64,000 nucleotides of DNA, from contig CM055897.1 of the NCBI GenBank assembly GCA_029582155.1, positions 95,281,582-95,345,581 on the forward strand, written 5' to 3'. The position numbers were made by a program, and so were the translations under genes. Shown one piece after another: positions 1-64,000 of the stretch; position 1 is the first letter of the stretch, and the number at the start of each line of letters is the position of its first letter. Source of the stretch: Panopea generosa (Eukaryota > Mollusca > Bivalvia > Adapedonta > Hiatellidae). The notes beneath the pieces are model-generated. The model did no database searches and was not told the DNA's origin. It saw only the letters and a program-made list of their open reading frames with translations.

Positions 1-1071
1 AAAATATTAATACTTGTGGTACATTATTTTGCGTTTATAGCGATCGGAGCAAAACGTCAACTTTTAATATAACGGGTATAAATACAACTATGAGGCCCTC
101 CCGGGGTTTTGGAAATCTGGAAAACATGGCCATTTATTTTCAGAGATCTGGGGAACATTAGCCATTACTTTCAGAGATCCAGGGATCAAAGGCCTAATTT
201 TAGAGAACTAAGGATATTGTCCTGAAAGAAAAAAATGGAAAAGTACCTAATTTGGTAAATTTTATCAGAGATAGGCAACTGGATGCAAAATTTTGTCTAA
301 ATTTCAGGTGGCACATTTGTCGTTTTCTAAAGCATGGAAACACAACTTCTCCTAAATCAACAAGCAAATTTTTGTGACTATGGTATTAAAAGAAAGTTTG
401 GGAGAGTAATTTTTCTATTTTGAATTTAAAGAAATGAAGAATTTTTGCGCTTGCTGTTATTTTTGTGTGATCATTTTCTCTTTTTAGACGGGCCATTTTT
501 AAAGTAAGAAAAAAGAAAAACGACTGTAAATATCGATATGGAAACTTAACTTATTCATCTTTCTACATAACATTTCTATTTTTATTGTGTGCTGTTTAAA
601 CGTATATATATTTGTTAAATCAATACTATCGTGTGTGTTTTTTTTTGAAAATTTCAACATATTTCGTTTTCGTATTAATTTAAATTCAGAAGAAAAAATA
701 TCAAATAATTGATAATTGGAGTTAGTCATCTTTTTTATCAGCTTTTCTTTGGTACCGAAATTATTTAATTCAGATAAAGATTCGAAGAGTTATTATATGA
801 ATAATTAAAGTGCCGTAAACAATTATATTGCTATTTGCCTGCCAGTCTCTGTCATAAGTCACTGATTTTATGTATAACTTTTATACTTGATCATAATTTA
901 CTTTTAAAATGGGATGTTGACTGCTTGAAACAGCTTTTGACAGCTTTGAAGGTTTCTGGCAACGTGTGAGTCTGGGTCTCTGCCCAACTTCGTTTCATAA
1001 TCGTATGTACCCGAAAGACATTTTAAATGGTAATTCAGAACAAATATATATTTACAGTTTTGATACTTACA

Positions 1072-1143
1072 GGCAGAATAGTGCAGTGGTAATTGTCGTC
1101 GATTTCGGATCGTAAGGACTGGTGTTCAATTCCACTCGGCATC
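1072..1143 (+). repeat. tRNA-derived SINE head
   Basis: This ~72 bp segment has a pol III A-box-like stretch (AGTGCAGTGGTAATTG) and a B-box-like stretch (GGTGTTCAATTCC) at tRNA spacing. The cloverleaf does not pair well enough to call a working tRNA, and AT-rich unrelated sequence follows. It lies inside the transposon at 92-2042, so it was inserted or captured there. Confidence 0.5.
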
Positions 1144-1282
1144 TAACTATATTTTTATTTATTAGGTCATCTTTACACAATTAAGTTATTTATTTATGTT
1201 TTATGTACTGCCTTTTGCATAAACCTTTCAGCTGTTCAAAACATTTTTTTTGTCTCTTCTGTCCTTCCCTCGATCTCTTCTT

Positions 1283-1500
1283 TGACTCTACGTGCCAAAG
1301 GCCAGCAGGACTAAATATGTCGTGGTGAATTGTCCGTCATCCGTCCGTTAACATTTTTCTTGTAGACGCGATATTACCCCCGCCACTAAATTTTCAACGA
1401 ATCTTAACAAAACTTGCACAGCATTTATATAACCACAACATATCGAACAAGTTCTTGAACCAGCGTGATTGAACCACAAATGCCCCCTGCCACAGGGCTT
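1283..1500 (+). repeat. Fragment of the GGCCAAAGGCCAG-headed dispersed repeat
   Basis: It starts with the short palindrome GCCAAAGGCCAGCAGGA, followed by GTCCGTCATCCGTCCGTT. This is the same head-plus-GTCCGTC arrangement as the elements at 35446 and 59661. The conserved 3' end (GGCCTCTTGTT) was not found, so only the head of the element appears to be present. Confidence 0.45.
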
Positions 1501-2274
1501 ACAAGCACATCTTTAAGGAAACTTAAAAAAATGCACATTTTCTTTAAATGTTCAAGCCATAGACCTTAGATATTTTACATGAAGCATTGTTACTATCGGG
1601 GTCTTCTGAAAGGGTCGTAGAAGTATGGTTCCCGGGGTCAAATTTGAGCATTTCACCTGAAAATATCCTATGTGTCCTCTCTAGTGAAGTCAGACACGAT
1701 TTCATTGAACTTGATGAGGATTAACCTACATATACATTCAAACAGACCTTGTCAAGACGTTTGACATACAGAAAAAGAGATGTAGAGGGTGAACCGGATC
1801 TGCCTGCAGAACAAGGAAAAGAAGACAGTGCACGGATTTTGCTTATTATGATGATGTGTAAATAATAATAGAGTAGACTATAGTAGACGTTTTACTTAAG
1901 GGAACATTATTTGGTACTTTCAGGGAACTATGTTTAAAACTTCTGGAGATCTTGGGAACAGTGGAAATTCTTTTGGAGATCTGGGGAACAATAGGCATTA
2001 CTTTTAGAAATCCAGGGAACAGGGATCCCCTGGGAGGGCCTCAACTATACTATACCGGTATACAAAAACGGATTTACAATAACAGTCCATATTGATAACA
2101 AAGTTATACTTTCCTTACTTTATATATATGCTTCCCCTAGGTATGTGACGATAATGAGGAAAATAGGACAGATCTTATGATCAGATGATCATACAAAATA
2201 ATAAAGACAAAAATTATAATAATCATAATAATAATAATAATAATGATGATAAGTACTGCGGTGATAGTGATGGT

Positions 2275-2552
2275 TGATTGATTGAATATTAAGCGTCATT
2301 TTATGCCATCGATGGCTAACAGACGATCAGTTAACCTAACCACTCTTTCCTGGGATTAACAGGTACTCGAACAAACCCCTTCTTCGCAAGTTACTGATAA
2401 CTTTCCCACGTGAATCAGTGGTGAGAGATGAATGATAATGAGACACAATCTCGTATATGTTCCATCACGGAGACTGTTGCCGGACGGAGATTCGAACGCA
2501 CGACCCCTGGATTGATAATCAGACGTGTTACTGACTGAGCTAATCGGACCCG
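2275..2552 (-). mobile_element. tRNA-derived SINE (family A), near full length
   Basis: Read on the minus strand it starts with GATTAGCTCAGTCAGTAACA (A box), then GTGCGTTCGAATCTC (B box). A conserved body follows, ending in TTAACC...GGTTAACTGATCG and a stretch rich in TTCAATCAATCA. The same body recurs at 16250-18005 (interrupted), 22230-24610 (interrupted), 27515-27690 (partial) and 39140-39390. It abuts the triplet array that starts at about 2560. Confidence 0.8.
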
Positions 2553-2559
2553 GCCATAT

Positions 2560-5500
2560 AGTGATGGAGACGATAATGACAATGACAATGGTCGTGGTGA
2601 TGATGACGATGATGACAATGGTAGAAGTGGTGGTGATGACGACGATGATGACAATGGTAGTGGTGGTGGTGGTGGTGGTGGTGGTAGTGACGATGATGGC
2701 AATGGTAGTGGTGATGACGATAATGACAATGACAGTGGTCGTGGTGGTGATGATGATGATGACAATGGTAGTAGTAGTGGTGGTGGTAATGACGATGATA
2801 ACAATGGTAGTGTAGGTGATGAGACGATAATGACAATGACAGTAGTTGTGGTGATGATGACGATGATGACAATGGTAGTGGTGGTGGTGATGATGACGAT
2901 GATGACAATGGTAGTGGTGGTGGTGATGACGACGATGATGACAATGGTAGTGGTGGTGGTGGTGGTGGTGACGATGATGGCAATGGTAGTGGTGATGACG
3001 ATAATGACAATGACAGTGGTCGTGGTGGTGATGATGATGATGACAATGGTAGTAGTAGTGGTGGTGGTAATGACGATGATAACAATGGTAGTGGTGGTGG
3101 TGATGACGATGATGACAATGGTAGTGGTGGTGTGATGATGACGATGAAGATCATGGCAGTGGTGATGGTGGTGATGACGATGATGACAATGGTAGTGGTG
3201 TTGGTGGTGATGACGGTGATGACAATGGTAGTAGTGGTGGTGGTGATGACGATGATGACAATGATTTTAGTAGTGTAGGTGATGAGACGATAATGACAAT
3301 GACAGTAGTTGTGGTGATGATGACGATGATGACAATGGTAGTGGTGGTGGTGATGATGACGATGATGACAATGGTAGTGGTGGTGGTGGTGGTGACGATG
3401 ATAACAATGGTAGTGATGGTGGTGATGACGATGATGACAATGGTAATAGTGGTGTGATGATGACGATGATGATAACGGTAGTAGTTTTGGTGGTAATTAC
3501 CATGATGACACTGGTAGCGGTAGTGGTGATGATGACGATAATGACAATGGTTGTGGGGGTGGAGGTGGTGAAGGCGATTATGACAATGGTAGTGGTGCTG
3601 ATGTCGGAGGCGATGATGACAATGGTATTGTAGGTGGTGATGTAGGCGATAATGACAATGGAAGTGGTGCTGGTGATAATGACAATAATGACAATGACAG
3701 TGATTGTGGTGATGATGACAATGGTAGTGGTGTTGGTGGTGATGACGGTGATTACAATGGTAGTAGTGGTTGTGATGATGACGATAATGACAATGGTTGT
3801 AGTGGTGGTAGTGGAAGCGATTATGATAATGGTGGTGGTGGTGGTGGTGGTGGAGGCAATAATGACAATGGTAGTGTAGGTGGTGATGTAGGCGATAATG
3901 ACAATGGAATTGGTGCTGGTGATAATGACGATAATGACAGTGGTTTTGGTGATGATGACTATGATGACAATGGTAGTGGTGGTGATGAGACGATAATGAC
4001 AATGGTAGTGGTGGTGATGAGACGATAATGACAATGGTAGTGGTGGTGACGAGACGATGATGATAATGACAGTGATCGTGGTGATGATGACGATGATGAC
4101 AATGGTAGTGATGGTGGTGATGACGGTGATGAAAATGGTAGTAGTTGTGGTGATGATGACGATATTGACAATGACAGTGGTTGTGGTGATGATGACGATG
4201 ATGACAATGGTAGTGGTGTTGGTGGTGATGACGGTGATGACAATGGTAGTGGTGGTGGTGATGATGACGATAATGACAATGGTGGTGGTGGTGGTGGTGG
4301 TGGTGGTGGTGGAGGCGATTATGACAATGGTAGTGGTGGTGGTGGTGGAGGCGATAATGACAATGGTAGTGTAGGTGGTGATGTAGGCGATTATGACAAT
4401 GGAAGTGGTGCTGGTGATAATGACAAATCGACAATGACAGTGATCGTGGTGATGATGACGATGATGACAATGGTAGTGATGCTGATGATGATGACGATGG
4501 TGACAATGGTATTGGTGGTAGTGATGGAGGCGATAATGACAATGGTAGTGGTGGTGGTGTTGAGACAATAATGACAATGACAGTTGTCGTGGTGATGATG
4601 ACGATGATGACAACGGTAGTGGTGGTGGTGGTGACGATGATGACAATGGTAGTGGTGGTGATGACGATGACAATTATAGTGGTGGTGGTGATAACGGTGA
4701 TGACAATGGTAGTGGTGGTGGTGATGACGATGATGACAATGGTAGTGGTGGTGGTGGCGATGACGATTATGACAATGGTAGTGGTGGTGGTGGTGATGAC
4801 GATTATGACAATGGTAGTGGTGGTGGTGATGATGACGATGATGACAATGGTAGTGGTGGTGGTGATGACGATAATGACAATGGGAGTGGTGTTGGTGATG
4901 GAAGCGATAATGACAATGATAGTTGTGGTGCTGATGTAGACGATGATGACAATGGCAGTGGTGGTGGTGATGATGATAATGACAATGGTAGTGGTGGTGG
5001 TGGTGGTGATGACGATGATGACAATGATTGTTGTGGTGGTGGGGATGACGATAATGACAATGGTAGTGGTGGTGGTGATGATGACGATTATGACAATGGT
5101 AGTGGTGGTGGTGGTGGTGGTGATGACGATAATGACAATGGTAGTGGTGGTGGTGGTGGTGGTGGTGGTGGTGGTGGTGGTGACGATAATGACAATGGAA
5201 GTGGTGGTGGTGATGATGACGATAATGACAATGGCAGTGGTGGTGATGAGACGATAATGACAATGGTAGTGGTGGTGATGAGACGATGATGATAATGACA
5301 GTGATCGTGGTGATGATGACGATGATGACAATGGTAGTGATGGTGGTGATGACGGTGAAGGCAATGGTAGTGGTGTTGGTGGTGATGACGGTGATGACAA
5401 TGGTAGTGGTGGTGGTGATGATGACGATAATGACAATGGTGGTGGTGGTGGTGGTGGTGGTGGTGGTGGTGGTGGTGGAGGCGATTATGACAATGGTAGT

Positions 5501-6240
5501 GGTGGTGGTGGTGGAGGCGATAATGACAATGGTAGTGTAGGTCGTGATATAGGCGATAATGACAATGGAAGTGGTACTGGTTGTGGTGGTGTCGGTGGTG
5601 GTGGTGGTGATGGTGGTGACGATAATGACAATGGAAGTGGTGATGGTGATGATGACGATGATGACAATGGTTGTGGTGGTGGTGACGATAATGACAATGG
5701 AAGTGGTGGTGGTGATGATGACGGTGATGACAATAGTAGTCGTGGTGGTGATGACGATAATGACAATGGTAGTGGTGGTGGTGATGATGACGATGATGAC
5801 AATGGTAATGTTGGTGGTGATGATGACGATGATGACATTGGAAGTGGTGGTGGTGATGATGACGATGATGACAATGGTAGTCGTGGTGGTGATGACGATA
5901 ATGACAATGGTAGTGGTGGTGGTGATGATGACGATGATGACAATGTTAGTGGTGGTGGTGGTGGTGATGATGACGATGATGACAATGGTAGTGGTGGTTG
6001 TGATGACGATTATGACAACAGAAGTGGTGGTGGTGATGATGACGATGATGACAATGGTAGTGGTTGTGGTGATAACGATGATGACAATGGTAGTGGTGAT
6101 GGTGATGACGATTATGACAATGGTAGTGGTAGTGATGAGGCGATAATAACAATGGTAGTGGTTGTAGTGATGACGATTATGACAATGGTAGTGGTGATGG
6201 TGATGACGATTATGACAATGGTAGTGGTGGTGGGGATGAT
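2560..6240. repeat. 3.7 kb purine-purine-pyrimidine (RRY) triplet minisatellite array
   Basis: Almost every triplet of the + strand is RRY (GAT, GAC, AAT, GGT, AGT). A core such as GATGACAATGGTAGTGGT alternates with GATGATGAC and GGT runs, in units that vary mainly by multiples of three. The + strand is G-rich and nearly free of C except in GAC. Larger duplications are visible: about 4042-4400 is repeated at about 5270-5560. Very long His-, Val/Met- or Pro/Ser-rich reading frames on both strands are products of this composition and do not look like proteins. The RRY frame would read Asp/Asn/Gly/Ser, but it has no start codon and is shifted at each GATGAGACGATAATGAC junction. Confidence 0.9.
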
Positions 6241-6940
6241 GGCAATGTTGAGATGGACATGATCCAAATTGCTCAATGGTTCAAGATCTGCAATTATAAA
6301 CAAAACAATACATACCTTGGCCAGCTTGTTTTTGCTGTTGTCAGTTTTTATAATTACATGGTTTCGTGGGACCTATCAATTTCCAGCTAACAGTATCACG
6401 TCTTCCACAATCTATTCAGACAGACCAGGATCAAACTTTATGTCTGGACCATTCCAACAATTCCTGCATGCACCAGTATCTTTTAATAAAACAAAACAAA
6501 TCAATAGCTTGTTGTACGGAGTCTCAGGATGCTTTAGGAAGATTTCACCAGACATTAAAAAATACGACACGATCATATTGTTTTGACTGTGAACGTGACT
6601 GGTAGGGAGGCACATGTTATTGCCTCTAGGGAGTCTGGTCAAGAAATGCTTGGTTTTAATAAAATTAATAATCATTTTGTGTTTGTGCTCGTGGAGCGTT
6701 AAAACTTTTCAAAGAGAGATTTATTCTGCCGAGACTTGTGAGTATTATAGTTTTTGTGTTGACTGGAAGGAGAGATAGTGTGTATAGATAATATGTTAAT
6801 TGCAAGAGTGACCGATATGCAATTATGCTATTAGATGGGATACATAAGTGCATAAAGGGTCAAGAACAGTATCGTATATAGTGATCGTGTGTACAAACAT
6901 GTACATAACATAGCTAAAGTTGTGTCCCATTATATGACAC
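6241..6940. other. Unique-looking intergenic stretch, no gene supported
   Basis: Short overlapping open frames (for example 6269-6586 on + and 6412-6675 on -) give no recognisable domain and have no splice context. I see no promoter, RNA gene or clear repeat here. Confidence 0.5.
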
Positions 6941-7192
6941 TATGGACCTCCTTCTAGATATGTTTAGGCACTCCCGGGGGGTTTGGAGAACTGGTGAACA
7001 TGGCCAATTATTTCAAGAGATCTGGGGAACATTGGCCATTACTTTCAGTGATCAATGGATCAAAGTCCTAATTTTAGAGATCTGGGGGAAATGCTTTTGG
7101 GGAACTATGGCAAATACTTTTGGAGATCTGAGGAACAATGGACATTACTTTAAGAGATCCAGGGAACAGGGACCCCCATGGGAGGTCCTCAT
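6941..7192. mobile_element. Short deletion derivative of the 92-2042 transposon
   Basis: It has the same subterminal units (GAGATCTGGGGAACATTGG, CATTACTTT) and a right end CCATGGGAGGTCCTC matching the larger element. Only about 250 bp remain. The left end carries an extra ~20 bp between GGACCTCC and CACTCCCGGGG. No clean target duplication remains. Confidence 0.7.
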
Positions 7193-7594
7193 TTCTACAT
7201 TTAAATGTGAACTTGCTCGGATAACCCTTAAGTCAACACAATAAAAACTATAACTTATATAATAAAACTACTTTTGAAAGAGAATTCCAGTCTGAAAATA
7301 AAGTGTTCGCTCTCCTTCCTATTTCTGGAAAGTATATAATAATTATGGTCCATATACTATTGAACAAAAGGTTAGTGATCAGTCACACCCCGGAGATGCA
7401 AACAAAGACAAGTGTGTCGTGTAAATATATTAAAATGATATTACGGCAGGCTCACTGATCAAATTGTTTTAGTGTTTCAAATGTCCTGCCTCAAAACAGG
7501 GATCGTCTGCTACTAGAGTTGAAAGTGATTACAGCACGCGTTCATCAAAATTTCAGAATTCGGACGTTCTCAACAACTATCTAGACCAAAAACT

Positions 7595-8090
7595 GTATCA
7601 TTGATGACTGCGTCGATAAAATTGTGATTATAAATTGTCAAAAGTTCGACTTACTAAAAGGTAAAGTACTGGCAAACCCCTCTTACTGGAAAAGCAAAGG
7701 TGTCTGCGTTTGTGATACCTGATGGATTTTATCAATACAAGTAATGCCATTTGGTATTAACGCCTATCAATTCTCCGGCTTCTTTCAACGGTTCACCAAC
7801 AAAATAATATTATGTCTAGATCGTACAGATGGATATATTGTTGATGACATCAAATACAGTGACGCCTGGAAGAGTCGTACTTAGGCGACAGATTCGATAA
7901 TTCTTCGACAGACTGGGCGATGCAAAGTTGATAATGAATTTAGCAAAGCGTGAATTTTGTCATGCTTGTGTTTTATGTGACAACATGAACAGGTAAAACA
8001 TACCGATTCTAAGCCTAAGGCCAATGGTTTTATTGATAGCCTATGAGATTTCTTGGTCTGGCCGGCTACTATATGAAATGTAACAATAGT
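7595..8090 (+). pseudogene. Gypsy (Ty3-type) reverse transcriptase relic
   Basis: Conceptual translation across several frames gives pieces in the order expected for a Gypsy polymerase. These are a DLLKG-like stretch near 7650, VMPFGINA near 7745, an FFQRFTNK-like stretch near 7785, a YIVDDIKYSD stretch (the catalytic Asp-Asp box) near 7835, and LGLAGYY near 8055. Stops and frameshifts separate these blocks. No long terminal repeats, protease or RNase H could be traced. It is a dead fragment of an LTR retrotransposon. Confidence 0.75.
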
Positions 8091-8814
8091 TCAGTTTTTC
8101 CTAGAATGTCGTTGAATGTTCTCAGTTAATTATGATTTTTTTTAATATGTAACATGTGCCGATTCTTTCAGAACATTCCATGATATTATATAAATAAGGT
8201 TCTTATCTATTATTCTGAGTTTGTGCTATAGTTTAGTATGAGATATATATCTTATTGAGTTCAGACTGTGACTTGGATTAATATCATTCAGTGAGAGGAG
8301 GAAATATTTTTTTTATAATTCTATTGGATACTCAAAATTATCAATTTACTGGAAACATTGTGCATTCATTAAATTTGAACTTAGGTATATCTTGGACTTT
8401 TGAACTTTATTAAATTTGGAATTCGGATATTTGCGTAGATATTTTCAAGATACGACAGATATCGCAAGTTACTCAACTTATTATTTATATTCAATTGTAT
8501 ATTTTACTAAATACTAATTATATGTAATTTGTTAAACATTTTTTCTGCTGGGTCATCGTGTTTATTGTACAGGTAACAAAAGTCTAATTGTTAAACCAAG
8601 TATAAACTTGGGTTTGGTTAAAAAAACATTTAACCAAGTATAAACTTATGTTTGGTTAAAAAAACGTTAACGTCACCGAGATGGAGCAATACATTAACAG
8701 TCGAATTGAACAAACCTGTTAAAATATTTCTCTCTGCGTCAGGTAATTGTAAATGGTATTGATACAATATGGTCTGCTACCTTGGTATGCAAGTGTTCAA
8801 AAGAATAAGCGTAA

Positions 8815-9315
8815 ACTATCCATTAACAGTAATTGGTATCTTTAGTAAATATGCTTTAGTTCTTCCACTGAAGTCTAAAACTGGCCATTCAGCTACTAAA
8901 GCAATTAACCAATTGTCGCCATGCTAGTTATGGGTTGATGGAGGATCTGAACTTTATGGCAAGATCCTTTAGAAACTTATTAATGATTACAGAATTGAAT
9001 TAATCAATGTATTATATCAGGGTAAAACTGTGGTAATTGAACGGTTCAGTCGAACTTGTAAAAGTGTTATGAATGTGAAAATATTTACTGCTAATGTAAC
9101 AAACAATTAGCAGGACGTTTTACCGAACAGTGTCAAAAAGTACAATAACACCAGACAGTGTACAATAACACCAAACAGTGTACATAGTATTGAAATGGCA
9201 CCTGTAGAACACAGTCTTAAAACGAATAAATGACAAACAAACTTGTGTAAGCGCTCAAATAAAACAAATACAATGTTCAAATTTGGCGATAAAGTCCGAA
9301 TAGGTAAGTATATAT
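8815..9315 (+). pseudogene. Polinton/Maverick-type integrase relic
   Basis: Broken frames give FSKYALVLPLKSKTG near 8840, LWVDGGSELY near 8930, VVIERFSRT near 9035 and FKFGDKVRIGKY near 9275. The order and spacing fit an rve-type integrase core followed by the C-terminal domain seen in Polinton/Maverick integrases and related transposon proteins. Stop codons (for example TAG just before LWVDG) and frameshifts make it non-functional. No capsid, polymerase B or protease relic is recognisable nearby. An integrase from another element class with a similar core is the alternative. Confidence 0.65.
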
Positions 9316-9419
9316 GGTTGTTGTTCTAAATTTGACACCAAACTAGACAGAATAAATATTTGTATTTTTATAAAAAATAATCATACAAATCTAACAAAAT
9401 ATAGTATTAAGGATCTAAA

Positions 9420-9476
9420 CGTGTGTGTGTGTGTGTGTGTGTGTGTTGGGGGGGGGGGGGGGGGGGGGGAGGGGGT
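9420..9476 (+). repeat. (GT)n microsatellite followed by a poly-G run
   Basis: About 13 GT dinucleotides run directly into 20 or more G residues, then AGGGGG. The G run could form a quadruplex, and its exact length may be unreliable in the assembly. Confidence 0.9.
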
Positions 9477-10180
9477 AGTTCTTCGTTAATGTTACCAAAG
9501 TTGTTAAAATTCATGGATTTCTTTGGAAGATATCCATGGTGTGATTTTTTATTTTAGAACCACTTTTTTCATGGACAATATAAAACAAAAATGTTGCTAG
9601 CGGATTTGTGAAACGGTTTTTTGTTGCAAGCTGATTTATTTCTTAACCTTTATAGTAGTTTGTAAACTGAAGTATTAGATGCCGAGCTGCCCGCATGTGG
9701 GGAGGGGGCAGAGTTCCGCTTTATCATATTATACTGCGGTGGGTGCTGTATGCACCGTTAAAACAGCACTTGGCGTACGTTGCTACTGGTCGTGTCACTT
9801 CTTATTTATGTACGAGTATGTACTGTAGTCTACACATTATAAGTAGGCCTTATATTAATTGTATTGCTTTGGTGACTGTATAATTTTGATGCTACATGTT
9901 GGCCTTGTATTTGAATACGTGACTTTTCAATTTGGTTATATGTTTGTTTATTAATGAGTATTTTCAGTTGTTTTCCTTATGTAAGATAATATATCAAATA
10001 TATAAGCAAATTCGGTATGTTTCTTTAAAAGTAAACAAAAACACATGGACATTCCGTTTACAGCAAATGATAAACCAATTTGAAATATATATATGTATAC
10101 ATAGGCCTATTTGATAAATTCATAATTACTTTATCTTTTAATTGAAACACGAATATATAAGCGTTATAAATTAAAATAAT

Positions 10181-10262
10181 AAGCTGGGCTTGGTGCAATG
10201 GATAGAGTGTTGACCGCACGCCAGAGGTTTGCGGTTTGACGATAACTCTAAAAAAACAACTC
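10181..10262 (+). repeat. tRNA-derived SINE head (family B)
   Basis: GTGCAATGGATAGAGTG (A box) and GAGGTTTGCGGTTTGACGA (degraded B box) lie at tRNA spacing. Related minus-strand copies are at 11290-11350 and about 12055-12135. Confidence 0.55.
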
Positions 10263-10489
10263 ACTGGCTTTCTTCACGCTCCAGCTATTTTACAAATTAT
10301 TTAGTATTTAATCAAAATTAGTTGTGTTTTCATAGCTTGTATAGAGAGAATTTTGATTCGATACATGTGTAACTATATATAGTATCCAGTTCTGATTATT
10401 AATTAAGGAAGAATATTTTTAATATTGTTTTTTGACAACGCCAAATAAAACAGATATTTGAAGTATGCTGTCCTACCATCACTTGAAAG

Positions 10490-10585
10490 CCGTGGGCGGG
10501 GCATCATTGCACTTCAGTACATTGTCAAAGGTAGGTTAACGCGCATGCGCAATTGAGATCAAGCGACTACCTGCCATGTTGAAAA
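10490..10585 (+). promoter_or_regulatory. Probable TATA-less Numb promoter
   Basis: A GC box (GGGCGGGGC, 10494-10502), an NRF1-type palindrome (GCGCATGCGCA, 10541-10551) and a YY1-like GCCATGTTG (10573-10581) follow one another within 90 bp, in a locally GC-richer patch. This combination is typical of broadly expressed TATA-less animal promoters, where YY1 sites often sit just downstream of the start site. A good splice donor follows at 10823. The transcription start is inferred to lie around 10555-10575. Confidence 0.6.
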
Positions 10586-10822
10586 TCGGTTTGCTGGATG
10601 AAAACCAAAATCTTTATATACTTATCTTTTTTAGCATTTTGACTGGATTTTTCTAAGGAAGTCACTGAAGCGAGGTCCTTAATAATTGAATTGAAGTGTG
10701 TTCAGGAAGAAATATTTTGTAAAATTGAAGTCGGAATCCATGTTTTGATCGAGATGCCCTCACGCGGACAAACGAGAAACCAAAATTATTTTGACAAAAA
10801 GTTGACATTTTAAAAATATCAG
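10570..10822 (+). other. numb: Predicted non-coding exon 1 (5' UTR) of Numb
   Basis: The exon ends in ATATCAG followed by the strong donor GTGAGT at 10823. The next exon starts after the acceptor at 13661-13663 and has an in-frame TGA (13668-13670) before its first ATG, so this upstream exon must be untranslated. Its start is approximate, set by the promoter motifs. It contains short upstream open frames, the first at ATG 10576, which could dampen translation if the start site lies upstream of them. Confidence 0.55.
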
Positions 10823-11289
10823 GTGAGTCTCAAAGGCTGAAATAGAGTGCCATTGGTGCTTTTTCTGTTGTCACTCTAATCATAGTTAAAAATATGTTAC
10901 TAATTTATTAAGTACGAATATACGGTTGCAAAAATCAATTTATCCGGAGAGAAATGTCTATTTTGCGAATAGATAATTTGTAAACATCGAACAAGAAATT
11001 ATGCATTTTAAACCTTTGTCAAGCGTGAACATCACATATATTTAAAGTCTTTGTCTGTTTGCCTGTTGTTTTTTTACTTGTAATGTCACTGCAAGCTTTC
11101 AGTATTTTATTTGCAAATTGCACTCTCTTTTGTGATTATAAATAGAAATTATGGCCATTGTCGGTGAGTAAGCAGTTTCATATATATTTTTAAAAAAACT
11201 TATGTTAGCCCAATTGTGATAAAAGCTCTGAGCTTATATGAACCAGTATCAAGTCCGCTTCCTGTTCACGGGGTAGAACTAATGCTGAA

Positions 11290-11350
11290 GTTTTTTAGAT
11301 TGTGTCAAGCTTGAACCCCGCAACCTCTGGCGTGAGTGGTCAACACTATC
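11290..11350 (-). repeat. tRNA-derived SINE head (family B), minus strand
   Basis: On the minus strand it reads AGTGAAATGGATAGTGTTG (A box), then CCAGAGGTTGCGGGGTTCAA (B box). It belongs to the family at 10181-10262. Together with that copy it flanks the first exon in opposite orientation. Confidence 0.6.
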
Positions 11351-11464
11351 CATTTCACTACTGACCTTTTAGGTAGCCTGATTAAATAAGGTGTGAATCA
11401 ACAGCTTATGATATCTGATCTGCTGTCCATCTTTAAAAGGCTTCATAGAGACGTGCAGTATGTT

Positions 11465-11560
11465 GCACTAACCTTTAAGGGTGCTTTGACCTAGTGATAA
11501 GTATGGTTGCTTCAAGTCCGCGGTTTGGTTCCCAGTGGGGTTTTGTCCGGGGATTTCTAA
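11465..11560 (+). repeat. tRNA-derived SINE-like head
   Basis: TGACCTAGTGATAAGTATGG resembles an A box, and GGTTTGGTTCCCAG about 40 bases later a decayed B box. No defined tail was found. Confidence 0.4.
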
Positions 11561-12054
11561 CCCACTCTAATAGTGCCTTATTCGGGCAAGTACTGTAAAA
11601 GCATGCGATTCTTCAGAGGAGAATTAAAACAATCAGTCCCGTATCCCCCGAGAGAATCATACCCAGTGCACTTAAAATATCTCGCTGACTGTTAAACAAT
11701 CATTTGTGATTTTGGACATTTTTATAGTCATTATTGTGTAGTATTCCTAATGGCAAATAGTTTCTCCCAATTGAGTGGTAAAAATTCACAATTGAAAGCT
11801 TCGATAATTGTAAATTGAAACTTGCCATAATTGCTTGATAAAATAAACAAAGATGTCTCCGTCCTGAATTGAGTATGCATTTGATTTTTCAATTTAATGG
11901 TTATTGAAGCAAGTCTACAGTTTTTTGTAAAGTAAAACAAATAGATATAATGCAAGTTTTCCAAATTATATTGAAAACATGGCTAAAACTTCTTATTTCA
12001 CGGGTATGTGTTGTCTCCATAATTGTTGAAAAAACACTTGGTGATTCAAATGCA

Positions 12055-12135
12055 TCGGGTCAAGCTGGGAATCAACCCCACAACATTTGGCATGGGTAGC
12101 CAAAACTCTAATCATTGCGCTACTGCCATGTCTTA
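12055..12135 (-). repeat. tRNA-derived SINE head (family B-like), minus strand
   Basis: The minus strand reads GTAGCGCAATGATTAGAGTT (A box), then TGTGGGGTTGATTCCC (B box). It is an old, degraded copy. Confidence 0.5.
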
Positions 12136-12369
12136 CAAATTGCATATATAATTCTAAAGAATGGCCTCAGGGCTGGAAAATTCCACTTGTCCGCACGATG
12201 ATGAGTGAACATTTGGTCATGACGAGTAAGATTTAAGAAACTGACCGTAATATTTCTTTGATTGTAAGCTTTCAATGAAAAATATCGAAAAGGCAAGATG
12301 AGAAGTTTTCATAAAAAAATGTCAAGCCTAAAATGAATTTGGACTTTTGTTGTTCAAAACTTTTGAATA

Positions 12370-12832
12370 TACAAATGGGTCCTGATATAACGCGAAACTT
12401 GCTATAACGCGTTTTTTCTATGGCGCTTAAATTTAAAATTGATATTTTCAAGCTGATTCATTAAAAACTTGAGGTATCATAATTGATGCATTGATAAAAA
12501 ATCTCAACTTAATCACTAAGTTTGTGAGCTCGTTACGTTTGTGACCATGTATTTGTGCATCAATTATGCCATCATAATTCAGACTGAAATGATAAATAGT
12601 TATTATTAATCATCGCTTTTAATTGATTTACGCCAACAATGCATGGTCTGTCATATTTATCACACATTATTGCATACATGTTTGTTTACGGTACTTCGAC
12701 CAGAAATAGTATTGCCAAATAATATAGCACAGTGCACCTTGGGATATTTACATCGCGGTTCCGCGTACAACGCGTTTTCAAACTTTCATTGCGTGGATCC
12801 CGGATACAGCGTTATAATGAGGTCTGAGTGTA
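12370..12832. mobile_element. Tc1/mariner (pogo-like) MITE with TA target sites
   Basis: The left end GGGTCCTGATATAACGC and the right end GCGTTATAATGAGGTCTGA are imperfect inverted repeats, each bordered by TA. Ends of the type ACCTC.TTATAACGC are characteristic of pogo/Tigger-like elements. About 460 bp long, no transposase. Confidence 0.65.
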
Positions 12833-12925
12833 GTACTTTAAGTTTAACCGCTTCTTATTATACAACTCTTAAATTTCTTTCTTTCGTGACCCCTTAAACA
12901 TCCCTCGTAGATGGGATAGCAGTGT

Positions 12926-13030
12926 CCAATATCTTTTAGACTGGTTATACATCTCGATAATTCCATATTTTTTATGATCCAATATCTTTTAGACTGGTTA
13001 TACATCTCGATAATCCCATCTTTTTTCTGA
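12926..13030. repeat. Two-copy ~52 bp tandem duplication
   Basis: TCCAATATCTTTTAGACTGG and the following TTATACATCTCGATAAT occur twice in a row with very few differences, so the duplication is recent. Confidence 0.85.
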
Positions 13031-13663
13031 ACGCACAAAGATGAAAAGTGCTTTTATGAACTGATACTCTGGGAGTGAAAACGCACTGTTTATATTATGC
13101 TAAAATTGACACTGATAAAAATTTGAGGATTTTACAGTGTTGGTAACATCACAGTACAAGCAGGCACAATTCACTTTTAATCATAAGTGTGTTAGAACCA
13201 TGAACACGAATGCACTCATGTACCTTTGTCTCATTGAAGCAATGATGTTGGCAATGCTCTCTTGTGGTAAGGTGGTAAAGGGCCTGACGGAGCTTGGGGA
13301 CGATCCTGGGTGATGAAATTTGTACAGTTGTTTCTAGATAGACTTTTGTTGGTGTGTATGAAGTTTCAATAAGTTTGAATGGTGTCATCAGTGTCAATTT
13401 AAGCATTTATATCACCTGTGTGTTTTTATGTCCCTGGGCGTATACATAAAACATGTTTTTAAGTGGTGAATTTGAAAGAAGATGGTGAGAAAACACTTAA
13501 TGAATTCATTTGTTTACTTGCCAGGTACCAAATTCATTTTGACGGATGCATCATGGTCTGTTGGAATAAAAAAAAATTGCATAGCACTCTGATTTAAAAA
13601 GCTTGTCTGTTGTTCTGTATTGTTAATTATGTAGCATTTCTGATCTTTTTGTTCTATTTTCAG

Positions 13664-13835
13664 TGCTTGATTGCGAAACTTCATATATCAATTTACAATG
13701 CCGATGGAGGGCCTGAAACGCAGACTTAGTTTTCGAAAAAAGAAAAAAGATAAAGTGCCGGAATGTTCAAAACCGCATCAATGGCAAGAAGATGAGAAAA
13801 AAGTGAGGGATGGAACTTGCAGTTTCCAAGTCAGG
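13664..13835 (+). CDS. numb: Numb coding exon 1: N-terminus and start of PTB domain
   Basis: The exon follows the acceptor TTCTATTTTCAG and ends at AGG before the donor GTAGGT. Translation starts at ATG 13698; an in-frame TGA at 13668 rules out an upstream start, and a second ATG two codons later (13704) is an alternative. It codes for residues 1-46. A basic segment ([13 protein letters not shown], residues 7-19) matches the membrane-binding Numb N-terminus, and Ser11 aligns with the aPKC target Ser7 of mammalian NUMB. Next come the family signature [18 protein letters not shown] and the first PTB strand. The exon ends in phase 0. Homology to fly Numb is closest, with extra residues at the very N-terminus. 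aPKC phosphorylation of this segment in other animals releases Numb from the cortex; the same regulation is inferred here. Confidence 0.93.
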
Positions 13836-14931
13836 GTAGGTATCCTCACGGTGTAGTGTTTAGTGAACTAATGGTATCTTACACTTTGCTAGTCCGACAC
13901 TCATGCATTATCTGAAAAAACAACATTGCCCATCAGGCTTGCATTAAAAGTTTCTGAAATCTGTATGTAAGGAAATAAAATGAGTAATTTAAGGATGTTA
14001 TTAACAATTTTGAATTAATAAATTTGTCATTTTATAAGGAACAAAACAGCAAAAATTATCTGAAAAACATGTACCATTAAGGGCCAATGTTAACGAGATT
14101 CTGCTGGTTTATAATACAAAACGCAAAAACTAAAGCTGATACTTCATAATAAAAGTGTACAGATTTTTATCACTTCCGCAAAATGTCAGAAAATCTAATA
14201 GGAATGCAGCAAACTATCTTAAACGCTCCCTTGTATATCTAACGTACTTTCTTGATAAAGTGTGAAGGGATAATATTTTTTTTGCACAACTTGCTAGTTA
14301 GATAGGTCTACCCAACCCACGTTGAGTCTTGATGATTTACATTCTAGTCGTAAATTCTGCTTCAGCATCTTTCAGTTTTGTAACATTTGATCCCCATTTC
14401 ACCAGATATGGGAATACTTCTTTCCACAGTGATCTCATGGTCTATAATAAGTTTATTCATAACTAAATATGGACTTTTAATATTTAAATTAAGTGGAGTT
14501 TCAATGAAACATCACTCCTATAATGGATTTCTCATAAATGTTCACGCTGGCTCAAAATTTGTGTGACATTACTCAAAACAATACACAACTGGATTTCAGG
14601 TATCGAATTATCAGTAATTACAAACCATAGTAGTCAACAGTTTGTCTATTGATTTCAGATGCAGCACTCCTGGCACTGCATTTATTATAAATTAAAAGTT
14701 ACTTTCATATAAAGTAGAAGTTTGATGGCTCGGACCTGATGGGTTTGAACAATATAATTCAAGTTGAATGTTGTTCAAGCCAGTTATTGTTCAACATCAT
14801 ACCATACATGACTGTACATGTATATACTGGTACATCAAAATAAGAATTCTGCTGGGACCAGCTAATTTGTTCGAGCAGTATATGGTGTTCTAGCCATCCG
14901 TGTTCTAGCCAACAAAGTTTTACTGTATACA

Positions 14932-15175
14932 TTTACTCCATAGATACTTGTTTTCCCACACAAATTACAGAAGGCCTTTGAAAACAGTGCAGGAAGAGTT
15001 CAGATTGCTGTAATGAGCAATCTGAACACTTCCTGCACTGTTTTCCACTCTGTCAGTTAATATAAACATAATTCACCCAATAATTCAAAAGCTTTCTATA
15101 TTAGAGGTGTCTAAAGGCGTCTATATTAGAGGTGTCCAAAGGCGTCTATATTAGAGGTGTCCAAAGGCGTTAAAC
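14932..15175 (+). mobile_element. TTAA-type MITE with internal hairpin (family P), 3' end decayed
   Basis: It starts TTTACTCCATAGATAC, like the better preserved copies at 37314 and 52673. It carries the internal palindrome at 14981-15044 and three tandem copies of a ~25 bp unit (TCTATATTAGAGGTGTCCAA). The left TTAACCC boundary is mutated, and the right end is lost after the tandem units. Confidence 0.75.
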
Positions 15176-16249
15176 ATGTTGATAATTCAATAGGTAATAA
15201 CTGTGTTCATTATTGAAAAAATGTCGGCAAATTCCAAACCAAGTCTTGTAAAGTGCTGATGCAATGGTGACATGTATGGCGTAAGTTTTTTGTATCTTTG
15301 ACCCTTTTTTCTATTCGTTTACGTCATCACAGAAATGTAGCATTACAAACTTACATGATTGTGTTTTAAATTCGGGGTAATTTTTTGAGCGCGGTACAAT
15401 CAAGAAGACATGGCAATGGGTCAAAATAAATGCTTTGTGGTTAATTTTACATACATAACAGTAATTATTATGAATGTTAAAGCTTCATTAAAACTGTCCC
15501 ATCAATTATGATACTTGTGAGAAAACTACTCTTCAGTTTACAATGGTTGAACAATAGGACATGTTTTCAATTACTTTGATAATATAAACAATTAGCTTGT
15601 GTAATGATAATAAAGACATTTTAAAACCTGCCAGTAATTATTCGCAAATGAAAATTTTTTCTAATTTACTTCACTTCTTTTGATTTCACTGAAACTTACT
15701 GGGATCGGTGAGTGTTAGGTCGTGTTGCATACATCCTTTTTGCTTTCTGGATCAATTTTTTTTAATTGGATTTTTTAAATTAAAAGCTTATTCTTTTTTA
15801 CCATCAGTTAGAATGAATGAATGGTGTTTTACGGCACGTCGACACATAAATAGGTCATTTTGTGCATGCAACCATCAGTTAGATATCACTGAAACTTGCT
15901 GAGAAGGATGTGAGGTCTGGTTATATATTCCTATATCACTTTTGCATTCCAGTTTGACTGCCCTTTGCAAAGTAGACAAGAAGTTCCAATGTTGATATGT
16001 TTGTGTTTAAAATGCATCCTTATTAAAAACTACAGTGTTTGTTGGTTTGTTTCAACTTTCTGTTGTTGTTAAGGGGAGCCTTGACATATGACACATAGTT
16101 TCATCTGTACACCATTTGGTTTTGTAGTGATACTGAGAACTAACAGTCATGGTTAATTCATTGGTTAGAAGGAATAATTTTTATTGGGCCATTTTTTGTG
16201 TTCATCAGATTTGCATTTTTAAATGGGCCATTTCTTAATAATCATGTCC

Positions 16250-18005
16250 TTGCCCAATTAGCTCAGTCGGTAATGCATCAGACTATCAATCCAGGGGTCG
16301 TGAATTCAACTTCCCGTCCGGCAACAGTCTCAGTGATGATTGATATATGACATTGTATCTCATTATCATTCATGTCTTCAGGGCTCAAACTGGGTCTGAA
16401 TTTTAGGGAGAAGTGACTTCTCCTTCATCCAAAAAAAGGAGAAGTTGAGAAAAAATAGGGAGAAGTGGTAAATTTCGTCACGCGGTTAAACGCGTGAAAA
16501 CTAAGTTTCATTAAAATTAATGCTATGTCATTATGTGTGTTTTTGTTTTTTATTGTTTTTATAATGTTTTATATTGTTCTTGATTTATATCAAATGTGTT
16601 GGTTGACTCCCTTCTTGTCTTTTATCTGATGTTGTAAATAAGGAATTAGTTTTTGTGTGATATATTCTTAAAGAACAGGGAGTTTAACTTTCATTATTGT
16701 TTAATTTTCTTTTTTGCAAAAAACATGGAACATTAGTACCTGATAAAAGCAGAAGATAAATGCTATTTATCTATAACTTTATCTCCAAAAGAGTAATCAA
16801 AAACATATTTCTCTTTCACATATCGTTTTTATTTTTTACCAAATAAACACTTTTTTATTAAAATGCAAAACATAATCATAAGTTCATGAAGCATACATTA
16901 AACACACATTTTTTAAATTTGAGATGCTGTGTTACATGCTATCCCCACTGCAGTCTACACACTGCTTAAACTAACTGTTTCTTACTTGACCTTCTTAATT
17001 CTCATTTCTAAATATTTCGTACTTTCTGTTGTTTCCAATATTTGAAGGCTCTTTGGAAGTCAAACTTTGTAGTTATAGGTCGGATCACAAATATTTAGAG
17101 TAATTAAACCAGCTGATTTAAACAAACAAATTGAGTAGCAAAACAATTTTTTTATGTGAATTCTATACATCGCTCACGGACACCAAATTAACAGTTGTTA
17201 TAATCGATTCAGTTCAATTTGTTTATTTCGACTCGAACATATTTATAGACAACAGTTAGCGGCAACATAATTATCAACGCCTCTTTAATCATCGGTAATT
17301 TCTAAAAATCAAACGCGCAAATTATTCAGTTTGAGCGTATAATTCAGAATTGAATTACACTCTATGCATCTCGCAAACACAAAGGATGATTATGTCATGC
17401 GTGGAAAGTTACTTTGTTCATGAAAAACTTTGATTGACAGTTGAAAAAAATGATCCGTTTCAATTAGACGCTGGATGTTTCAACTCTATGCAAGGGAAAC
17501 CTTGATCTTGGTCAGCCAAACGATTGCGTTGCCTAGCAACCTATATGATGTAGGCATGGGGTGTAAACATATATGCCGAAAATTGCCTGGGGATATTTCG
17601 ATCGGAAGTAACCGATTATTGCAATTTGCATTCCTGCATGTGTGGCGACACTTATCCACGGATTAGAGATTATACGAAATATTACTTTTAGTTGTAATTT
17701 GCACTTCGCTAGCATCCAGAAAAAAAGCGATGTTGTTAATTTTAAGGCGACTTAAAACTTCGCCGTGACCAAAAAAAAGCGAAGTGACGGAGAAAAAAGC
17801 GACTTTGTCACCCACGTCGCCCTCTAGTTTGAGCCCTGTGTCTTGCTGCTGATTCAAGCCGGATTCAAGTGAGAAAGATATCAGTTACTTGGGAGATAGG
17901 GTGTGGTCGAGTACTGGTTGACTTTTCAGGATCCCAGGAATCAGTGGTTAGGTTAATCGATGGCATAGAAATGACACTAAATGTTCATTCAATTAATCAA
18001 TAATA
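16250..18005 (+). mobile_element. SINE family A copy split by a transposon
   Basis: The SINE head lies at 16250-16378: A box AATTAGCTCAGTCGGTAATG, then GGGGTCGTGAATTCAACTTC. Its body resumes at 17839 and runs to the TTCAATTAATCAA end near 18001. The gap is exactly filled by the TIR element at 16379-17838. Confidence 0.8.
16379..17838 (+). mobile_element. TIR DNA transposon (family H), CAGGGCTCAAACT ends, 6 bp target duplication
   Basis: The left end CAGGGCTCAAACTGGG and right end CTAGTTTGAGCCCTG form perfect 12-13 bp terminal inverted repeats. Flanks are TGTCTT on both sides (16373-16378 and 17839-17844). Near the left end a second palindrome, GAGAAGTGACTTCTC, recurs in other copies. A diverged copy in opposite orientation is at 56417-58346, and a left-end fragment is near 18127-18200. 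YAGGG ends resemble hAT elements, but hAT normally leaves 8 bp. No transposase frame is recognisable in the 1.46 kb. Confidence 0.85.
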
Positions 18006-18126
18006 ATCATGTCAGTATAAACCCAATATCAATGGGACATTTTTGGTAAAAATGAGACTATTGCCCATTGTCCCTTCACTTTCCAATCACTAAGAGCCAA
18101 TGGGAATCAACATAATAAAATGCAGG

Positions 18127-18200
18127 GATCAAGCTAGATCTGGAAATTTAAAAGCGATAAGTAACTTCTCCTATCCAGAGAAAATAGGGAGAAATTTATT
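18127..18200 (+). repeat. Left-end fragment of family H transposon
   Basis: GGGATCAAGCTAGATCTGG and the following AAGTAACTTCTCC...ATAGGGAGAAATTT segment match the first ~80 bp of the element at 16379 with many substitutions. Confidence 0.5.
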
Positions 18201-19171
18201 GATGAAACATAAATATTTGTCATACTAAAGTGTCTGTTCTTTTATTGATTCACTATAATTTCTGTTCTACCCACTTTAGGAGTAGGAATATGTGTATTTA
18301 GGGAGATTTTTAGAAATAATTAAAAAAAGAGAAAAAATTATCTTAATTGTTGTTAACACCAACTGAATGAGGTATGATTGACAAAGTAAATGAATATTTG
18401 ATAGTCTGAAACTGCATAACCCAAAAGCACTTAATTGCTTATGATTTATATTACTCCACCCACGTTTATTCCCTTTATCTTGATGTTAATATCAGCATTT
18501 CATGAATGGTTCATCTCTATTCTATCTTGGTCCATGGAACAGCATTACATTAAATTATTTATTTTAGCTTGTAGTTTTAAATTTATGGTATTGAAGAAAA
18601 TTAACTACATTCCTCAAATTTTGTTCAGTAAATTTATATTCTTTTATATTATGTGTCTTTCAAAATTATGATCAGTTTTATGAAAAATATTATACTTTAG
18701 GTTTAATTCTAAAACGCACATACATGAATTCTAAAATGTTGGGTTATTGGAAAAGTATAAACAGAATAGCAATTTGAAAAAAGGAAAAGTCTTTTACCGC
18801 ATTATCAAAAAGGGGTCATCTTTTAGACAGTTCAATTACATCCTGGTATTTTGCTGAAAAAAAGATAAAGAAAGTATGGTTTAACATGTGTAAATAATGC
18901 ATTTTAACCTTATTTACTGGTGTTTTCAATGATAAATCCTATGTTTATTGAAATTTGATATTAAAGCAACCCTTTACTGATTTCTTTGTATTATATACTG
19001 GCAAACTTCCCATGATCTATTCTTTGTCTTGACCAGATGTTTGCTTTTTCATTGGGCAGGTCAGCTGAGGCTCAACTAAAATTTTAACCCAGTTTTTTCC
19101 AGTTTTGAGGCATAGCCTTCTCTCTAGGTCCTTGATGAGTTGCATTCTTGTATTTATATAGATAATATTCC

Positions 19172-19430
19172 ACATGTTGTAGTATGGTGTTCCGTGTCGA
19201 TTTCAACAATTTTTTCAGTCATGTTGTGATGGTGTCCAATTGAGACATTATTCTTATCACTACCTTATTGGAGTATCTAGGACCTAGAACTACTCTCTAA
19301 ATGCTGAGCACCAAGCGAGGAAGCTTCTAGTACCATTTTTCAAGTCTATGGTATGACCGGGGATGGACCCAACAACCTTCCGCATGTGATGCAGATGCTA
19401 GATAGAATCCCTAGACCACCAGCATTTGTA
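19172..19430 (-). mobile_element. tRNA-derived SINE (family C), diverged copy
   Basis: On the minus strand a tRNA-like head (GTCTAGGGATTCTATC and a decayed B box near 19365) is followed by the family C body. That body includes GGTACTAGAAGCTTCCTCGC and ends near AACACCATACTAC. It matches 56926-57240. Confidence 0.7.
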
Positions 19431-19512
19431 ATTGTAAAATATTGATTTTATTTGAAGTCTAATCAAACTCAGACCTCCCACATGTGAAGCAACGTTCTAC
19501 CTAGATCACTGC

Positions 19513-19800
19513 TGTGGTTTATATTCCACATGTAAATGTTGTTGTATGGTGTTTAGCGTGGCTTTCAACAATTTTTCAGTCATCGCAACGTTGTCTACTT
19601 GAGACAGTATTCTAAGCGCTGTCACACTGTAGTATCATGCCGCAGACACATGGGGTGATACCCCACCCAGTCACATTATACTGACACCGGGCCGACCAGA
19701 CCTAGAACTCTCCTCTAAATGCTGAGCGTCAAGCGAGGAAGCTTCTAGTACCATTTTTATAATCATTGGTATGACCCGGCCGGGTCCACATGTAAAACAC
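19513..19800 (-). mobile_element. tRNA-derived SINE (family C)
   Basis: The minus-strand body has CTAGAAGCTTCCTCGCTTGA, CGGTGTCAGTATAATGTGAC and an end at AAACACCATACAACAACA. It is nearly identical to the body of the complete copy at 56926-57240. Only the last part of the tRNA-like head remains. Confidence 0.8.
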
Positions 19801-20525
19801 ACCTGACTGTGGGACCCTCATATATATATATATCTTGTATATTTAAGTGGTTATTTAAAGAATGCTATGCATAATTTATATATTGCAACTTTCTCAGAGA
19901 CACAACACAAGCATTTCATTGCTTTTTATAATTTAATATAATACCTATCCTCTTACCAATTCTTCAGAGCCACCGAAAATTTGTAGCAAAATTTATGTAT
20001 CTATCATATAAATCCTTCATTGCTGTTGTACATACTACATAGCGATGCATATATAAGGTATTCATGAGCTGTAGAAAAACAAAGAGTTTATCTAAAAAAT
20101 CCATGGTCTGACTAGGATATTTGGATCTGCCTTTTAAAATTATCAGACACCTCAAAGTGTTACACTCTGGATAATGTCTACAGCCGTACAGAAAGCTGCA
20201 AGTTTATTGGCAGTCTATAATGGCCTTTTTCAGGTTTGTGTTATCCATGGCCCAGCATCGATCTTATACATAAATACATGGCATGTATAGGCATTCAATT
20301 ACCTAAATATATTCAATTTACAATATTGGATTTCCGCTGATTTGAGGTTGTCCTTAAAATAGAGACAAGTTTGAACTCAGTAGTGAGACGAATGATGTGA
20401 TTTGGCAATACAAACAAGGGAAAAAAATGGTTGTGTAATAATTACCTCCTTTGTGTTATACAGTATAACCCTCAAATAAATGCTCCAAGGGGTCAGACAT
20501 TTTGCAAATGGAGGGTTCTTGTATG

Positions 20526-20840
20526 CAGTGTTTTTTTTTTTAGTTTTAGGGGAAGGGGGTTGGTGCCTTTTGAAGGGGGAAAAATGAGCATTTGAGCATT
20601 TGAGGGGAATTTTAATAGGTTGAAAAATAAAATAAAAAGTAAAAGAAATCGAGTTTGTATATTTAAAACAGTTCAACATCACGTTCTTCATTGTTTTAAA
20701 CTGTTAAACTGGCATTTAACCCTACTTAATTAAAAAAAAAAATTGTTTATTCTGACAATAAGGGGGAAAAACATTCCATTTTGCGGGTGGTGGAGTGGGG
20801 GAGCGAATTTCGCCAAATATTTTGGGTAGAAACAACACTG
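20526..20840. mobile_element. MITE with CAGTG/CACTG ends (family Q)
   Basis: It starts CAGTGTTTTTTTTT and ends with ACAACACTG. The internal GGTGCCTTTTGAAGG, GGAATTTTAATAGG and GCGAATTTCGCCAAATAT stretches match the copy at 41935-42167. A few decayed bases stand where the target duplication would be. Confidence 0.65.
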
Positions 20841-22361
20841 GTGTGGACCCCCTACCCCAAAAAAAAATTTGAATTTGGTATGAAGAGTTACCAGCATAGC
20901 AGTCAAACTTTACAAGGCAACTGTAGTTGTATGTGAAACAAATCAAACAAGATGTGTTTGTAACACTTAATTGATTACAGTGTAATTTAATTCTATAAAT
21001 ATATGGAGCACTGACATTTAGTGGGAATGATTTGCTTGAATAAAAATAAATAACAACTGTCTATTGTTAATTCTACATGTATGTCTTTATAACATTAGTT
21101 AATTAATAAAAAAGCAAAACAAAACAACAGCTATATTTTATTTATCATTTTCTTCCTATCCCATAAATCTATATCAAAACAACACATATTTGTGCAATTA
21201 CAAAACACTTTTTTCAGACAGTTTTGACTTTCACTTTGATGTTCGCAAGTGTTTTACATCATTGAAAGTCTGGGTTATTGTTTAAAGGAAACATGTCACC
21301 TACACATTGATAGATATTGAAATTTTGTAAAGATTAGTGACCTGTGTTGTTTTTTTTGCAAGAGGGAAATTACAAAACATATATAAATTTACTTTTTATT
21401 ATTTTTTTTCTCCCAGTGAAATTGGATTAAACCTTAAAATATTGATCACAATTTTTTTATGTCATGTATACCTGTTCAATATAGTAATAAAAGTTATCAT
21501 TTTCATAAAAAATAAATATATATTAAACATTTCTCTTTTAAGTAATATATCTGTCTATACTGTGTGCCCATTCTCGAAGACCATAAATGTTGGGTTTATG
21601 ACTGCACTAAACATGCAGGAATATATTAGGCATTTATTCAACTTGAACTGTTTAAACCAGGAAGGAAAGTTTAAATTGAATTATTTAATGTTGTGTGCAT
21701 TCTCACCCAAAGTTTTTATTTGATCCTCGCTAAACTTCCACAGTAGTTGGTTAGACAACCATATTCCAGACAAGTTCTTCTATTGGCTATATAGGATAAT
21801 AAATGTTGGAGTAGTGCCTCTTGAAGGGTAAAATTTTTTATTTAAAAAATTATTTGACCTTTTGTGCACTCCAGCACACATAGTTCTTGTCTCGCTTTTT
21901 CAAAGAAAAAATATTGGTGTTATTTTCTGTCGTCAGTATCAACATTTCAATGTGAAGTTTTTGCAACACTGTTTCTCAGGAACTGTTTCACATAGAATGC
22001 AGCATTTATCAGGTGACTTTGACCTTTATAAATGAACAACTTAGCCCACTTAACATTAAGTTTAGCGCCAGACCCATTTTGCAGAATTTGTTTGGCCTAG
22101 TTACTAAATTTGGTCAATAGTTGTGTTGGGAAGTACTAATAAAAGCGATGCCACATTTTGTTTGATGACCATGACCCCTACAGATTATTAACTTGGCTTA
22201 TACCAAATGTTAGCTTTTCACATTTGTTGAAATCCTCGCCCGGTCACAGTTTTTGTGATGATTGATATATAAGACATTGTTTCTCACTGTCATTTGTCTC
22301 TCACTATTGATTCAAGTGGGAAAATTAGTTGCGAAGATGGGTGTGCTTGAGTACTGATTAA

Positions 22362-24502
22362 TAGGGCCTCCACTGGGATCCGCCAATGTCGCCAAATGCG
22401 AAGGAAATTTTTGATTTTCGAAAGATTTTCCTCTTTTGCAAAAGTGGTTGCGACAAGGAAATCAACAGCCGATTCTCATATTCAAATTTTCTAAAGAAAA
22501 AACTGTAGAAATGATCTTAGCTAATCCATTTAACTGTCCCCTCATCACAATCAACAACTATGACAATTAACAGATTAATCAGCACCCAGCTGTGATATCT
22601 CCCTCAGGCCATTGCACTGTCACACATCATAAATTTCAACACATGTGTAAGATTACCCTTTGCTAAAAATAGTCACGTGGTCGCGTAGTGACAACCGGCA
22701 TATTCATATTTTTAATTATTATATATATTTACATTTTTTATTCATATAGAAAATGTAACATGTCTTAAAATATGCTAAATTGTCGCGTTGTCTGTCGTCT
22801 GTTAGAAGCACTTTCTCTGAAACCACTAGGCCAATTAAACTGAAACTTCACATGGGTGTTTCTATTGCATAGGAGACTATACAGAAGATTTTTTTTTTCG
22901 ATCTGAAATTCAAGATGGCCGTCGTTACTAAAAATAGTCCAAAACTTAAAAAATCTTCTTCTCATGAAGGGCCCAACAGATTTTCAAAATGTTTATGTAG
23001 TAATGATGACCAACTATAGTTTTGTTAGATTTGTTCAAATGGTGTCCCTAGGGTTAAATATGACCCCTCCCGAGGGTTCAATTAGGGGACACATGACATT
23101 ATAATATTTATTTTTTTTTTTTTTAAAATTGAAATGATTTTGCCTATATCTCCACAAAAGCAAATGTTGGTGAAGGAAGTTCAGATTTGAAAAAAATGAG
23201 TGGGTTCCTCTGTCTTAAGGGGTCAGGAGGGGCCCCAAAAGGGTAAAAATTGGGAATTACTAAATATGTTTTATTAAGAACCGGTGTGTCAGATTTGTTC
23301 ATATTTTGCATAAATTATCCCTATGTGTAGGGGTTTGATTGCAGATAGAAATTTAGGGGCTAAAATTTATAGGGGCCCTGTAAGGGGACTTAGAATTCTT
23401 CATAGGGATACTAAGGGAAAACAGAAAATTCTCTTTTTCTTTCATCTGTTCTTAAACCGCTAATCCAATTAAACTGAAACTTCACATGGGTGTTTCTATT
23501 GCATAGGAGACTATACAGAATTTTTTTTTTTTCCATCTGAAATTCAAGATGGCCGCCGTTACTAAAATATTCCAAAACTTAAAAAATCTTCTACTTATGA
23601 ACGGCCCAACAGATTTTCAAAATGTATATGTAGTAATGATGACCAACTATAGTTCTGTTAGATTTGTTCAAATGGTGTCCCTAGGGTTAAATATGACCCC
23701 GCCTCGAGGGTTCAATAAGGGGACACATGTCAATATAATATTTTTTTTTTTTTTTATTTAAATGGAAATGATTTTCCCTATATCTTCACAGAAGCATTGT
23801 TAGGTGAAGGAGGTTAAGATTTGTAAAAATGACTGGGTTCTTATGTCTAAAGGGGTCAGGAGGGGCCCCAAAAGGGTACAAATTGGGAATTAGTAAACTT
23901 GTTTTCTTATGAACCGGTATGACAGATTTGTACATATTTGATATAAATTATCCCTGAGTGTGGGGGTTGGATTGCAGTTAAGAATTTAGGGGCTAAAATA
24001 TATAGGGGCCCTGTAAGGGGACTTAGAATTTTACATAGAAATACTGTTGGAAAACAGAAAATTCTCTCTTTTTTTTCATGTTTTCTGAAACCACTAGGTC
24101 AATTAAACTACAACTTCACATGGATGTTTCTATTGCATAGGAGACTATACAAAAGATTTATTTTTTCTGTCTAAAATTCAAGATGGCCACTAATACTAAA
24201 AATAGTCCAAAACTTAAAAAATCTTCTTCTCATGAACGGTCCAACAGATTTTCAAAATGTTTATGTAGTAATGATGACCAACTATAGTTTTGTTAGATTT
24301 GTTCAAATGATGTCCCTAGATTTAAAAACGACCCCGCCCCGATGTTTCTATTGCATAGTAGAATTTCAAAAAGTGCTATGGCCACTATGAGTCAGTAGAG
24401 CACCCTCAGGCCCTCTTGGGCCTCTTGTTTTGAATTTGGCTTCAACTTTTCAAATATGGCGAAAGTAGTGGCGGGAAAAAAAAATAGCCAGAGGAGGCCC
24501 TG
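22362..24502. mobile_element. TIR DNA transposon, TAGGGCCTCC ends, 6 bp target duplication
   Basis: The left end TAGGGCCTCCACTGG and right end CCAGAGGAGGCCCTG form a ~14 bp inverted repeat. Flanks are GATTAA on both sides (22356-22361 and 24503-24508). The interior from about 22780 to 24432 is occupied by three ~635 bp tandem modules of the dispersed repeat described at 59661, ending in its GGGCCTCTTGTTTT terminus. The transposon was therefore itself invaded or captured that repeat. Confidence 0.8.
22780..24432 (+). repeat. Dispersed repeat (family G) with three ~635 bp tandem modules
   Basis: Each module starts near CTGAAACCACTAGGCCAATT (about 22814, 23449, 24083) and continues with CACATGGGTGTTTCTATTGC, AAATTCAAGATGGCC and CAAATGGTGTCCCTAGG. 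The 3' end is AGGCCCTCTTGGGCCTCTTG. The 5' palindromic head seen in other copies is missing. Confidence 0.8.
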
Positions 24503-25109
24503 GATTAACCTTCCAGGATCCCAGAAACGAGTAGCTAGGTTAACTGATCTTTGTTAGCCCTCAATAGCATGAAAATGACACTTAATATTCAAAGAAACAA
24601 ATAAACAAACCAAAATGCTCATTTGCAGTACTGGGATATCGATTTGAAACTTGATTGTCTCGGTAAGAAGACATTGCACCACTACCATATTAATCGGACA
24701 GCCTATATAAGTACAAATGTACTATATAAAACGTGAAAGAATTTGAAATCTCAGAATTTAAATCGGTCAAGGGATATTTATCTTTTGTATTTTCAGATCT
24801 AATTATGTCTGCATATGATCTAATTACAGAGGGTTGCCAATCCTGTAACCCACTTGCTGTAGCTATAGATAGACATAATGAAGATGACTGGGGAAGTGTT
24901 GATGACAAATCAATATCACTCATGTTCCAGTTAAGGATATGTGGGTGTCTAACTTTGTTTCATATCTGTACATTAAATAAGTACCTTTGACTTACAATCT
25001 GATTGGTACCAGTTCTATTTCATCTTATTCCATAGTGGTTTAAATTTATGTTTCCTTAAAGACATTTCTTCGAGTTACTTCTAGCGCGGAGATTTTTTTT
25101 AAATAATGC

Positions 25110-26350
25110 ACGCAAGTACTTGAAGTAAGACAAGTATAAAACACTAGAAAAAAAATATAGGTCACCATGCTTGTTTTTTTTGCTACGACTAATTTTAAAC
25201 TACATTGCTTTACATTTTTTTAAAGAAAAGACAGGAAAGGGTTGCAAGTTATAAATCATGTTTTATTTACTAAAAGAGTGATATATTTCAACAAAATATT
25301 GTTGTCATCCATGTAACAAAAGATAAAGTATCTAAAACAGAAAAAATCTGGATGCTATTTTGGGTTTCACCTTTCATACAATGATTTTGATAAATGGCTA
25401 CGATTATAAATTTGGCTGCAAATATCGCAATTTTACACTAATTCATAAATAAAAAAGTTCTAACACGGAGAATTGTTTCTTTCTTTCTAAAATGAGGCAC
25501 GATAACAAACCATATCAGAAAATAAAATAAAAAATATGTCACCATGCTTGTTACTAAGTTACAGTGCTAAATATTACCTCCCTTTTTCATAAAATGGCCG
25601 CAATCGATGCATTTTCACAATAATTCAATAATAAAAACAGTTCTTACGTGGAGTGAAGAATTGTTTCATTCTTTCTACAAAGAGGCACTATAACAAACCA
25701 AATCAGAAAATAGAATAAAAAATACAGGTCACCATACTTGTTACAAAGTTACAGTGCTAAATATTACCTCCCCTTTTTATAAAGTGGCCGCAAACAATGC
25801 ATTTTCACACTAATCCAATAATAAAAAAAGTTCCAACCTGGAGAATTGTTTCATTCTTTCTACAAAGAGGCACTATAACAAACCAATTCAGGAAATAAAA
25901 TAAAAAATATATGTCACCATGCTTGTAACTAAGTTACAGTGCTAAATGTTACCTCCCCTTTTCATAAAATGGTCGCAAACTATGCATTTTCACACTAATT
26001 CAATAATAAAAAATGTTCCAACATGGAGAATTGTTTCATTCTTTCTACAAAGAGGCACTTTAACAAACCTAATCAGGAAATAAAATGAAAAATATATGTC
26101 ACCATGCTTGTTACTAAGTTACAGTGCTAAATGTTACCTCCCCTTTTCTGAAATGGCTGCAAACAATGCATTTTCACACCAATTCAAAAATAAAAAATGT
26201 TCCAACACGTAGAAATGTTCCATTCTTTCTACAAAGAAGCACAACAACAAACAATATCATAAAATAAAATAAAAAATACATATATATTCTTGCTTGTTAC
26301 CAAGCTATAGTGCTAAATGTTACCTCCCCTTTTCATAAAATGGCCTAAAA
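25110..26350 (+). repeat. ~185 bp satellite-like tandem array, about 6.5 copies
   Basis: Units start near GAATTGTTTCATTCTTTCTA (about 25470, 25657, 25844, 26028, 26212) and include GTCACCATGCTTGTTACTAA and GTGCTAAATGTTACCTCCCC. Copies differ by scattered substitutions. The first copy at about 25110-25290 is the most diverged. No coding frame is conserved between copies. Confidence 0.9.
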
Positions 26351-26534
26351 TTGTCAAAATGTTGAACATTATCTGTTGTTATTTTTTTTATAAATGAAGT
26401 TCCATTGCATGGTGCACTACATAACAATTATAATATTTGTAATAATTGTAATTTATAATGTAATTACTGTTATGTTGCTTATACATTTCATATATACCGG
26501 GTAATTGATGAAAATCAATATTTGTGAGTAATAG

Positions 26535-26605
26535 TTTGAAATGTTAGAGGCCTAGTGGTAAAACCATGTACTGTCAATCAAGGTTGGATCACCAGTGACC
26601 TGCTA
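26535..26605 (+). repeat. tRNA-like SINE head remnant
   Basis: GAGGCCTAGTGGTAAAACCA resembles an A box and GGTTGGATCACCAG a decayed B box. Confidence 0.4.
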
Positions 26606-27179
26606 CTCATCATAATATCTTCAGAGTTTATCTACGAGTCCATTCAAGTCATTTTTTCTGATATTTATCTTGGCTAAAGTAAGTCACACCGTCATCCATT
26701 ATTATTACATTAACTTGGACATTTTTATTCCTGTACTGGACATTAATCTTAGAATTGTCATTAAAATTTTAGAACACTGGTGCACTGATAGAAATTGTTC
26801 TTAATTTTTCATAATATGTGCATTTCCTACAGTCTTTTAAAAAAACATCATATGTTTTTCAAGTACTTTTTCTTAACTTGGTCCCAATATCTGATTTATT
26901 GTCACAATCCATGCTTCTGGCAACACATACCGGTATTGTATTAAATTGGCCTGGTCCTGGTGTACTGCTTGACTGACTTCATCACTGAAAATTAAAAAAA
27001 GTTTATATATGAGATAAAGAAATAAATGACAATGTTTGTATATAAGCTTAATTTACACCCCCACCAGTTTCCCACATGGGTGATACACCCAGAAGAGTGT
27101 ACAGTTTAGTCTATTTAGGTTTGTGGGGGATAGTGCAGGAAATAAATATCATAGAAACCCAGTCATATGTTTCAGCTGG

Positions 27180-27340
27180 TTCTTTTGCTCGGTGTATAGT
27201 ACCATCATAAAGGTCCTCAGTTTAAAGTCCCATCTGAATAACTGTAGGCACTGTAAGTTAGCCAGCCTCAGCTATTGAACTCTCAACTCTGAGCTAGAAG
27301 TATCGTGCTCTACCGACTGAGCTAATCGGTCTGGCTAAAA
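27180..27340 (-). repeat. tRNA-derived SINE head, minus strand
   Basis: The minus strand reads GCCAGACCGATTAGCTCAGT then CGGTAGAGCACGA, a well-preserved A-box region, with GAGTTGAGAGTTCAATAGC in the B-box position. A second tRNA-like piece (TCGGTGTATAGTACCATC) in the other orientation lies upstream. Confidence 0.5.
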
Positions 27341-27514
27341 AAATGACAATGTACTTTCATAAAACAGCACAATACATGGGTATAGTTTGACATCTCAAGG
27401 GCTATAACTGAGCAGCAATTCCTGTTATGATATATTTGTTAAAATATTAAACAAAATCTTATGATTATAAACTTGCATGTATGTGGACATTTTATACTGA
27501 ATGAAACTGTTATG

Positions 27515-27690
27515 TAACAAGCAGTCAAAGGGTTACAAGCTCAAACCCCAGCTCGGCCAGTCTCTGTGATGATTTTAATATATGCAAATTTCAACATTGT
27601 GTCTCATGTTCATTCATCTTTAATCACTGATTCAAGAAGGAAAGTTGTCAATTACTTGCACGGATATTGGGTGTGCCAAACAAGTGGTCA
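27515..27690 (+). mobile_element. SINE family A, partial copy
   Basis: From CAAACCCCAGCTCGGCCAGT the body continues through GTGTCTCATGTTCATTCATC and TTGCACGGATATTGGGTGTG. The 3' portion is lost. Confidence 0.65.
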
Positions 27691-27927
27691 CAGGTTTGAT
27701 AACCTTCAGATCCTCTGTTGTACTCATGATTATTTTGTGGTTTTCCATAGTAGAAATAAACTGAAAAGGTTAAACTACATTAATAATTACCATTGGCCCC
27801 TTTTGATTGTCACTCCTTCATTTAGTGCTTCTGTACACGTTGTCTATGTCATGATATTGATTGGTCTTGAAACTTCATTTTCATGTCTTCATAGTTGTCA
27901 AGTATTCATGACAGGTATTTCAAGCCA

Positions 27928-28355
27928 GGTATTTCCCATACAAACATATGATCAATTAGCTGTATATGAGCATATAAACACAATCCCGAACAAAATGATG
28001 CCCAAATTATAATGTGTGACTAACACTTTATAAAACAAGCGTGTAACTCACCCGAGTAAAAAAAAAATGACTTTCAAAGCAGGTTAAGTACACTACGCAC
28101 TAAAACGTGAAGTTTTTTAATACGACTCGCATAATTCAATTTGAAGCCAAGTTGGAATCCTCGGCAATTTAAAAATAATTTATAAAGCGTTTGTCACGCT
28201 TTATAATTTGAACACCTTTTTTATAATTCTAAAGCGTTCTGGATAGTGTTTGTTAGCACATATACAGCTCACTGACCATATATTTATGTATGGGAATTGT
28301 GCTCACAACTCAATTGAAATTTTTTTTAAAAAAGTTTAAACGTGGATGTGTTGCT
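27928..28355 (-). mobile_element. TTAA-type MITE (family T), one end truncated
   Basis: The right end CGTGGATGTGTTGCT is followed by TTAA (28356-28359), as in the full copies 46089-46578 and 63336-63823, of which it is the reverse complement. About 60-70 bp of the other end are missing. Confidence 0.85.
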
Positions 28356-28974
28356 TTAATACTCAATTGCTTTGTGTTGATGTCAAATGATATTGGACTT
28401 TTCCTGTTTGATGTGTCTTGTTTGTTTCCACTGTTCTTACACTCCCACACATATACAGTTTATTTATAGCATTGACCCATATAAGTGTCTTCCATAATGT
28501 TCTTCAATACCAAACTTTTACATGCATCAGGTCAGCTAAATGTCAAAATTCAAGATTTAATCATCCTTGTCTCCATCCGGGTACAATATTGTTACAGGTA
28601 AATTCTTTATGTATTCAACAAAGGGAACAAATTCACAAATGATTCATATCCGAAAGTGAGTTATCCGAAATGTTACCACTACGAGTATTGATTATATTTT
28701 TGTAGTTGTTTCTTCGATTTTGTTATGTACAAGCACTTCTGGTGGTTTAGAACGAAAAACAATATACACTTCCATGCTTGTAGATCACTTCCGTGACAAA
28801 AACCTGTCTAATTTACATTTCTGACATCTCGAAATGAAAATACTTCGCTTTGTAAATATCCTAGTGCGAATCTACTTTTAATTAACCAAACAGCGAAAAT
28901 AGTCCCTGAAACTATAATAATACAGAAAGGAACCATGTGCGTAGAGATGCGCAGTAACAACCCGCAGAAACGTC

Positions 28975-29450
28975 TTTAATATCTCATAGTAGTATCCTTG
29001 ACTTACAGTTGTAATCCATCTAATGTTCCATTGTGGTATTAATTGACTTACAATCAAATTGGGTACCATTGATGATTCATGTCTAACCATTGCAGTATCT
29101 TAGACTTACACTCTAATTAGGTACCAGTCATAATCAATTGTAGTTTCTTAGACTTACACTCTAATAAGGTACCAGTCATAGTCAATTGCAGTATCTTAAG
29201 ACTTATACTCTAATAAGGTACCAGTCATAGTCAATTGCAGTATCTTAGACTTACACTCTAATAAGGAACCAGTCAAAGTCAATTGCAGTATCTTAGACTT
29301 ATACTCTAATTAGGTACCAGTCGTAGTCAATTGCAGTATCTTAGACTTACACTCTAATTAGGTACCAGTCGTAGTCAATTGCAGTATCTTAGACTTACAC
29401 TCTAATTAGGTACCAGTCATAGTCAATTGCAGTATCTTGGATTTAAAACA
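28975..29450 (+). repeat. 48 bp minisatellite
   Basis: The unit CAGTATCTTAGACTTACACT plus CTAATTAGGTACCAGTCATA plus GTCAATTG repeats about seven times from 29090. More diverged copies precede it from about 28975. A related single monomer lies near 24985-25010 (CTTACAATCTGATTGGTACC). Confidence 0.9.
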
Positions 29451-30820
29451 CTCTGATTGTGTGTCAGCCATTCCCCATTGTAGTAGATCTCTGATTGGGA
29501 GAGGAACACGGACAAATAATAATCTGTAGTAATGTAGGATGATTTATCATCTTTTACATATGCTTAAGTTTATGAAAGGTCATAAACCAGTCAATATTAT
29601 TTTCAAAATGGCATTGCAAGTGCAAATTCTACATTTTGCAAGAAACAACAAATTGATTATTTTGAAACACGGAGTCAATGTGGAAAAATATATTGCTAGT
29701 AGTAAATGAGTTCACCTGTAAATTTGTATATGATATTCCGACAAGAAATTAAAGAAAGGCAACATGATGGTCAAAACTGCGTGAACGAGTGAGCCATCCC
29801 TTAGGCCATTCAGGCCTTTGATATCTTTCTGTACTCACACAATTTGCTGTCTGTCTTTTTTTTTGCTCCTTGCCCTTTTTACAGGTCTAGAAAAAAACAC
29901 TATATTTTTCTAATGCTACATGTGAGCCATTATAACATTGTAGTCCTCTTGTCTTTATTATTCTCCACAAGTGATTCAGTGGTTGAGCATGTTATCCTAT
30001 GATATTTCCTTTCTTCAATAAAAAAAATCTTAAGAAGCATGTAGCTCAGTGTGCTAGCCATTTTAGTCTATAAAAGTTGATTAATCTGTGTGAGATCAAT
30101 ATCCCAGTTACAGTTGCTGTCTACCATAGAATACTCCTGCTGTAACTCCAATCTGTGTCAGAGTTCCCACAGGGACAGACGGCCTCCATGATCATTTGCC
30201 ATGCCTCACTGGGAAGTGTTCACATGATCAGTCATTTGACATGGTTTGAAATTTTGTCTGCTGATTCTCATGGGATTGTGAAAAACATGCTCAGTCAGAG
30301 TAGCAGAGTATTAATGTCATCAGCTGCCTGATGCTTCATGCTTCCAACACTGCAGCTCATGACTTTACAATGTGTGTTTTCAATATTGAATATTGAAAAT
30401 TGATGGATATACTGTATCCATAATGACGTTGCTAGTTCAGGCAAGTGTGCCATGCTATCCTCCGCTTTATTAGTCATCAGAATTGGAATGTGGTTTTATT
30501 TTTGTTCCATAGTAGGCTTTCCTTGTAGTCTTTAAAGAATGATAAAAAGATATTGAGATTTCTTAATTTACCTTCCTTCACTGTTTTACTTCATTTATAA
30601 CAACCAAAATTGGACAGAAACATTCAAAAATTTGTACAGCATGATTATATATCAAATGTTTTACAAAAATTGTCTAAGTCCGTGTTGGTACCATCTTTAC
30701 CCTTGTGTTGTCTGCACTCATGTTTAAAGCGTATCCCCTGGTGAAGACTTAGTGTGAGAATTTTTATCTCCTGTGTCTAATAAATTGTTAAGCATATATA
30801 AATTTACCAGTACCATATAT

Positions 30821-31263
30821 TCCCTTATTAATGCGTTACATTTTACAAGGTTTGGGCGTTTATAAAAGATAAAAAAAACGAATTTTTAACAAAAATACAA
30901 TAAAACTGATAAAGCCCTGGAAAAAACCTTAAATCCAGTTTAAATCCCCGAAAAAGTGGTTCAGAATTATTTGAGAGTGAATGAAATAATTGACTTAGGA
31001 TGAAAAAAAAGCTGATGATCTGTATTACTAGTTTTAAACAGCAAATATTGGGAAGTGTTTATTCAACCAAAAGTGGTTAAGTGGTCACCCAATATATAAA
31101 CAATGGTTCCTAAGATGATAAACACTCTGCTAATTGTTGTCTGTGTAACAAAATAATCGATCTGGGAAAGATGGGCGAATACGCACTCAACTCGCATATA
31201 TGTTTTATTTTTTAATTTTCCAGAAAAATAGTGGGGTAAGGAGGGCGTGGGAATAAACGGTAT
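30821..31263. mobile_element. Probable MITE with TACC..TATTCCC ends
   Basis: The left TACCATATATTCCC and right GGGAATAAACGGTA are imperfect inverted repeats about 440 bp apart. The target duplication is uncertain. Confidence 0.45.
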
Positions 31264-31422
31264 ATTTTGAAAATATGAACACTTTACGGTGGTAACCATT
31301 TTTCCGGTACTAAAATTGAAGAGGGCAAAGTTTATATACCGGTTACATTTTGAAATTCATTAATTTATTAATTGTTCTATTTAGAAATATATAATTTTAA
31401 CTATTTAGGTGACGTTTATTAG

Positions 31423-32658
31423 CTCACCTGTCGGCTCACAGGTGAGCTTTTGTGATCGACTGGTGTCCGTCGTTAACTTTTAGCTTTTAACAACTTCTCC
31501 TCTGAAACCACTGGGCCAATTTTGATACAATTTCACAGAAATGTTCCTTGGGTGACCCTCTACTAAGTTTGTTCAAGCCATCTTGATTCGTCAAAAAACA
31601 TGGGGGCCAGGGGCTGGGGTTAGTTTACTATATAAGCTATAGTAAAAACTTAAAAAATCTTCTTGTCAGAAACTACTGGCTCGATTTTAAAATAATTTCA
31701 CAGAAATGTTCCTTGGGTGACTATCTACCAAGTTTGTTCAAACCATCTTGATTTGTCAAAAAACATGGCAGCCAGGGTGTGGGGTTAGTTTTTTATGTCA
31801 AATTACTTCCCCTGTTTTGTCCGTATATAGCAATTATTATAAGAAGAGGTAATAAACTCTTTAAATAAACTTTTTTTTTGCTATTATTATACAATATTAT
31901 ACTAGATATAAGTTTTAAAAGATAATTCATCAAAAAAAGATGAATGATACAATTATAATCAATGATTGAATATTATTCAAATATCATGAACCATTTTAAA
32001 AATAAATGTTTTTCTGAATATAAAAGTCATTGTTTTTATTGTGTAGACAAGTTTACTGCTTCATAATTAAGCAATACCATAAATTTTATAGCTAGTTTTT
32101 TCACAGGAAGAAGTCTGCTTGAGATTTTCAGTGTCAAAGTGTAATTGAAATCTTGGAGGATGGGCTTAGTTGTTTTTGGGGGAGAGTGCCCTGTGACAAA
32201 GATTCTTTCAAGTGATATACTTTGGGAAGGCTTGTGTTTGAAACTCATAGGAATATTTATTGTGCTGGAACTGCAGATTGTTTCATGCACAATAGTTTAG
32301 TCTGATGCTTTAGTTTGAAACCGTTCTCAAACATAACAGGTTAGTTTTGTGCTCGAACTGGATTTTTATCTTAGTGCGAAGACTTAACATCTATAGTAAA
32401 AACTTTAAAAGCCTTCTTGTCAGAATTTACTGACCTGATTTTGATGTAATTTCACTGACATTTACTATGGGTGAACCTCAACCAAGTTTGAAATCTTTTA
32501 TGCATCTGTTACATCTTCAAAACAAATCAAAATTCTAACTACTTGCCCATCTCATCTTTCTGGAATTTTGAGCGTACATGTATTATATAATCTACTTATG
32601 TTGGGTGACTCAATGTCAGTCAGGTGAGCAATATAGGGCCATTTTGGCCCTCTTGTTT
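31423..32658 (+). repeat. Hairpin-headed dispersed repeat (GCTCACC family)
   Basis: The head is a perfect 11 bp-arm palindrome (AGCTCACCTGT, 6-base loop, ACAGGTGAGCT), followed by GTGTCCGTCGTTAAC. The body has repeated modules around CTCTGAAACCACTGGGCCAA and ATTTCACAGAAATGTTCCTT (31500, 31680, 32430). The tail is a second palindrome, AGGGCCATTTTGGCCCT, then CTTGTTTT. A ~590 bp unrelated stretch (about 31800-32390) interrupts the modules. Confidence 0.75.
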
Positions 32659-33000
32659 TAACTTCTATTTCAATGAGATGTAAAATAAGAGACACTTTAC
32701 AATTATATTCATATTAAAATAGTCCATGCCTTCTAACCACTTGCATTGTAATAACTAACCAAAATCTTTTGGTGACATGTCTAAGCACACTGATTATTCA
32801 GAACTAGTGACATCATCCAGGGAAACACAATCATCTTCTCAGAATGATTGCCTTACTTTATACTTATAGATATTTGATTACCCTAACGCTTTTTTAAATT
32901 GGCAGGTATTCAAAGTGGAATTAATTTCTGATGAGGAACTGGTTTTGATATCAGCTAGTTTCAACCCTTTCCAGGTCTTCTTCAGGATGCCAATGTTTTT

Positions 33001-33545
33001 TATGCCCCCCAAAAAAGTTTTTGGGTGGCATATAGTAATCGCAGCGTTCATCTGTCCTTCCATCCGGTATTTCGTTTCTGGCCTGTAACTTTGTCATGCA
33101 TAGATGATTTTGTTGATACTTGGTACAAATGATCAACATAGTATAACGACGTGTCGCGAGTAAGACCCACACCCGTACCTCAAAGGTCAATGTCACAATT
33201 TGAGTTTGTTTGACAACACTTTGAGTTTGTGACATTTTGTTTCCAGCCTGTAACTTTCTCATGCATAGATGGATTTTATTGATACTTGCTACAAATGATC
33301 AACATAACATGACGACGTGTCACGAGTAAGACCCACACCCATACCTCAAAGGTCAAGGTCACAATTTGGGTTTGTTTGACAACACTTTGAGTTTGTGTGA
33401 GATTTCGTTTCCGGCCTGTAACTTTGTCATGCATTGATGGATTTTGTTGATACTTGCTACAAATGATCAACATAAAAAATCATATATTATTATTTTCGCA
33501 GACCATTTTGGGGGCATGTGACACTTAACAGCGACATTTCTTGTT
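33001..33545 (+). repeat. Hairpin-headed dispersed repeat (GCCCCCC family)
   Basis: The head is a palindrome with one mismatch, ATGCCCCCCAAAAAA paired with TTTTTGGGTGGCAT. Three ~167 bp modules follow, starting at TTTCGTTTCTGGCCTGTAAC-like points (33072, 33238, 33405). The tail is TTTTGGGGGCATGTGACACT and then CATTTCTTGTTTT. Confidence 0.75.
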
Positions 33546-34212
33546 TTTCTGAAAAATACTATTGGCATTTCATTAAAATTAATTTGTATGTTCAGTATTA
33601 AAGTAAAAACTCACAAGGAAAAGTCCTATGACCATTACTTGTATTTGTTAGAATTATAGTGCTTTATATACATAGAAAATTGGATTAGATTTTTTATAGC
33701 ATGTACCATATTATTGTCCAATTTCAGTCTTAATAGCTTTTATTTTGAGAAAAGTTTTGAAAAGATGAGCAGGTTGTCCTCAGACATCACTTGTTAGAAA
33801 TTGTTTTGTAATTGACAATTAATCAAAAGTGCCATGTGTTATAAATTTGATGCACAGATCTATCTCTTTCAAACTTCTCATAGTTTTTGCGTAGGACTAA
33901 AGCGTGTCCTGAATTTACCAACAACAAATATTTCAAATGAAGAGGTATTCAAGTATTCCCCGTGGTGACTGGTCTTGTTTTATTCTGGATCTGTTATATA
34001 TCATCACTTTGAATGAATGGATTAATTATTCCGTCACATTTATGGTCTTAAATCATTGACAAAATGAAATGACTACATTGCATGTTATGTTTCAAGTTTA
34101 TTGCTATTTTATTGTTGGATAGATACTAGGATACATAATGCCATGCCTGTGAACAGCCATTTTTTGATTACATATAGATCTATCTATACTTGTGTGCCTG
34201 TCTGTATTTCAG

Positions 34213-34287
34213 TACCTTGGCTGTGTCGAGGTGTTCGAGTCAAGAGGTATGCAGGTCTGCGAGGAAGCTGTGAAAACCCTGAAAACA
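34213..34287 (+). CDS. numb: Numb coding exon 2: PTB domain, residues 47-71
   Basis: The exon sits between TCTGTATTTCAG and the strong donor GTAAGT, is 75 bases long, phase 0 at both ends. It reads [20 protein letters not shown] and then KTLKT. This is the second PTB strand and the first helix, nearly identical to fly Numb. Length and boundaries match the 25-codon vertebrate exon exactly. In vertebrates an alternative 33-base exon follows at this junction to give the PTB-insert isoform. I see no convincing equivalent in the 977-base intron here. Confidence 0.95.
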
Positions 34288-35264
34288 GTAAGTACCATAT
34301 CTAACGTTATAGATGACTTGATGAAAAACCTTTGATTGTGGTTCTGTCTCAAGATGCCTCTCAGTACCATTGGGTCCCATTGTAATGTGGTAACCAGCCA
34401 GGATCCACAGAATGAAACTGCGGTAAAAGGTCCAATTTTATTATTCACATCTATTAGTCACCCAATCCTAACTGAATGTTATTGTTTGCATTGTTATGTG
34501 ATATGAATGCTGTTTGGTGCAACAGGTTTACATAGATCTGTATAAAATTAATAAAATAACATTTTGATGTTTTGATAAAACTAAATTTGGCTGCCACTGC
34601 CATGTAACCTGGATGTAAAAACGATATCTTGGTAAAAATTTGTGCTGGAACTTAATGCAAATTGCTTCTGTGTTTGGCGAGTGTCAACATTTATTGAATC
34701 AAAATGTTGGTTTTTAATGTTGACATTCATTAATCAATGAATGAAACATCCTTTAAGTCACCACGAGGAAAGGATTTTAAGTTATGTTATCAAGGCTAAT
34801 GTGAGTTAAAGATGAGCGAGAATCAAATCAAAACAGACAGATGATTGGTTGGTTGCCATTTTTGTTATATGAGATTTACACAGATTATAAGATTTTGTCT
34901 CAAGCTCTGTTTCAAATGTTTTATTCTACTCTGTGCCAGTTACTTGAAAGCCAGGGCTTAAATTCATAAATCATTTGAGTCTAAGAATTGAACTCGTACT
35001 CAAAATCTCATATTTTACTTACAAATCATGTAACCAAAAATTTAATGACTTTCTGTTAAGTAAACATTAAAGTTAAAGTGTTCATAACGAGTAATCAGAA
35101 CACTTCCTGCACTGTTTTCCACTCTGTCAGTTAATATAAACATAATTCACCCAATAATTCAAAAGCCTTCTATATTAGGTATCAAAAGGCGTCTATATTA
35201 GAGGTGTCCAAAGGCATCTTTATGAAGTAAAAGGTTAATAAAAGCAATTTTTTGTACATTACAG
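34288..35264 (+). other. numb: Numb intron 3 (977 bp)
   Basis: GTAAGT to TTTTTTGTACATTACAG, phase 0. Apart from a partial family P MITE at its 3' end (35092-35215) it looks unique. It is the position of the vertebrate alternative PTB-insert exon. A 12-base segment at about 34399-34410 between AG and GTAAAA was considered and is too weak to call. Confidence 0.8.
35092..35215 (+). mobile_element. Partial family P MITE
   Basis: It starts inside the family palindrome (AATCAGAACACTTCCTGCAC) and includes CCACTCTGTCAGTTAATATA and the ~25 bp units. The 5' half is missing. It ends only about 50 bases before a coding exon. Confidence 0.75.
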
Positions 35265-35342
35265 CAATGTAAAGGAAAGTACCAGAGAGCTATATTATAT
35301 GTTTCTGGGGATGCACTGAGAGTGGTGGATGAAATCAGTAAG
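35265..35342 (+). CDS. numb: Numb coding exon 3: PTB domain, residues 72-97
   Basis: Flanked by TTTGTACATTACAG and donor GTCAGT, it has 78 bases in phase 0. It reads QCKGKYQRAILYVSGDALRV and then VDEISK, the central PTB strands (family consensus LHVSGDGLRVVDD). The donor GTCAGT is slightly weaker than consensus. All residues expected for the fold are present. Confidence 0.95.
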
Positions 35343-37041
35343 GTCAGTAATGGTAGTTTATATCTGCTGTTTTAAATTCTTATTTCTGATTTCAGACATC
35401 TCGGATCCAGGCGGATTGTATATCTATATTCACAGACTTAGAATGTTTTTAGCTCTACTGGCCAAAGGCCAGGAGGGCTTATGCAATGGTGCATCATCCG
35501 TCATCTGTCGTCTGTTAGCAGCACTTTCTCTAAACCATTACGCCAATTAAACTGAAACTTCACATGGATGTTTCTATTGTATAGGAGACTGAAATTCAAG
35601 ATGGCCACCATTACTAAATATAGTCCAAAACTTAAAAACTCTTCATCTCATAAACAGCCCAACAGATTTTCAAAATGTTTATGTAGTAATGATGGCCAAC
35701 TATAGTTTTGTTAGATTTGTTCAAATGGTGTCCTTTAGAGTTAAAAGTGACCCTGCCCCGAGGGTTCAATTAGGGGACACATGTCATTGTAATAAATATA
35801 TATTTTTTTTTTTTAAAAAATGGATATGATTTTGCCTATATCTTCACAGAAGCTTTGTTTGGTGAAGGAGGTTCAGATTTGTAAAAATGACTGGGTTCCA
35901 TTGTCTTGAGGGGTCGGGAGGGGCCCCAAAAGGGTAAAAATTGGGAATTACAAAAATTGTTTTCTTAAGAACTGTGGTATGTCTGACAGAGGTCTTCGAG
36001 TTTTACATAGGAATACTATGGGAAAATGGAAAATTCTCATTTTTTCTTCCATTTGTGTAAATATGTTGTTTAATTTGAGATCTAAAGTATTGTCTAGTAA
36101 CAATAAATCTGATTTTGTTCTATAAAGAGGATTGAATTTCCATAAGAGGCCAGGGGGTGGGTGGGGCAATAAGGTTAAAATTGGTAATTTTCACAAATCT
36201 TCCTCTTAATAACCTTTCAGTCAAACTAGTTCATATTTGATATAAATTATCCTTATATCAGCAAGGATTAAAGAGTCTGCATATTAACTGATTATTTTCA
36301 TTTCCGCATCAATGTGTACAAAAAAACTTCTTATTAAAATCTAAAGCATTTCTGCTCATAACAAATCCCTAAGAGAGGGTGATTGAAGTTCTGACAAATC
36401 AAGGGGCTGAGTTGTATAAGGGTTCTATACAGGGAATTATTTATTTTACAGATGAATGGTATGGGAATTTAAAGTATTTCCTTTTCATTACAATTAAGTT
36501 TTTGTTCAGTATAGGTGTAGTGGGGGTATTTATCCATAAGTTGTTAAGAGGACCCCAAAAGAGGGTAAATATTGTGAAATTTGAAAAGTGCTATGGCCAC
36601 TATGAGTCGGTAGGTGTCCTCAGGCCCTCTTGGACCTCTTTAATGTCCAGTACAAGTATATTTCTGATTGCAATATATAATGTATTTTATAAAAAAAGGT
36701 TAACCAACAATTATTTATAATATTCATCCAAACAATGTCAAAGTTGGCTCAAATCATGCAAAAAATTATAGAATTTCTAGAAATACAATATTTCATACGT
36801 CAATCAAAATTTAAACATATGATGAAGAAATTGTCAAATTGACTTACAGGAAATTTTACCGGGGGGGGGGGGGGGAGTGACAGCTGTTTAACATTTTCCA
36901 ATTATTAATTTTACAAATCAACATGAACTGGTTTGATTTATCTAGGCCTGATACCATCATTGATGAAGGTCTGATACACTTGGCAAGGTCTAAAAACACC
37001 TGACAGCATTTCATTGATTTAATTGTTTGTTTAATATACAG
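35343..37041 (+). other. numb: Numb intron 4 (1.7 kb)
   Basis: GTCAGT to TTTAATATACAG, phase 0. It is mostly occupied by a family G dispersed repeat (35446-36642). A poly-G run lies at 36861-36876, and 36890-37040 looks unique. Confidence 0.8.
35446..36642 (+). repeat. Hairpin-headed dispersed repeat (family G)
   Basis: The head is TTTTTAGCTCTACTGGCC then AAAGGCCAGGAGGGCTTA. The body matches 59661-60955 (GAAACTTCACATGGATGTTT, AATTCAAGATGGCCACC). The tail is AGGCCCTCTTGGACCTCTTT. It is internally shuffled relative to the other copies. Confidence 0.8.
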
Positions 37042-37182
37042 AGTATGATAGTAGACCAGACCATAGAGAAAGTGTCGTTCTGTGCCCCTGATCGCAACCA
37101 TGAGAAAGGATTCGCTTACATCTGTCGTGATGGGACCACGCGGAGGTGGATGTGCCATGGTTTTCTTGCTGTTAAAGAATCG
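37042..37182 (+). CDS. numb: Numb coding exon 4: PTB core, residues 98-144
   Basis: Between TTTAATATACAG and GTAAGG, 141 bases, phase 0. It codes for the most conserved Numb segment: [17 protein letters not shown], the [19 protein letters not shown] strand pair, and LAVKES. These strands form the groove that binds NPxY or related peptides on partners such as LNX and NAK/AAK-type kinases in other animals. The exon ends exactly before the loop leading to the C-terminal PTB helix. It is directly compatible with the next conserved exon at 53881 (KES then GERLSH), and also with the two candidate microexons in the following intron. Confidence 0.96.
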
Positions 37183-37313
37183 GTAAGGAGACGTCTTGAT
37201 TAGATTGTAGTGTTTTTCTTGGTCTCAATATTTACAATCGTAGTCTGTTTTCTTTGCACCACACCTATGGCCACTGATAGAGATGCTTAAATATGTTCAT
37301 TAGTTCAACTTAA

Positions 37314-37523
37314 CCCTTTACTCCATAGATACGCATTTTCCTGCACCAATCACAGAAGGCCTTTGAAAAAAGTGTAGGAAGAGTTCAGATTGCTTGTAAC
37401 GAGCAATCTGAACACTTCCTGCACTATTTTCCACTCTGTCAGTTAATATAAACATAATTCACCCAATAATTCAAAAGCCTTCTGTATTAGAGGTGTCCAA
37501 AGGTGTCTATATGAAGTAAAGGG
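37314..37523 (+). mobile_element. TTAA-type MITE with internal hairpin (family P)
   Basis: The left boundary is TTAA then CCCTTTACTCCATAG; the right is ATGAAGTAAAGGG then TTAC (a mutated TTAA). The TIR and TTAA target fit piggyBac-type transposition. The internal hairpin is at about 37365-37430. Confidence 0.85.
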
Positions 37524-38053
37524 TTACCAAAAGCATAGTCTACATGTATCTATGAAATCCATGAATGAAAGTATTTCATTTAATAGTATCAGTCTTGTTA
37601 CAGACTTCAAACAGCAGTCCTTTCATGTTTTGGGGGAAAAGAAAATTCTAAATTCATCAACAGCATGTCACTGAATTGAATGTGAAAGCTTAGAATAGTA
37701 TGTAACCTAAGTTGAAGCGAAAACTAACAAAGTGAATGTTCAAAGCTTTAGCAAATTGGAAAATAAAGAATAACACTGTTAAGGGCATGTTGTAACCATT
37801 GATTTTCAGATATTACTATAATATTTCATATCCAGTGTCTCTTATTCCCGTTATATAAGAAAAGTTCACTTAAAAAAAAAGGTTTTTTTTTTTTTGTTTT
37901 TTTAAAAAAAAAATTCTCAGAAAAAAAGATAGTTTTAATTTGGAAGTAGTCATTTATCTGCCTCTGCTTAATATGGTAAAAAAGCCCTGTGATACTGAAG
38001 TATATCTGAAAATTGAGAGTAACATATGACTGATGTGTACCGTAGTATATTAA

Positions 38054-38252
38054 AGGGAATATTTCAGGATTTTTCAAAATTTTAAAATTGGTTTAAAACT
38101 TTGTTTTCTAATATATACTCACTGACCCCGTATTGCCACAAGTATTGCCACAAGGATATTTATTTAAACATTCAAAAAATAATATATATAGAAAAGGGCT
38201 TTTCCAACTTAAGTTTTTAATTTTTAAGACATTTATAGTTTCATCACTCCCT
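38054..38252. mobile_element. TTAA-type MITE (family S), short form
   Basis: Flanked by TTAA on both sides (38050-38053, 38253-38256). Ends are AGGGAATATTTCAGGATTTT and TCATCACTCCCT. It is a 199 bp deletion form of the 526 bp copy at 59008-59533; a further relative without clear ends lies at about 45500-45740. Confidence 0.75.
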
Positions 38253-39139
38253 TTAAAACTGAACAGCACATCATTGGAGAAAGTTTGTTAACTGGGAACA
38301 ATTTTTTCATTGAAGATTGTGAACAAACTGTAGAGTACCTTTAAAGCGAAGCCCACCCTGTTCTTTTTTATCATATCCTTTAACAATTTTAACAAAAACT
38401 GAAACAGAATTTTTTTCTAAAATTGGCAGACTAAAATATAGCCTATAACCATAGATTCACAATATTGACCTGTAGCTTACACAGTCATTCATCTGTCGTT
38501 TGAGTTTGTTCAGATACTCCACGATCAGTCGTAATGATAAAACTGCTTTACATACTGCTGTCTACCAACATACTGCTGTCTACCACTTCAGTCTCAGCTT
38601 GTAGAAAAATATCTTATCTAACCATTTTTATGTGTCTCTTGGGCAATTGTGATTTACTGTTATTTACTGAAATGGCAGAAGTTATTATGGAATTTTATTA
38701 GGAAATGCTTTTGTCAATTTATTATTGATGTGTTAAAGATTTCAAACAGAAAATTACCTTAGAAGTAGAAAACACACTTTAAAGGGACACATGACAACAT
38801 TAAAATCAGTTTAGTCCCATTCAAGCATCGAATCAATATCATCACACCATTATGGAGTTTTACTCTTTGAAACCTAAAATTAAAGAAATTAGTAGAAGTT
38901 TTCATAAAAGAAATGTTGTGCGCTAGTTTTTAAAATATGCATAAAGATATCTTTAAGTTACTTTCCAGAGTTTGGCACCTTTCAAAAATGATTAAGACTA
39001 AGAAGACATTATGGGATATTTTAGTTTCATATTTTATTTTGCATTATATAAATGATATATGTTCAGGATATGAAAATTTATTAAAGTTGCCATGTATCTC
39101 TTTATTGAGTTATAAATGATTATCAGAAGCAGATAAGTC

Positions 39140-39390
39140 AGGCCCAGTTCACTCAGTTGATAGCATGTGAGACTATCAATCCAGGGGTCCAGAGTTCAGA
39201 TCCCAACCCAGTCACAGTCTTTCTGATGATTCGTATACAAAATTGCATCTCATTATCATTTGTCAGTTATTTGCGGAGATGGGTTTGCTCAAGTTGCTGG
39301 TTAACTTTCCAGGATACAAGGAAAGGAAGAGTTGTTAGGTTAACTGGTCATCTGTGAGTCTTCATTGGCATTAAAAATGATGCTTCAAAC
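39140..39390 (+). mobile_element. SINE family A
   Basis: Head: GGCCCAGTTCACTCAGTTGA, then GGGGTCCAGAGTTCAGATCC. Body: TCTCATTATCATTTGTC, GCGGAGATGGGTTTGCTC, GGTTAACTTTCCAGGAT, ending in ATGATGCTTCAAACAAACA. This uninterrupted copy shows what the split copies at 16250 and 22230 looked like before insertion. Confidence 0.8.
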
Positions 39391-41120
39391 AAACAGAAGC
39401 AGATAAAACTGCCCAATTTAGGACTTAATGGTCTTCGTCTGCCATTGATCATATCCAGAATATTTATAAATGAGTTTATTCAAAACTGAATATAAAAATG
39501 CAGGTCACGGTGGTTCACAGGTGGTTACCTTTCATCCATAACCTGCAAACTGTAATCCAATATGACTTCTGTTTGTTGAAAATGAAAAAAAAAGAAGCAA
39601 TTTTTGGTGTCTTGAGTTAAACTTAAGTTACATACATATCCAATTTGTGTGAATTTGATTTTACAACATATTCTAATTAAATAAATTTTGTCACATGTCA
39701 CTAACCAGAAACAAACCTTCACTGCACTTAATGTAAAAGAAATTGTTGTAAGTTAAAACAAAATTAAAGATAAGTATTTTTTTAAAGATCTTGATCATAT
39801 TTGAGTTCCTCTGTCTCATACACTCTCATACACTTGTCTGTCTACTCATCTTATACTATTGATGTTGTGTTAGTAATTAATATCAGTCAATCAGCTGTCT
39901 CTGTATGGTCGTGTTCTATTATATAATATGCTTGTCTTTTAGTTGCCTTAATTGATAATCGATTTAGTTACATGTTATTCTGAATTCATGCCATTGTGTT
40001 GATGTCTTGTACCATGTTTTGACATTGTAAATTTGCTAATTTTGAATATTTGTTTTGCTTGCTATATTATTTTTTATAATTCAAAGATTTTATTTTTAAT
40101 ACGGTCCTTGTTTTATTTAAAAACAGTATCAGGATTCTTTTTAATTCTGTAACACATTTTTTCTAATGATGTAAACATGGGTTAAAGCCGAATTTGATCT
40201 TTGTGTCTTTAAGATGCCAAAGTGAAACAGTTTATTTACATATTCATTGCATTAAAGCCATTTACCAAACATTATGTTCTGATAATGGGTTTAATTGGGC
40301 TCTTACATTTGTAGTTGTTACAAAATGACAGTCCACTATGAGTAATGTTTACAGGTCATCAGTGTTAATAAGGGCTATTGCTGAAGGCAAATTTCAAACA
40401 TCATAATCATGTAAAATATTGTGAGTTCTACCGCTACCAGTGTCGCGTTAAGAAGATGTGATACTGGCTGTAGAGAGGACTAAGACTGGTTGATCCTGTT
40501 TTAGTTTGTGGATGGGGGAGGGGGTTATCAGATCTCATTAAAAATCATATTCTGGGTAATAGCATATCAAATTAAGAACAAGTTAATTACTGGACTCAAG
40601 TGGACATTATGATTATATTGTATGATTGAAAGATTATTGTTCAAATTAATTATTTACATGTAATGTACATGTGAAGGTGTACATAAACAACCACCATAGA
40701 TATGTAATAAAAAACTTATAAACTGGGAATTCTCCAGAATGTGCATCTGTATTTTATATCAGTTATTGTCTCACCTTTACGAAACTCTGAAATATTGATG
40801 AACTTTCAGCTTTCCTACAATAGCTCTTGTTTGCATAGATCTCCATTCCATCATGACCAGGCATACCTGCTTTAAAGATGGTGTTTATACAGAATCAAAG
40901 CAGCTTAGATATTTTTTTATCTTTGAATTGGGTTTGATTTTCCACATATAACGAAACTGCTGTTGTTTGTATTGATTAAAGAATTATTAGCATCCATAAT
41001 TTATATTTTAAGTTTTAAATGTATGTAATAATATGTATTATATTAACCCTGCCAGTACCATTGCTTTGAGTTGGGTTTTTTTACAGTTTTTACGTCTTAG
41101 TTGCATTTTGTTTTTCCCAG

Positions 41121-41147
41121 AAATTTTGGCGATCACAAAAAGTTAAG
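41121..41147 (+). CDS. numb: Candidate 27-nt microexon of Numb (PTB insert), unproven
   Basis: The segment lies between a strong acceptor tract (TTGCATTTTGTTTTTCCCAG) and a donor AAG/GTAACC. It is 27 bases long, phase 0, and open in the Numb frame (KFWRSQKVK). A TGC triplet about 18 bases upstream of the acceptor resembles the UGC element used by the nSR100/SRRM4 factor for neural microexons, though TGC is common by chance. Inclusion would add nine mostly basic residues between residues 144 and 145, in the loop before the C-terminal PTB helix. The constitutive joining of flanking exons already matches Numb from other animals, so this would be an alternative exon. No homologue is known to me. 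Confidence 0.35.
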
Positions 41148-41608
41148 GTAACCATTATATAATTTATTAACAAATGTTATACACAAAGTAACAGAGCATG
41201 TGTTTGTAATTGCTATTATATTGCTGTATTCTGTAGATTAACCCACATATCATAAATTTCATATACTTTATTCTATAGTTGGATGGTAGATTTCTGCACG
41301 ATTCCATGTTGGCGCTGCACAAGTCTCTCTCTAGTTCTTAAAGAGCGATATGTTTATGCGAAATATATATATCATATAATTGTGTCGTGTATACATGTAC
41401 TACATATAATGACTTACAAACTATTTATTTATTTGGTGTGATCAGAAATGGGTTATGTTTGTATTTATCATGTTCAATGGCTTTTGTATACAGTTTGTTA
41501 TCTCTGATGAGGGTTGACAATATCTAATACATTTTGTAAACAGTGGTGGTAGTAAGTGGTAATAAGAGTTTGAAGGAATTAATTTAATTTAACTCATTAA
41601 CAGTATTA

Positions 41609-41705
41609 CAATGACCATCGTCATCATCGTCATCATGTTTATCGTCAACATTGTCATCATTGTTATCATCGTCATCATTGTTACCATTGTCAATGTCATG
41701 ATCTA
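41609..41705 (-). repeat. Short RRY triplet tract on the minus strand
   Basis: The + strand reads CATCGTCATCATCGTCATCA and similar; its complement is made of the same GATGATGACGATGATGAC-type triplets as the array at 2560-6240. It is about 95 bp. Confidence 0.8.
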
Positions 41706-41934
41706 ATTTTAGTGTATTGTGTGATATTTTATTCATTGCCATCCATTTTAGCTGTTGGCTAAAATGTCAAGTGTTGAAATCTGACACCTTTTTTTTTTTT
41801 TCAATTCTCTCTGCTGGTTTATTACAATCAAATTTGAATCTTCCACATAAGAAAAAAAAAATGTTACATGATTTGTACATTGATTAATTTTAAAATTGGC
41901 ATTAGTGAGTCTTGGAGACTTGCATACAATATAA

Positions 41935-42167
41935 CAGTGTTTTTTTTTTACTTTTTGGGAAAGGGGTCGGTGCCTTTTGAAGAGGGGAAAATGAGCATTT
42001 GGGGGAATTTTAAAAGGTCGTAAAATAAAATAAAAAAACGATAAATCAAAAAGATATATATTTAAAACAGTTAACAGGTCAACATCCATGTTCTTCATGA
42101 ATTTTTCTGACAGTTGTTGGGATGGGGCCGAATTTCGCTGAATATTTGGGGTAAAAAAAAACCACTG
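41935..42167. mobile_element. MITE with CAGTG/CACTG ends (family Q)
   Basis: It starts CAGTGTTTTTTTTTTAC and ends GTAAAAAAAAACCACTG, flanked by TATAA on both sides (41930-41934, 42168-42172). It is a second copy of the element at 20526-20840, with an internal deletion. Confidence 0.75.
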
Positions 42168-42898
42168 TATAACAGTGAGTGCCAGCTGAATTTAATGGGT
42201 CCAGGTCAGTTAGCAAAATTTGATTAAAGACAAAGTAAGAATCAGTTCTGTACTGGGTTTTCATATTAACTGTAGATCTGACAGTTTGATGGTCTATTAT
42301 CGTCTGTCTGTGTCATCATATGTGTTTGGGAAACAGCAAAGACAGGAGTGTGACAAGGGTCCAAGTACTGTACCCAGAACCACACACCCTCCTATTCCTA
42401 TTTATGTTCATCAATTATATATATATATATATGCTTCACGTAAAATCTTCCAACTTGATATATATTTTCAAGTGACTTTTTTTTTTAATTTCTTATTTCG
42501 AACAGTTAATGGTCGCCTCAATTAGTTTATTTATTATTTTTTCATCTTTTGTGTCCTTCAAAATTAACATCAGTTTTCTTAAAAATATACTTTCATAGTT
42601 CATACATAATAATGTTCTATGCATAAACCTAAAACATTCAGTTATTGCAAGAACCATAATTAGCTTCGCAATTTGGAAAAGGCGCTGCAATTAAAGCTGC
42701 ATAACCAGTAAATTCTACCCTTTTATTTCAATAAAAGAATGTGTCTAGATCATCATTGGTGCAAAATACCGTTGTTTATCATCTAAAACATGAGTTTAAA
42801 CTCGCCAGTATTGCCAATGTTTGCATTAGACTGACCCGTGGAATAATATAGATGATTCAGAAAATATGATACCAGTTATATCCGTAAACAATCTTGTA

Positions 42899-42975
42899 CA
42901 TTCCTGCACAGCGTAGTGGTTGTATCATTCTGTGGATTATGAATCCGGCAATCCTGGTTCAAATTCTGTGACAAG
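42899..42975 (+). repeat. tRNA-like SINE head remnant
   Basis: CACAGCGTAGTGGTTGTATC resembles an A box and ATCCTGGTTCAAATTCTG a B box at proper spacing. No tail was identified. Confidence 0.45.
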
Positions 42976-44934
42976 AATTATGGGTGTTTTTTTTTAATTT
43001 CTCTAGTAATATTTTTTTTTTCTGCAATGCTCCATAAACGGCTTCTCAAATACCCAAAAGATGTGTTCAAACAAAATGGAATAAATGTTTGTCCATATAT
43101 GCATTTATATCTAGAAGGATGGGGGAATTGGTCAAGTATATACGATTTAATCGAACATTTTACGGTAATTTCTATCAAGGTAGAAGCCAATTTGCATATT
43201 AGAATAACTGGTAAATATAGATTTAAAGCACTAATTATTCAAGTTTAAGAGAGGTGTTAGCCATTATAAATGCATCTAAGGCCATGAGAATTCACAAAAA
43301 TGTTTGTCATTCATGAACAAGTTTCTTTCTTTCTTTATTAAAGAAATATCTAATGTACAATTTGAACATTATGCTGTCTTTTGGACAGTTTTACATGCAT
43401 ATTAAAATAAACCAATTTAACCAGATTTGTTCAATCATTTACCTTATATATGATATTGATATAATCCTTTGCAGATTTACTTCAAAATTCATTGTGTTGA
43501 CCAAATTTTCACTTTTTGATCTGACATTTTATTTGTACTTGCGTTTTTTTTGAACATTGCATCCTCAGAAATTGTTAGGTTCACATCAGCTTTTTCTCCA
43601 CTTATTTACTGTGCTTTACAATGTATCTTCATTTAAATGACTGAAGTTTCCATAGTTTATAGTTTCCAAAACTGTATTTTTTTTTTTTTAAATTGATCGG
43701 GTTGGATTGTTTTTCTTTAGTAGTAGTATTGATTCTGTAAATTAATCACCATCATGTCAAAAGTGTGTTTTTTATGAAGGAAATGTCTCCCAATTTGTCT
43801 TTTAAGACCATGAGAGTGTAAAAAGAGTGTAACATTTTGGAACATCACCCCCATCTCACTCAAGTCCCTCTTACAGGTGCTACTATGCCTAAACACCTGT
43901 TTGATCTTGACCAAAATGTCAGAATGTTTATAAGCATAAAAGCTGGAGCAAATATTTAAGTCTGCACAAGCGTACCAGGAATCGCAATCATGAAGTTGTA
44001 GAAAATCACAAATATTTGCCTTATAAAAACCACCTTGCCACTCACAACTAAATTTAGGCAGAATGTTTGTAGGCATGTAAGCACTGACAATCACAACATT
44101 GTTTCAACCAGGTTTGAAAATTGCTCTTTAATGATTGAAAAACATATTTTTATTTTGAACACCTCAGCACCTTCATAATTATTTCATCCAATCCAGACTG
44201 AACATGGTCGGAATATTTAAAAGCATGATAGTTTGGATGATTACTTGAGTCTGCCATGAAAGAGTTGTTGCATTTGATTAATTGTAAAATGCTGATTTTT
44301 GTCTTGTTAACACTAACACATTCAGATCCAATCTTGAGCATGTCTGTTAAGAATGTATCCATCAAGACAGTTGATAGGTTGCTGTTACTATAAATAGAAC
44401 ACTTTTGAATGATGATTTCTGCAAAACTGTAATAAATCAAATACACTTATTTGAAATGATGGCATTATTTTGAGTTAAAATCGACTAATACAGGTGGTTA
44501 TTGTATAATTTATGTAACAGACAAATCTGCTGTCATGCTAAAACAGTAGGTTCCATCCAAAAATAAGATGAGTTGTATTGGATTTATACACATCAGAGCT
44601 CGTGTTCCTTCCTTTGATTATTATTTGCATCCATCGTGTTGAATTATTAGGATTGCCATTGCTGAAAGAAGAAATGGTTTTTAACAGTGCTGGAACAATA
44701 GGCACTCAACTCTATCTATATTGTAAAACAGGGCATGAAATTCAATTATTTGTGATTTTGGCCTTACAGTTATACGATAGGGTGGTACAGGCGATATAGG
44801 ACCTCTTTTAGCACACTTTGTTGAGATCCAAGTTTGATTAATTCACAGTGGCCCATTCACAGTAGTTCTGTCTTGGTGTTAAATGTTACAAGAACAAATT
44901 AACTGCCTTCTGTGGAACACAACAGCATGTTAAG

Positions 44935-45415
44935 GAGTTGAGTTAAAGGATACTCACTTGATTTGAAGTAACAAAGGAGCTGAATTGAAAGGTTAAGCAT
45001 TTGATTTAAGTAGCAAAGGGGCCGAGTTAATGGTTAATCTTGATTAAAGTAAAATAGAGGCCAAGTTGAAGGTTACTTACTTGATTTTAAGTAATAAAGG
45101 GGCTGAATTGAAGTGTAGTCACTTGATTTGTGTCAAAATGGGCTGTGTTAATGGCTAATCATTTGATTTAAGTAATGATGGGGCTGAGTTAATGGCTAAT
45201 CAATTGATTTTAAGTAAAAAAAAAAGGGGCCAAGGTAATGGCTAATCACTTGATTTAAGTAAAAAAAAAAAGGTGGGGGAGGGGGGGGGGGGGGGGGGCA
45301 AGGTAATGGTTAATCACTTGATTTAAGTAAAAAGGGACCGAGTTCAAGGTTAATCACTTGATTTTAAGTAATCAAGGGGCTGAGTTGAAGGTTAATCACT
45401 TGATTTAATTAAAAA
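44935..45415 (+). repeat. Degenerate 40-55 bp tandem array
   Basis: About ten copies of a unit like GGGGCTGAGTTAATGGCTAA followed by TCACTTGATTTAAGTAAAAA. One junction has expanded into a G run (about 45273-45298). Unit length varies mainly in the A/G tract between copies. Confidence 0.85.
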
Positions 45416-46088
45416 AGTTTCTTAAGATCACAGTCACTTTGTCGACCCAGGCTATCTTTTGTAGACTATTATCTTTCATAATGGTGGTAGACCTTTAAAG
45501 GTAGTATATCAGGTTTTTTCAAACAATTTAAAATTGGCAAAAATATCTTTTTCCTATATATCATGCTTAGATAATCTCACTGAGCCCTAATATTGCCATA
45601 GGAATATCTGATGTTTTAAAAAATACCAAACTAATGTACAGAAAAAGAATTTTCTTAATTAGACTTAGCACCTAGGTTAGACTAAAAAAATCCTGTTTAA
45701 ATTGCATACCTTGTATGACATACAAGTGGGCTCCATAACTTAATTTGAATTTGGTTTTACCCTTCATGAATCATGAATGATCTTGGAATGAGTCAGAATG
45801 ACAAGGTGAAGGTCACGAAGCAGTGCATGCATGATATTTATTGAAATTCCACGTCACGACTCGCAGTTTGGCAGATTTGAAATTCCAAATTATTCATATT
45901 TTGGATCATTAGCTGGTTTATATTCATTTTACTCTTTTTATATATTTAAAAAGATTGTTCCTGATATACACCCTGTTAGTAAATAATTCTGTTTTGGAAT
46001 GGTTTGCTTAAATATCAAATTTATTGGGATTGAATTTTAGAAAATGGTGCTAGTACTTCTGGTGGCATTGTACTCATAGATATATTAA

Positions 46089-46578
46089 AGCAACACATCC
46101 ACGTTTAAATTTTTTAAAAAAATTTTCAATTGAGTTGTGAGCACATTTCCCATACATAAATATATGGTCAGTGAGCTGTATATATGCTAACAAACACTAT
46201 CCAGAACGCTTTAGAATTATAAAAAAAGATGTTCAAATTATAAAGCGTGACAAACGCTTTATAAATTATTTTTAAATTGCCGAGGATTCCAACTTGGCTT
46301 CAAATTGAATTATGCGAGTCGTATTAAAAAAACTTCACGTTTTAGTGCGTAGTGTACTTTACCTGCCTTGAAAGTCATTTTGACAATTTTTTTTGACTCG
46401 GGTGAGTTACAAGCTTGTTTTATAAAGTGTTAGTCACGCATTATAATTTGGGCATCAGTTTGTTCGGGATTGTGTTTATATGCTCATATACAGCTAATTG
46501 ATCATATGTTTGTATGGGAAATGTGCTCATAACTCAATTAATTTTTTTTTTTAGAAGTTCAAACGTGGATGTGTTGCT
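46089..46578 (+). mobile_element. TTAA-type MITE (family T), full length 490 bp
   Basis: Flanked by TTAA (46085-46088, 46579-46582). TIRs are AGCAACACATCCACGTTT and AACGTGGATGTGTTGCT. The inverted symmetry extends inward (GTTGTGAGCACATTTCCCAT against ATGGGAAATGTGCTCATAAC), so the whole element is a long imperfect palindrome. Confidence 0.9.
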
Positions 46579-46892
46579 TTAATTAAATTTTAATTCTCCG
46601 AAAACTGTTGCTAGTCTAGTTGTGTTATGTAATCATTAGTTAGTATTAAAAAATGATAAGGTGAAGCAGAATGTTGTAATTACTTTTAAAAATCCCTTTA
46701 TATTTCTTTCAAGGAAGAATGAGACTTAATTTATATTCTTATAGAATTGTTAATTTGGGGCAATGGAATAAGTATATTCTTGGTGATTCAAAGAATTATT
46801 AATCCTAATCCAATACAAGAAAAACATTTATTGATCTGAATATTATATATTCGTAGAACTGTTCTTGATACATGCTATGATTTCTGTTTTAG

Positions 46893-46931
46893 CGGAAGAA
46901 GAAAGATGGACAAACCATTAATTCATCTCTG
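46893..46931 (+). CDS. numb: Candidate 39-nt microexon of Numb (PTB insert), unproven
   Basis: It follows CATGCTATGATTTCTGTTTTAG and precedes the donor GTATTG, which is weak. Thirteen codons, phase 0, open in the Numb frame: RKKKDGQTINSSL. Base composition is less AT-rich than the surroundings. It lies in the same intron as the 27-nt candidate and would join it in frame (in either single or double inclusion) ahead of GERLSH. A TGC triplet lies about 20 bases upstream of the acceptor. The alternative is a chance pair of splice-like sites in a 16.7 kb intron. Confidence 0.35.
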
Positions 46932-47034
46932 GTATTGTTTTAAGAAATAGTTGTTATTTTCTCTCTAAAACTTTTTGTTTCAGTAGGTTAGGGTTATATA
47001 AATATTTATTGGAAGTTTTTAGATGAAATATTAA

Positions 47035-47711
47035 TACAGTAGAATCTCATTATGTTGAAGTCGCTGTTGCTGAAAGTTCAGTTGTGTTGATGTTTTCCTA
47101 ATATTCTGATTATCGACTTTTTCCTTTTTTGTTTATGTAGTTTTTTGTCCATTTAAAGCCAGGTTTTATGTGTCGATATTTCCTGGGTTGCTGGCAGTTG
47201 TTTTCACACCTAAACCAGTCTGTTTATCTTGATTGGGCAGTAAGCATCAAAGACTCGCCGCCACAATGATTTCTCACCTTGCTGATCAGGTCGGCGCCAC
47301 AGCATAAGGATCTAATTTTGGTGTAATGTAAACACACTTAACAGATTTGAGTGGATGTAATGTACAGTTTAAAAAAGAATTTCCTTGGTATAAAACAAAA
47401 AAATAGATACTCGGAAGAATCTTGTTTTATGCTTATATGTAACAAGTACAAACATACATGTATATGTAAAAACGTCAACTTGCAATGTATTTAGCAATAA
47501 TGAAATACAAACAAAAACACACAACAAATAAAAACAACATTGATTGATTAATAATTATTTTATTGCATAAAAAGTCAAGTACCCACCCCATTAGCTCAAA
47601 ATTTAGCTGACCTCTCAGAAAGAGTCCATGTTCCCATGTATCATATTTACTTTTTTCAATTGGAAGTTATTTTTATGTTCCTATGGATATCAACATTGAG
47701 ATTCTACTGTA
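47035..47711. mobile_element. Pogo/Tigger-like MITE with TA target sites
   Basis: The ends CAGTAGAATCTCATTATGTT and ATCAACATTGAGATTCTACTG are inverted repeats bordered by TA. This end type is typical of pogo-class Tc1/mariner elements. It is 677 bp with no transposase frame. Confidence 0.8.
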
Positions 47712-48334
47712 TTGTAAAGTGGAAATATGGTTTATATGGTTACTGTTCATTGTAATGTATATCATGTATAGTTTTGTGTGGCTCTATTGAACATAGTCAA
47801 CACATACACATCACTTTGTCTTCTTCAACATTAACTTTATTTACTTCTTTATGTTATATATTTTCACTATTAAATAAAATACATCATGTTTTAGCAGCAA
47901 GAGCCGACCATTATGATTATCAAGGTCAAAATCTTGGTTTAAAGGGATTTATTCCATCTGAAAATCAAATTTGTAAATTTTTAGTATCAAAACTCCATAC
48001 TAACTATAGAGAAATATAGCGTTTTAATGCAAGATAAATTTTAAAACTGTTGTAGTCATAGTTAATTGCGATTATCACATGAAAGAACCAAAATATGAGG
48101 GTAATAGTATTGGTGTAAGTGTCAAGGTCATTTGTTAAAAAAGTTAAATTGACATGACCAGCTTGCCAAGATAACTATATTGACCTAGATTACCTGTATA
48201 ATAGAATCTATCTTTCATATAAAAAACTGAGCATTGTATCTATACATTCTTTTATATCAATTGTTTTGATAAAATATTTAACAAGATGGCTGCCAGATAC
48301 CTTCTTAATGTTGGGTAGTTGCAGTAAATTGTGT

Positions 48335-48505
48335 ATATGGCGGACTGGAATCTGAGTAAAACCACCGTCCTTCTGCAAGTAACTGGCAGACTTTCTCACA
48401 ATGATTTTGGAGTAAGCAGGACTTGAACCTCCAACGTTATCGGTGAGAGGTAAGTGATCTTGAGACAGCACCTTTAATACCATTAGGCGGGGAGGACCCA
48501 TATAT
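48335..48505 (-). repeat. tRNA-derived SINE head, minus strand
   Basis: The minus strand reads GGGTCCTCCCCGCCTAATGG (A-box region) and GTTGGAGGTTCAAGTCCTGC (B box), then about 100 bp of unfamiliar body. Confidence 0.5.
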
Positions 48506-51500
48506 TTATTATAAAACTTCAGTTGATAACTCGGTGAACAACAAACTAACCTTTTGTAGGGTAGACCTACACATCTCCTATAGTGTAGTGAGTGGAAGAG
48601 TTCACGTCTTTACTGCCAGTAAAATATATTGCCCTATAATCAAATGTAGATGGTATAAACATTAAACAATGCCATGTTCCAAATAAAGCAAAATGATTAC
48701 CAAACACACCAGCTCTGTTTCAATGATGGTTAGCAATTTTGTGATGGTAGCCTGCTTGTGAAAATCAGAAAAAAAGTTTGGCAATCTATAAGATATCTAT
48801 TATTGTTACAGTGATTTTATATAAATTCATTCCAGTTATTGTAGCTATTTATAAAACATATCTTCAGATTCTTTGAAGGTCATGGTATTTTTTTTAGTTT
48901 AAACATCGTATTATTTCTTTTATAAATTTTGAAATAAACAAAGAATTTACAATATCAAGAAAATGTCTACATAATGAAAATAATAAAATGTATATACTTG
49001 TATATGCTTTTACCAGAACTAAATTTGGTTATTTTAAATGATTAATAATTCCAAACTTAAACAGATAAGCAATCTAGTCTCCTGTAAATCTATAGTAAAC
49101 CTTTAGGGTCGAGTACAAGTTCACAGTTACCTACCATACTTATATTTTATATGGACACTAAAACGTTCTTAAACGGCACATGAGGGAAAAGAGTTAAAAT
49201 AGGATCTAGAGTCAGATATGCTTTGTGCAATTTGGTCATTAAATGTACAAACTCACAAAATCATGAACAAAAATATTGAAATTGAAATGTGTTTTGTTTT
49301 GTATGTATATGTATTATTTACATGTACAGGTGACGAGAGTTTGGGTATATTTTATACTTGTAATAATTCAGATAAATCACATGTACTTTATATAAAAAAG
49401 ATGAATTAACACTTTAGTATTTTATCATACTTTTAGTATTTAGTTGGAGGACATATTTGTAAGTTTTAGCTAACAGATCCTGTCGGTGATACTGTTTGCA
49501 TTCAAGGTATCCACATTTGCCTGTGAGATTTTGTTGCCTGGTAATGGTGTACCTTGTATGTACTCAGTCAGTTAGTGTTAACAGTTCTTTAAATGGTAAT
49601 AAAAGGGTCTAAACCCAAAATGAACTAGTCTATAAATAGCTTTGCAGTAATTTAAGGATAAGGATAAAGATAACTGTGAACGCGTATTATACCCTCTGTG
49701 GATATGAAACTTTGTCCTATTCCTGATGTTTCTAATTTCTTTGCCATTGTTTTTCTTTCATGGCTGCTGGCTGGGCTTAACAGACGGTATGGTGCATGCT
49801 TTATTTGTCCATGGACAATATAGTAGTATATTAGTCTTCATAGATCATGTTGATTCAAAATAAACAAACTTGTCAACTTACAAACTGTAAGAAATGCAAA
49901 TAAACAATCAGTATTAAATACCGCCTCTTCTTTATGGGTCTACAAAAGATGGGCTGCTTAAAAAAGTTAAAAAAGGATAGAAAGATATGAATGCAGCACT
50001 AGTGCTGCGTTCCATTCAGTTAAAACGTTTTGTTATCTTATTTCAATGGTAGGAACGTATGTCACATGCACCTGCTAGTTGAGCTCATTTCCGTGTAACG
50101 TTTACTTTTAGAATGAAGCGCAATTGTCTTGAGGTAATCTTGAATTTTATAGGTCGCACTGATCCATATATATCAGTGAATTAGATTCCCCTAATTCCCA
50201 GAGGGTCAGTGGGAACTATTAAATTTGCACATGTACGCACAATTGAAATGAAAAATCATCTACCTCTAACCAGCTTTTGAAGCAACATTCTGGCACTGTA
50301 TTTAGCAGGTGTGCGCGACATAGGTTCTCAGCATTAAATTTATTTTGCTGGACTCTTGTAGCACACACTACTTGATAAAATGAAGGAACTGTGGTACTGA
50401 ACACAGCCCAGATCTTTGTAGCATAATGTAAATATTTAAAGTTAGATTGTTTTATATGTTGCACATGACACCACAACAGAATTTGCAAAATTCAGCCTTG
50501 TTGGTGAAAGGTCAAAATATGGTCAGTGAATAAAAATAACAAATCACTGCCACACCTTTCCAGTCACAATATTTACAGAGATAGTACCATCTCTGGTTTC
50601 ATTGATAGTAGATCTATAAACAAGTGATATACTATATCTGTTCACATACCAGCATAGGTACATACTTATGTCACATACAATTGGAACAGATGGTTTCATA
50701 TAATTTCCCCATTAACTGTGGATGATTGATGTAATATATTCTATAATATTGATGGGACAAAAAATGATTGCAAAACAAAGTTTTTACTTTTACTATGGAT
50801 AACTTTAATTTAAGGAGTGGTAGTTTGTTTATGGCTGATCATGTTTTCTAGAGGACTAATATACATTTTAGGCTACGTTTATGTTGATATTAATTGATTT
50901 GTTAGATGTTTTATTATTGACACCTAATTTGGGAGTTGTCCAGCACATTCATCCAATACTTTGTTTCACTGTTTAATTTTATGTTGCTTTATGTATTTAG
51001 TATATGATCATGATATAATGTGACCTTGTAATGCTTTCTTTTATGTGTCCTTTAACATCCTATGTTCACATAATTTGTGTCTTCCATACTTAGCCTGATT
51101 TCTGCTTCCAATCAGCTTAGGCCATAACAAATTTATTCATATATTTTGTTTTAAATTTGTTTGAAAAAGGGATGAGGAGTGCTATTTTGTTTTTCAGATA
51201 TCAAAAAGTGTCATATAAACCACCAAATGAATAAAAATCATTTTAAGACAGTAGAATGATTTTAAACACAGAGATAGAAACCTGTGGCTGATAGACCAAC
51301 TGTCCTTTCAACTTTTTATGTACATTTGTCATGAAGTTGTTTTTTGAATACCACTGATACAGCACGAAAAATATCCCACTCAGAAGGCCCTGGCCTCATT
51401 CCCCCAAAGTGAAGCGAGTACCCTCTTTTGATAAACTATCTTTAATAAATGCACACAAAAATTGAATACCTCTGTAAGGAAGAATATAGCTTGGAGCAAT

Positions 51501-52672
51501 AGACAAATGCCTTTTTTTAATGCCAAAACACTTGTCTGCAACAGAATTAACAATATCAGTGGTCATTAAAACCTAGTCTTCTGTGTGACTTGCTTTGTTT
51601 CTATCTAGTTATATGGCTTTGTAGACCTTCCATTTCTGTGACATCACGGCTTCATTATTTATTCAAATGCTTATTAAATAATCTTATGTTGCTATGGAAA
51701 CTAGATGTGTTTTTTCATAAATCACCATTTTTATTGTTTCATAGTTACGCACAGGCAGACTTCTTACTTAAGTCTAGGAATTAAATATTTTATTTATTTA
51801 TGTCATATAGATATGTAAATAATATCTGTTACGGAATAGGCAGATTCAGTGGAGTGCTTTATTGGCATCGATTGGCAAAATTCTTTGCTAATTAATCTCC
51901 ATGGAAACAGCAATTTGATTAGGGATGATTATTCATATATTAATTTTGTACAACTTCCTTAATAAAATAAAAAAAACAATATGTAAACATTTGAAAAAAA
52001 GAGGAGTTTTAACACAATTATCATATATTAAAATTCAGACAGTAACTGCTATAGGTAATTATAATGATAATTGTTGATATTTAAAGTCATTTATCATTAA
52101 GTGAATATAAGACATTCTTTCCCCCAAAAGCCTCCATCCATATTAACTTTGTGTGCTGTATCTGTTTATCTAGTGCTTGCCTAGTGTACTAACATGGTGT
52201 CGGCATACTGTGGCTGTTGAAGGACTTAAGATTTCTTAGTTTTAATGTTGAATCAATACACTTACTTTACTTAACTTGTTGTCTTACCTCAACAGAAAAT
52301 ATAACAATTAGAATATGAGGTTTCCTCTGTTTTTAACTTCATTAATCTTTGAATAAAGCAGTATTAGTATTCCCACTGCTGTCAGTGTCTGCATTGAGGT
52401 GTGCTACTAATTTGTTCATTAGTGTGCAATTCTAACTTCTAGATGTTTCTTATGTGTGTGACACTGTACACACAATTTTTGTCTCGCCTTTTCAAAAAAT
52501 AAAGACATGAATGTTACTTTTCTGATGAGGATATCGGTTTTAATAATTCAAAGTTATTTTTGGGTTAGGCTCTCAGAATCTGTTTGACATAGAGTCACCA
52601 AATTTGTGTTATGGGTTATGATACTCAAAACCATACAGCCCCTTTTTTTTCAGGCGACCTTGACTTCTTTAA

Positions 52673-52894
52673 CCCTTTACTTCATATAGACACCTTTGGA
52701 CACCTCTAATATTGAAAGCATTAATTCACCACATATCAGCAATGGGTGAATTATGTTTATATGAACTGACAGAGTGGAAAACAGTGCAGGAAGTGTTCAG
52801 ATTGCTCGTTACGAGCAATCTGAACTCTTCCTGCACTGTTTTCAAAGGCCTTCTGTGATTGGTGCAGGAAAGCCTGTATCTATGGAGTAAAGGG
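52673..52894 (-). mobile_element. TTAA-type MITE with internal hairpin (family P), complete
   Basis: TTAA (52669-52672) and TTAA (52895-52898) flank CCCTTTACTTCATATAG at one end and TATGGAGTAAAGGG at the other. It carries the best-preserved internal palindrome (about 52775-52842): AACAGTGCAGGAAGTGTTCA...and its complement, with a loop of a few bases. Orientation is opposite to the other copies and antisense to Numb. Confidence 0.9.
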
Positions 52895-53880
52895 TTAAAT
52901 GTCTGTATCAAATACTGATTGTTGATGTATAGTCAATTTTTAAAATCTTTAAAAGCAATATCATTCATACAAATAGAAGAAGCATAGTTACAAATGACTG
53001 TTTTATGTGAATGTAGTGTGAGTTATTTATCTACTGCATGTGTAAGTAAGTAATTAAAACCACTTGCCGAAGCTTTGTAATACTGAAGTTTTATTTATTC
53101 AATTGATCCAGTTAAGTTTGATTTAAATATAGGCAATACCATAGGACTGACTATCTTTTACTTTGGTTAATTAGCAAAGGCTATTAAATATTTGCTTAAT
53201 TACTAAACTGTCCATAAAAATTCTCTAAATGTGAATCCATTATATAACCTAAGCCATGGTTTCCATAGCAACATTCAGCTTCGTGTTATATTGATGCAGT
53301 ATTGAGTTCTTGGTAGTTTATAGTGTATGTCTTTTTGTCATGATAATGGGCTGTATGAAACTAATCAGTTTTAATGGGCCAGGCAGGATTGTGAAGTAGG
53401 ACAGTATAGCAGGGCCATGCAAAGAAAGCGTGCTTCTCTCTTTAGTTATCATATAAGATGATTTAATTAAAAAATCAATGAAACCTTTTTTTATGATTTT
53501 TTGAGTAGCAGCACAGTCATGGTTTCTATATTGCCTGATGACAGTTTTTAACGATGTGTAAAAGGGAGATAACCTTAATGTAAAATAAAATGTTTAAAGA
53601 TGTATAAAAGGGAGATAACCTTATTGCAATGAAAGTTTTTCCAGTAAAGTATTTGACAAGTAGCCCCTTATACACCAAAATTGGAGTTCTATATTGATCT
53701 TATACAAGTTTAGTGTATTGCAGTAGAACTTTTAAAAATGTTCTTAAAGTTTCTTTAAATGTCTAAATATTGTTTAAACTAGGTAGCCATTTAAAATTAT
53801 TATAAAACACATGCTTATTTTGGTTTGATTGAATAGGTTAGTGTAGTCTAATCCGATGTGTATCCTTTTTTAACCACTAG

Positions 53881-54079
53881 GGAGAGAGACTGAGTCATGC
53901 TGTTGGATGTGCCTTTGCTATCTGCCTTGAGCGTAAACAGAAGCGGGATAAGGAGTCGGGAGCCAGCAATGTCACTGTGACATACAGCCAGGATAGAACA
54001 ACATTTGAGCGCACTGGATCATTCAGACAGACGACCATTACAGAAAGAATTACAGACCCCCAGAGTGCAATAGTAGCAG
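53881..54079 (+). CDS. numb: Numb coding exon 5: C-terminal PTB helix and linker, residues 145-210
   Basis: It follows TTTTTTAACCACTAG and ends GCAG before GTGAGT, 199 bases, entering in phase 0 and leaving in phase 1. It starts [20 protein letters not shown], the amphipathic helix that closes the PTB fold, then KRDKESG. The next conserved block is [17 protein letters not shown], matching the Numb-family linker with a conserved Ser in a basic-SF context. The exon ends in DPQSAIVA. Length and content agree with fly and vertebrate Numb. Confidence 0.95.
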
Positions 54080-54583
54080 GTGAGTTGCGTTATGCAACAA
54101 GTACATTGTCATGTACCTGAAACAAGAAGATAATATTAAAGACCTGCCTTGAAAATGACTCATTCCGCCCACTGGCCACGTGGCGTTGTTTGTCCAAGTA
54201 AATACAATGTAATTTTTACTAAGACTTCATCAGTTTGTCTAAGGAAAATGGTGGAACCAATATTGATGGTTGGTTCAATTATCATCTTGTTTGTTGACAG
54301 TCCACATTGGGTTAATTGATCAGTTTCTTGCTGAACTACAACTATACATATATGAGCAAATGTATTGAGAGGTCTTCCTCCATCTATACAGTGACTAATG
54401 TAATTATTTTGAGCTAAACATGCTTAAAGTGCTAAAACCCATTTTATCAGTATATTTTGCACATAAGTTATGTTTAATATACTTCAAAAAATTATAAGAC
54501 TTGTGAGTAATGGGTCAATTCAGTTAATAGTTTCTAGATATAGTGAACTATTTTGCTATATTATGAATTAATTCTTCTTACAG

Positions 54584-54608
54584 AGTTGGGCACCTGGCCT
54601 GCCCAGAG
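54584..54608 (+). other. Exon-like 25-nt segment in intron 6, frame-breaking
   Basis: It lies between TTAATTCTTCTTACAG and GTAACT. Spliced between coding exons 5 and 6 it would shift the frame and meet a TAA about nine codons into exon 6. If used at all it would be a poison exon; more likely it is a chance decoy. Confidence 0.2.
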
Positions 54609-55076
54609 GTAACTATCACACAATCTACCTCTGGTGCTGCATGACTCTTGTCTTGCTTGCATTAGTGATCTGCTTACAGCATGTCTGATGAGAATCGTTC
54701 GTAGACACATTTCCACCTACTAGTACCTATTACCAATGACATGTATTTTATTATTGTCCTGAAGTACTTGAAGGGGGTAAATGTCCTTCGAGTTGTTGCC
54801 CATTTTTACTATAGTGAATATTTCATTGTGACCTACCGGTACTTGTCCATGAACCTTTCTGTCATGAAGTTGTTCTTCAGGGTGACCATGTCTCTTGCAA
54901 CTATCCTGAATTTCCGGGTACTCCTTGATAACTCGTGGAATTGTTTTTCTTAAAAAGTGGAGTTTGTACTGGGATAGTGCTTGAATTTGAAAAAGAAAAA
55001 CCTTAATTTTAATATTTATAACATTACTTTAATTTAGAAATATAGTGAAAATTAAAGTGTATAAATGATATATTAA

Positions 55077-55540
55077 GCTCACTTGAGCCAAAGGCTCACA
55101 GGTAAGCGTATGTGATCACCCTGTGTCTGTCATCCATCTGTCACTGATTTACTTCAACTTCTCTGAAAGCGCTTCACAGATTTTCATCAAATTTTGTGTA
55201 AAGCATAATAACATGCAGCTGTTTTTCAAGTTTGATCAGATTATGACCCCACCCCAAGGGCTTATCAATCGTTGTTTTTTGTTCTTCAACATTTCAAAAA
55301 AGTTCTCCTAAATTGCACGGCCTTAAACTTTGATATTTTGCATGCAGCATCATCTTATCATTTTCTCTCAGGTTTGGTCAAGCCAGGACTCTGGAGTCAC
55401 AATTGGCCTTGCCCCGGGGACTTGAAAAAAAATTGTGGCAAGATATAAAATTTATTCTGTGTTCATCTCAGATGACGATAATGACAACCAAACAATATGT
55501 TGTCACCCTGTTTTAACTCGCCATTTGTCCTTGATAAGAA
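55077..55540 (+). repeat. GCTCACC-family dispersed repeat, decayed
   Basis: The head AGCTCACTTGAGCCAAAGG then CTCACAGGTAAGC, followed by CTGTGTCTGTCATCCATC, matches the 31423 element with decay. No conserved tail was found. Confidence 0.55.
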
Positions 55541-55682
55541 CAAACTGTTATAATCCTTACTTCATGATGGCCGTAACGATGTATTACTCGACTGAACAGT
55601 AAGCAGATTAACAGCAGGTTGTAACAGTTAGAGTGATTAATGATATGTTGGCAGGCACCAAACATGCAGTCATTTGCATTAA

Positions 55683-55940
55683 CTCTTACTCCATAGATAC
55701 GCAATTTCTCGCACCAATCACAGAAGGCCTTTGAAAACAGTGCAGGAAGAGTTCAGACTGCTCATAATGAGCAATCTGAACATTTCCTGCACTGTTTTCC
55801 ACTCTGTCAGTTAATATAAACATAATTCACCCAATAGTTCAAAAGCTTTCTATATTAGAGGTGTCCAAAGGCGTCTATATTAGAGGTGTCCAAAGGCATC
55901 TATATTAGAGGTGTTTAAAGGCGTCTATATTAGAGGTGAT
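55683..55940 (+). mobile_element. TTAA-type MITE with internal hairpin (family P), expanded 25 bp units
   Basis: It is preceded by TTAA (55679-55682) and starts CTCTTACTCCATAGATAC. The internal palindrome is at about 55733-55798. Four tandem ~25 bp units (GTCTATATTAGAGGTGTCCA-like) replace the right end, where other copies have one or two. Confidence 0.8.
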
Positions 55941-55991
55941 GGTGATGGTGACCAAATCCAGTTTTATTAAAATCCACAAACAAAATCTTTT

Positions 55992-56215
55992 TCAGCTCAC
56001 AGGTGAGCTTTTGTGATAGCCCTGTGTCCATCGTTTGTCTGCCATTTAGTTTTTCTTCAAACGACTTCTATGAAACCGATTTTCACCAAATATGGTGTGA
56101 AGCATTCTTTTTTGAAGCTCTCTCAAGTTTGTCCAAATCATGGCCCTTGGGTAAAATTTGGCACTGTTAGTGCAAGGCCCCTAGCTGGTCGATGTATCAA
56201 TTTATCATAGGGAAA
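55992..56215 (+). repeat. GCTCACC-family dispersed repeat, 5' fragment
   Basis: It starts TTCAGCTCACAGGTGAGCTT with CCTGTGTCCATCGTTTGTC, then body modules (CTTCTATGAAACCGATTTTC, AAATTTGGCACTGTTAG). The tail is not seen. Confidence 0.6.
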
Positions 56216-56528
56216 GTTTAATAAGAAATTTTCATTTATAGAATATCAGTTTCAATTCAGCACATTTTACCCTGTTTTCATCTAATTTTATATCAGATGA
56301 TCAGTTGTTATAAATAACAAGTTTAAAACAACATGTCATGTTGAGACTTAAAACAACTATTTAAAGTCACCCTTACATAGCATAGGATATATATTGCCAA
56401 GCTTATATATTTAGAACAGGCCTTAAACTAGAAGGTGAATGGGGTGCCAAAGTTGTTTTTTATTCCGCCATTACACTTTTCTGTACGGTCAGGGTGAAGT
56501 CGCCTTAAAATTAATGACATCACTTTTT

Positions 56529-57879
56529 ATGCTCCCCTAAAGAGGGGGAGCATATAGTCGCCGCTTCGTCCGTGTGTGCCTCCCCAAGTTCTTGTCCGGG
56601 CTATTTCTCTACAACCTCTGGTTCGAAATTTATGAAACTTGCTAGGATGCATCATTACCAAGTTCAGATGCGCATATTGTCTTTGTGTTTTGGTTTGATG
56701 GTTTTTCACAGAGTTATGGCCCTTTGATTCTTTCTGTGACCAAGTTCTTGTATCTATTTCTCTACAACCCCATATTGGAATTTTATGAAACTTGCTAGGA
56801 TGCATCACTACCAAGTGGAGATGTGCATATTGTCTTTGTGTTCCGGTTCGATGATTTTTCATGGAATAATAGCCCTTTGATTCTTTCTGTGACCAAATTC
56901 TTGTACACGCTATTTCTTTACAACCAAGACCGCGGCATGGTCTAGTGGTAGAGCATATGCCTCGCATGCAGAAGGTCGTGGGTTCAATCCCCGGCTGGGT
57001 CATACCAAATACTGTAAAAATGGTACTAGAAGCTTCCTCGCTTGACGCTCAGCATCAAGAGGAGAGGTCTAGGTCTGGTCGGCCCGGTGTCAGTATAATG
57101 TGACTGGGTGGGGTATCATACCATGTGTCTGCGGCATGATACTCCAGTGTGACAGCGCTTAGAATACTGTCTCAAGTAGACACCATCGCGATGACAGAAA
57201 AATTGTTGAAAGTGACGCTAAACACCATACAACAACAACATTCTCTACAACCCCATGTTAAAATTTTATGAAACTTGCTAGGATGCATCACTACCAAGTG
57301 GAGATGCCCATATTGTCTTTGTGTTCTGGTTATTCCCCTTTCATTGAATCTGACCAAATTCTTGTCCATGCTATTTTTCTACAACCTCAGGTTGGAATTT
57401 TATGAAACTTGCTATGTTTGTGTTTTGGTCTGATGATTTTTCACAGAGTTACTTTCATTCCAGTTCACTTTCATTCTGTCTGTGACTAAATTTTTCTCCG
57501 CTCTATTTCTCTACAACCTCTGGTTGGAATTTTATGAAACTTGCTAGGATGCATCATTACCAATTTGAGACGTGCATATTGTCTTCATGACACAATTTTG
57601 CTACAACCTCTGGTTTTAATTTTGTAAAACTAGCTAGGATATGTGCATATTGTCATTTTGTTCTGGTTAAATGATTTGCAAATGAGTTCTGTCAAGTGCA
57701 TAATGACCCATTTCAAAGTATGTTGTACAATGTATTATATCACGAAATAAAAAATAATGTATTAACTTCTCTTTAGAACTCTCACAGTTACTTCCCTGTT
57801 CAGTATCATTACCATATGGTACAGAGTCAAACACTCACTTGGGGGAGCATCCATCGGTTCCACAGATATTTTCTTGTTT
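56529..57879 (+). repeat. Hairpin-headed dispersed repeat (GCTCCCC family) inside family H element
   Basis: The head is the palindrome ATGCTCCCCTAAAGAGGGGGAGCAT-like pair (arms ATGCTCCCCT and GGGGGAGCAT), followed by CGCTTCGTCCGTGTGTGC. At least five ~190 bp modules (TCTACAACCTCTGGTTGGAA, GAAACTTGCTAGGATGCATC, ATTGTCTTTGTGTT) lead to the tail CTTGGGGGAGCATCCATCG and TTTTCTTGTTT. A SINE has inserted at 56926. Confidence 0.85.
56926..57240 (+). mobile_element. tRNA-derived SINE (family C), complete, with 12 bp target duplication
   Basis: The head has a near-perfect A box (TGGTCTAGTGGTAGAGCA) and B box (GTCGTGGGTTCAATCCCC). The body includes GGTACTAGAAGCTTCCTCGC and CAGTATAATGTGACTGGG, and it ends in CCATACAACAACAACA. 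Flanks TTCTTTACAACC (56914-56925) and TTCTCTACAACC (57241-57252) form the duplication. It looks young and could be transcribed by pol III. It is not a tRNA gene, because the anticodon arm pairs poorly. Confidence 0.9.
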
Positions 57880-59007
57880 GTGCATACTGGCAAATTGTGC
57901 GACATTTTGCAGGTCTCTAAGGTGTCTTATAAAGATGGGTTTTTTTGTGTCTCCTGAGACAATTATGAACAGCAGATCAGATATCCAAATAATAAAAAAG
58001 CTTTCCAATTGCAGATAAAACTATTATCTGGTATGTAGTTAATTTAATCCGAATATAAATGCCACATCTGCAGGCAATTTTCGACATATGTGTTTACATT
58101 TTGTCAGCAGACTTTTATCATATTGTATTGGTTGCTAGGCAATTTATTGTAATACAAACAATCAGGCAAATGAGCAATAATAATTGATACAAGTATACAT
58201 ATGAAAATATGTAATGCAACTGTTCCTATTATTTATTTGCATATAAATGTGTCCATTACTTTTCCCTTTTGTTTTTTTATTTCTCCAATTTTTCCACTGA
58301 GAGAGAAGTCACTTCTCCCTAAAGTTCAGACTCAGTTTGAGCCCTGCTAGTATATAACTCAATAAAACTGAAACTTTGATACATTGCATGTAGCGTTATA
58401 GGCTGGATGGAACAACTTTATAACAGTCCTGTAAATCAGTAGCTTGTGTCCTTTAAAAAGTTTACTTCACCAATTTTGACCTGCTTAATGGACTTTGTTA
58501 TTACTTGCATAGGATTTTTCTCTTTCTCTCTCTTAACAAACTACATTCGGGTTCCATCCTAATGCAGTTGCCAGTGTCATTTTATATTTTCACCTGCCTA
58601 AAAATTCTATAAATTTGATAGAATTTTGCTATGAAAATATTAGCAAAATTCTATAATATTTTCATCCGCGGGTGAAAATATAATCTGACATCGGTATCTA
58701 AAGATTGAAATAGTGATATATATATGGCCCCATTTTATAGATAAAATTGTTGAAGTTGTTTATTCACACCTTATAGGTTGCCCAATCCTGATTTAATGGT
58801 TTTGTTTACATTGCAATGTGATATGTGTGTTTGAAGAAGAAAAAGAAAATAATTTTTGTGTTGATGCTATTGCCATGTTACCCTGATGTAAATACAGTGT
58901 TGTAGTAAAATCTCACACTGAAATTAATACAAATGGCTTCTGTATTTTATTGAGTCACTCCAATTAATCCAAACTGTTGTTAATTAATGCTGATACAAAT
59001 CAATTAA

Positions 59008-59533
59008 AGGGAATATTTCAGGATTTTTTAATTAAAATTGGCTTTAAACATATTTTCCCCAATATATCATGACTATACATACTCTCTGACACCATATTAC
59101 CTAAAGAATATCAATTTAAACATGCCAAAGAAATATATAGAAAAGGGATTTCCTGACTTGGGCTATACGCCTGTGTTAGATTAGAATACATTTCCTGCTT
59201 TAAATTGCAACATGTTTTTTGACGTATTAAATGAGTCATATGATTTCATTTTGATTTTAGTTTGATCAGTTATACAGGTTTATATGTAGTTAAAATTGTT
59301 TCATCATAGAAAGAGTTTAAATGAAGATGCAAAAGTCTTGAAACAGTATTTAAAAGTTGTCAGTTTTTAGAATGGGCTTTCGTTTCAAGTTACCACTGCA
59401 ATTTTATATCGATTTTGACATACATGTACCAAACCATCCAGATATTAATGATAATGAGATTATTTTTATCAATTTTAATAATTATTTTATTTTTTAAGAC
59501 ATTTATAGGTTTTTTTCCCCTGATACACTCCCT
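59008..59533. mobile_element. TTAA-type MITE (family S), long form
   Basis: Flanked by TTAA (59004-59007, 59534-59537). Ends are AGGGAATATTTCAGGATTTT and TGATACACTCCCT. It shares the interior (AATATATAGAAAAGGG, TTAAGACATTTATAG) with 38054-38252. Confidence 0.8.
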
Positions 59534-59660
59534 TTAACATATATCCTTGAAGCAACCATGAAGTAACATTATAACTGTTTGTTCTAACCACTCTAATTGA
59601 CGAGTTTAAGATGAGCGATAATCAAAACAGAATGACGATAATATTGTTTGGGTATATTGT

Positions 59661-60955
59661 TTTAGCTCTACTGGCCAAAGGCCAGAATGCTTATATGATT
59701 GTGCGTTGTCCGTCGTCTGTCATTTGTCATCTGTTAGCATCACTTACTCTGGAACCACTAGGCCAATTAAACTGAAACTTCACATGGATGTTTCTATTGC
59801 ATAGGAGACTATGCCGAAGACTTTTTTCGATCTGAAATTCAAGATGGCCATCATTAATAAAAATTGTCCAAAACTTCTACAGATTTTCAAAATGTTGATG
59901 TAGTAATGATGACCAACTATAGTTTTGTTAGATATGTTCAAATGGTGTCCCCAGGGTTAAAAATGACCCCCGTCCTGATGGTTCAATTAGGGAACACTTG
60001 TAATTATGATATTTTTTTTTTTTTGAATGGAAATGATTTTGCCTATATCTTCACAGAAGCATTGTTTTGTAAAGGAGGTTCAGATTTGTAAAAATTTCTT
60101 AAGGGGTCAGGAGAAAATTGGGAATTACAAAAATCGTTTTTCTAAAGAATTAGTATGTCAGATTTGTTCATATTTAGCATAAATTAAACCTATGAGTGGG
60201 GGTTTGATTGCAGATAAGAATTGAGAGGCTAAAATTTATAGGGGCCCTGTAAGGGGACTTAGATTTTACATAGGGATACTATGGGAAAACGGAAAATTCT
60301 CTTTTTTTTTCATCTATTCTGAAACCACAAGGCAAATTAAACTGAAACTTCACATGGATGTTTCTATTGCATAGGAGACTATACAGAAGATTTTTTTTTT
60401 TTTTTATCGAAATTCAAGATGATCGCCATTACTAAAAATAGTCCAAAACTTGAAAAATCTTCTTCACATCATGAACGGCCCAACAGATTTTCAAAATGTT
60501 TATGTAGTAACGATGACCAACTATAGTTTTTGTTAGATTTGTTCAATGGTGTCCCTAGGGTTAAAAATGACCCGGCCCCAAGGGTTCAATAAGGGGACAC
60601 ATGTCATTATAATAATTTTTTTTTTTTATAAATGGAAATGATTTTGCCTATATCTCCACAAAAGCATTCTTTGGTGAAGGAGGTTCAGATTTGTAAAAGG
60701 CTGCGTTTTATAAGGGTTCTGTACAGGGGACTATATTTTTTTTTACAGATTAATGGTATGGGAATTTAAAGTATTTCCTTCTCATACCCAAGCAATTAAG
60801 TTGTTGTTCAGTATGGGTGTAGTGGGGATATTTATCCATGAGTTGTTAAGACAACCCACAAAAAGAGGGTAAATATTGTGAAATTTCAAAAAGTGCTATG
60901 GCCACTATAAGTCAGTTGAGCGTCCTCAGGCCCTCTTGGGCCTCTTGTTGTTATT
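59661..60955 (+). repeat. Hairpin-headed dispersed repeat (family G), best copy
   Basis: Head TTTTAGCTCTACTGGCC then AAAGGCCAGAATGCTTA, followed by GTCCGTCGTCTGTC. Two ~570 bp modules start near ACCACTAGGCCAATTAAACT (59754) and 60322. The tail is AGGCCCTCTTGGGCCTCTTG, itself a palindrome, then TTGTT. Confidence 0.85.
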
Positions 60956-61180
60956 TGTGATTCACACAAATGGTAGCCCTACAATCCCCGCAGAAAAGTT
61001 TGGGAGCCAAATGATAAAAACACATTATACTGGAATTTACATTGTATGGAACCTACTGAATAGTGAGGTTAATCTGTGTGTAACATTAGAGGAACTTACA
61101 AAAAAAATCCTGAAATGTTCATCTGTTCATTTGTTGCAAGAAGAGCAATTCAGGTCATCTTGGACCTCTTGTTTTCATGT
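60956..61180 (+). repeat. Tail-like fragment of a hairpin-headed repeat
   Basis: It ends in CAGGTCATCTTGGACCTCTTGTTTT-type sequence (61148-61174), a diverged version of the family G tail. The body is unfamiliar and the open frame across it (60936-61190) has no recognisable domain. Confidence 0.45.
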
Positions 61181-61778
61181 ACAACATTAATGGCAATAGA
61201 AGTTGAAATGTTTGCACCCGCTTGTGGTGCTCTTGTTTCTTAGATACATCCATGTACTGTTTTCTGGAAATAGTGTAACACTATTAGAGCACTTGTATTT
61301 TATGTATGTTTAAATGTTGTGTCTACTCTATTATAAGAATCTTACATGGATTTGAGATTCTGATAGAAAGTTTCGTCTCGAGGGATAACGGTTTGGGTGG
61401 GGACGACACTCTGCCAAGTTACTTCAAAAACAATTATCCCAGCAGACCAAATTTTCTATCTGAACTGAAAAAGCTATGAATGATTCTTTTTCTTGCAAAC
61501 CAAACATATCAAACACTTATTTTGATTTAATTAATCATAGTTTGACCATGGTCACTTTTAAGATGTCGAGTTATATCATTTGCTTTCTGTGCGTCGCGTC
61601 ATAGGTGGTTCCACCGTCACAGTGCAAGAAATTTATATCGGTCTTAGGTTTAGATATTAATATTTTACCCCAGTAAAAATGCAGATATTTTCATCCAGTA
61701 TTCAAGAAAATATTGTCTTCTTGTATGTTTATTTCTAAAAATTTCAATCTCATTTCATTGACATATTGCATGTTATAG

Positions 61779-61994
61779 AACCAGTCCCTGTGAAAATGGT
61801 AGATAACCCCCATGCAGTACAGCGTCCCCACGCCACTCAAAACCTGCTCCTGAGGCAGGGCTCATTCCGCGGATTCTCCAAACTGCAGGAGGCATCTTCA
61901 CCATTTAAGAGGACATTGTCACTAAGGTTGAATGAGCTACCTTCTACACTACAACGGCAAAATGCTGTAGAGATATCACCTCCAAAATCTGCAG
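61779..61994 (+). CDS. numb: Numb coding exon 6: start of C-terminal tail, residues 211-282
   Basis: It follows GCATGTTATAG and ends GCAG before GTATGT, 216 bases, phase 1 at both ends. After a variable start it reads [18 protein letters not shown], then [20 protein letters not shown]. These are the two signature phosphorylation motifs of Numb; Ser239 (RQGSF) and Ser258 (RTLSL) correspond to mammalian Ser276 and Ser295, targets of aPKC and CaM kinases and 14-3-3 docking sites. The proline-rich region and the C-terminal NPF/DPF motifs must lie on later exons outside the window. Confidence 0.95.
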
Positions 61995-62165
61995 GTATGT
62001 TAAACTCAATTTTAAACAGTATTACTGTTAGTGTTCTACATCACAAGTTGTATGTATAATAGAGCATGAGATGCAGTATCAACATTTTAACATGCATATG
62101 ACTATAACTGATTGCCAATTTAATAATCTGAAACAATTGGCCTGCCAAGATGTAACGTGTGAACA

Positions 62166-63185
62166 TAATTGTTGACACAGTTATGTCTACACACCTCACA
62201 TAGTTGTTGACACAGTTATGTCTACACATGTCACACAGTCGTTGTCACAGTTATGTCTACACTCCTCACACAGTTGTTGTCACAGTTATGTCTACACCCC
62301 TCACACAGTTGTTGACACAGTTCTGTCTACACACCTCACACAGTTGTTGACACAGTTATGTCTACACACCTCACACAGTTGTTGACACAGTTATGTCTAC
62401 ACTCCTCACACAGTTGCTGACACAGTTATGTCTACACACCTCACACAGTTGTTGTCACAGTTATGTCTACACACGTCACACAGTCGTTGTCACAGTTATG
62501 TCTACACTCCTCACACAGTTGTTGTCACAGTTATGTCTACACCCCTCACACAGTTGTTGACACAGTTCTGTCTACACACCTCACACAGTTGTTGACACAG
62601 TTATGTCTACACACCTCACACAGTTGTTTTCACAGTTATGTCCACTCCTCACACAGTTGTTGTCACAGTTATGTCTACACACCTCACACAGTTGTTGTCA
62701 CAGTTATGTCTACACACCTCACACAGTTGTTGACACAGTAATGTCTACACACCTCACACAGTTGTTTTCACAGTTATGTCTACACACCTCACACAGTTGT
62801 TGACACAGTTATGTCTACACACCTCACACAGTTGTTGTCACAGTTATGTCTACACACCTCACACAGTTGTTGACACAGTTATGTCTACACACGTCACACA
62901 GTTGTTGACACAGTTATGTCTACACTCCTCACACAGTTGTTGTCACAGTTATGTCTACACACCTCACACAGTTGTTGTCATAGTTATGTCTACATTCCTC
63001 ACACAGTTGTTGTCACAGTTATGTCTACACACCTCACACAGTTGTTGACACAGTTATGTCTACACATGTCACACAGTTGTTGTCACAGTTATGTCTACAC
63101 TCCTCACACAGTTGTTGTCACAGTTATGTCTACACACCTCACACAGTTGTTGACACAGTTATGTCTACTCTACACATGTCACACA
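62166..63185 (+). repeat. 35 bp minisatellite, about 29 copies
   Basis: The unit is GTTGTTGACACAGTTATGTC plus TACACACCTCACACA. Variants alternate GTTGAC/GTTGTC and ACACACCTC/ACACTCCTC/ACACATGTC. Copies are highly similar, and longer blocks of variant order recur (compare 62225-62340 with 62470-62585), showing recent block duplication. Short open frames across it only reflect the lack of stops in the repeat. Confidence 0.95.
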
Positions 63186-63335
63186 ACAGTGTTTATTCAA
63201 ACTTTGCACTGAACATAAACCTATACATATAGTACAATTTACATTAACTCTTAGAAATACAGGTTTTCACAGTGGAATAATTCAAATGCGACACCATTTT
63301 TACCTGGTACTGTAAGTGCTAGCTATTCAGCTTAA

Positions 63336-63823
63336 AGCAACACATCCACGTTTAAACTTTTTTAAAAAGTTTTTCAATTGAGTTGTGAGCACATTTCCCA
63401 TACATAAATATATGGTCAGTGAGCTGTATATGTGCTAACAAACACTATCCAGAGCGCTTTAGAATTATAAAAAAGATGTCCAAATTATAAAGCGTGACAA
63501 ACGCTTTATAAATTATTTTTAAATTGCCAAGGATTCCAACTTGGCTTCAAATTGAATTATGCGAGTTGTATTAAAAAACTTCACGTTTTAGTGCGTAGTG
63601 TACTTTACCTGCCTTGAAAGTCATTTTGACAATTAAATTTTTTTTGAGTTACACGCTTGTTTTATAAAGTGTTAGTCACGCATTATAATCTGGGCATCAT
63701 TTTGTTCCGGATTGTGTTTATATGCTCATACACAGCTAATTGATCATATGTTTGTATGGGAAATGTGCTCATAACTCAATTTTTTTTTTTTTTTTTTTAA
63801 AGTTCAAATGTGGATGTGTTGCT
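63336..63823 (+). mobile_element. TTAA-type MITE (family T), full length 488 bp
   Basis: Flanked by TTAA (63332-63335, 63824-63827), with the same TIRs and interior as 46089-46578 and only scattered differences, so the family spread fairly recently. Confidence 0.9.
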
Positions 63824-64000
63824 TTAAAGTTGCTCAGATGGACATGCAACTGGGTGTTTCACCCCAAAAGAAATGGCCATGTTTTGGTAATAGAAATGAA
63901 TAAAAAGAGTTCTGACTATTATGGGAAATGATGACGTAAAATATAATATATGATATAATATTTATTAAATTCAATGTAGAAAACCAAGTGACGATAATTG

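Follow-up and report, generated by a model that had tools for sequence, protein, structure and literature searches.

We identified a 27-nt candidate microexon (segment 1) in a phase 0 intron of 16,698 nt (37183-53880) of the Panopea generosa Numb gene, within the part encoding the PTB domain. The segment lies at the joint between two coding exons, keeps the reading frame, and, under a general splice model, has the highest-scoring in-frame pair of splice sites of its size class in the intron; in our estimate, the chances that it is a real microexon are about even. A second segment of 39 nt (segment 2) lies further downstream in the same intron. The full reading, in which segment 1 is a real, alternatively included Numb microexon and segment 2 is a chance pseudo-exon, falls somewhat short of an even chance, and we hold it level with the explanation that both segments are pseudo-exons.

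The window, i.e., the whole stretch of 64,000 nucleotides analyzed here, carries the Numb gene on its plus strand. We found six coding exons with an open joined reading frame (Table 1), and the gene extends past the last of them. The joined exons encode a PTB domain (Pfam PID, E 1.1e-27) followed by part of a NumbF domain (Pfam, E 2.1e-23), which is the arrangement by which the Numb family is recognized. Their best six PDB matches carry the names Numb or Numb-like; the match gives molecule names only, and we take the organisms of the matched chains to be fly, human, and mouse.

Table 1. Numb exons and intronic segments in the window
Feature	Position	Strand	Basis or score
First coding exon found (MPMEGLKRR...SFQVR)	13698..13835	+	Exon joining
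Exon preceding the chordate exon 3 position	34213..34287	+	Exon joining; position from excerpts of PMC6778778
Exon QCKGKYQRAILYVSGDALRVVDEISK	35265..35342	+	Exon joining
Exon SMIVDQ...FLAVKES, upstream neighbor of the segments, phase 0 at its 3' end, counterpart of human Ex5	37042..37182	+	PDB alignments, frame check
Segment 1, candidate microexon KFWRSQKVK, 27 nt	41121..41147	+	Acceptor 8.89 bits, donor 3.12 bits, frame kept
Segment 2, RKKKDGQTINSSL, 39 nt, most likely a chance pseudo-exon	46893..46931	+	Acceptor 2.23 bits, donor -1.62 bits
Exon with C-terminal PTB helix, downstream neighbor of the segments, corresponds to human Ex6	53881..54079	+	PDB alignments, frame check
Exon with NumbF domain, 3' end CTGCAG/GTATG	61779..61994	+	Pfam NumbF, E 2.1e-23

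Several repeats were observed in the window. At 2561-6241, a 36-bp unit built of GTG/GAT triplets recurs in about 105 diverged copies over 3.7 kb, and a 35-bp minisatellite (28.6 copies, 93% match) occupies 62169-63168, shortly 3' of the NumbF exon. The 25-bp unit TCTATATTAGAGGTGTCCAAAGGCG is repeated in two short arrays, and its core GAGGTGTCCAA is found elsewhere, resembling a dispersed repeat (15095-15170, 35201, 37490, 52696 on the minus strand, and 55849-55938). By eye, we also noted an imperfect inverted repeat, GTGTAGGAAGAGTTCAGATTGCT ... AGCAATCTGAACACTTCCTGCAC, at ~37370-37430 near the 5' end of the 16.7-kb intron. That the two segments belong to a repeat copied within the window was rejected: a self-comparison of 40900-41400 and 46700-47100 against the window gave two weak matches, neither of which overlaps either segment.

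Segment 1 is preceded by ...GTTTTTCCCAG and has the 3' boundary GTTAAG/GTAACC; segment 2 is preceded by ...TTTCTGTTTTAG and has the 3' boundary TCTCTG/GTATTG. Both have the formal properties of a microexon, being at most 51 nt long, a multiple of three, and open, with AG before and GT after. When segment 1, segment 2, or both are added to the six-exon frame, the number of stops is 0, and the residues of either fall between KES and GERLSHAV in the PTB domain. An earlier note on this DNA had proposed two frame-preserving segments at these positions, inserted before the C-terminal PTB helix of Numb; the sequence confirms the segments, and Pfam, the PDB alignments, and the frame check agree with the gene, the intron, and the insertion point that it named. 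The segment 1 nonapeptide forms a clean nine-residue insertion in the five displayed alignments to solved Numb-family PTB domains. A nested in-frame donor within segment 1 would yield a 21-nt alternative (41121-41141, KFWRSQK).

Splice sites were scored with a general model, consisting of frequency tables of general metazoan splice sites and not trained on Panopea generosa, and with an own-gene model derived from Numb itself (five acceptors, five donors), which is overfitted to those sites. Under the general model, Numb's own four internal acceptors score 1.4 to 4.1 bits and its five donors 2.9 to 8.5 bits. Ranks refer to the 499 in-frame open AG..GT pairs of 3-51 nt in the 16.7-kb intron, and the controls were 200 dinucleotide shuffles of the intron and Markov simulations of order 1, 3, and 5 with 200 runs each.

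Under the general model, the segment 1 acceptor is the best among the 873 AGs of the intron, and the strength of its donor, which has a C at +5, is reached by 16 of the 1033 GTs. The sum of the two, 12.01 bits, ranks first of the 499 pairs, none of the others reaching it; the second rank falls to the 21-nt alternative, which combines the same acceptor with the nested donor and scores 4.98 bits, and the best pair independent of these has 3.43 bits. Segment 1 also ranks first when pairs of up to 300 nt are admitted. The own-gene model places it fourth of 499; under that model it is also outscored by 12 other pairs in the window, counting both strands and leaving aside pairs whose start coincides with that of a known exon.

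The explanation that both segments are pseudo-exons, i.e., chance AG/GT pairs in a long T-rich intron that are never spliced into mRNA, is likewise a little less probable than an even chance. It is favored by the simulated introns, 1-10% of which reach the segment 1 level (2 of the 200 dinucleotide shuffles, and 5%, 5%, and 10% of the Markov runs of order 1, 3, and 5, respectively), but segment 1 is an outlier within its own intron under the general model, and multiplying the separate rates of acceptors and donors at its level gives an expectation of 0.016 pairs per intron. The strength of its acceptor alone is unsurprising because shuffled introns contain a mean of 1.03 equally strong ones; the unusual part is therefore its combination with an in-frame donor. 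The real sequence provides a further argument for chance, since, over both strands of the window together, one other in-frame pair reaches the segment 1 sum. This 12-nt pair at 31224-31235 (KNSG, 13.05 bits) lies between QVR and YLG in the intron at 13836-34212, where an insertion would break a PTB strand, and by simple arithmetic it corresponds to ~0.15 in-frame pairs per 16.7 kb. The same intron holds an out-of-frame pair at 29885-29921 (37 nt, 14.37 bits). Both pairs served as a gauge of chance and could equally be unannotated exons. Depending on the control, the chance probability of the rank of segment 1 is ~0.01 to 0.15, which is suggestive, not proof.

Segment 2 is at the level that chance predicts, as would be expected if both segments were pseudo-exons. 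The number of in-frame open pairs passing its two thresholds is five in the real intron, segments 1 and 2 among them, compared with an average of 5.9 (s.d. 2.5) in shuffled introns, so that it does not rise above chance; its rank is 15 of 499 under the general model and 73 of 499 under the own-gene model. The earlier note had presented both segments as microexon candidates, which is partly borne out for segment 1, a notable candidate, but not for segment 2. It had rightly called the donor GTATTG weak (-1.62 bits), and its warning of chance occurrence in a long intron was apt. We consider it very improbable that segment 2 is a real microexon.

Segment 1 may also be an exon that is seldom included or serves as a decoy, assisting or delaying the removal of the 16.7-kb intron, with its peptide being irrelevant. 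Its strong acceptor, paired with a donor of moderate strength, and the length of the intron would suit this role, as would two nested in-frame donors giving 21 or 27 nt. However, such an exon needs neither a kept frame nor openness, yet segment 1 has both, and we regard a decoy as improbable.

UGC triplets near both acceptors had been described in the earlier note as reminiscent of neural microexon control. TGC indeed starts at -19 from the acceptor of segment 1 and at -20 from that of segment 2, but it is common in the intron, occurring within 25 nt at 179 of the 873 AGs and at 20 of the 59 stronger acceptors. According to excerpts of PMC8797185, eMIC exons have a long AG exclusion zone, and the eMIC targets of flies combine weak acceptors with short introns on either side. 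Segment 1 resembles the neural microexons of the eMIC (Srrm3/4, Srrm234) in its short length and the UGC upstream of its acceptor. It differs in that its nearest upstream AG is just 20 nt away (36 nt for segment 2) and that UGC is frequent in its intron; unlike the fly targets, it has a strong acceptor and flanking intron parts of 3.9 and 12.7 kb. Neither segment combines UGC enrichment near the acceptor with a long AG exclusion zone. Because TGC is frequent near AGs and segment 1 lacks such a zone, the UGC argument is unsupported, and we rejected these motifs as pointers to neural control. A reading of both segments as microexons governed by neural UGC-type control would draw on the frame kept alone or together and on the paired TGC positions, but is scarcely credible given these features of segment 1, the frequency of TGC near AGs, and the noise-level scores of segment 2. 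A GCATG, which we take to be an RBFOX-type motif, lies 48 nt downstream of the segment 1 donor and carries little weight because GCATG has a density of 0.72 per kb in the intron.

The peptide KFWRSQKVK has a net charge of +4 and two aromatics. Its positive charge per residue, a comparison chosen after seeing the peptide, was matched by 5 of 1199 controls, which were the open AG..GT segments of 21-39 nt in the window. Placing the peptide at its own site lowered the Pfam PID score from 98.9 bits without an insert to 88.2 bits (a cost of 10.7), whereas placing it at the chordate exon 3 site raised the score to 107.2 bits (a gain of 8.3). At 13 further places in the PTB domain (15 in all), the scores ranged from 83.8 to 105.6 bits, and for 9 of the 14 other places the cost was smaller than at its own site. 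These costs show no special tolerance of the site and led us to reject the idea that PTB domains naturally vary in length there. The segment 2 peptide scored 85.5 bits at the KES/GERLSHAV site. The insertion site adjoins a functional element since the available text of PMC6778778 assigns the canonical NPxY site to strand 5 together with the C-terminal helix.

Scans of bacterial/archaeal and of viral contigs for relatives of the Numb PTB exons gave 53 peptide-pattern stretches each, none of which was confirmed, and a back-translated KFWRSQKVK pattern with AG and GT had 0 matches in the same two sets. KFWRSQK did not occur in a full-text literature search, and the insert was not reported among the listed literature matches concerning microexons in Numb or in molluscs and inserts in PTB domains, a coverage that mostly leaves out subscription papers.

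The closest comparison is with exon 3 of chordate NUMB, an alternative exon of 33-39 nt within the PTB domain. In excerpts of PMC6778778, it is reported to be absent from the invertebrates examined there, including Lottia, and is described as an innovation of chordates through which NUMB acquired new partners. The earlier note's remark about a different PTB insert in vertebrate NUMB agrees with that text. The portions of PMC5800818 at hand describe the exon 3 insert as basic and aromatic, place it between helix 2 and strand 2, and report that it binds the acidic domain of MDM2; binding to PIP2 liposomes and direction of NUMB to the plasma membrane are reported in parts of PMC13248759 and PMC11889595. 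The candidate segment 1 is likewise short, frame-preserving, and basic-aromatic, and lies in the PTB domain of the same gene, but in the Numb structure alignments it stands before the C-terminal helix. It does not belong to the exon 3 family because its position differs. Its relationship to exon 3 was also rejected by sequence: the best match of KFWRSQKVK to the human exon 3 peptide was equaled or bettered by 66 of the 1199 controls. By analogy, segment 1 could nevertheless work like chordate exon 3.

Microexons inside PTB domains have other precedents. In the sections available, vertebrate APBB1-3 and tensins carry them (PMC4317164), the 6-nt microexon of APBB1 strengthens partner binding (PMC8911335), and mini-exon 9 of Fe65 is described (PMC8304848). 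Segment 1 would share their location within a PTB domain; unlike it, the APBB (6 nt) and tensin microexons lie in a beta-turn and have cDNA support, whereas segment 1 has been seen only as genomic sequence. Its splice signals would fit the strong sites reported for mammalian microexons (excerpts of PMC8911335).

If segment 1 is used in RNA in some tissue, as we infer it may be, the effect on the protein would be as follows. Inclusion would place the nine residues where the last strand of the PTB domain meets the C-terminal helix, and skipping would leave a standard PTB domain. The insert would most likely act as a flexible basic-aromatic loop that could, by analogy with exon 3, add binding to acidic lipids or acidic partners, including binding at the membrane. 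It may also shift the start of the helix lining the NPxY groove and could thereby alter the affinity for NPxY peptides.

The reading of segment 1 as a microexon is favored by its outlier sum, its intact frame, its position at an exon joint, the precedents of PTB microexons, its charge, and the absence of a window repeat. It is weakened by the 5-10% of Markov runs reaching its level, the higher score of 31224-31235, its rank of 4 of 499 under the own-gene model, the 10.7-bit cost, the C at +5 of the donor, and the short AG zone. More broadly, an invertebrate lineage may have independently gained a basic-aromatic microexon at the start of the C-terminal helix of the Numb PTB domain, convergent with exon 3 and able to move Numb from the cytosol to the membrane and back or to change its partners, a proposal that we consider unlikely. 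If true, splicing would have tuned the Numb adaptor more than once, with a second independent microexon in its PTB domain, and the gene would offer a natural experiment for learning what an insertion at the helix that lines the groove does to a PTB domain.
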